Source: Desulfosporosinus sp. BRH_c37 (GTDB lineage: Bacteria; Bacillota; Desulfitobacteriia; Desulfitobacteriales; Desulfitobacteriaceae). From it: a DNA stretch of 35,187 nt. Made by a program: the position numbers and the translations under genes. The DNA is taken from assembly GCA_001516045.1 (NCBI GenBank), contig LOEW01000231.1, positions 1 through 35,187 of the forward strand, in the 5' to 3' direction. Each line of letters starts with the position of its first letter. The stretch's first letter is position 1. Under the pieces are notes generated by a model. It did not search any database. It was not told the origin of the DNA and saw only the letters and a list, made by a program, of their open reading frames with translations. Positions 1-35,187 of this stretch are shown here, one piece after another.

Positions 1-54
1 CGCCTTTTGAACTGCATCCAGTTCTTTAGACGCCTCCTTCTTCGTTGTCTTCAT
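1..54 (-). CDS. 5' end of an unidentified gene, cut by the window edge
   Basis: An ATG at 54 opens a minus-strand frame that runs without a stop to the window edge, giving 18 residues (MKTTKKEASKELDAVQKA). An AGGTG about 7-8 nt upstream is a fair ribosome site. The residues are lysine- and glutamate-rich and look helical. Too little is present to name a family. It could be a chance frame, because only 54 bases are visible. Confidence 0.35.
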   Translation of the reverse strand, partial: MKTTKKEASKELDAVQKA

Positions 55-116
55 TCCCGAACACCTACACTTTCAAAAAAATGCAGAGCGGGAAAGTACT
101 CACGTCGTTTAAGCGG

Positions 117-262
117 ATGCGTCCGTGAAGCCGCGGTCCAGACGAGCGCCGACGGTTCGCGCCCACGTAGCGCACCATTGGTCGCACATGCAGTTTGCCC
201 AGAGGTTTGGTGCGCTCGCGAACCGTCCAGCTTGTCAGCGGCGTAACGCGCAGATGCGTGCA
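117..262. repeat. Structured interspersed repeat, copy 1
   Basis: This stretch resembles 4800-4955 closely, with substitutions and small indels. It folds as two nested stems. The outer stem is GACGGTTCGCG (151-161) with CGCGAACCGTC (217-227). The inner stem is AGCGCACC (169-176) with GGTGCGCT (209-216). Positions 162-168 form a one-sided bulge and the loop contains CACATGCAG. Both stems are kept in copy 2 despite sequence change. Short plus-strand frames cross it but the indels between copies break them, so it is unlikely to code for protein. Function unknown: a non-coding RNA or a mobile repeat are both possible. Confidence 0.75.
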
Positions 263-267
263 GATCA

Positions 268-350
268 CGAAGACACCGTCTTCGCACGGGTTAACACAGC
301 AGAATAAGACACTGTCTTCGCACGGGTTAACATAGCATAAAAGCGCTCCT
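268..350. repeat. 36-nt tandem unit with CGAAGAC/GTCTTCG palindromes
   Basis: The segment starting GTCTTCGCACGGGTTAACA at 278 recurs at 314, a 36-nt period. Each copy begins with a palindromic hairpin: CGAAGACACCGTCTTCG at 268-284 and a degenerate version at 304-320. The tail (AAAAGCGCTCCTCC, about 339-352) recurs next to the copies near 4741 (inverted) and 4953. The block directly follows the structured repeat and may be its 3' part. Confidence 0.65.
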
Positions 351-362
351 CCCCAATTAGGC

Positions 363-390
363 TTGCTTAAAAACGCTCAGATTGTATAAT
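363..390 (+). promoter_or_regulatory. Sigma-A promoter of the transporter-GNAT-deacetylase operon
   Basis: TTGCTT (363-368) and a perfect TATAAT (385-390) are separated by 16 nt. They lie about 37 nt upstream of the proposed start at 428. It is the clearest vegetative promoter in the window and the only apparent one before the three plus-strand genes. Confidence 0.7.
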
Positions 391-427
391 AAATGAAACT
401 AAACTACTGAATTATGAGGTGGCTTTT

Positions 428-772
428 TTGTTAGTATTCCTAACGATTTTTAATTCCGTGCTGATGGTAACAGGCCAAACGCTTTGGAAGCTGGGGGCAA
501 CTGGAAAAGAGATTCATAGCTTGGGTCAACTTCTCCGCCTTTTTTTCAGTCCTTATGTACTGGCCGGCCTCATGGTGTATGCATTTGCTTCTGTTCTCTG
601 GATTTACATCTTAAACAAAGGCGAGTTAAGCTATGTTTATCCGATTCAGAGTACGGCCTTTATCTTTGCCCTTATTATTGGAACAACAATTTTCAAAGAG
701 CAACTAACGTCCTCTAAGATCATCGGAGTCTTAGTGATTTGCCTCGGTGTTATTATAATCACACGGAAGTAG
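428..772 (+). CDS. Small four-helix EamA/SMR-family membrane protein
   Basis: A protein of about 114 residues with four hydrophobic segments, in the length and pattern of small-multidrug-resistance/EamA half-transporters, including ArnE-type subunits that flip undecaprenyl-linked amino sugars. Typical SMR features visible are an N-terminal helix ending in QTLWKLGA, a YPIQSTAFIFALIIG segment and a last helix GVLVICLGVIIITRK. The frame can open at GTG 419, but GAGGTGG (416-422) is an ideal Shine-Dalgarno 5 nt before TTG 428, so TTG 428 is preferred. The stop is 8 nt before the GNAT start. Given a locus full of polysaccharide genes, export or flipping of a lipid-linked sugar is likelier than drug efflux. 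The substrate cannot be read from sequence. Confidence 0.78.
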   Translation: MLVFLTIFNSVLMVTGQTLWKLGATGKEIHSLGQLLRLFFSPYVLAGLMVYAFASVLWIYILNKGELSYVYPIQSTAFIFALIIGTTIFKEQLTSSKIIGVLVICLGVIIITRK

Positions 773-780
773 GAGCTATC

Positions 781-1857
781 ATGTGGAAAATGGTTAACTA
801 TCTGCCTGAAAATCTACAGGAAACCATCGAAATGACGCGAGAGTATTACGGGGAATCCTGGATTTCCGACACCGGATACTTAAAATGGCAGTATGAAGCC
901 AACCCAGCCGGACCAGCGATGATTCAATTAGCGCGAGATTCGGAAACGAATCAGCTTGTCGGTCAATATGCCGTGATTCCGTTGCGTTTTAGAGCGTTTG
1001 CTAAAACGGTTAACGGAATCCTCTCTCTAAACACCTTCACTCGCCAAAGCTACACTGGACAAGGAATTTTTACAGGCTTAGCCAAAGCGGTTTATCAGAC
1101 GTGTGCTGGGCAAGAATCGGAGTTTTGCTACGGGTTTCCCAATCCGAATTCCTTTCCGGGATTCATTAAAAACCTTGGGTTTACACACCTAGGATGCGTC
1201 CCCCTCTTACTTCGACCCTTAAACACCAAAGCCTTAGTCACACGAAGGTTTGGCCCCCTGCTTGGGTCTCTTTCCTTTCCCTTCCAGCCTCTTTTTAAGG
1301 TCAAAGACCGCTCGGATGATCGCTATGAAGTCTATCCGCTCACTTCCTTTAATCTCTCCGCTATGAATACTTTCTGGACTAAAGTACAAGACAGATACCC
1401 CATTATGGGAATCCGTAATGCAGACTATATCCGCTGGCGGTATTTTGAAAATCCCTATCGAGACTATCAGCTCTACGGGATTCATAGAAAAAACTGCTCT
1501 GAGCTTATCGGTTATATAGTAGGAAGATGCACCGAAGTGGAGGGAATGCCTTCTGGTATGATCGTCGACTTTCTAGTCGATCCTAGCGTTCCCGACGCAG
1601 GGAACTTTCTCCTCAATCGTCTCCTACGCTTCTTTGTAGATAACAACATGGACTTGGCCGGTTCGCTGATGCTACCCCAGACCGAAGAATCCCGCATCCT
1701 CAAAGCCCATGGATTCTTCACCTGTCCCAAAGCTTTGGAACCGCAACCCTTCTCAGTTATTTACCGCAGACTTAGCCCTCTAGTGAATGGGAATCAAGAC
1801 CAGTTCCTGCAACTCAAGCACTGGTTCTTAACTATGGGTGACTATGATGCTATTTAG
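781..1857 (+). CDS. GNAT-family N-acyltransferase
   Basis: A protein of 358 residues in the GNAT fold. The first half contains LVGQYAVIPLRF followed by the acyl-CoA-loop-like stretch TRQSYTGQGIFTGLAKAVY and then YGFPNPNSFPGFIKNLGF, a pattern seen in acetyltransferases of polysaccharide loci. A second domain follows (GIRNADYIRWRYFENPYRDY onward). The frame is open from 739, but TAGGAG (770-775) directly precedes ATG 781, which gives MWKMVNYLPEN; the longer form would overlap the upstream gene. It lies between a small transporter and a NodB-type deacetylase, which suggests modification of a sugar or peptide amine. The acceptor is unknown. Confidence 0.8.
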   Translation: MWKMVNYLPENLQETIEMTREYYGESWISDTGYLKWQYEANPAGPAMIQLARDSETNQLVGQYAVIPLRFRAFAKTVNGILSLNTFTRQSYTGQGIFTGLAKAVYQTCAGQESEFCYGFPNPNSFPGFIKNLGFTHLGCVPLLLRPLNTKALVTRRFGPLLGSLSFPFQPLFKVKDRSDDRYEVYPLTSFNLSAMNTFWTKVQDRYPIMGIRNADYIRWRYFENPYRDYQLYGIHRKNCSELIGYIVGRCTEVEGMPSGMIVDFLVDPSVPDAGNFLLNRLLRFFVDNNMDLAGSLMLPQTEESRILKAHGFFTCPKALEPQPFSVIYRRLSPLVNGNQDQFLQLKHWFLTMGDYDAI

Positions 1858-1879
1858 TAGACGAAAGTAGGGTTAGGCT

Positions 1880-2704
1880 ATGAAAAATATATTAACCATC
1901 GATCTAGAAGAATGGTTTCACGCCAATTATCATGATGCCGTATTTGATCCCCTGAAGACGTATGAAGTACGGATTGTCCAAAATACAGAACGTCTCTTAG
2001 CTCTCTTTAACGAACACCAAGCCAAGGCTACCTTCTTTGTCCTAGGCTACGTTGCTAGAGAACATCCCCAGCTGATCCAAGACATCGCGGCAGCCGGTCA
2101 CGAAATTGCAACCCATGGCTATGCGCACCAACTCATTTACCAACAAACACCGGCGGTGTTTAAAGAAGACGTTAGCTCGGCAAAGAAACTCGTTGAAGAT
2201 ATTATCGGCAAAAGCGTTAAAGGATACCGTGCCCCTTCCTGGTCCATCACTGCAAAATCCCTCTGGGCCTGGGAGATCCTAGAGGAATTGGGTTTTGTTT
2301 ATGATGCCAGCGTCTTTCCGATTGAAACGTATCTCTACGGCTTGCCCTCTTCACCACGGTTCCCCTACCACCCTGAATACAAGGGAAAAAAACTCAGCCT
2401 ACTCGAAGTTCCTTCCTCGACTGTGAGAATTTTAAATAAGAACATCCCTTTTGCTGGCGGTTTTTATTTCCGTGCCCTTCCCTACCCTCTGATCGCGCAG
2501 TGCCTCAAAGCCGTTAATAAAGAAGGTCATCCAACGATCGTCTACCTCCACCCCCGCGAAATCGACCCCGGACAACCTCGGCTCACCCTCAGTAGGAAAG
2601 AAAGCTTTATTCATTATTATGGGATTAACGGGTGCGAGAAGAAGTTGATACAAGTGTTGAGAAAGTTTGAGTTTACTTCGATTGATGGGTACTATGGGCT
2701 TTAG
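1880..2704 (+). CDS. Polysaccharide deacetylase, NodB/CE4 family (PEP-CTERM-locus-like)
   Basis: A cytoplasmic-looking protein of 274 residues without signal peptide. It has the CE4 motifs: an N-terminal acidic motif DLEEWFH (residues 8-14), the zinc-site HxxxH in THGYAH (His79, His83) and the active-site groove RAPSWS (about 117-122). The C-terminal part has FAGGFYF and YLHPRE, resembling the DUF3473 half of deacetylases found beside exopolysaccharide loci. Such enzymes remove acetyl groups from N-acetylated hexosamines. It is third in the operon, 22 nt after the GNAT gene, with a GTAGGG-type ribosome site. Acetyltransferase and deacetylase together suggest swapping one N-acyl group for another, which is inference. 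Confidence 0.88.
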   Translation: MKNILTIDLEEWFHANYHDAVFDPLKTYEVRIVQNTERLLALFNEHQAKATFFVLGYVAREHPQLIQDIAAAGHEIATHGYAHQLIYQQTPAVFKEDVSSAKKLVEDIIGKSVKGYRAPSWSITAKSLWAWEILEELGFVYDASVFPIETYLYGLPSSPRFPYHPEYKGKKLSLLEVPSSTVRILNKNIPFAGGFYFRALPYPLIAQCLKAVNKEGHPTIVYLHPREIDPGQPRLTLSRKESFIHYYGINGCEKKLIQVLRKFEFTSIDGYYGL

Positions 2705-2811
2705 AATATCAGTTAGGAATAATATGGTAACTACTAATAATATTTTGTATAATATATTTAGTGCATTTATCCAATCGTAACTACAAGTGGTGAGTGGTAC
2801 ACCTTATTCTG
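2705..2811. other. AT-rich spacer
   Basis: Non-coding AT-rich sequence after the deacetylase stop, with several TATAAT-like hexamers near 2740-2760. No terminator hairpin with a T-tract is evident. It leads into the repeat element at 2812. Confidence 0.4.
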
Positions 2812-3076
2812 CTTCGGTGACGATAGTCTCCGGTGGACAGTATCGCCGATAGCGCACGGCTATCAACGAATACTAAGCGCTGAGGATTAGTATCGCCGAG
2901 CCGCCTTTCCCAATAGAAACACATGGCGGCGAAGGAGGTAGACTCCATCCTGCGGCGCGAAAGTATTCGTCTGTGGATCTGTGCCTTCGGCGTAAGTCAT
3001 CCTACAGCGCGATAGTTTTCGTTACGGGTTCAGCGCTTTCGGCGTTAGTCTCCACCGGAGACTTACGTCACCGAAG
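2812..3076. mobile_element. Small element with 26-bp terminal inverted repeats (MITE-like)
   Basis: The 26 bases at 2812-2837 (CTTCGGTGACG...CCGGTGGA) and at 3051-3076 are inverted copies matching at 24 of 26 positions. The roughly 265-bp interior has no credible reading frame but has several hairpins, such as GATAGC/GCTATC and ATACTAA/TTAGTAT. A related segment (CTTCGGTGACGATAGTCTCC, later AACGAATACTAAGCGCTG) lies at 35052-35187, and the flanking header is echoed at 21268-21313. Size, terminal inverted repeats and lack of coding fit a MITE or similar repeat. No target-site duplication could be confirmed. Confidence 0.55.
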
Positions 3077-3083
3077 TCTCGAT

Positions 3084-3101
3084 GTTCAACTTTAGTTGAA
3101 C
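3084..3101. promoter_or_regulatory. Dyad upstream of hicBA
   Basis: GTTCAACTTTAGTTGAAC is an 8-bp-armed palindrome with a 2-nt centre. It overlaps TTGAAC (3096-3101), which with TAAATA 18 nt downstream could be a weak promoter for hicBA. A near-identical sequence forms the hairpin at 33819-33836, so the dyad may be part of a repeat rather than an operator. Confidence 0.35.
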
Positions 3102-3144
3102 GAGTTCACTGATCTGTCGTAAATATTTTGAAGGGGGTTACCTT

Positions 3145-3372
3145 GTGAAAAAATATAATTTGACGGTACTCATTGAAAAAGATGAAGACGGAGGATATAT
3201 TGCAACTGTGCCGGAATTAAAAGGCTGCCATACCCAAGGAGAGACGATCGCTGAAATAATGGCAAATGTAGATGAAGCAATCAAATTGTGTTTAGAGGTT
3301 CATGTAAAAGACGGAATCCAAGTCTTTAACCCTAATTTTATCGAAGCTAAACAATTTGAGTTGGTTATCTAA
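3145..3372 (+). CDS. hicB: HicB-family antitoxin
   Basis: A 75-residue protein with the HicB partial RNase-H fold signature: GGYIATVPELKGCHTQGET in residues 17-35, then a helix with DEAIKLCLEVH. HicB binds and neutralises the HicA mRNA interferase encoded next door. It is short and has no C-terminal ribbon-helix-helix or HTH extension, so DNA binding by this protein alone is doubtful. It starts at GTG 3145, 6 nt after AAGGGGGT, and ends 2 nt before hicA, so the two are probably translationally coupled in the order hicB-hicA. Confidence 0.9.
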   Translation: MKKYNLTVLIEKDEDGGYIATVPELKGCHTQGETIAEIMANVDEAIKLCLEVHVKDGIQVFNPNFIEAKQFELVI

Positions 3373-3374
3373 CA

Positions 3375-3605
3375 ATGAGCAAATTAACGATCATCTCTTC
3401 CAAAGAAATGGTAGCACTCCTCAAACGGTTAGGGTTTGAGGAAATACGACAAACGGGTAGCCACAAACTATTCAGCCATCGACAAAATGACAGAAACACC
3501 ATCATTCCTATGCACAGCAAGGATCTTAAACGCGGCCTAATTAAAGCGATCCTCAAAGACATTGGGATATCCGATGAAGAATATGAAGCGCTCCGGAAAA
3601 ATTAA
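3375..3605 (+). CDS. hicA: HicA-family mRNA interferase toxin
   Basis: A 76-residue double-stranded-RNA-binding-like protein. The N-terminal helix SSKEMVALLKRLGFEEI, the catalytic-histidine strand QTGSHKLF (His30) and IPMHSKDLKRGLIKAILKDIGIS match the HicA/YcfA family over its whole length. HicA cleaves mRNA, tmRNA or both when HicB is lost. Nothing suggests inactivation. It starts 2 nt after the hicB stop. The cassette sits between a terminal-inverted-repeat element and a perfect palindrome, consistent with acquisition as a mobile unit, which is inference. Confidence 0.9.
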   Translation: MSKLTIISSKEMVALLKRLGFEEIRQTGSHKLFSHRQNDRNTIIPMHSKDLKRGLIKAILKDIGISDEEYEALRKN

Positions 3606-3627
3606 CACTTACCTTGAATTTGCATCC

Positions 3628-3692
3628 ACACTTAAAATAAGGAACGAGATTGTAGGGTTAAACCCTACAATCTCGTTCCTTATTTTAAGTGT
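3628..3692. terminator. Perfect 65-nt palindrome between convergent genes
   Basis: Arms 3628-3659 and 3661-3692 are exact reverse complements over 32 bp with a single central A. A TTTT follows on the plus strand. Its place between the hicA stop (3605) and the convergent coiled-coil gene stop (3695) suggests a bidirectional terminator. The stem is much longer and more perfect than usual terminators. On the minus strand no T-tract follows. Confidence 0.65.
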
Positions 3693-3694
3693 TT

Positions 3695-4024
3695 TCACCT
3701 TACGGATTTCAGCTTAACTATGTCGCCCCAGTTACTGGCTGTGATTAGTTCAACATTTGATAAGCCTTTTCTCATGGCTTTAATTTCTCCACTTATCTCT
3801 GCTATATCTAACGACATTTTATCGTGTTCTGCTTTATTGACTTGTGCTAAATGTTCTAACGCCTTTAAGATCTGTGTATTTTCTTTAATTTGTTGATTGT
3901 CCACTTTTTCTGATAACAAATTAATTTGATTACCTTGTTTATCTACTTTGTCTGATAGCGAATTAATTTTGCTATTCAAATCGTTCTTTAGACCTTCAAT
4001 TGCCTGAAGGATTTTGTCCTCCAT
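3695..4024 (-). CDS. Small coiled-coil protein of unknown function
   Basis: A 109-residue protein with no signal or membrane segment. Almost the whole chain shows heptad spacing of I/L/V, including LNSKINSLSDKVDKQGNQI followed by a near-repeat INLLSEKVDNQQIKEN, so a long parallel coiled coil is expected. The frame opens at 4060, but AGGTGG lies 7 nt before ATG 4024 (MEDKILQAIEG), which is chosen. Similar short coiled-coil proteins are common in Firmicutes as hypotheticals. It converges on hicBA and no functional link is visible. Confidence 0.7.
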   Translation of the reverse strand: MEDKILQAIEGLKNDLNSKINSLSDKVDKQGNQINLLSEKVDNQQIKENTQILKALEHLAQVNKAEHDKMSLDIAEISGEIKAMRKGLSNVELITASNWGDIVKLKSVR

Positions 4025-4253
4025 CCTTTCACCACCTTTCTTTCTTAGAGTGATGTTCAATTATATCATAGCTATTCTATGAAATCATTCATCTATATTT
4101 TCTTGAGTACGAGTCTCATTGGACTTCGCTACATCTCCATCAACAAGCTTCAGCAAGCAGAACGTCTTTCCATTGTCCCACAACCCAATAACCATATTGT
4201 ACCATTATTCTCTAGGGTAATCCACCGAAGATATCAATTTCTATAGTATTAAC

Positions 4254-4421
4254 TCAAATCAATGCTTTATAATTTTCCAGACCCCATAACGCATAAAGAG
4301 GAATATTTAAAAGACCCTTATCAAAACGAAGATTAGATAGTGACGTTCGCATTGCAAGCTTTGGATCATATTTTTCTCTATAGACCTTTAAACTGCGCGC
4401 TTGAATATTTTCGCTCGCTTT
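4254..4421 (-). pseudogene. C-terminal remnant of an AAA ATPase / DUF4143 protein
   Basis: A minus-strand frame of 55 codons plus stop, with no start codon of its own near its 5' end, encodes KASENIQARSLKVYREKY, then PKLAMRTSLSNLRFD and GLLNIPLYALWGLENY. This is the characteristic tail of the AAA-family ATPases that end in DUF4143, whose full length is about 400 residues. A stop (TAA) precedes it in frame and no ATPase part is present, so it is a truncated relic. The frame ends at TGA 4254. Confidence 0.65.
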
Positions 4422-4444
4422 TTAGTGCTGAACTCAATAATAAT

Positions 4445-4470
4445 AAAGACCTCGATCGGGGTCTTTTCTT
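4445..4470. terminator. Bidirectional terminator-like hairpin
   Basis: AAAGACC (4445-4451) pairs with GGTCTTT (4460-4466), with CGATCG inside. TTTTCTT follows on the plus strand and TTTATTATTATT on the minus strand. It lies at the upstream edge of the DUF4143 remnant and no intact gene clearly uses it. Confidence 0.5.
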
Positions 4471-4607
4471 ATGCCCAGAAACATTCATATCCACATGCAA
4501 ACCGTTCCTATAGAAGCAGGATAAGAATGCGTTGGTACGGATATTTCGCCTAACTTATTGTTCAATCGATTGCCATGATCCGGTTTTTCAAATGAAGATA
4601 TTGATAT

Positions 4608-4645
4608 AAAAAACGAGATCGAAGGTTCACCTCTTCGATCTCATT
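4608..4645 (-). terminator. Rho-independent terminator for minus-strand transcription
   Basis: GAGATCGAAG (4615-4624) and CTTCGATCTC (4633-4642) form a 10-bp stem with an 8-nt loop. Read on the minus strand it is followed by CGTTTTTTATAT, a good T-tract. It is the first such structure downstream of the long minus-strand polysaccharide gene series that ends at 5015. Confidence 0.6.
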
Positions 4646-4739
4646 CCAAATGCATATATATCCTCCAAGCCCGTAACCCAGCCCGAGGAGCGCCTTCCTA
4701 CCAAGCGACCCCCGTTCGTTACCACCGTAGCCCTGACCC

Positions 4740-4799
4740 CAGGAGGAGCGCTTTTACGCTTAGTTAACCCGTGCGAAGACAGTGTCTTCGTTCTGCTAA
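4740..4799. repeat. Inverted copy of the GTTAAC/CGAAGACA repeat tail
   Basis: AGGAGGAGCGCTTTTACGC followed by GTTAACCCGTGCGAAGAC is the reverse complement of the block at 278-350. It contains the perfect palindrome CGAAGACAGTGTCTTCG at 4774-4790. It is fused to the second structured repeat, which runs in the direct orientation, so the interval is a mosaic of repeats. Nothing else was recognised in the gene-free bases 4643-4739. Confidence 0.65.
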
Positions 4800-4955
4800 G
4801 CGGATGCTTTAGTGGAGCTGCGGTCCAGGCGTGCGCCGACGGTTCGCGCCCCCGTCAGCGCGCCGCAGGTTCACATGCAGTATATCCCTGAGGTTCGGAC
4901 GCGCTCGCGAACCGTCCAGCTCGCCAGCGGCGTAACGTGCAGACGCGTGCAAAAA
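4800..4955. repeat. Structured interspersed repeat, copy 2
   Basis: Homologous to 117-262. The outer stem GACGGTTCGCG/CGCGAACCGTC (4838-4848, 4906-4916) is identical. The inner stem is AGCGCG (4857-4862) with CGCGCT (4900-4905), then CC/GG across a one-base bulge at 4899. The pair equivalent to A174-T211 of copy 1 is G4862-C4900, a compensatory change. The loop again contains CACATGCAG. It is followed by AAAAGCGCTCCTCC as in copy 1. Confidence 0.75.
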
Positions 4956-5014
4956 AGCGCTCCTCCCGGCGGCCCTACGGTCCTACCCCGTCGCTTGCGT
5001 ACAAAAAGCTCCTC

Positions 5015-5722
5015 CTATTCGCGCCAAATCCTACTCATCATCGAGTTAAGAATAATCGCCAGACTCACTTTAACCATATAATACCCGCTCTTAAACGGAG
5101 TAATAGACGAACTTCCAGACAATCGAGCATCCATTTCTACTGAGATTTCTATTACCCTTGACCCATTTTTAACCAAGGTTACGATCGAATCCGGCTCTGG
5201 ATAATCAGTGGAATAATGGGTGGACACAACCCGCAGGGCCTTTTGATTATAGGCACGAAATCCGGACGTAGGATCTGTGTATGACTTACGAACGACGGAC
5301 TGGATAGTCTTACTTAACAGATAGATCCCCAAACGCCGAGACCAAGCCGATTTATACGACGTTTTCTCTAAAAATCGAGAGCCGATCGTCACATCCGCTT
5401 CCCCAAGAAGAATAGGATCAATTAATTTCTTAATTTCATCCGCTCTGTGCTGTCCATCTCCATCAACCTGTAACGCCACGTCATAGTGCTTCTTCACAGC
5501 ATAGAGAAACCCAGTTTGGACCGCCCCACCAATTCCAAGATTAACTGCTAAGGAGATCACCTTCGCTCCATGAGCTCGCGCAACCTCCGCGGTTTGATCG
5601 GTTGATCCATCATCAATAACGAGTACATCGAGCCAAGGGGATGTGTTTTGTAGATTCTGAACCACGCGACCAATATTTTCTACTTCATTTAAGGCGGGAA
5701 CTATTGCTAAAATTCTTTTCAT
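5015..5722 (-). CDS. GT2 glycosyltransferase, DPM1/polyprenyl-phosphate type
   Basis: A soluble GT-A fold protein of 235 residues. It has the nucleotide-binding IPALNE start (VPALNE, residues 8-13), DDGS (37-40) and the metal-binding DGDGQH (88-92 region), all typical of enzymes that move a sugar from an NDP-sugar to polyprenyl phosphate. It lacks the C-terminal membrane helices of the ArnC/GtrB subgroup and resembles DPM1-type proteins. ATG 5722 matches the family start (MKRILAIVPALNE). A GTG at 5746 extends it by 8 residues, and neither start has a convincing ribosome site. It follows a DUF2304 gene and a GT39-like gene, the usual grouping for lipid-linked sugar donor synthesis and use. Confidence 0.85.
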   Translation of the reverse strand: MKRILAIVPALNEVENIGRVVQNLQNTSPWLDVLVIDDGSTDQTAEVARAHGAKVISLAVNLGIGGAVQTGFLYAVKKHYDVALQVDGDGQHRADEIKKLIDPILLGEADVTIGSRFLEKTSYKSAWSRRLGIYLLSKTIQSVVRKSYTDPTSGFRAYNQKALRVVSTHYSTDYPEPDSIVTLVKNGSRVIEISVEMDARLSGSSSITPFKSGYYMVKVSLAIILNSMMSRIWRE

Positions 5723-5751
5723 ATCAGGAGTTCTACACGTCCTCACAATGC

Positions 5752-6120
5752 TTATTCACTTTCCAAGCTGGCGGAGTTTTCTTCCAAGTTTTTTAAGTCA
5801 TCCTCGATCAGAGCGATCCTTTGTACTAAAACCCGATTGCTTGAGCTTAATTTAGAAATCGCCAAGGAGAAATGAATGCACAATACAAACACCAGAACAC
5901 CGAAAATCACGAAGATCGCTGAGGGGGCATAATAAATCCCCATCAGATCGGCTAGGTACTCAACCCCATTTCTCCAGAGGGAAAAGAAGATCATGCCTAA
6001 ACCTGCCACAATCCAAATCAGAGAGTATTCAACCGCCAACCTCCGACGCCGGACTTGTTCAATGATAAAGCCGGTTACAAGTAAGCTCGTTATTAAAACG
6101 ACTAATTGAACGCGTACCAC
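5752..6120 (-). CDS. DUF2304 membrane protein
   Basis: A 122-residue protein with three hydrophobic segments (about residues 3-21, 33-48 and 66-88) and a C-terminal coiled-coil-like tail rich in E, L and S. The EYSLIWIVAGLGMIFFSLW core is typical of DUF2304, a family almost always encoded beside a DPM1-like GT2, as here: the GT2 follows 29 nt downstream. A role as membrane partner of the GT2, or in flipping its lipid product, is plausible but unproven. It starts only 5 nt after the GT39-like gene stop. Confidence 0.82.
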   Translation of the reverse strand: MVRVQLVVLITSLLVTGFIIEQVRRRRLAVEYSLIWIVAGLGMIFFSLWRNGVEYLADLMGIYYAPSAIFVIFGVLVFVLCIHFSLAISKLSSSNRVLVQRIALIEDDLKNLEENSASLESE

Positions 6121-6125
6121 TTTAC

Positions 6126-7478
6126 TTATACCCTCCTACCCGTTTGCTGATTGATCCTTGTTAGTCTCTCGATACCCTTAAGAGCCATCACCAAAACTAG
6201 GGATCCCAAAAGGATCATCGCGGGCATTACTGGCAGACGATAGCGAGCACCGGAAACCACCGTGATCATACTCACAACAAAACTATAATAACCCGCAAAT
6301 AGCAATAGAAAGCTGTATTTTTTCAAGTGTATTAAGCTTAGGAATACCCCAAGCAGTCCCAAGCGAAGATACCATTTATCCAGTGAATCTCCCTGCATTT
6401 TGTAAGCTTGTCCATCTAAGGGGAGAACTGGTTGCCAGAAGAGGTTCTTTTCTTTAGCAAATGTGCGCTGCAAGAACTGCACAGGATGGCGCAAAATATA
6501 AGCTACAGCTAATTGCTTATATTCCTTTTCTTGTTCTGCAATCGGCAGTTTTTCGAGACGTGCTTTCACTTCCGGGTTATAACTCGGTTGAGAGAAAACA
6601 AAATATTGATCCGTAACCGTCAAAGGGTTATTTCCAAGGTAAAACTCATAGGAACCATAATTAGAGACTGCGATAAACTGATGGTATTTGATCCCGTTCC
6701 GAATCCACCAAGGACTCATGACCACTACAGTCATCATCACGATGATGGCAAAATCGCGCAGAGCTGTCTTCAGACGCCAACGCTGGATCCACAAGATCCA
6801 AAATCCCAAGACAGGGAAATAAAGCAACAGTAACGGACGAACGAGATTGGAAATCCCGATGGCCACTCCTAAAAATACGAGGGTTTTGATTTTTGTTCGG
6901 TTCCCCTCTTGGGCATAGAAGGCCGTGAGATACAGGAAAAGCGTGATAGTAAAAACGTAAGTGGTCTCTGTGAGGACATACATCCCCCAAAAAGCAAACA
7001 AAGGGTAGCCAAGAGTCAACCCATAGGGGATCCAGGCATACCTCTTGCCAAACAACAATTCCCCTGTCTTATAGGCAAGCACAGCACTAGCCGCCCCGAG
7101 CACAGCGTGCAGAACAAGGACAACCATGCCATAACTCTTCAAGCCGAACATGCCATAGACTAAGGCCAGGAGCAAAGGGTAGACCGGGCCAACCACATAC
7201 TCTCGAGTTTGGGCAACTGCCCGTAAGATACCGTCGTCCCCCTGAGCAAAATTTGCAGTATTCACGAGCCCTTGGCCATGAAGGAAATTCTCGGCGATGT
7301 TGGAATAGTTTAAGCCATCCGGTGAAATAAAGTAACTTATATTATACGATTTAATATAGAGAAGTTCTATGCAAAAGGCGATGAAAAACAAGAGCCCCGT
7401 AAACCACAGCCCGCTTCGAGGCTCGAAGTTCGAGGTGCGAGGTGCGAATTGTAATGGTCTTTTATATTGTTTATCCAA
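6126..7478 (-). CDS. GT39/ArnT-like integral membrane glycosyltransferase
   Basis: A protein of about 450 residues with 9-11 hydrophobic segments. After the first helix comes an extracytoplasmic stretch with SPDGLNYSNIAENFLHGQG, the acidic-residue region of the PMT/ArnT superfamily, which takes sugars from polyprenyl phosphate at the outer face of the membrane. RNGIKYHQFIAVS and FYLGNNP are also typical. The frame opens at GTG 7502, but AAGGATGG lies 6 nt before TTG 7478, so the shorter start is preferred. The N-terminal residues encode PRTSNFEPRSG from a cluster of short CTCGAA-type repeats that continues upstream, so the N-terminus may be repeat-derived. Confidence 0.82.
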   Translation of the reverse strand: MDKQYKRPLQFAPRTSNFEPRSGLWFTGLLFFIAFCIELLYIKSYNISYFISPDGLNYSNIAENFLHGQGLVNTANFAQGDDGILRAVAQTREYVVGPVYPLLLALVYGMFGLKSYGMVVLVLHAVLGAASAVLAYKTGELLFGKRYAWIPYGLTLGYPLFAFWGMYVLTETTYVFTITLFLYLTAFYAQEGNRTKIKTLVFLGVAIGISNLVRPLLLLYFPVLGFWILWIQRWRLKTALRDFAIIVMMTVVVMSPWWIRNGIKYHQFIAVSNYGSYEFYLGNNPLTVTDQYFVFSQPSYNPEVKARLEKLPIAEQEKEYKQLAVAYILRHPVQFLQRTFAKEKNLFWQPVLPLDGQAYKMQGDSLDKWYLRLGLLGVFLSLIHLKKYSFLLLFAGYYSFVVSMITVVSGARYRLPVMPAMILLGSLVLVMALKGIERLTRINQQTGRRV

Positions 7479-7535
7479 TGACGTCCATCCTTTGCGAGGC
7501 ACGAGGTTTGATACTCGAGGTTCAAATTTTAGTGT
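7413..7535. repeat. Short degenerate CGAGGTTCGAGG-type repeats
   Basis: Imperfect copies of TTCGAGG/TGCGAGG/CTCGAAG occur at 7413-7450, inside the 5' end of the GT39-like gene, and at 7494-7530, just upstream. The same motif occurs inside another gene at 18466-18506. The repeats stay in frame where they lie in coding sequence. Confidence 0.6.
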
Positions 7536-7580
7536 TTTTGTTACTATCCAAGGACGTTTGTTCCCAGTTCACTTGGTGTA

Positions 7581-9929
7581 TTACTGAGCTAATAAACTCT
7601 TCATCAATGTCTCACTAGTAGTACTAATTACCCCAGTTCCTCCTAAGATATAAGTTTTGGTTGTCTTTCCACTCAAGCTGGTTAAGAAGGTCTGAGTATC
7701 TCCATTTAAGCCCTCTGTTGGGACTAAGAGCATCGGGCTCCCCGTTAATGCGGCGAAAGCACCCCCGGATAAGCCGTCCGGGAAATTTTCCCCCGTGGCC
7801 ATAACAAGTGTACTAGGATCTTGATTAAAATACTTTACAATCTGTAACATCGTATCATATTTTGTATTCCCAGCCAAGCGCAATGGACCAAAGCTTTCTA
7901 GGGCACCTCCCTTGCTGTCAAAGGCTGTGGATATGGCAAATTTACCCCCTACGATAATGGTCTTAGACACCTGAAATTCTTTTAATAACTGTTTAGTGGA
8001 TTCAGGCAACGTGCCCTTTTCTGTTAAAAGAATAGGAATTCCAAGAGCGGCTGCCGGAGCAGAAGCGGATAGTGCGTCTGGGAAGCTTGTACTGGAAGCA
8101 AGGATCACCCGATTACTGGGCCCGATCTCTCTGGCAATCTCTACGGCAGTATCGGCAGCCGTGCTACCATAAATCCGCTTCACTGACATATTCGCTCCGC
8201 TGAGCGTGTCCGTGACCGTTCTCTTGATCGCGCCTTCTCCGCCAATGACATAGACTTTAACCCCACCAAGCCGTTTGATTTCTTGCAAGACCGCACTATC
8301 GAGCTGATTAGGCGCAGTTAATAGTAAAGGTGCCTTGAGGTTCTTGGCTAAAGGGGCCGCAGCTAATGCATCTTGAAAACGGTCGACCCGAGCAAGTAGC
8401 ACAAGCGGGGAGGAGTTGTCTGCCCACCCCTCTTTAGATATCTTGATCGCCGTATCTTCGGCCCGCATCCCCGCTAGACGAGTAATGCTCACTTCCACAG
8501 GTGGAGGAGTTGTTGGTGTCGTGGGTGTTGTTGGTGTTGTAGGGGTTGTTGGGGTCGTAGGGGTTGTTGGGGTTGTTGGGGTTGTTGGGGTTGTTGGAGT
8601 ATTGGTTTTTTGATAGCCGATTTTAGCCCGTTCTGTGAGGCTGGCATCTAGCAAAGGCCCCTGCTGAACTGTCAAATAGTATTGAGCTGCTCTCGTATCG
8701 CTGGAGGCTGTCCCTTCAAGGGCTAATTTATCCGCTTCAATTAAGAGTTTGCCATAGGCACTAAGGAGATTAATTTTAGCCTGCGCTGTGATGCTCGCAG
8801 CCAGACTTGAACCCTGCAAAACGATTATATAATCTTGGACAGCACTCATGAGGGAGGAGCCTGAACCTTCAAGCAATAGTTTATCTGCTTCAGTTATGAG
8901 TTTACTTAGGGCACTTTGATATCCTTGGCTAGCCCGTTCTGAGATGGAGCCATCCAGCCTCGGCCCCTGTAGAACGGTCCAGTAGTATTTAGCTGCAGTT
9001 GCGTACGAAGAATCTTTACCCTCGAGTAGCAAAGCATCTGCTTCAGCTAAGAGTTTGCCATAGGAACTGAGGATTTTCTGCGTGACAATCGTTTTATCCA
9101 TAACCAACGGGCTATTATAGGCGGTCATATAGAATCCTAAGGCGTAATACGAACCCCAACGAGCGTAGTTGTACCAATAGTCTCCGTTAGCGGCATCCAC
9201 ACCGGGACCCCCACCGGACAAAATCAACGAACTCGGATCGATCACCAGATCCCCCATATGCGCCGGAGTCGGTGTACTCCAGGAACTGGCGAGGCTGGGA
9301 GGATTTACAGGGGGTAAAATGGACGGAGAGAGTTTTGTGGCCCCTGGGGTGAACGTAATGGCGCTATTGTATTTCTGCCCCATAAGACTAAAGACTGAAT
9401 CCTGATAGGCAGATTTTCCTGTAATGAAATTGGGGTTGTTCCTGGAAGCCCAACTATTATAACCCCACACGGCAAAATACCAGTTTTCCAATACGTTGCG
9501 ATCCCCGTTTCCAAGCTTAGGATAAGCCCGCCACTTCTGGTTGAGCATCTGACAACCGATTTCAATATTGTAGTCAATATTGTTTTTGAGTTTATCGATT
9601 GTCGCTGTGTCCGTGGAAGTATAAGAGGAAATTTGCATAATTCCAATTCCTATACCGTCACGCCCTATTAATGGCTTATCGGTTAAGGGTAATCCTGTCG
9701 TGGGATCAAGTTCATATTGTTTCCACCCGCTCTCCATCCAAGCTATGGATTTAAGGAGCACAGGAGGTATGTTGTACTTATTGGCCATATCCTCTAGCTT
9801 TTTACTAATTTCTGTATAGTATGCCGTTTGATCAGTTGCTGCAAGGACTGGTCTGGCTGGGATTAGCTGCATAATAATGAGTCCGATAATCAATACTGTA
9901 ATAACTTTAGCGTAGTGGCGGTTCCTCAT
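7581..9929 (-). CDS. Secreted SLT-domain protein with three cell-wall-binding type 2 repeats
   Basis: A 782-residue modular protein. A signal peptide (MRNRHYAK, a hydrophobic stretch, cleavage near PVLAA, about residue 30) is followed by a lysozyme-like transglycosylase domain with the catalytic-glutamate motif SIAWMESGW (Glu66) and GIGIMQIS. Residues about 290-441 hold three tandem 51-residue helical repeats (YGKLLxEADxLxLEG...). A (Thr-Pro-Thr) linker of about nine units follows. The last 300 residues contain three CWB2 repeats (PF04122), each opening like RLAGMRAEDTAIKI. It should be anchored non-covalently to wall polymer and cut or remodel peptidoglycan. ATG 9929 is chosen because AAAGGAGGAG lies 8 nt upstream; the longer frame to 9992 would hide the signal peptide. 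Confidence 0.92.
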   Translation of the reverse strand: MRNRHYAKVITVLIIGLIIMQLIPARPVLAATDQTAYYTEISKKLEDMANKYNIPPVLLKSIAWMESGWKQYELDPTTGLPLTDKPLIGRDGIGIGIMQISSYTSTDTATIDKLKNNIDYNIEIGCQMLNQKWRAYPKLGNGDRNVLENWYFAVWGYNSWASRNNPNFITGKSAYQDSVFSLMGQKYNSAITFTPGATKLSPSILPPVNPPSLASSWSTPTPAHMGDLVIDPSSLILSGGGPGVDAANGDYWYNYARWGSYYALGFYMTAYNSPLVMDKTIVTQKILSSYGKLLAEADALLLEGKDSSYATAAKYYWTVLQGPRLDGSISERASQGYQSALSKLITEADKLLLEGSGSSLMSAVQDYIIVLQGSSLAASITAQAKINLLSAYGKLLIEADKLALEGTASSDTRAAQYYLTVQQGPLLDASLTERAKIGYQKTNTPTTPTTPTTPTTPTTPTTPTTPTTPTTPTTPPPVEVSITRLAGMRAEDTAIKISKEGWADNSSPLVLLARVDRFQDALAAAPLAKNLKAPLLLTAPNQLDSAVLQEIKRLGGVKVYVIGGEGAIKRTVTDTLSGANMSVKRIYGSTAADTAVEIAREIGPSNRVILASSTSFPDALSASAPAAALGIPILLTEKGTLPESTKQLLKEFQVSKTIIVGGKFAISTAFDSKGGALESFGPLRLAGNTKYDTMLQIVKYFNQDPSTLVMATGENFPDGLSGGAFAALTGSPMLLVPTEGLNGDTQTFLTSLSGKTTKTYILGGTGVISTTSETLMKSLLAQ
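8515..8598. repeat. 9-nt tandem repeat encoding the Thr-Pro-Thr linker
   Basis: About nine imperfect copies of GTTGTTGGG (plus strand) encode TPT units of the wall protein. Because the unit is 9 nt, copy-number change keeps the frame, so linker length can vary without knocking out the gene. The open plus-strand frame here is only the complement of this repeat. Confidence 0.85.
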
Positions 9930-10042
9930 GCTTCCTACTCCTCCTTTTCTGTACCCTAGGTCATAGACTAATTCTTTATCCCTATTCGACACGTTAGGAG
10001 ATTGTTCCTGCCCAAAAACTATTCATCGACCTCCAATATAAT

Positions 10043-10087
10043 AACAGCTTCTCTAAGTACCCCGAGGGGTTATCTAGAGAAGCTGTT
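10043..10087 (-). terminator. Terminator after the dlt remnant
   Basis: AACAGCTTCTCTA (10043-10055) and TAGAGAAGCTGTT (10075-10087) form a 13-bp stem with an inner ACCCC/GGGGT stem. On the minus strand it is followed by ATTATATT. It lies 20 nt past the last codon of the decayed dltB, so it is probably the original terminator of that operon. Confidence 0.7.
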
Positions 10088-10107
10088 TCGAACCATGCTA
10101 GATGTCG

Positions 10108-10458
10108 TTAGCCTAACCTTCCGGAGAAAACTAAGAAACCAAACATGACAAAGTGTAGGGTAACTAGGATGGCGAGCAAATCCCACATCGGTCCCTTTCC
10201 CCAAAACTTCCGGGTTTTGTTCTTGCGGTCCAAAAAGTCAAAACTAATCATAAGCCCTGCATGATAGAGCCCATAGAGGATATAACGGTGTTGAGTAATC
10301 GTACGTCTTTGATTAACCCATCGCGGATTTCTATAATGATCCCTACCGTCCGGAAGGTTAAATATGAGATCCCTATAAAACCAATCTCGTTCGGGACACA
10401 TTCTGGCCCAATTACGAATTTTTTCACTAAGCATAAAAACACATTCTCCATCTGTCAA
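10108..10458 (-). pseudogene. dltB: dltB remnant (MBOAT D-alanyl transfer protein)
   Basis: DltB is a membrane O-acyltransferase of about 400 residues in the teichoic-acid D-alanylation pathway. Only about 115 codons remain, in two frames. One frame (start near 10451) gives NEIGFIGISYLTFRTV and IIEIRDGLIKDV, the middle of DltB. The other (opening at TTG 10458) gives YILYGLYHAGLMISFDF and LHFVMFGFLVFSG, its C-terminus. The two overlap around 10255-10300, so an out-of-frame deletion has removed roughly 200 codons, including the MBOAT histidine region, and the N-terminal third is also missing. A continuous 116-codon frame exists, but its first half is shifted nonsense, so a functional product is very unlikely. 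Confidence 0.8.
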
Positions 10459-10628
10459 AAGTTATTATAAATAAACGGAGCCGCCGTATGTTGATTCTGG
10501 ACAAAATAGAGAATAAACAAACCCATCAGGATGAGGTAGTAATAGAAAAGTCGACCAAGCCAAACCAGAGTGGGGTTCCATTCTTTAGGCCCCTTCGTGA
10601 TAAAAGCGATCCAGCGATTCATCGACAT
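10455..10628 (-). CDS. dltX: DltX, small teichoic-acid D-alanylation protein
   Basis: A 57-residue protein: a short basic N-terminus (MSMNRWIAFITKGPKEW), one membrane helix (LFYYYLILMGLFILYF) and the C-terminal FIYNNF. Family members end in FIYNEF or similar, and DltX works with DltB and DltD in transferring D-alanine to lipoteichoic acid. It starts at ATG 10628, 7 nt after GGAGAGGA; ATG 10622 is an alternative. The 5' end overlaps the dltD remnant by about 44 nt and the stop overlaps the dltB remnant by 4 nt. It is the only intact member of the remnant operon and so probably has no partners here. Confidence 0.8.
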   Translation of the reverse strand: MSMNRWIAFITKGPKEWNPTLVWLGRLFYYYLILMGLFILYFVQNQHTAAPFIYNNF

Positions 10629-10744
10629 TCACCCATCCTCTCCACCCTAAATGCATAATATCCTGCAAGAAGTAGGACTCATATTCATGGTCACCAAAAC
10701 AACAGAACTGCAATGAACATCGGGCCAAGACGACGAATAGTCAT
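10585..10744 (-). pseudogene. dltD: dltD remnant with large internal deletion
   Basis: Starting at ATG 10744, which overlaps the dltC stop as ATGA, the frame gives MTIRRLGPMFIAVLLFW and then TGA. This is a DltD-like N-terminus with its membrane anchor. One frame over, FGDHEYESYFLQDIMHLG and WRGWVNVDESLDRFYHEG run to TAA 10585, the well-conserved DltD C-terminus. DltD is normally about 390 residues; here roughly 320 codons are missing at a junction near 10697, and the two ends are out of frame. The catalytic Ser/His region of the SGNH-like domain is gone. Confidence 0.82.
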
Positions 10745-10980
10745 TTAGCCTGTCGCTCCTCAAGGTAAGCAATAATTTTATTGGCTGTATCCCAATCCTC
10801 CCGTTCCATTTCCGTGGGTGCCACTTCAATATCAAGTTGTTCTTGAATGGCTACGAACAATTCGATGATTCCAAAAGAATCAAGCCAACCGTTCTTGAAT
10901 AGTTCTAGTTCCGGGTCTCGCTTGATTTCATCCGTGCCACAAATATCGGTTAAAATATCGAGAATCTATTCTCTAATCAA
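10741..10980 (-). pseudogene. dltC: dltC (D-alanyl carrier protein) with a TAG at codon 5
   Basis: The minus strand reads TTG ATT AGA GAA TAG and then stays open for 74 codons to TGA 10741. The product ILDILTDICGTDEI ... FKNGWLDSFGIIELF ... IEVAPTEMEREDWDTANKI is DltC over nearly its whole length (about 78 residues). The phosphopantetheine serine is the one in DSFG. GGGAGAGG lies 6 nt before TTG 10980, so that is the original start, and the amber codon at 10968-10966 interrupts it. No ATG, GTG or TTG lies between the stop and the core, so the gene is probably dead unless the stop is read through. Confidence 0.82.
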
Positions 10981-11028
10981 CGTTTTCCTCTCCCTCTTGA
11001 CACAGTATGTATTGAGACCGTCCGTGGT

Positions 11029-12030
11029 TTATGAGCCGTCTCTCATTTCATCGCTCGTTTCCGGTGATCGCTTAAAATGTCTTACCACTCTGTAATCGAG
11101 GATGGAGGGTATTTTCCCCGCCATGATAACGACACTCCGTGGCCTACGAACCATTAATCCTAACATATGACACGCTGCCTGAAGGGCGTTCCCCTTTTTG
11201 GCTGGTTCCATTAATTGATGGTATAAGTACGAATCAGTTTGTCGTTTCAGACGAATTTCTAAGGCTCGGATCACTTCTGGACATTTTTCTATCAGCAGAT
11301 ATTCGTAATCCTTAGCCTTCATCTTGCTCAATAAGCTTTCCGTAAGCTGGATTAAGCTTTCCGTTGATCTTAGTCTATGGGCAGTCAGGGAATTGGCCCA
11401 TGCCCGGCGGATATATAAGTGTTCAAAGAATACGATCACAGTGGCCCCGTGCAGTAGACATTCCAATAGAAGAACGAAGTCCTCCCCATAAGTAATTTCT
11501 TCTTGATAGTGTAATTCCTTTTGAGAAAGATAATTCCGCCTAAATAATGGCTTCAACGGTCCTAGATCATATTCAATCACATCAACCGCTGATAACTTCC
11601 ACTCGGAAAACGAGAGTTTCCACTTTCCCAAGTGAGTTTCATTCCAGGGATTCTTCTCACCCTCAACATAATTTTGAATATCATCTGCTACAATATCAGC
11701 TTGATGTGCCTCGGCTACCTTAAGCATTCTCTCCAGCCTATTTTTCTCCCACCAATCATCTCCATCAAGGAGGGCAATCCATTCCCCTTTCGCATTTTGG
11801 ATTGCTACGTTGCGAGAATACGATGGGCCGGAATTCTTCTTGTTAATCGTCAAATGAACTCTCGGATCTTTAATCGTCTTGATGATTTGCACGGTATTAT
11901 CCGTTGAAGCATCATCAACAACGATCACCTCAATATTTTGAACCGTTTGTTCTAACGCTGATCGAAGTGCTTGTTCAATATATGCTTGAACATTATAGGT
12001 AGGAATAACCACAGAGACAATAGGTTTCAA
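11029..12030 (-). CDS. GT2 family glycosyltransferase
   Basis: A protein of 333 residues with the GT-A fold start KPIVSVVIPTYNVQAYIE, VIVVDDASTDNT and the metal-binding LLDGDDWW. The central part carries GEDFVLLLECL, the ED motif expected for the catalytic base of inverting GT2 enzymes. It is soluble. The frame reaches 12084, but AGAGGTAG is 5 nt before TTG 12030 and the family begins at this point, so TTG 12030 is chosen. It adds a sugar to the lipid-linked repeat unit or a wall polymer. It is the gene directly upstream of the dlt remnant. Donor and acceptor are not predictable. Confidence 0.87.
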   Translation of the reverse strand: MKPIVSVVIPTYNVQAYIEQALRSALEQTVQNIEVIVVDDASTDNTVQIIKTIKDPRVHLTINKKNSGPSYSRNVAIQNAKGEWIALLDGDDWWEKNRLERMLKVAEAHQADIVADDIQNYVEGEKNPWNETHLGKWKLSFSEWKLSAVDVIEYDLGPLKPLFRRNYLSQKELHYQEEITYGEDFVLLLECLLHGATVIVFFEHLYIRRAWANSLTAHRLRSTESLIQLTESLLSKMKAKDYEYLLIEKCPEVIRALEIRLKRQTDSYLYHQLMEPAKKGNALQAACHMLGLMVRRPRSVVIMAGKIPSILDYRVVRHFKRSPETSDEMRDGS

Positions 12031-12098
12031 GGACACTACCTCTTCCGCCGTTAATACTCTAAAGAAAACTTCGCTGGCACGCAAGCCTTCACAAAGCT

Positions 12099-12162
12099 GG
12101 GGGGACGGTTCTCGGACTTGTACTATAACTCTGACCTCTGGCTTCTGACCTCCGACCTCTGA
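12099..12162. repeat. GGGGACGGTT motif and CTGACCTCTG-type repeats
   Basis: GGGGGACGGTTCTC (12099-12113) is followed by degenerate 7-8-nt units of CTGACCTC/CTTCTGACC (12130-12162) that end 1 nt before the stop codon of the sugar transferase gene (12164). The same two motifs recur at 14278-14351 and 14658-14704. Confidence 0.65.
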
Positions 12163-12163
12163 A

Positions 12164-12820
12164 TTAATAGGCCCCTTTTCCTGTAAAAACCACGAAGACT
12201 GTTTTCCAGAGGATTTTCAGGTCCAACCAGAAACTCCAAAGATGAACATATTTTAAGTCATAGGTCATTGTTTCTCCAAGAGTCAGCTCACTTCGCCCAT
12301 TGATTTGGGCTAATCCTGTAACTCCCGGCAGGACATTAAGACGCTGCAACTGCTCAGGTGTATAGAGCTTTACAAGTTCCGGTACCTCCGGACGAGGACC
12401 AACCAAGCTCATATTCCCGATCAGGATATTTAGAAGTTGAGGCAGCTCATCCAAACTTGTTTTTCTGAGAAAACGACCGCTTCGGGTTATTCTCGGGTCA
12501 TCTTTCTCTTGAAAGACGAAGTTCTCAAGATCCTTCACCTTTTCAAGTTTGTCCTTCATCAAGGCTTCTGCGTTCTGCACCATCGTGCGAAACTTATAAA
12601 TCGTATAGGATTTCTGCCCAAGACCAATTCGTGTCTGCTTGAAGATCGCCGGTCCCGAGGAGTCTAACCGAATCCAGAGAACAATAAACAGCCAAAGCGG
12701 AGATACCAACACAAGAAGGGTTAGGGCCGCCACAAAATCCAACAACCGCTTCGCCGCAAGCTGCCAACCAGCATATTCGCGCTCTTTAGTTTCCGCGGGT
12801 AACGAAGAACTCTGACCCAT
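12164..12820 (-). CDS. Undecaprenyl-phosphate sugar-1-phosphate transferase
   Basis: A 218-residue member of the bacterial sugar transferase family (PF02397). After one hydrophobic segment (LLDFVAALTLLVLVSPLWLFIVLW) come the hallmark motifs YKFRTM, RITRSGRFLRKTSLDELPQLLN, MSLVGPRPE and PGVTGLAQINGR. It moves a sugar phosphate from a UDP-sugar to undecaprenyl phosphate and so starts the repeat unit on the inner face of the membrane. The frame extends to 13027, but AAAGGAGA precedes ATG 12820 by 9 nt, and the longer N-terminus is translated repeat sequence, so the short form is right. It follows the aminotransferase, consistent with an amino-sugar donor. Confidence 0.92.
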   Translation of the reverse strand: MGQSSSLPAETKEREYAGWQLAAKRLLDFVAALTLLVLVSPLWLFIVLWIRLDSSGPAIFKQTRIGLGQKSYTIYKFRTMVQNAEALMKDKLEKVKDLENFVFQEKDDPRITRSGRFLRKTSLDELPQLLNILIGNMSLVGPRPEVPELVKLYTPEQLQRLNVLPGVTGLAQINGRSELTLGETMTYDLKYVHLWSFWLDLKILWKTVFVVFTGKGAY

Positions 12821-13056
12821 CTTGATATATCTCCTTTCTTCACGATGTGCTCCGCCGGCAGCTGAGCCAAGGTCCCCTCCCGCCGTCCATGGCTCCGGTG
12901 ACACTCGGCCGTCCTGCAAGAAGGCTAATTCGTGCGAAGACAGTGTCTTCGGGCCAGCGGATAGCGAATTGCCGGGCATCCTGCCGGAGCCGGAGGTTGA
13001 GACGTTAGTTTGGCCTGCAAAACGCATGGTCTGAACTGTTGCAAATAAAGACTCGC
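12821..13056. other. Spacer with nested inverted repeats
   Basis: The gap holds GGCTCCGG (12891-12898) and CCGGAGCC (12984-12991) as an outer stem around the perfect palindrome CGAAGACAGTGTCTTCG (12935-12951). That palindrome is also found at 4774-4790 and, in degraded form, at 268-284 and 304-320. A frame is open across it as an extension of the sugar transferase gene, but no ribosome site supports its use. Confidence 0.6.
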
Positions 13057-14223
13057 CTACTTTCGGAAACGCTCCACAACTCTCCTTACCGCGTCAACTA
13101 CATCTCTCGCGTCTTGCATACTCATCTTCGGATATAGGGGCAAAGAGATAATCCGCTCGAAGACTCCTTTTGCAACAGGGAAATCCTCCGGTTTATACCC
13201 ATACGTGTCGCGGTAATATGGATGCATGTGCAGCGGAATAAAGTGGACACTAGTTCCTATGTTCTCTTCTTTAAGTTCTTCAATGAATTTCTCACGGTCT
13301 ATAGATAGTTTATCCAGATTCAACTTGATGATATACAAATGCCACGCATGGCGCGCATACTCAAGTTCAAGCGGCGCTTCAAGCTCCGGCATTTTTGCAA
13401 ACTCCGCATAATAATATTCCACAAGTTCCTGGCGGATTCCTTGCATCCGTTCGAGTTTAGCCAACTGAGATAGTCCCAGCCCGGCCATAATGTCTGACAT
13501 GTTGTCTTTATACCCCGGAGTAAGGATTTCATAGTACCACGAACCGGATGCAGCATATCGATTCCAAGCGTTCCGACTCATACCATGCGTACTCATAATC
13601 CGGATCTTATTATACAAGGCTTCATCATTCGTAGTGACCATACCGCCTTCGCCAGTGACCAAATTCTTGGTTGCGTAAAATGAGAAAGCGGTGGCGTCCC
13701 CGATCGAACCAATCGTTATCCCTTTATACTGAGTATAAACGGCATGAGCCGCGTCTTCCAGTACAAAAAGGTTATGTTCTCGGGCAATCTCCATGATTTC
13801 ATCCATTTCACAGGGGTGCCCAGCAATATGTACGGGGATAATTGCTTTAGTTCGAGACGTGATTTTCTCTCGAATTTTCTGTGGATCAATGTTCATCGTG
13901 ACTGGGTCAATATCGACTAACACGGGTATAGCCCCTGTATGAATCACGACATTAGCTGAAGCTGCAAAGGTCATCGGGGTGGTCAAAACTTCGTCCCCTT
14001 CCCCGATTCCGGCTGCCACAAGGGAAAGATGCAACGCGGCAGTACAAGAGTTAGTCGCCACGGCATATTTTGCCCCGACATATTCGGCAAACTGTTTCTC
14101 AAACTTCATAGTTTTGGGACCCTTAGCCAACCAGCCTGACTTTAGAGTGTCCACTACCTCAGCGATATCGTCCTCTTCAATCAAGGGGAGGGCGTAGGGT
14201 AAGAACTCTTCACGTTTACTCAT
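13057..14223 (-). CDS. DegT/DnrJ/EryC1-family sugar aminotransferase (PglE/ArnB-like)
   Basis: A PLP-dependent aminotransferase of 388 residues. Asp157 in LEDAAH contacts the pyridine ring, and Lys186 in SFYATKNL forms the Schiff base. The C-terminal half has GYKDNMSDIMAGLGLSQL, a pattern of enzymes that aminate C4 of UDP-4-keto sugars (PglE, ArnB, PseC groups). A likely partner is the 4,6-dehydratase at 31794-33674, giving UDP-4-amino-4,6-dideoxy-GlcNAc; this is inference. ATG 14223 follows AAAAAGGAGGTAACAAAT. It precedes the initiating sugar transferase gene, which may use the product. Confidence 0.9.
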   Translation of the reverse strand: MSKREEFLPYALPLIEEDDIAEVVDTLKSGWLAKGPKTMKFEKQFAEYVGAKYAVATNSCTAALHLSLVAAGIGEGDEVLTTPMTFAASANVVIHTGAIPVLVDIDPVTMNIDPQKIREKITSRTKAIIPVHIAGHPCEMDEIMEIAREHNLFVLEDAAHAVYTQYKGITIGSIGDATAFSFYATKNLVTGEGGMVTTNDEALYNKIRIMSTHGMSRNAWNRYAASGSWYYEILTPGYKDNMSDIMAGLGLSQLAKLERMQGIRQELVEYYYAEFAKMPELEAPLELEYARHAWHLYIIKLNLDKLSIDREKFIEELKEENIGTSVHFIPLHMHPYYRDTYGYKPEDFPVAKGVFERIISLPLYPKMSMQDARDVVDAVRRVVERFRK

Positions 14224-14277
14224 ATTTGTTACCTCCTTTTTAGAAGCGCTTACTAAGCCTCTGCAGAAAGCAGACAG

Positions 14278-14351
14278 GGGGACGGCAGACAGGGGGACGG
14301 TTCTCCTGTCTTACAGATCCAACGAGTCTGACGCATAAACCGTCCCCCTGT
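14278..14351. repeat. Inverted ACAGGGGGACGGTT repeat
   Basis: ACAGGGGGACGGTT (14289-14302) and AACCGTCCCCCTGT (14338-14351) are exact inverted copies. GGGGACGGTTCTCCTGTC (14293-14310) recurs with one change at 27887-27904, and a shorter form is at 12099-12113. The repeat lies between the orphan hicB-like gene and the aminotransferase. The hairpin could terminate the hicB-like transcript, but no T-tract follows. Confidence 0.65.
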
Positions 14352-14379
14352 GTCCGCCCACTAGGACTCCGCAGATCCC

Positions 14380-14592
14380 CTAAAGCAATTCTATTAACTC
14401 GACATCCCCTATGGGGATAGTCAATCCCTCAATGACTAAGGCTTCGAGAAAGCCCTCTATTGCCTCCTGAATATGCTCAAGTGCTTCTCTTCGATCATCG
14501 CCCTGAGTGACGCAGCCTGGAAGAGAGGGGACGGTGACCGTTAAGCCTCCACTTTCATTCTTCTCAAGAATAACCTTAAATCTTCTTTGCAT
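14380..14592 (-). CDS. Orphan HicB-like protein
   Basis: A 70-residue protein with the HicB_like core SGGLTVTVPSLPGCVTQGD (residues 14-32) and a helix REALEHIQEAIEGFLEAL. AAGGAGG precedes ATG 14592 at good spacing. There is no HicA-like gene on either side; the neighbours are a GT4 and an aminotransferase. Stand-alone HicB-fold proteins exist and their role is unclear. It may be an antitoxin that lost its toxin, or may act on a toxin elsewhere, such as the HicA at 3375-3605. Confidence 0.8.
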   Translation of the reverse strand: MQRRFKVILEKNESGGLTVTVPSLPGCVTQGDDRREALEHIQEAIEGFLEALVIEGLTIPIGDVELIELL

Positions 14593-14657
14593 TCCAAAGA
14601 GCCTCCTTAAGTGGATTTATCCGTTGACTAACTTATCCATCGTCCAGCATCTGTCGA

Positions 14658-14704
14658 TCTGACTTCCGGCGTCCGACCTCCGGCCTCTGACTTCTGACCT
14701 CTGG
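14658..14704. repeat. Degenerate CTGACTTCTGACCTC repeats
   Basis: Short units of CTGACTTC, CCGACCTC and CTGACCTC in tandem end 1 nt before the stop codon of the GT4 gene (14706). The same arrangement is seen 1 nt past the stop of the sugar transferase gene at 12164. Confidence 0.65.
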
Positions 14705-14705
14705 T

Positions 14706-15917
14706 TTATATTCCAAGTTCTCTGAGCCAAGCTTGGATAATTTCTGACCAAGTATAGTGGTCTGAGACAAACTGTCGCCCTTTTCTACCCATCTCTCTGC
14801 GATCAGGATTCTCCTTCAGTTCGACAATGGCCCGTGCTAGTTCTGCGCTGTTTTCTGGCTCAACAACCACACCGCCACCCGAAGAAAGGACCAGTTCAGC
14901 CGCCTCTCCTTCCCCAGAATAGATCACCGGGACTGCTGACCCGAGCGCAGGGAACATTTTCGAGGGTCGGGCCCCCTCAAAAAGCTTATTCTTCTTTAGA
15001 GGAACAATGCTCGCGGAGGACAAGGAGAAATATCTAGGCATTTCCTGAACTGGTTGAAAATCTACAAATATGACACTGCTTAATTCCTTTTCCTTCACGA
15101 GCGCTTCGAGCATCGGCTTTTCCGTACCATCGCCCACAAATAAAAATCGAAGGTCTGTCTTATCTTTCAGAATTTCTGCCGTTCGAATCACGGATTCAAG
15201 GCCCTGAGCATAGCCCATGGTTCCGGCGTAAATCAAAACAAAATCTTCAGCATTAATACTTAGCTTCTTAGCCATCTCAAGATCGCGTTCCCGCGGTGCA
15301 AATAGTTCGAGGTTCACTCCGTTCGGTAAAAAGGTCACTTTTTCCTTGGGCACGCCGCGTTGCAATAACGAGTCCCGAATTCCTTCTGTTTGGCAAGATA
15401 TCTTCCACGCTTTGCGGTAAAGTAGTTTTTCCAGACTCTCGGCTGCCTCAATCATCCAGCGGCTGTTAACAAGTCCCAGCGCGACGGCCGATTCTGGCCA
15501 GAGATCAGAAATATTCATAATAATTCGAGTGCGAGTAAACCATCCATAGACTAAAGCTGTGATGCCAAGAAAGAGAGGTGGGGATTCAAAAAATATAATA
15601 TCTTGTTTCCCTGCTTTGCTTAAGCCCCAAAAAGACGAAAAAACAAAGGAAAAATAATTAAGCAAACGCTTCCAAAACCGTCCTCGCTGCACGGGATAAA
15701 TCCACGTTCGCCAAACCGGAATCCCCTCTACTTCATCCTTCATCCTGAAGTGTCCACGATAATGTGGCGGGATCACGCCGCTCGGGTGATTCGGAAACGC
15801 AGTAACCACTGTAACCTGATGTCCGTTACGCTGTAGCCCTTTTGCGAGCTCCTTGAGCCGAACCTGGGCTGCGCCTGCCTCCGGCGGGAAGTATTGTGTT
15901 AGCATTAAGATGCGCAA
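14706..15917 (-). CDS. GT4 glycosyltransferase (WbuB/WcaI-like)
   Basis: A GT-B fold protein of 403 residues. The N-terminal motif LTQYFPPEAGAAQVRLKELA with FPNHPSG and ISDLWPESAVALG is characteristic of the WbuB/WcaI group, which includes N-acetyl-fucosamine transferases. The donor-binding half has LPNGVNLELF, YAGTMGYAQG and FVGDG. The usual EX7E appears as FEGARPSKMF. The start is TTG 15917 (MRILMLT); GGAG lies about 11 nt upstream, somewhat distant. It follows the FemAB-like gene. Substrates are not certain. Confidence 0.87.
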   Translation of the reverse strand: MRILMLTQYFPPEAGAAQVRLKELAKGLQRNGHQVTVVTAFPNHPSGVIPPHYRGHFRMKDEVEGIPVWRTWIYPVQRGRFWKRLLNYFSFVFSSFWGLSKAGKQDIIFFESPPLFLGITALVYGWFTRTRIIMNISDLWPESAVALGLVNSRWMIEAAESLEKLLYRKAWKISCQTEGIRDSLLQRGVPKEKVTFLPNGVNLELFAPRERDLEMAKKLSINAEDFVLIYAGTMGYAQGLESVIRTAEILKDKTDLRFLFVGDGTEKPMLEALVKEKELSSVIFVDFQPVQEMPRYFSLSSASIVPLKKNKLFEGARPSKMFPALGSAVPVIYSGEGEAAELVLSSGGGVVVEPENSAELARAIVELKENPDRREMGRKGRQFVSDHYTWSEIIQAWLRELGI

Positions 15918-15955
15918 TCAGACCGCCGCTCCTTCATCTCTTCTTTAAGGCACAT

Positions 15956-16963
15956 TCAAAAAAATATGCCTAGGAATTTCTTAATCTTTTCACCGTGTTT
16001 AGCATAAACGCTCCGGCCTACTCGGGCTGCTATAGTTCGGTTGCGGTAGGCATAGAGGTAATTCCGCTCAGAACTTCCGAAGCTTTTTTTAAATTTGGCG
16101 ATACTTGGGATATTAGCTCCTACCATATCGTAGAGCTGAATCCCCATGGTTTGAGCTCGCTTTAAGTAGGCCCACTGAAGGAGATTATTGGGTACGACCT
16201 TATTGTACTCTCGATCTGAGGCTCCGTCTAGGTAATATCCGACAAACCGATCCCGTGGGAAAATCATGCCGGCAATAATTTTTCCTTCATAACGGGCAAG
16301 TAAAACCACCAAATCTCCGCTCGGATATAGGTTCTGCCAAAGGGCTGTGAAGTATTCCTTGCTAAATGGGGGTTCCTTCTCCTGACGACGATAAACGCTG
16401 CACGAGAGTTCATAGTAGGGCTCCAGCCATTCTTCAAGGGTCTGAGGTTCAACCACTTCCACCCCTGATTTCTCTGCTTTGCGAATAGCATTGCGACAAC
16501 GTACTTCCAGCCCTGCCCAGAGAACCTCCTCATCCTTGGGAATAGGCAATTCCAAGGTGATTAATTCCTCCACAGTATACCCATTTTGGGCGAGAACATC
16601 TTTTTCCAGCAGATCAGGAAGACCTAGTTCAAGATAATCTAAGTGTTCTTGCTTAGAATACCTCTCGAGGGCCGGTAAAACTTCAGTCATGGGAATCGAA
16701 CCTACCGGTCCACTATGAGGGGTTGCGGCGCCGGATAGTGGACTTCCCGCTAATTTTAGGAGGCTCATTTTCCGCTCTACCAAGGGCAATAGGCCTCTTA
16801 ATTTTCCTTCGTCGTCAAATATACCCAGACGGTTCACTCTTAAACCAAAACCCACTTCGATGACATCTTGCCATTCCCAGCGGTGAAAAAGAGACCCCTG
16901 ACCTATCGCCTTCTGAAAGTCTTGCCACGCTTCGCGCTCAATTGGCTTTAAAGTTAGGCCCAC
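15956..16963 (-). CDS. FemAB-like GNAT transferase
   Basis: A 335-residue protein of the FemAB/peptidoglycan-bridge superfamily, built from tandem GNAT-like domains. Visible features are the N-terminal SLFHRWEWQDVIE, the middle RCRNAIRKAEKSGVEV and GKIIAGMIFPRDRFVGYYLDGAS followed by NNLLQWAYLKRAQTMG, a pattern seen in FemAB proteins of exopolysaccharide loci rather than classical FemX. The family adds aminoacyl groups to peptidoglycan precursors; in polysaccharide clusters the acceptor is probably an amino sugar, which is inference. GTG 16963 overlaps the end of the upstream polymerase gene by 10 nt and GGAGTG precedes it, so the two are coupled. Confidence 0.82.
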   Translation of the reverse strand: MGLTLKPIEREAWQDFQKAIGQGSLFHRWEWQDVIEVGFGLRVNRLGIFDDEGKLRGLLPLVERKMSLLKLAGSPLSGAATPHSGPVGSIPMTEVLPALERYSKQEHLDYLELGLPDLLEKDVLAQNGYTVEELITLELPIPKDEEVLWAGLEVRCRNAIRKAEKSGVEVVEPQTLEEWLEPYYELSCSVYRRQEKEPPFSKEYFTALWQNLYPSGDLVVLLARYEGKIIAGMIFPRDRFVGYYLDGASDREYNKVVPNNLLQWAYLKRAQTMGIQLYDMVGANIPSIAKFKKSFGSSERNYLYAYRNRTIAARVGRSVYAKHGEKIKKFLGIFF

Positions 16964-18297
16964 TTATCTTCACTCCTATCCAAATCCAACAAACGTAACA
17001 GCATAGCCATACTAATCCAGATGATTGGATCTTCAAAAAATCGCGCTTCGGCTTGTGAGCTGATAAACACTGTTGTAATCCACAAGAAATATCCTACCCC
17101 AAGAAGATACTGTTCGAATTCGAATCCGCTCTGATCGAGAGCACCCTTGCGTAATCGCCCAAGTATCCGCACCAAGCTTAACCAAACCCACGCCAGTGCT
17201 GCCAGTCCCATTAAGCCTAGTTCTGCTGCAATGGTTAGTATAGTTGTATGAGAGAGAGTCGCTCCTTCGGCATCTGGAATCACTGTCTTTAGGCTTAAGT
17301 AATGAGTTTTAAACATCATTTCAAATCCACCCAAACCCACTCCAAAGATCGGATGATCCTTAAACATCTCCCAGGCTACTTTCACTAAATATTTCCGCTG
17401 GGCGTCCAAAGCGCCAAAACCTTCCCTGAACGTCAGCAGACGCTGCCAGACGGTCGGGCGCATAGCCAAAATCACGGCTCCAATCAACCCTAGAAGCCCA
17501 ATCGGTTGGATCATTCGCTTACGAGGAATTAGAATTAGCAGCAGGATTATGACGATAACTAAGGTAAGCAATCCACTGCGTGATAGGGTTATGGCCAAAG
17601 CTCCTAATAACCCCAAGAGCGATCCTAAATACACAACTTGAGTCCCTGCTTTGGTGTTGGTGTTATGGTATCTTAAAATTAAATTAGCCACAATGGCCAA
17701 AACGAGGTAGCGGGCAAAAATATTCGGATCGACAAAGGTTGCATTAACCCGAGCAAGCATCCCCTCAGCCAGATATTCCCGCCAAATAAAATTATGGGTC
17801 AATACTTCATAGAGGGCCAGTGGGACCAAGGCAACTCCGACCCAATGCCCAACCTGTAAAAGAAGGAGAACGTGTTTACGCTCCACAAGTAAACAGATAC
17901 TGAGGTAAAGTAAAAATAGCGTCAGTAAGCGAACGCCTTCCAAGGCTGTTTTAGCTGGTCCAACGGAATAAAGGATGCTGACCGCCCCGACCGCGATGTA
18001 AATCATCAGGGCCCGCGTCAGAAAATGATTAAGAGTTACTCTCAGTTCTTGTCGTTTCCTTGGATCAATCCAGAGTTGCCAAAGTGCGGCCCCGATAATA
18101 CCTACTGTCAGCAGACGAGCAAGGCTCCCTAGCTGAGACCCGAGGGAGCCCAACGGAGGGAACCAAGTGGTAGAAATCTCTAAAGCAACTGCCCCTACAA
18201 GTAACGAGATTAGAACAGTTGGTTTTATTTTTCCCCAATATACCACCAAGCCTACACTGAGAAGGAAAAATCCCCATTGTAAGAAGAGCTGCCTCAC
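16954..18297 (-). CDS. O-antigen ligase/polymerase family protein (Wzy_C)
   Basis: An integral membrane protein of 447 residues with 11-12 hydrophobic segments. The large loop near two-thirds of the chain holds MFKDHPIFGVGLGGFEMMF with SHTTILTIAAELGLMGL after it, the Wzy_C signature (PF04932). Such proteins polymerise lipid-linked repeat units or ligate polymer to an acceptor outside the membrane. It is one of two such proteins in the locus; the other is at 25087-26421. GTG 18297 lies 1 nt after the stop of the preceding gene with AGAGGA upstream, so the genes are coupled. Confidence 0.88.
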   Translation of the reverse strand: MRQLFLQWGFFLLSVGLVVYWGKIKPTVLISLLVGAVALEISTTWFPPLGSLGSQLGSLARLLTVGIIGAALWQLWIDPRKRQELRVTLNHFLTRALMIYIAVGAVSILYSVGPAKTALEGVRLLTLFLLYLSICLLVERKHVLLLLQVGHWVGVALVPLALYEVLTHNFIWREYLAEGMLARVNATFVDPNIFARYLVLAIVANLILRYHNTNTKAGTQVVYLGSLLGLLGALAITLSRSGLLTLVIVIILLLILIPRKRMIQPIGLLGLIGAVILAMRPTVWQRLLTFREGFGALDAQRKYLVKVAWEMFKDHPIFGVGLGGFEMMFKTHYLSLKTVIPDAEGATLSHTTILTIAAELGLMGLAALAWVWLSLVRILGRLRKGALDQSGFEFEQYLLGVGYFLWITTVFISSQAEARFFEDPIIWISMAMLLRLLDLDRSEDKWA

Positions 18298-18298
18298 C

Positions 18299-20092
18299 TT
18301 AATCCTCTCCTTTCACGTCTAGTGTAACCAGGGCTTGAGCTGGAAAATCAATATAACCCTCTCCCACCTCGTAAGGGACGGAAGCCGATACAATTCTGTT
18401 CGGCTCAAGATGGAGGCGAACCCGAACGGGCGGGATCGACGGTCTTAGCTTTTCGTCTTGGTCTTGGCGGTTCGAACCTCGCGCATCGCGCCTCGAACCT
18501 CGATCTTGATCCGGTATGGCACACGAAATCTGCCATTGTGTCCCGTCGATTGAAAGTGATACCTCGCAGGCGCGCCTTAGGGTAAACCAACGCAGCACGT
18601 CACGTGGGACAGCAATCCAAGCACTGTCAATTCGTGCTTGGGCAATCAGACGTTCATAGACTTCACCCCAAAAACGTGGCGCGGTAAAACTCTGATTGTG
18701 CCAAAGTAAACTCACTGCCCCGCCGAAGCGTAAGGCATAGTCTAGAATCGGTTTAGCCTTATGAAAAGCGTCCTCGCGGTTCAAATCGAGGTGCTCTTCT
18801 CCGAGAAGGGCACCGTCTTGAATATGAAGTGGAAGCTCCCAAAGCGTTTGGCAATTTAACGGATGATATGGTTGAAGTGTACCGGCCCGAAAGCCTACGA
18901 CTTCATTAAATCCGACAGTCGCATCATACTGAAACCCGCCGTCTTCCAGCAGCTTATAGGATTGGGGCGACTTAAAATAGAGCCAGTGCATGCGTACCCC
19001 AATATCCTTCTGCTCGGTTAGATTGGCAATGCGATCATATTCAGCCCGAGCCGCCGGGAGGTCATGCCAAGCATCAATCCCATGTACCCCTGCTTCCCAT
19101 CCACCTTCTTCCAAGTGATTGAGCAGTTCTTTGTAAGTATTTACGTCATAATGCGACGCCCGGTTGGCCGGCGCTCTAACCGTATCATTTTTTCTGTCTT
19201 TGTCTTTGTTTTTGTCGTTGTTTTTGTCTTTGTTATTACTGCTATCTGTCTCATTATCTTGGTCATTATTTTTCCGCATTCGTTCCGGAAAAATCCCCGG
19301 GTTCTCCGGATAGGGCATAAAATATAGACTTGATCGAACTTCTAGGCGTTCCTCCAGCGCGATAAGTGTAGGCAGGGCTCTTTGCCAGACATCTTGACCT
19401 ATGCCAACTTTAGCAAGCCAAGTCCTTGCCATTTCCCAAATTGCTCGAAAGTATTCTGAAGAATGGACTTTTTCTGCTCGCCAACGTTTCCAGTTCAAAA
19501 CAGAACTACGGTAAAAATACCCTAAGAACGTACGGGCGATCGGCATTTCCTTAAGGCTTAAGACATCGATGTCATGGGTTAGAGTCAGGGCATAAGCGTA
19601 TCCCCACGGAGCGGCCGGAAGTTCTAGGTAATTTGTGACCTCATGGCGAAGTACCTCTCGAATTTCTTCAAGCATTAGATCAAGAATGGGCTCACTGACG
19701 CCCACTTCCGTATGCTCTCGACCCTCCATCAGAAGACGTGCGCCTTCAAGGCCCAGCTGAAACGGAAATGTCTTTAGCCTAAAGCCTAAGGAATCACCGG
19801 TCACTGGCCCACAGACCAAGATTAGAGGTTTATCCTTATCTTGTCTTGAAAAGTTCAGCATGAGTCCCTTCAAGTAGGAGAGAGAAATTCCATCCACTAT
19901 AATAGCATCATAATTCAGAAATTCTAAGTTGTCCGTTAAGGCGTCTTTCCCTAGTACAGCTTCCCCAACTGCACGATAGGAAACACCCAAGAGACCCGCG
20001 ATCTCCCTGTAGATTGCCACGAGCGGATCTGCGACGAAAAAACCAATTCGCCCTGATTTTGATTCTTGATTTACGTCTTGTGCTTCGAACAC
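18299..20092 (-). CDS. Polysaccharide-deacetylase-like protein with low-complexity inserts
   Basis: A 597-residue protein. After an N-terminal domain of about 165 residues it has ALTLTHDIDVLSLKE, the divergent NodB acidic motif seen in large deacetylase-like proteins, then YFMPYPENPG, GVHGIDAWHDL and LWHNQSF further on. No signal peptide or membrane helix is visible. Two segments look inserted: residues about 274-302, an N/D/K-rich stretch encoded by hexamer-like repeats, and about 529-543, encoded by CGAGGTTCGAGG-type repeats. Both keep the frame. The GTG start at 20092 overlaps the epimerase gene by 22 nt and AGAGGG lies 8 nt before it. Activity is unproven. Confidence 0.65.
   Translation of the reverse strand: MFEAQDVNQESKSGRIGFFVADPLVAIYREIAGLLGVSYRAVGEAVLGKDALTDNLEFLNYDAIIVDGISLSYLKGLMLNFSRQDKDKPLILVCGPVTGDSLGFRLKTFPFQLGLEGARLLMEGREHTEVGVSEPILDLMLEEIREVLRHEVTNYLELPAAPWGYAYALTLTHDIDVLSLKEMPIARTFLGYFYRSSVLNWKRWRAEKVHSSEYFRAIWEMARTWLAKVGIGQDVWQRALPTLIALEERLEVRSSLYFMPYPENPGIFPERMRKNNDQDNETDSSNNKDKNNDKNKDKDRKNDTVRAPANRASHYDVNTYKELLNHLEEGGWEAGVHGIDAWHDLPAARAEYDRIANLTEQKDIGVRMHWLYFKSPQSYKLLEDGGFQYDATVGFNEVVGFRAGTLQPYHPLNCQTLWELPLHIQDGALLGEEHLDLNREDAFHKAKPILDYALRFGGAVSLLWHNQSFTAPRFWGEVYERLIAQARIDSAWIAVPRDVLRWFTLRRACEVSLSIDGTQWQISCAIPDQDRGSRRDARGSNRQDQDEKLRPSIPPVRVRLHLEPNRIVSASVPYEVGEGYIDFPAQALVTLDVKGED
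18466..18506. repeat. CGAGGTTCGAGG-type repeat inside a gene
   Basis: Degenerate copies of GGTTCGAACCTCG/GCGCCTCGAACC lie inside the deacetylase-like gene and encode DRGSRRDARGSNRQD. The motif matches that at 7413-7535. It adds about 14 residues without breaking the frame. Confidence 0.6.
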
Positions 20093-21159
20093 GAAGTAAC
20101 CCTCTCTTCGATCGCAGCCACGATTTGATCACTGGCTCGGCCGTTTCCATATAGATTTTCCAGATAAGGTGGCAGAGGGTTTTTGCGGTAACTCGTAACG
20201 GCAGCAACGATATCCTCTGTGTTCGCGCCCGTAAGCGTATTCCAACCCGTATGGACGGTTTCTACCCACTCTGTTTCATCCCTTAGGGTCACACAAGGAA
20301 CCTGCCAAAGGTAGGCTTCTTTCTGCACACCGCCCGAGTCTGTCAGAATGAGCTCGGCCTCTTTTTCTAAAATTATCATTTCCAAATAACCAACCGGCTC
20401 GATAACTTCAACATTTTCCGGTAAAGTCATTTGGTTATCTAAGATAAGTTTCTTCGTCCGCGGATGAATGGGAAGTACGATATGCCCATCAATTTGGGCA
20501 AAGGCCTTAAGAATTCCTTCCAGTCGGCTTAGGTTATCTGTATTTTCAGCTCGATGCACGGTGGCTAAGAGATACGATTTCTGGGGATAGTGGAGGTTTC
20601 CGGCAATATTTCTTTTCTCTGCCCGCCGAGCATGAAAATATAGGGCATCCGCCATGACATCACCGGTCCGTACTACTCCATCAATTAGGCCTTCTTGAGC
20701 AAGGTTTTTCACGGCCTGGTCGGTCGGGCAGAACATTAGGCTTGAGATATGATCCGTCAATACGCGGTTCACCTCTTCCGGCATCTGTCGATTATAACTG
20801 CGTAGCCCAGCTTCAACGTGAGCGATCGGAATATGCAGCTTTGAAGCAGCCAAAGCTCCTGCTAACGTGGAGTTTGTGTCCCCATACACGAGAACCCAGT
20901 CAGGTTTTTCCTTGAGGAGCACCTCTTCAACACCCGTTAACATTTCGCCAGTTTGCGCGCCATGCTGCTTTGAGCCAACGCCCAGAAAGTAGTCAGGTTT
21001 GGGAATCCCTAACTCCTCGAAAAACACATCGGACATTTGGTAATCGTAATGCTGGCCGGTATGCACGATCTTTTCCTCGTGATTCTTTCTTAGAGCTTCT
21101 GACAGAGGCGCGGCTTTAATGAATTGAGGCCTTGCACCCAAGACGGTAATTACTTTCAT
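20071..21159 (-). CDS. Non-hydrolysing UDP-GlcNAc 2-epimerase family (WbpI-like)
   Basis: A 362-residue GT-B-fold epimerase with GARPQFIKAAPLS at the start, Asp94 in YGDTNSTLAGAL, Glu116 in HVEAGLRS, Glu128/129 in MPEEVNR and VHRAENTD (His202, Glu205), the expected catalytic set. The wording (PQFIKAA, FFEELGIP, EKPDWVLVYGDTNST) resembles the WbpI group that epimerises UDP-GlcNAc(3NAc)A more than classical WecB, and WbpA/B/D/E-like genes are present in the window. Either UDP-ManNAc or UDP-ManNAc(3NAc)A could be the product; the latter is favoured by context. ATG 21159 follows GAAAGGAATG. Confidence 0.88.
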   Translation of the reverse strand: MKVITVLGARPQFIKAAPLSEALRKNHEEKIVHTGQHYDYQMSDVFFEELGIPKPDYFLGVGSKQHGAQTGEMLTGVEEVLLKEKPDWVLVYGDTNSTLAGALAASKLHIPIAHVEAGLRSYNRQMPEEVNRVLTDHISSLMFCPTDQAVKNLAQEGLIDGVVRTGDVMADALYFHARRAEKRNIAGNLHYPQKSYLLATVHRAENTDNLSRLEGILKAFAQIDGHIVLPIHPRTKKLILDNQMTLPENVEVIEPVGYLEMIILEKEAELILTDSGGVQKEAYLWQVPCVTLRDETEWVETVHTGWNTLTGANTEDIVAAVTSYRKNPLPPYLENLYGNGRASDQIVAAIEERVTSCSKHKT

Positions 21160-21267
21160 GATAAGTTACATTCCTTTCACCGTGCTCAAGATAAACTCCT
21201 TGTTTCCTACTCCTTGGTACTTCCTTGGAATACTTCATGAGTTACTGTTTACTGTTCCTAATTCATC

Positions 21268-21320
21268 CAATCAGACTCCCATTTCTACCAAGTAGGAGTG
21301 GTACCCCGTACTCTGCTTCA
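21268..21320. repeat. Partial copy of the terminal-repeat element header
   Basis: CTCCCATTTCTACC and ACCCCGTACTCTGCTTC resemble the sequence before the 35-kb repeat (CTCCCACTTCTACG, ACCCCGTACTCAGCTTC) and the start of the 2812 element. The similarity stops after GCTTC, so this is a fragment. The rest of the gap 21160-21340 shows nothing recognisable. Confidence 0.5.
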
Positions 21321-21340
21321 TATTTTGATTCTAATTTTTG

Positions 21341-22765
21341 TTAGCTTAGCTTAACCCGATGCGTTACTTGACGCAGGATATACCCGCCGATGCGTTGAAA
21401 ATCTCTATCGAGGCTAATCAAGATTATCAGGAAAAGAACTCCGGCAATAGTTGCTGAGGCCAAAGGATGAAGATGGCGCAAGAAAAAGGCTGTGATGCCC
21501 ATGGCTCCTGAGGCTAAAACAACAACCGGCAGTTGCCGCCACGTCTGAACCTTATAAACCTGGTACCGAACAATCCCATAGTACAGGATAAACACGTATC
21601 CTTCGGTGATCAGTGTCGCCACACTAGCTCCATAGATTCCATAACGGGGAATGACATAAAGATTGAGAGCGACTTTCAATAATGCGGCACCGCCCTGAAT
21701 CCAGACTCGAGTCCATTGTCGATTCGTGGTAGTCAACACATCTCCTAGGGAGAAACTTAAACATTCCAGGGCAAAAACCCAACTTACAAGCATCATGATC
21801 GGGATAGACTGTGGAAAACGATTGTTGTATAGCCAAGTGAGCAAGGGGTCGGCCAAAACGAATAGAAGCACACTGCCAGGGATGCCGACCGCACTCAGGA
21901 CTTTAAAGATTTTTTCAATGGTTCCCCGATGTTGCTCCTTACTCTCCACCCCGAGCTGGAAGAGAATAGGATACAGTACGCTGGTCAAAATCCCAGGGAT
22001 AAATAAGAGGATCGCTATCAAACCATAAGCTGCCTTATAGATTCCTACTTCAAGAGGTGGAAGCATTAGGGAAAGCATGAACATGTCTATCTGAAAATAG
22101 ACATATGAAAATATAACTGCCATTCCATAAGGCAATCCTCCCTTAAGCATTTCAATTAGACGACGTGGTTTAAATTCAAGGCGAATGTGTTTCCGTAAGT
22201 GGATATATAACATCAGTGAAATCAAAACAGTTGTCGCCAGTTGGGCAACTGAAATCATTAATACATTCCCTTTGTAAATCACAACTAGGAGTGTCAAGGC
22301 GCCAATCAGGAATGTAGAAAAAAACTGATACATAGCGGCAAGATACATTTGCTGCTTTGTCTGAAAATAGTTATAAATTGTGCAATGTAAAGCGTTTAAC
22401 CCACCAGCTAAACCAAAGACGAAAACCATGTTCTGAATAGACTGGTTATAGACTTTAGGCATTAAGACGAGCATAAGTGCGAAGATAGCCAGTAAGGAAA
22501 AAAACTTAAATAAGAGGGTATTCCCTAGAAACAGTGGTAAGACGCTTTCATCCCGTGAACCCTCTTGGACCATGTAGTTACTCAAGCCGAAATCCGCAAA
22601 GAGAATAAACGTACCGACAAAGGCAAGCGCTACACTGTATTCGCCAAATATATCGGGGCCTAAATAACGAGCGACTGAGATTCCCACGACAGCGGAAATC
22701 GCTTTGGAAAGCACACTGGCCACGCTTAACGCGGCAGCATTCTTAAGGACTAATCGAAGTTCCAC
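21341..22765 (-). CDS. Oligosaccharide flippase, Wzx family
   Basis: A 474-residue membrane protein with about 12-14 helices. The N-terminal ALSVASVLSKAISAVVGISVARYLGPDIFGEYSVAL is the classic MVF/polysaccharide-synthase (PF01943) start, and a second-half LYNNRFPQSIPIMMLV is also typical. It should flip the undecaprenyl-linked repeat unit to the outer face for polymerisation. GTG 22765 is preceded by AAGGGAG. It lies between a GT4 gene and the epimerase. It is the only full-size flippase in the window. Confidence 0.93.
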   Translation of the reverse strand: MELRLVLKNAAALSVASVLSKAISAVVGISVARYLGPDIFGEYSVALAFVGTFILFADFGLSNYMVQEGSRDESVLPLFLGNTLLFKFFSLLAIFALMLVLMPKVYNQSIQNMVFVFGLAGGLNALHCTIYNYFQTKQQMYLAAMYQFFSTFLIGALTLLVVIYKGNVLMISVAQLATTVLISLMLYIHLRKHIRLEFKPRRLIEMLKGGLPYGMAVIFSYVYFQIDMFMLSLMLPPLEVGIYKAAYGLIAILLFIPGILTSVLYPILFQLGVESKEQHRGTIEKIFKVLSAVGIPGSVLLFVLADPLLTWLYNNRFPQSIPIMMLVSWVFALECLSFSLGDVLTTTNRQWTRVWIQGGAALLKVALNLYVIPRYGIYGASVATLITEGYVFILYYGIVRYQVYKVQTWRQLPVVVLASGAMGITAFFLRHLHPLASATIAGVLFLIILISLDRDFQRIGGYILRQVTHRVKLS

Positions 22766-22779
22766 TGGGGTACTCCCTT

Positions 22780-23958
22780 CTATCGATGGATGATTTCCTC
22801 ATAGACCTTAAGCGTCTGTTGGGCATTGGATTCCCAAGTAAACCGGCGGGTGACCAAATCTTTCCCCCGAGCCCCCATCTCCTTAGCTTGGTCTGGATTA
22901 GCGAATAGTCCACGAATCGCCTTCTTGATGGCCAAAACATCCTTAGCTGGAACTGCTCTACCTATGCCTTCTTTGGCGAGGAGCTCTGAAATTCCCTCTC
23001 CAAGCGTACCAATAATAGGTTTACCATGGGCCATCGCTTCTAAATATACTATGCCAAAAGCTTCATTCCAACTTGGCAAGATAAAAATATCACATTTGCT
23101 CATTTCGTTCATTGCTTCATGATGGGGTAGGCTGCCTAAAAAGACGACGTGTCTGCCTAATCCTAATTCCTCAGTGAGTGCTTCCAGCTTAACTCGTTCC
23201 GATCCGTCCCCAACAATCCGGTATTCTAAGTCTGGAAATTCGCGAACCAGCTCCGGCAGCGCCTTAAGTACTACAGCATGTCCTTTATCCGGGCGCAAGA
23301 AACCGACTGTTAGAAGAATACGTCGGGATGCCTTTTGAGATGACCGGACTACATCTTGTAGATCCACTCCATTATAGATAATCCTATATTTCTTGAGTTG
23401 ATCTGCCCATGTTTCCAGTCCATAATGGCTTTTGAGTTTTTCGCTGACTAGGATAACTGCCGAGGCCCGTTTCAGCGTTGCCCTGACACTTTCTGCACAT
23501 ATTCGACTGCGCTTTAATGTATAAGCGAAATCTTGACCGTGTATCGTGACCACAACCGGGATATTAAACTGCAGACCAAAGTTAAGAGCTGCTGCACCAT
23601 CCGGATGAGCGACATGGGCATGGATAATATCCACGCCTCGTGCGATTTGTTCTGTAAACACTCGTCGTATCCCGTGAGTGTAAGTTTGAGGATAGAACTC
23701 GAAAAATAGGGACCGCGGAAATTCCAGAACTCGTGGGTGGAATATCGGAAATCCATCCGGTTGCTCTACAAAAGGTACTAAAGGATACTCTCCCCATTTT
23801 CCTCGTCTAACCATAAAACTCGGCACCCAAGGTACTGGGGCGACAACGTTTATCTCTACCCCTAGTCGCGCCAAAGCAACTGCCTGCTGGCGGACAAAGA
23901 TCCCAGCTAAAGGACTAACTGCATTCGGGTACATATGAGAAAGCATCAAAACACGCAT
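22780..23958 (-). CDS. GT4 glycosyltransferase
   Basis: A 392-residue GT-B enzyme: N-terminal MLSHMYPNAVSPLAGIFVRQQA with VDIIHAHVAHPDG and VVTIHGQDF, and a C-terminal donor site with GFLRPDKGHAVVLKAL, YRIVGDGSE and the EX7E motif NEAFGIVYLEAM. Retaining transfer from an NDP-sugar is expected. The frame reaches 23991, but ATG 23958 lies 1 nt after the preceding stop with GAGGA upstream and gives the family start MRVLMLSHMYP. It forms a coupled run with the preceding GT4 and polymerase. Confidence 0.9.
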   Translation of the reverse strand: MRVLMLSHMYPNAVSPLAGIFVRQQAVALARLGVEINVVAPVPWVPSFMVRRGKWGEYPLVPFVEQPDGFPIFHPRVLEFPRSLFFEFYPQTYTHGIRRVFTEQIARGVDIIHAHVAHPDGAAALNFGLQFNIPVVVTIHGQDFAYTLKRSRICAESVRATLKRASAVILVSEKLKSHYGLETWADQLKKYRIIYNGVDLQDVVRSSQKASRRILLTVGFLRPDKGHAVVLKALPELVREFPDLEYRIVGDGSERVKLEALTEELGLGRHVVFLGSLPHHEAMNEMSKCDIFILPSWNEAFGIVYLEAMAHGKPIIGTLGEGISELLAKEGIGRAVPAKDVLAIKKAIRGLFANPDQAKEMGARGKDLVTRRFTWESNAQQTLKVYEEIIHR

Positions 23959-23959
23959 T

Positions 23960-25090
23960 TCACTGATTCCTCGCTGCGAGTATTCGCTCATATAGTGTTA
24001 GGAGCTTGCTCTGTTCTTTTTCCCAAGTATATTCTCGCTGAAAAGCATCCCACCCATTTTGTCCTTGGGTTAAGGTGTCTTTCGGATTCTCTAATAACGC
24101 ACAAATAGCCTTGGCCAAGCTGTCCGGGTCTCCCGGCTCTATGAGTAGTCCGCACTGATTCTTGGTAATAATCTCCTCAATATAACCAAATCGAGAACCG
24201 ATCACAGGTAGACCGGCTGCCATGTATTCTAAAAGCTTGACCGGAATCGCCTTCCGATAATTTAGGGTCGGGAGTAAGGGTACTAAGGCAATCGAACTCA
24301 GCGCCAAAATATTGGGAACGTGCTCATAGGCGATCTTGCCTCTTAAACGTATATTTCCCTGTTCTAACCAAGGGGCGAGATCTGCGAATTCTGGGCCTAA
24401 GTCTACTGTTTCGGCTGGCCCGACAAGTTCACAAACCGCCTCAGGGTATTTTCTTCTTACCAGAGGCATGGCTCGAAGGATGACTTCGAGACCCCGTTCC
24501 CGATTAATTCCTCCAAGGTATAAAATGACCGGAGGTTTTACGTTAACAGGCCGCGGAAATTCGAACTGTCGTTTTAACGGATAGTTATGGAGGATTTCCC
24601 CTTCCGGGTTTTCCAGGCGAAAAAGCTCAGCCATGTGACCGTTAACCGTAATAATGCCGGCAAAGGAGCGTGAGGCCCATTTCTCTACCCTATCCACAGT
24701 CCTAGCAACAAATTTCCGCAAAGGCCTTGGTAACCAATAGCGTGTAAGTAAGCTGTCCCCATAATATTCATGAACATCATAAATCACTGGTTTGCAGCGC
24801 TTACGGGTTAACCAGAGCGCCACTGGTATCAAGTCCGGATCATGAAAATGATAAATGTCTGCGTTTTCTTGAAGAGCAATTCGGTAGATGGATTTGAGTC
24901 GCCAAATTCGATCTTTCCGAGAGGAAAGGGGAGCTACTGCCTGAATCCGAATGCCTTCTTTTACTTCAGACTTTTCATGAGGAGCGACAATGACCACTTC
25001 ATAGCCGGCTTCTGCTAAGCTTTTAGCCTCCTTATGAAAAATGCGCTCATCAAAGGGAGAATGTGCCGTGGTTAAGATACAGACTTTCAA
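23960..25090 (-). CDS. GT4 glycosyltransferase
   Basis: A 376-residue GT-B protein. It starts MKVCILTTAHSPFDERIFHKEAKSLA, contains DIYHFHDPDLIPVAL in the acceptor half and ILYLGGINRERGLEVILRAM and PVKLLEYMAAGLPVIGS in the donor half. The HDPDL pattern is common among GT4 proteins of capsule loci. TTG 25090 overlaps the stop of the upstream polymerase gene by 4 nt (TTGA), with AAGGGG 7 nt upstream, so translation is probably coupled. Confidence 0.9.
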   Translation of the reverse strand: MKVCILTTAHSPFDERIFHKEAKSLAEAGYEVVIVAPHEKSEVKEGIRIQAVAPLSSRKDRIWRLKSIYRIALQENADIYHFHDPDLIPVALWLTRKRCKPVIYDVHEYYGDSLLTRYWLPRPLRKFVARTVDRVEKWASRSFAGIITVNGHMAELFRLENPEGEILHNYPLKRQFEFPRPVNVKPPVILYLGGINRERGLEVILRAMPLVRRKYPEAVCELVGPAETVDLGPEFADLAPWLEQGNIRLRGKIAYEHVPNILALSSIALVPLLPTLNYRKAIPVKLLEYMAAGLPVIGSRFGYIEEIITKNQCGLLIEPGDPDSLAKAICALLENPKDTLTQGQNGWDAFQREYTWEKEQSKLLTLYERILAARNQ

Positions 25091-26421
25091 TCGTTTTCCC
25101 CTTCTATTCTGTAAATTATACCCATAAATATGGCAACTAAGGTCATTAGCTGAAGGTTGTAGAACGTTCCGGCGGTAATGTTATACACCAATAAGGCAAG
25201 CGTTGCTGCCGTAAATGCCAGAGAAAGGAGCGCTCTATGCTCTCGTAGCCCTGTTTCGGACACATAGAAATTTAATGCCCTTCGAAGTGCTCCTTTGGCC
25301 GGTCGGAGGAAAAGCCAGAGATACAGGACTAACCCTATAACACCGTAACGCCTAGTCACTAGGGCATATTCGTTATCTACGAGGGTAGTCATATTGCTTT
25401 TCGCCGTACCCCAGCCTACAATTGGCGATTGTTTTATAAATTCAAACGCATCACCAGCCCGCATTAAGTGGCCAAGGGCTGATGTACTCGTCTCTAAATT
25501 GGTTGCCTCGTTCATACGAGACACGAAATCTCGCGGTGAGGTAAAAAATATTGTTAAGGTTAAAACAAATAGCACCCCTACTTTTAACAGAATACCCTTT
25601 TTCCAATGGAATTTAAACATAGCCCAGACACTTAAGAAGGTAAGTACCGTTGCCGTTGCTAAGAGAGCTGTTCGTGAGATGGTCATAAACGTTAGTTTGA
25701 TGGACAACCCAGTCAACACAAAAAGCGCCAAGGTACTTGATGAAACAGTTCTTCGGAAGTAAAACCATGTTGCAAATAAGGTCATCGTCAGAACGGAGAA
25801 AATACCCATAACATTTGGGTTATCGAAGGTACCCAAAACTCGAGGCGGATTAGCATTTACTAAGTTGTCTAAGTGAGCCTGGGCAATCAAGGGCGTTAAC
25901 CAGGCATTGATATTGGCAATATTTAAAAATTGACCCCACGAAAGAAGCAAAATAATGCTATACCCTGCGAAAAATGCGTTCTGTAAGACATGGAATTCTC
26001 CATCTTGCAAATCCAAGGAAAGAGCAAGGGTGATGACTAAATAGTATTTGGCAATCATAACCCCTTCCATAACGTCTCGGATACCAAAAGATATCCCTAA
26101 AAAAAGCACGGCAAAAACATTGGAAATAACGATGGACGCTATGAAAAGCAGGAAAACCTTCGTCACCGCCATCTGAGCCCTTCTCTGACCTTCTTGTTCA
26201 GCTAAACCAAAATCGTAGTCCCAACGATAACGAAAACGGGATGTTAACCAGTAGAAGAGATTGACTGCCAGGGCCCCAAAAATTAGTACTTCATCCAGAC
26301 GAACACGCGGCAAACTCGGGCGGATTTCAAACGATGGCAGGAGCATTGCTGATAACATTATTAAGATAAGCAGTAGCAACTTGTTTGAGTTATTACGTGT
26401 AACCCCTGTGTTCCAAAACAT
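25087..26421 (-). CDS. O-antigen polymerase (Wzy-like)
   Basis: A 444-residue membrane protein with about 11 helices and a C-terminal-half loop containing MRAGDAFEFIKQSPIVGWGTAKS, the Wzy_C-type loop. FDNPNVMGIFSVLTMTLFATW is typical of the helix before it. It would polymerise repeat units delivered by the Wzx flippase. ATG 26421 follows GGGGGGAGA. Its neighbours are an aminotransferase upstream and two GT4 genes downstream. Which of the two Wzy-like proteins polymerises and which ligates is unknown. Confidence 0.87.
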   Translation of the reverse strand: MFWNTGVTRNNSNKLLLLILIMLSAMLLPSFEIRPSLPRVRLDEVLIFGALAVNLFYWLTSRFRYRWDYDFGLAEQEGQRRAQMAVTKVFLLFIASIVISNVFAVLFLGISFGIRDVMEGVMIAKYYLVITLALSLDLQDGEFHVLQNAFFAGYSIILLLSWGQFLNIANINAWLTPLIAQAHLDNLVNANPPRVLGTFDNPNVMGIFSVLTMTLFATWFYFRRTVSSSTLALFVLTGLSIKLTFMTISRTALLATATVLTFLSVWAMFKFHWKKGILLKVGVLFVLTLTIFFTSPRDFVSRMNEATNLETSTSALGHLMRAGDAFEFIKQSPIVGWGTAKSNMTTLVDNEYALVTRRYGVIGLVLYLWLFLRPAKGALRRALNFYVSETGLREHRALLSLAFTAATLALLVYNITAGTFYNLQLMTLVAIFMGIIYRIEGEND

Positions 26422-26447
26422 CTTTCTCGTCTCCCCCCCTTATCAGC

Positions 26448-27539
26448 CTAACCTTTAATTATGGCTGCGATCTCTCGTTGTTGTTCTAAGCTCAGTTCAG
26501 GATAACAAGGTATTGCCAGGGCTTGTTCACAAGCTTTTTCTGCCACTGGAAAATCTCCGACCTTATATCCTAGAGGGCGAAACGCCTTTTGTAAATGGAG
26601 CGGAACGGGATAATAGATGGCATTAGCCACTCCGGCGGCCTTTAGACGCTCCATCAGGACACTACGTTCCTCCGTCCGAAGCACATATAAGTGATAGATG
26701 GGCAATGCTTGAGGGTCACGGCCCGGTATCTGAACCGCCGCATCGGCGAGGAGTTGGTCATAAACCTTGGCTTTATCCCGTCGGCCTTCGTTCCAAACGT
26801 CCAGATAACGTAGCTTAACCCGCAAAATCGCGGCTTGGAGCTCGTCAAGACGGCTGTTATACCCTATTTCGTCATGATAATACTTGATTTTGCAGCCATG
26901 AAAACGAAGCATCCGCAGTTGCGCAGCCAAGTATTCATCATTTGTGACGATCATTCCGCCATCTCCATAGGCTCCTAAATTTTTGGTTGGGAAGAAGCTA
27001 AAAGTTGCGGCATGTCCAATAGAACCGGCCTTTTTGCCTCTATACTCTGCACCAATCGCTTGGGCAGCGTCTTCAATGACTTTTAGGTCATGGCGAGCGG
27101 CAATTTCCATGATTTTTTCAACATCCACCATTTGACCGAAAATATGTACTGGGATAATTGCTTTTGTTTTTGGGGTTATTTTCTTCTCAAGCTTAGTCAG
27201 GTCCATGTTTAGTGTTAGAGGGTCAATATCTACGAAAACCGGCGTTGCCCCAACCTGAGCGATCGTTTCTGCCGAGGCGAAGAACGTAAATGGAGTGGTA
27301 ATCACTTCATCCCCTGGGCCGATGCCGAAGGCCTTAAGCGTGAGCACCAAAGCATCAGTACCGTTAGCTACAGCAACAGCATCCTTCGTCCCGCAGAAAG
27401 CAGCAATTTCCTTCTCTAACGTCTTCATTTCCGGACCCATAATATATACTGAAGAATCCAGCACGTTTTGGATAGCCTGATTAATTTCCTCTTTTATCGT
27501 CAAATACTGGGCTTGAAGATCTAATAACGGAATGCTCAT
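26448..27539 (-). CDS. DegT-family aminotransferase, WbpE-like
   Basis: A 363-residue PLP enzyme. Asp157 in IEDAAQAIGAEY and Lys186 in SFFPTKNLGAYGDGG are the cofactor residues. The start IPLLDLQAQY and YNSRLDELQAAILRVKL match the C3-aminating WbpE/DegT group, which acts on UDP-3-keto-GlcNAcA. With the WbpB-like and WbpD-like genes upstream it would make UDP-GlcNAc(3NH2)A. ATG 27539 follows AAAGGAAG. It is distinct from the second aminotransferase at 13057-14223, whose active-site wording (SFYATKNLVTGEGG) differs. Confidence 0.9.
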   Translation of the reverse strand: MSIPLLDLQAQYLTIKEEINQAIQNVLDSSVYIMGPEMKTLEKEIAAFCGTKDAVAVANGTDALVLTLKAFGIGPGDEVITTPFTFFASAETIAQVGATPVFVDIDPLTLNMDLTKLEKKITPKTKAIIPVHIFGQMVDVEKIMEIAARHDLKVIEDAAQAIGAEYRGKKAGSIGHAATFSFFPTKNLGAYGDGGMIVTNDEYLAAQLRMLRFHGCKIKYYHDEIGYNSRLDELQAAILRVKLRYLDVWNEGRRDKAKVYDQLLADAAVQIPGRDPQALPIYHLYVLRTEERSVLMERLKAAGVANAIYYPVPLHLQKAFRPLGYKVGDFPVAEKACEQALAIPCYPELSLEQQREIAAIIKG

Positions 27540-28001
27540 AGTTAATCTTCCTTTCGTGGGAGTCAGTGTGTTAACCCGTTCGCATACGTTTCATTGCTAT
27601 TCACTTGTCGCTAAGGCTAAAACTCAAAACCTCTGGGCTTTCTGCAAGTGGTCGCTCCATGCCATCCTTGGCACCGCGACATCAGTCCATCCTTGGACAA
27701 GTCCCGTTGAGTTTCTTTACGCCTTATCGCCTACGCTCATTGACGCAATTCCTCTCTCCATGCTCTCTAAGTTAAAACACTTCCTCTGGCTTGGGTCTAC
27801 GGGGGGTTGGTACGACGTGAGGCACTCTGGGGGCTGTTTGCGTCTTTGACGCAAAAGCGCTTTAACGGGATACGGGGAGGAAGCGAGGGGACGGTTCTTC
27901 TGTCTAATCTGACGTTTGTAGCTTTTCCATCCATGCTTGGTTAAGTCAAAGGACTTAACGGCTCTAAGTGCAAGTCAAGAGAACTGTCCTCAAAATTCGC
28001 A
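27540..28001. other. 462-bp gap with inverted repeats and no supported gene
   Basis: A gap between two genes of one pathway that are normally adjacent. On the minus strand it ends in GCGAACGGGTTAACAC, like the tail of the structured repeats, and contains CACTTGCAG followed by GCCCAGAGGTTT, similar to the loop of copy 1. Inverted pairs include AAACTCAA/TTGAGTTT, GTCGC/GCGAC and GTTAAGTC/GACTTAAC (27940-27947, 27952-27959). GGGGACGGTTCTTCTGTC is at 27887-27904. An open plus-strand frame (27532-27849) runs against the operon and has no ribosome site. The best reading is an inserted repeat composite. Confidence 0.5.
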
Positions 28002-28856
28002 TTATTCTTGGGGTAGGAGTTCTTCTTCTGGAACCCCGCGAAGGTCTTTGGCTGGGAAACCTTTTAGGACACGTTTTTCGGTGGTGTCTTTGGTAATGAT
28101 GGCTCCTGCCGCTACGAAGGTTTCTGGAGCGACCTTCACGCCCGGTAAGAGGATAGCCCCTCCGCCGATCCGTGCTCCTCGCTGAATTGTGGCACCTTTG
28201 ATTAATTTGAAGCGTTTTTCGGTACGTCCCATAAAATTGTCATTTGTCGTTGTAACCATGGGAGCGATAAACACTCGTTCGCCGATCTCCATATAGGCCG
28301 TGATATACGAACCCGTCTGGATCTTTGTAAACGAACCAATTTTGGTATCATTTTCTACCGTAACTCCGCTCCCTATGACGACATTCTGGCTAATTGAGCA
28401 TCTCTCCCGGACTATCGCTCCGTCTCCGACGAAGGCCTTGTCTGCGTAGCTTGTCCCTGCATAGAGAACGACAGAACACCCGACTGTGAACCCATTTCCC
28501 ATCCGCAGAGGAGGCAAATCTGCCTGCGCTTTAACCGTACTCGTAGCTGCAGCCTTAGGCAAACGCCCGATCGAAGAACTGCTCCCGATAAAACCGTCTT
28601 CTCCAAGCTCAGCTTGTGGGTAAATGGTGGTGTGATCCCCTAAGCGGGTCCGTGCGCCTATTACACTCCCTGCACCGACAGTGACATAGTTGCCAAGCAC
28701 ACTCCCAGCCCCAACATTAGCTCCGTCACTAAGGACACACCCTACTCCCAAGACCACATTTTCCCCGAGCACGACGTTTTCACCGATCACGCTGAAAGGC
28801 CCAACGGTTACGCTGGCCGATACGGTGGCACTGGGGGCGATCATCCGATAAGTCAT
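28002..28856 (-). CDS. Left-handed beta-helix acyltransferase, WbpD-like
   Basis: A 284-residue protein made largely of hexapeptide repeats: VTVGPFSVIGENVVLG at the start and VVIGSGVTVENDTKIG, then APMVTTTNDNFMG and GARIGGGAILLPGVKV. The NDNFMGRT segment is typical of the WbpD-type N-acetyltransferases that acetylate the 3-amine of UDP-GlcNAc(3NH2)A with acetyl-CoA. The frame reaches 28883, but AAAGGAAGAG precedes ATG 28856, giving MTYRMIAPSATV. It is longer than WbpD (about 190 residues) because of an extra N-terminal set of hexapeptide coils. It is separated from the aminotransferase gene by the repeat-filled gap 27540-28001. Confidence 0.82.
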   Translation of the reverse strand: MTYRMIAPSATVSASVTVGPFSVIGENVVLGENVVLGVGCVLSDGANVGAGSVLGNYVTVGAGSVIGARTRLGDHTTIYPQAELGEDGFIGSSSSIGRLPKAAATSTVKAQADLPPLRMGNGFTVGCSVVLYAGTSYADKAFVGDGAIVRERCSISQNVVIGSGVTVENDTKIGSFTKIQTGSYITAYMEIGERVFIAPMVTTTNDNFMGRTEKRFKLIKGATIQRGARIGGGAILLPGVKVAPETFVAAGAIITKDTTEKRVLKGFPAKDLRGVPEEELLPQE

Positions 28857-28986
28857 TGTATCTCTTCCTTTCGTAAAACTCACATTCCTTGATAATCGTT
28901 GTTCATGTTATAATAATCCACAAAGAGCAAGGTCTTTCGGGCTAATATTATTTCTCTTATAAATAACGTAACGGAGGAATTTACTG

Positions 28987-29094
28987 ATGGGAAATAGATT
29001 TAGAATTATTCTGGATTTCGATGAGGAGGACGGCGGTTTTACCGTGACTGTACCTGCCTTACCCGGAGTTTGGTCTACGCAGCTTACGGAATGA
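28987..29094 (+). pseudogene. Truncated HicB-like gene
   Basis: A plus-strand frame from ATG 28987, with GGAGG at good spacing, encodes MGNRFRIILDF, then GGFTVTVPALPG, the HicB_like start, and ends after 35 residues at TGA 29092-29094. Intact relatives continue CVTQGD and a helix of about 30 residues, here replaced by VWSTQLTE. The helix half and any HicA partner are absent. It lies opposed to the polysaccharide genes, between the WbpD-like and WbpB-like genes. Confidence 0.65.
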
Positions 29095-29122
29095 ACGTTG
29101 TAAATCAAACTCCCCCGCCCCG

Positions 29123-30169
29123 TTACTCGACAGCCATCGGAAACACTACCGGCTCCTTCGTCTCCTGGCACTTATAGATCGCTAAGATGATTTCGAGCGC
29201 TTTACGCCCTTCTTCCCCTGGGATTGCCGGTTCTCTGTCTTCCCGAATAGCCTGGATAAGATCCAAAATTAGTTCTCGATGTCCAAAGCCGTAGACGTTC
29301 GGCGGATCCCCTTCCTGACTGGCGAAGATATCTTTTTTCTCTGCCACGCTGTCAGGGAATTCCCAAACTTCAATTCGATTAACGGCTATTCCTCCGACGA
29401 TGACTGATCCCGTTTCGCCGAAGACATTTAAGGTCTCTTCAATGTTTGTTGGATAGATGGTTGAAGCTGCTTCAATAAGTCCGATGGCACCGCTTTTGAA
29501 CTTGATCACGGCTGCACCCATATCTTCCATTTCAATTTTGCGCATAAAAGTTGCAGTATATCCAAAAACAGACTCCACTGGTCCAAAGGTCCATTGTAAA
29601 AGGTCAATGTTGTGAATGGATTGATTCATAAGTACCCCGCCGTCTTGGAGCTTAGTCCCGCGCCATGGTGCTTGAGTATAATAATTATCGTTTCGATTCC
29701 AACGGACGGTGGCCTGTCCGTGAGTTAATTTGCCAAAGCGGCCGCCTTCTAAGGCAGTGCGAAGAAGTTTAATCGAGTCGTTAAAACGGTTCTGATGTAT
29801 GACGCCTAATTTAACGCCTGCTTTGTGGCAAGCCGCAATCATCTGATCGGCAGTTCTCAAGGTCATGGCCATTGGCTTTTCTACCAATATATGCTTGCCT
29901 GCTTCTGCCGCTGCGATCCCAATTTCAGCATGTAGTCCACTCGATGTCGCAATCGTGACGACATCAATGTCCTCCCTCTTTAACATTTCTAAATAGTCAG
30001 TATAGGGCTCTGCTCCATATTTATCGGCAAAGGCTTGAGCCAACTCCGGCACAATATCACATACCGCGACGAGTTCTGCTTCAGGAAGCGCCACAATAGA
30101 TTCCGCATGTTTCGGAGCAATTCTTCCACACCCAATGATCGCAAACCGTATCTTTTTTTCCTCGTTCAT
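29123..30169 (-). CDS. Gfo/Idh/MocA oxidoreductase, WbpB-like
   Basis: A 348-residue NAD(P)-dependent dehydrogenase. The Rossmann motif is IIGCGRIAPKHAES (about 11-24), the EKP motif is at 97-99 and RWNRNDNYYTQAPWRGT followed by GGVLMNQSIHNIDLLQW marks the substrate side, a signature of UDP-GlcNAcA 3-dehydrogenases (WbpB/WlbA). It would oxidise C3 of UDP-GlcNAcA so that the WbpE-like enzyme can aminate it. ATG 30169 has only a weak ribosome site (AAAAGAG). The gene follows the WbpA-like dehydrogenase after a 251-bp gap. Confidence 0.9.
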   Translation of the reverse strand: MNEEKKIRFAIIGCGRIAPKHAESIVALPEAELVAVCDIVPELAQAFADKYGAEPYTDYLEMLKREDIDVVTIATSSGLHAEIGIAAAEAGKHILVEKPMAMTLRTADQMIAACHKAGVKLGVIHQNRFNDSIKLLRTALEGGRFGKLTHGQATVRWNRNDNYYTQAPWRGTKLQDGGVLMNQSIHNIDLLQWTFGPVESVFGYTATFMRKIEMEDMGAAVIKFKSGAIGLIEAASTIYPTNIEETLNVFGETGSVIVGGIAVNRIEVWEFPDSVAEKKDIFASQEGDPPNVYGFGHRELILDLIQAIREDREPAIPGEEGRKALEIILAIYKCQETKEPVVFPMAVE

Positions 30170-30245
30170 AATTCAACAACTCTTTTCTTTTCGATAATAT
30201 ATTATTATATTATATTATATTCTTTTCTCTTTTACGAAAAGGGGC
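30170..30245 (-). promoter_or_regulatory. AT-rich leader, possible promoter
   Basis: Directly upstream of the WbpB-like gene the minus strand carries several overlapping TATAAT/TAATAT hexamers within about 30 nt (30195-30225). No well-spaced -35 box stands out. This gap, 251 bp from the previous gene, is a reasonable place for an internal promoter. Confidence 0.35.
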
Positions 30246-30334
30246 AATCTTTCTTACAAATCTGTAGAGTAGCATGTTCATGGTTAATTCTGTACTATTA
30301 GTACTGCGGAAAAGGCTGTTTTGGGGTATGATAT

Positions 30335-30370
30335 AGGTTTAAGGGGAATCTGCCGATTCCCCTTAAACCT
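30335..30370. terminator. 16-bp perfect hairpin
   Basis: AGGTTTAAGGGGAATC (30335-30350) and GATTCCCCTTAAACCT (30355-30370) pair exactly around TGCC. It lies 50 nt past the WbpA-like stop codon at 30421, so it could terminate or attenuate that transcript, but no T-tract follows on the minus strand. Confidence 0.5.
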
Positions 30371-30420
30371 GGGTCTTTGTAAACGCTAAACTCAATCATT
30401 AAATTCTAGCGCCAGTCGTT

Positions 30421-31776
30421 TTAGATTTTAACTATCTTCTCACGGTTTTCTAGGACATTCTTCGTAGCATTTCGGGTATCCACTACAAGCCGAGCCTTGG
30501 CAACCACACGCTCATAATCAACCTTACTATGGTCTGTGAGGATCACTACACCATCAGCATCTGCCAGCACTTCATCGGTCAATGGCACGCTCTCCATGTG
30601 GTGAGTACTGCCGCCGTGCGGCTTAATGTCCGGAATGAACGGGTCATGATACGTGATATTCGCTCCTTGTTTACGCAGGAGCTCGATAATCTTTAAGGCT
30701 GGCGATTCGCGCATATCGTCGATGTCCTTTTTGTAGGCTACGCCTAGGATAAAGATTTTCGCGTCCTTCATACTCTTATTTTCATTGTTCAGAGCACGAA
30801 CTACTCGATTGACGACATAATATGAAACTTCAACGTTGATTTCCCCGGCAAGTTCTATGAAGCGGGTATGGAAATCGTATTCGCGCGCTTTCCAGGTTAG
30901 GTAGAACGGATCGATTGGAATACAGTGACCCCCTACGCCTGGGCCTGGGTAAAAGGTTTGGATGCCAAACGGTTTTGTTCCGGCGGCTTCAACTACTTCC
31001 CAAATATCGATCCCCATTCGGTCACAAAGCATCATTAATTCGTTGACCATAGCGATGTTTACGGCACGGTAAGTATTTTCAAAGACTTTGGTCAGCTCCG
31101 CAGCGGCAGGCGAGGATACAGGGACGACATTGGAGATCGTTTGGATATACAGAGCATACGCAATCTCCAGGCAAACCGGAGTCATCCCCCCAACGACTTT
31201 AGAGGTATTTTTCGTGCTAAAGCGTTTGTTTCCCGGATCAACGCGTTCTGGTGAGAAAGCGAGGAAAAAGTCCTTGCCCACCTTAAGTCCTGTCTTTTCC
31301 AATAAGGGAAGAATAACTTCCTCTGTAGTACCTGGATAGGTAGTGCTTTCTAAGGTGATTAACTGCCCTAGGCGAAGATATTGTCCAATTCTTTCTGTAG
31401 ATGCTTGGATATAAGAAATATCCGGGTCACGGGTAATGGTTAAGGGCGTGGGAACGCAGATAATCACGACATCACATTCGGCTATTCGGGAGAAATCCGT
31501 TGTAGCAACCAATAAGCCTGTGCGCACCACATTGCGGAGATCTTCATCCAAAACATCCCCAATGTAGTTGTCAGCTGCATTCACACGTCCGACACGTTCA
31601 GGATTAATGTCAAAACCAATCACTGGGAATCCGACCTTACCTTTTTCAACGGCTAGAGGAAGTCCTACATACCCTAAACCGATAACTCCAATTCGCGCTT
31701 CGTGCTTGAGGATCTTTTCTTTAAGGGCCATGGCGACTACATCTTCGCTGGTAATTACGTTCTTAACGGTCATCAT
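30421..31776 (-). CDS. UDP-N-acetylglucosamine 6-dehydrogenase, WbpA-like
   Basis: A 451-residue nucleotide-sugar dehydrogenase. The NAD-binding motif GVIGLGYVGLPLA starts at residue 30, and the catalytic cysteine is Cys285 in GPGVGGHCIPIDP. VNAADNYIGDV and the TYPGTTEEV, FSPERVDPGN motifs place it in the WbpA/TviB/WbpO group, which oxidises UDP-HexNAc to the uronic acid in two NAD steps. This is the first step of the proposed diacetamido uronic acid pathway. AAGGAGGAAAA precedes ATG 31776, and the dehydratase gene ends 17 nt upstream. Confidence 0.92.
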   Translation of the reverse strand: MMTVKNVITSEDVVAMALKEKILKHEARIGVIGLGYVGLPLAVEKGKVGFPVIGFDINPERVGRVNAADNYIGDVLDEDLRNVVRTGLLVATTDFSRIAECDVVIICVPTPLTITRDPDISYIQASTERIGQYLRLGQLITLESTTYPGTTEEVILPLLEKTGLKVGKDFFLAFSPERVDPGNKRFSTKNTSKVVGGMTPVCLEIAYALYIQTISNVVPVSSPAAAELTKVFENTYRAVNIAMVNELMMLCDRMGIDIWEVVEAAGTKPFGIQTFYPGPGVGGHCIPIDPFYLTWKAREYDFHTRFIELAGEINVEVSYYVVNRVVRALNNENKSMKDAKIFILGVAYKKDIDDMRESPALKIIELLRKQGANITYHDPFIPDIKPHGGSTHHMESVPLTDEVLADADGVVILTDHSKVDYERVVAKARLVVDTRNATKNVLENREKIVKI

Positions 31777-31793
31777 TTTACTAATTTTCCTCC

Positions 31794-33674
31794 TTACTGA
31801 TTGGCTACTGCTTTTGCTGTCTTCTTACGAAAGGTAGGAATGACTGTCTGCAATAATTCAATGACTTCATCTCGCGTTAAATAACTGCCTCGCTCACGCA
31901 CAATATGCGCTAGCTCTTCAAGGAGTTTAACGTCAATAACGTTCGGTTTCGCTACGAAAATTCGGCTATGTTTGGTTGAGGTGATTCCTTCTTCAGCCGT
32001 TAACAATTCTTCAAATAGTTTTTCTCCCGGCCTAATCCCTGTGAATTGTATCTTAATATCAACATCGGGTTCAAAGCCCGAAAGCCGAATTAAGTCTTTT
32101 GCTAGATCTACAATCTTGACAGGCTTTCCCATATCTAAAATAAAGATTTCTCCACCCTTGGCCATGGCCCCGGCTTGAATGACTAATTGGGCCGCTTCCG
32201 GAATCGTCATAAAATAGCGCACCATATCAGGATGGGTAACCGTTACCGGACCTCCTTTGGCTATCTGTCTCTTGAACGTTGGTATAACGCTACCGCTGCT
32301 TCCTAAGACATTTCCGAACCGAACCGCTACAAACCTAGTTTGGGAATGACTATCTAGGCTTTGAATCAACATTTCTACGATTCGTTTGGATGCTCCCATA
32401 ACGCTTGTTGGATTGACTGCCTTATCTGTAGAGATCGAGACAAAGATTTTTACTCTTACTTTATCGGCCGCTTCTGCCAGATTTTGTGAGCCTATTACAT
32501 TGTTTTTCAGAGCTTCTTCAGGATTTCGTTCCATTAAGGGGACATGTTTATGCGCTGCAGCATGGAAAACGACGCCAGGCTTATATCTTTCAAAAATTAG
32601 GTACACTTTCTGGCGGTCTTTAATATCCAAAATTTCCGTTATGTAGTCGATTCCCGGATGTTCGGCACGTAACTCCTGTTCGATCTCAAAGATGCTGTTT
32701 TCTCCATGCCCGAGCAAGATAAGTTTCCCTGGATTAAACCTGGCAATCTGACGGCAAATTTCTGAGCCAATAGAACCGCCGGCACCGGTGACAAACACCG
32801 TCTCTCCGGCAACATAACCCGCTACTTCTTCTAAATCTACGCAAACGGGGTCTCTACCAAGTAAATCCTCCACTTGAATCTGTCGAATCGGATTGACACT
32901 GATATCCCCACTAATAATGTCATAGACACCGGGCATAATCTTTAGATCAACCCCAGATTTTTCACATATTTGCACGATTTCGCGCACTGACTCACCAGAG
33001 GCGGAAGGCATGGCAATAATGACTTCATCAATATTATGACCTTTGACAACGCGGACAATGTCCTTACGAGAACCCAAAACCGGAATTCCAAGTAGCTTCA
33101 ACTTTAGCTTTGAACGATCATCATCAATAAAACCGATCGGACGTCCATCTCGATAATTACGATTCTTCAGTTCTCGAGCTGCTAAGACGCCTGCGTCGCC
33201 TGCCCCAACAATAAGTACCTGCTTTTTCGAGCCAGGAACATGGCGGTCATACGTGTTTTCTTGTAAGATCCGCCAAATAAAACGCGAACCCCCAATTAAA
33301 ATGACCATAGCCAACCACAGCAGCAAAGCTGCAGAGTTTGGGATCCTAAAAGGAAGTGCGGCGGCCTGAGAAACACCATAAAAATAAACTACGGCCGCCG
33401 TTCCGCCAGTTCCCACGGTTACTGCGTAAATAATGGAGAGTAACTCCCCTGTACTTGCATATTGCCAAAGCCGATTATATAACCCGAAAACATGAAAGAC
33501 TGCAATATACAAAATGGTTGCGACTACTGCTGTATTATAATACGTTTGGTAATATTCCAAAAAAGCGCCGCCACCGAAGGACTCTAACCGCAAATAAAAA
33601 CTGCCGAAAGCTGCCAGGTTGATTAACATAGCATCAATCAGCATTAATATCAATGTCCGTTTGCGAAATAACAC
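31794..33674 (-). CDS. Membrane nucleotide-sugar 4,6-dehydratase (PglF/WbpM/CapD family)
   Basis: A 626-residue protein: four N-terminal membrane helices (about residues 8-135), a first Rossmann domain (VLIVGAGDAGVLAAREL, 153-169) and a catalytic SDR domain with VTGAGGSIGSEI (295-306) and STDKAVNPTSVMGASKR (415-431). In this last motif Met426 replaces the usual SDR tyrosine, as in the WbpM/PglF/FlaA1 family. It makes UDP-4-keto-6-deoxy-GlcNAc. With the aminotransferase at 13057-14223 it could supply a bacillosamine-type sugar; no dedicated 4-N-acetyltransferase is evident. GTG 33674 follows AAGGGG at 9 nt. Confidence 0.92.
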   Translation of the reverse strand: MLFRKRTLILMLIDAMLINLAAFGSFYLRLESFGGGAFLEYYQTYYNTAVVATILYIAVFHVFGLYNRLWQYASTGELLSIIYAVTVGTGGTAAVVYFYGVSQAAALPFRIPNSAALLLWLAMVILIGGSRFIWRILQENTYDRHVPGSKKQVLIVGAGDAGVLAARELKNRNYRDGRPIGFIDDDRSKLKLKLLGIPVLGSRKDIVRVVKGHNIDEVIIAMPSASGESVREIVQICEKSGVDLKIMPGVYDIISGDISVNPIRQIQVEDLLGRDPVCVDLEEVAGYVAGETVFVTGAGGSIGSEICRQIARFNPGKLILLGHGENSIFEIEQELRAEHPGIDYITEILDIKDRQKVYLIFERYKPGVVFHAAAHKHVPLMERNPEEALKNNVIGSQNLAEAADKVRVKIFVSISTDKAVNPTSVMGASKRIVEMLIQSLDSHSQTRFVAVRFGNVLGSSGSVIPTFKRQIAKGGPVTVTHPDMVRYFMTIPEAAQLVIQAGAMAKGGEIFILDMGKPVKIVDLAKDLIRLSGFEPDVDIKIQFTGIRPGEKLFEELLTAEEGITSTKHSRIFVAKPNVIDVKLLEELAHIVRERGSYLTRDEVIELLQTVIPTFRKKTAKAVANQ

Positions 33675-33721
33675 CTAGCTCAGCCCCTTCTCGATCAAAC
33701 CACTCCGGAAACTTTATCGTT

Positions 33722-33786
33722 CTAAAGTTTACTACAACTCACTTAGATTTACAACTATCGCCGGCTGGGGTTCTTGTAAACTTTAG
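33722..33786. promoter_or_regulatory. 11-bp inverted repeat in the dehydratase leader
   Basis: CTAAAGTTTAC (33722-33732) and GTAAACTTTAG (33776-33786) are exact inverted copies 43 nt apart, 48 nt upstream of the dehydratase start. On the minus strand a weak promoter-like pair, TTGTAA and TAAACT 17 nt apart, overlaps one arm. It could be a two-site operator or the closing stem of a leader RNA. Confidence 0.4.
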
Positions 33787-33808
33787 GTAGAGTAGGGCTA
33801 GTACCGTA

Positions 33809-33844
33809 ATCGAACTCGTTCAACTTTAACTGAACGAGTTCGAT
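33809..33844. terminator. Hairpin at the 3' end of the acyltransferase gene
   Basis: ATCGAACTCGTTCA (33809-33822) and TGAACGAGTTCGAT (33831-33844) form a 14-bp stem. The acyltransferase stop codon (33826-33828) is in the loop, so one arm encodes its last residues. The central 18 nt match 3084-3101 except for two bases. No T-tract follows. Confidence 0.55.
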
Positions 33845-34947
33845 TTGTTCCTGCGACCAATGATATAGTAACTATATGGGATGTAATTAATCAACCTTAC
33901 GGCCAAGTAGCTGAACACAACGGTGAAGGCTAAAACGCTCGGATAAAATACCCAATTGTTATAATCGATAGCATTATTCTTAAGAAGCTTTATGGCATAT
34001 TGGTTAAAGAAGATGTGTATTAAATATATTCCAAAGGAGTAATCCCCAATTCTATAGACCACTTTTGCAAGAATACTCTTTTTCCCTGCCAGCCTCGCTG
34101 CAAGGTTAAACAACAATAGAAAAGTTGAAATTCTTAAAACAGGATAAATAAGTTCTGCCCCCATAAAAAAGTAGGGCGGTATAGAATTATAACGATAACC
34201 CGTTGTTAAACCAATAATTACAAAAGAACTAACTCCGAGGGTTAAGGCCAAAGACGTTATTAGAAATAAAGGAGTTAGGCGATTACTGCCCTTCTTTAAT
34301 TGATCAAAATGATCACCTGAATAGATTCCCAATCCAAAATAGAATACGAAGGACATAAAGTTCAGCCGAATGCTTGGAAATGAAGTGGTATGTATGCCGA
34401 GCATCCAAAGGGTCTGAATTATTAACAAAAAGGCAAGCAAAAATTCAGTTCTGTCAAGGCGTTGGCAGAAAGCGTAGATTTTAATGATGATCGGATAGAG
34501 AATATAGAACTGAATAATGATTGAAAAGAACCAGAGATGATACGAAGCACTGGAATGCAGAATATTATTTAGTACGAGAGAGAAATTTGTGCTTAGTGAG
34601 TTACTCTGCATAGCTGCGTAGTTATTAAAGACTGTATATAAAACAGAGAAGGTTAGGTATTGGGGAATAATCGAGCGTATTCTCTTTTTGTAGAACTTTG
34701 TTAAAGAAAAGTCATGACGATATTTCCTTGCTAAGACAAGCCCTGAGATTAATATAAACAAGGGTACAGCAAACTGAGAAAATATATCCGTCCATAAATT
34801 CAATAAAACTAAGGTGTTATAACTCTTAATTTCTGTGAAATAGCCGGTTGTATGGATCGCTATGACCGCTAAGACCCCAAAGCCTCTTAAATAATTAATT
34901 TCCTCAATCGTTCTAAGTTTCGCACGATACATTCTCTTATCATCCAT
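33826..34947 (-). CDS. Acyltransferase family 3 membrane protein
   Basis: A 373-residue protein with about ten hydrophobic helices, the PF01757 acyltransferase-3 pattern. The N-terminal EINYLRGFGVLAVIAIHTTGYF carries the conserved arginine-then-histidine pair of the family, and SASYHLWFFSIIIQFYILYPII and YSFGIYLIHIFF are the usual later landmarks. These proteins O-acetylate (or succinylate) surface polysaccharides at the outer face. ATG 34947 follows GAAGGGAATAGACGGAAC. It is the most upstream gene of the minus-strand series in view; the last codons lie in a hairpin. Confidence 0.88.
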   Translation of the reverse strand: MDDKRMYRAKLRTIEEINYLRGFGVLAVIAIHTTGYFTEIKSYNTLVLLNLWTDIFSQFAVPLFILISGLVLARKYRHDFSLTKFYKKRIRSIIPQYLTFSVLYTVFNNYAAMQSNSLSTNFSLVLNNILHSSASYHLWFFSIIIQFYILYPIIIKIYAFCQRLDRTEFLLAFLLIIQTLWMLGIHTTSFPSIRLNFMSFVFYFGLGIYSGDHFDQLKKGSNRLTPLFLITSLALTLGVSSFVIIGLTTGYRYNSIPPYFFMGAELIYPVLRISTFLLLFNLAARLAGKKSILAKVVYRIGDYSFGIYLIHIFFNQYAIKLLKNNAIDYNNWVFYPSVLAFTVVFSYLAVRLINYIPYSYYIIGRRNKSNSFS

Positions 34948-35187
34948 GTTCCGTCTATTCCCTTCTTAGAGCCTAGGCCTACTTTAAATCTAGATTATCC
35001 AAATCGTAAGACTCCCACTTCTACGAGAGGGAGCTGCACCCCGTACTCAGCTTCGGTGACGATAGTCTCCAGTGACATAAGTCTCCAGTACGATAGTCTC
35101 CAGTGACATAAGTCTCCAGTGGAGACTTATGCCGAAAGCGCATAACCCTTAACGAATACTAAGCGCTGTAGGATTAGTATCGCCGAA
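34948..35187. repeat. Intergenic repeat with a 31-nt tandem duplication, cut by the window edge
   Basis: From about 35010 the sequence is related to the element at 2812: CTTCGGTGACGATAGTCTCC, then AACGAATACTAAGCGCTG and GATTAGTATCGCCGA are shared. A 31-nt unit (CGATAGTCTCCAGTGACATA plus 11 nt) is present twice, at 35060-35090 and 35091-35121, differing only in the last base. No reading frame is supported. The element runs off the right edge. Confidence 0.65.

Follow-up and report, generated by a model that had tools for sequence, protein, structure and literature searches.

The window, as we call the whole analysed stretch of 35,187 nucleotides, is one entire contig (C231) of a Desulfosporosinus draft genome (6.2 Mb in 313 contigs, estimated as 94% complete with 6% contamination). 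It carries a surface-polysaccharide cluster on the minus strand and gave no match when compared with plasmids. Within this cluster, from 10980 to 10108 on the minus strand, we found the remnants of dltC, dltD, dltX, dltA and dltB (Table 1). This is the order of the intact operon located at the same site in other Desulfosporosinus, the genus to which the close relatives of the window dltC also belong. The initial annotation had reported dltC, dltD, dltX and dltB in that order, and profile matches together with alignment to the intact syntenic operons bear this out. However, it had not seen dltA, whose first 16 codons or so survive, fused to about codon 105 of dltB.

Table 1. Features of the dlt remnant and of the surrounding polysaccharide locus (positions are those of the window).
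Feature	Position	Strand	Basis and remarks
dltC pseudogene	10741..10980	-	Full length; TTG start at 10980; TAG (10968-10966) is codon 5
dltD 5' remnant, ~16 codons	10697..10744	-	Aligns with intact dltD in G028 and further genomes; stops at the ~1.06 kb deletion
dltD 3' remnant, ~36 codons	10585..10696	-	Pfam DltD, E 1e-12, and alignment; frame differs from that of the 5' piece
dltX, intact frame, 57 codons, ends FIYNNF	10455..10628	-	Pfam DltX, above cut-off
dltA 5' remnant, ~16 codons, MLSEKIRNWARMCPER	10387..10434	-	Aligns with the beginning of dltA in G028, G012 and further genomes
dltB middle remnant, codons ~105-135	10297..10386	-	Profile positions ~105-140 of 380; alignment; joined to dltA by the ~1.9 kb deletion
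dltB 3' remnant, last ~60 codons	10108..10296	-	TIGR04091 positions 322-380 of 380; alignment; follows the 544-bp deletion
Conserved hairpin 3' of dltB, terminator-like	10043..10087	-	Without T-run in the window; kept in intact operons and also in dlt-less G010
Recombination boundary	about 11000..11065	-	Upstream like dlt-less G027/G017, downstream like dlt-bearing G028/G012
Polysaccharide cassette of the dlt-less type (B)	11029..26421	-	Gene-by-gene identities; trees
GT2 glycosyltransferase gene, end of the incoming cassette, adjoins dltC	11029..12084	-	Of the loci compared, only those of dlt-less G027 and G017 have it at this position
SLT/CWB2 cell-wall-binding protein gene, A side of the boundary	7581..9992	-	Sister of dlt-bearing G028, 99/99

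Regarding the single genes, dltC is of full length and interrupted by a stop, as had been claimed. The 74 codons past this stop matched NF003464 (E 8e-26) and TIGR01688 (E 1e-24) in a profile search, both above the cut-off, and the motif LDSFGIIEL, examined for the phosphopantetheine-attachment serine, is kept; the TAG blocks normal translation. The TGA stop of dltC overlaps the start of dltD in an ATGA (10744-10741), which is the overlap described at first. dltX, likewise described as intact, encodes a small membrane protein with a conserved end motif, and its DNA is 61-84% identical to that of nine intact copies. As anticipated, similarity to DltD and DltB falls on separate parts of each protein. 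We found no full-length DltA ligase, DltB MBOAT protein or DltD in the window, where dltA is down to about 16 codons, dltB to two pieces and dltD to its two ends. The proposal that the terminator is still in place holds as far as the hairpin beyond dltB is conserved, but the terminator scan did not call this hairpin.

Compared with the intact operon of G028, the DNA alignment leaves the window without around 1,055 bp inside dltD, around 1,897 bp from about codon 17 of dltA to about codon 105 of dltB, and 544 bp inside dltB. These three deletions are clean gaps in the base-level alignment to the intact syntenic operons of several species and their lengths shift the reading frame, in agreement with the initial statement that dltD and dltB had suffered large deletions leaving their ends out of frame. 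About 0-4 bp are shared at the joints, judged against the relatives, too little for long repeats or assembler overlaps to account for the deletions; an insertion sequence or a long repeat as their cause was thus ruled out. The operon was killed by three illegitimate, that is, nearly homology-free, deletions and by a nonsense mutation in dltC. Furthermore, intact syntenic copies in the relatives, disabling lesions and no intact copy found in this genome characterize a pseudogene relic. On these alignments, the genes once formed a single operon, which several deletions have wrecked, as first proposed.

We searched the genome family by family for dlt genes. The window dltC is the only dltC in it, no match to DltA or DltB reaches its cut-off and, as the initial annotation led us to expect, the rest of the 94% complete draft yielded no intact dlt operon; the assembly being a draft, an intact copy could be missing from it. 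An MBOAT match on contig C49, considered as a second DltB, reached 140 bits against a cut-off of 375 and was assigned to another family, and the many AMP-ligases were all far below the DltA cut-off and belong to other families as well. The only other DltD match, on contig C241 (L087:7959-8810), starts ~176 residues late relative to its closest full-length homologue, that of G012, with 78% identity over residues 177-445, so that by its alignment it is probably another pseudogene. Dispersed intergenic repeats, some of them self-inverted, occur in the window at 110-262, 2780-3090, 4742-4951 and 35021-35187; copies of the window's intergenic repeats are found in other loci of the genome, including beside this truncated dltD paralogue and an LtaS-like gene.

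Regarding the age of the loss, the dN/dS over 230 remnant codons was 0.100 against G028 and 0.102 against G012, and it was 0.108 between the intact operons of these two genomes. No relaxation of selection is visible in the remnant frames at this dN/dS of 0.10, nor was there an excess of private nonsynonymous changes (10 nonsynonymous to 11 synonymous, like the intact copies). Because the values resemble those among intact operons, the dlt loss would be recent and its lesions young; the lack of relaxation is consistent with a very recent loss and, as a rough estimate, free drift covers at most about a tenth of the window branch.

The surroundings of the remnant are a mosaic of two locus types, which we call A (with dlt) and B (without dlt). 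According to protein identities, the flanks (26448-34947 upstream and 419-9992 downstream) are common to dlt-bearing and dlt-less genomes. The genes at 14706-25087 are 66-90% identical to genes of dlt-less G027, G020, G003, G001 or G002, not each gene in each genome, and in dlt-bearing G028, G012, SRJS8 and D. hippei they are missing or represented by distant paralogues only. The aminotransferase (AT) tree places the window with the dlt-less types (100/100), as sister of G010 (99/99); for AT alone, a position next to the A types survived the AU test (p 0.22). The tree of the undecaprenyl-phosphate sugar transferase (GTsug) places the window with mostly dlt-less types (100/100), and here a position with the dlt-bearing A types was rejected (AU test, p 1.7e-7). 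With AT and GTsug on the dlt-less side and SLT with dlt-bearing G028 (99/99), gene trees thus conflict on either side of a sharp boundary at around 11065-11000, which is what a cassette exchange leaves. Judged from identities and trees, the polysaccharide locus upstream of dlt is one replaced by recombination, and the rebuilding of the locus suggested by the initial annotation is upheld.

Two genes of this region show peculiarities of their own. The GTsug frame as listed has an N-terminal extension of ~69 residues (window 12820-13027). The DNA of this extension is found again at intergenic sites of G012, G001 and OKU5, and the true start is probably near 12820. In the SLT/CWB2 protein, a long linker of TPT repeats separates the enzymatic part from three CWB2 repeats, and homologues of this protein occur in 28 of the 30 genomes of the genus.

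Among the genomes examined at the locus, seven Desulfosporosinus have the intact dltC-dltD-dltX-dltA-dltB operon at the same place, preceded by AT and GTsug and followed by the SLT/CWB2 gene that also comes after the remnant in the window. Intact dltC was found in 16 of the 29 other genomes (13 are without dltC), and the marker of cassette B, a protein of 597 aa (18299-20092 in the window), in 12 of them. Both are found together in three genomes only (G009, G014 and G026), in which dlt is on another contig than the cassette or more than 1 Mb away from it. The marker and dltC co-occur less than expected (3 of 16 versus 9 of 13; p 0.0095 in a Fisher test without correction for kinship). About 8 changes are needed to place the presence of dlt on the rpoB tree. 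At the matching junction of the other dlt-less genomes, no dlt remnants were detected by tblastn in the regions fetched. Besides, G023 (L090:5968-9156) has dltC-X-A-B without dltD beside groESL, and a full-length dltD on another contig.

Two genomes of the window's clade have lost dlt in other ways. In G010 dlt is wholly lost, and the hairpin that ends the operon remains after an A-type GTsug. G025 (L089:7752-8082, minus strand) keeps only the dltD 3' end and an intact dltX, elsewhere in the polysaccharide locus. We rejected common descent of this remnant and that of the window, the former being much more diverged and having other limits and another position; by sequence, the two are apparently independent. 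The complete loss in G010 and the own remnant of G025 indicate that dlt loss recurs. As for the arrangement in G010 (L139:2690-3720), it has a B-type AT but an A-type GTsug, which means a different crossover, and its hairpin is followed by a GNAT-like gene.

We think it probable, although far from certain, that the window preserves a dltC-D-X-A-B operon which was inherited vertically, was left stranded where a cassette swap ends, and became a wreck only recently. In relatives, this operon forms the end of a polysaccharide locus, just before an SLT/CWB2 gene. In the lineage of the window, the upstream polysaccharide genes would have been swapped by recombination for a cassette type without dlt, and a right-hand crossover within ~65 bp before dltC would have stranded the operon at the junction, where the nonsense mutation and the three illegitimate deletions would have broken it. 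We infer that the swap would have come first and caused the dlt loss, having removed either the need for the operon or its promoter. Nevertheless, the three genomes with the B marker and an intact dltC elsewhere argue against cassette B excluding Dlt function.

It is possible, if rather unlikely, that the wreck is real and recent but decayed on its own under relaxed selection in the clade, the cassette swap being coincidental or later. Such a decay would fit the frequent loss of dlt in the genus (the genomes without dltC and the changes on the rpoB tree given above), the separate remnant of G025 in another position and the truncation of the second dltD of this genome. It agrees less well with a wreck situated within ~65 bp of the crossover, and with the shortage, not corrected for kinship, of genomes having both the B marker and dltC, where dlt moreover lies elsewhere.

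There is hardly any chance that the remnant is partly functional, with dltX and a dltA'-dltB' frame of 116 aa kept for use, and we know of no role for DltX without the other Dlt proteins. dltX is intact both here and in the independent remnant of G025 and its frame ends in the conserved FIYNNF, but with only 57 codons and a recent loss it easily survives by chance, DltX has been described as belonging to the dltXABCD operon (PMC5541007), and the 116-aa frame translates the middle of dltB in the wrong frame. Similarly, it is very improbable that the deletions are misjoins of the draft genome or a product of binning: the 313 contigs and the 6% contamination would allow for this, and the normal dN/dS of the remnant would also be expected from an intact operon wrongly assembled, but 0-4 bp at the joints are too little for a misjoin by a k-mer assembler, the TAG in dltC is a separate lesion, and the genes next to the remnant match their counterparts in the relatives from end to end where enough sequence was compared.

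DltA, DltB and DltD are needed for D-alanylation and, as all three are gone, D-alanylation by the dlt pathway could not work; going by its gene content, the living cell has presumably lost it. Each of the 30 genomes has LtaS-like genes. This one has two matches of LtaS size; the one examined is closest, among solved structures, to lipoteichoic acid synthases and scores below the strict equivalog cut-off. Since these genes persist, the lipoteichoic backbone may well persist too. This touches the initial proposal that the wall polymer changed when the locus was rebuilt: the replacement stands and the polymer may have changed with it, but the LtaS-like genes are still there. A further reading, which we consider doubtful, is that in Desulfosporosinus Dlt is a module of one polysaccharide cassette and D-alanylates the polymer of that cassette, or one displayed together with it, instead of or in addition to lipoteichoic acid; the swap would then remove the substrate and the operon would rot. 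The presence of LtaS-like genes throughout, the TagB/F family in only one of the 30 genomes and the tendency of dlt to come and go with the cassette fit this pattern. However, a strict tie between the two is hard to reconcile with the genomes that have cassette B and carry dlt elsewhere.

We found no report of dlt loss in Desulfosporosinus in the open-access literature searched. Cassette exchange and pseudogene formation are each already known, and the window is a clear and recent example of them. Here an envelope-charge pathway seems to be observed very soon after its loss, right where a surface-polysaccharide swap ends, and close relatives show dlt in its intact, broken and completely erased states. 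Its value lies in the clear anatomy and in a testable link between the swap and the dlt loss: whether the exchange of surface polymers makes D-alanylation dispensable, and what Dlt modifies in these sulfate reducers, can now be tested.

As in the dltXABCD operon of Bacillota, which acts in the D-alanylation of teichoic acids (PMC5541007), all five families are recognisable in the window, with overlapping starts and stops, and the intact Desulfosporosinus relatives have DltA, B, C, D and X at full length. By contrast, the Desulfosporosinus order dltC-D-X-A-B is a rotation of that operon, lies inside a polysaccharide locus and is dead in the window. Surface-polysaccharide or S-layer cassettes are also known to be exchanged by homologous recombination, for example in the diversification of cell-surface features in Clostridioides difficile (PMC7677006). 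There too, a block for a surface polymer is swapped between conserved flanks and adjoins a gene for a CWB2-type wall protein; the window differs in that the exchange boundary is marked by a scar, the D-alanylation operon of the outgoing type. Finally, joints of 0-4 bp and one nonsense mutation are like those of ordinary bacterial pseudogenes arising from short-homology deletions. Unlike these, the window has a whole five-gene pathway with several lesions whose frames still look selected, which suggests that the decay is very recent.
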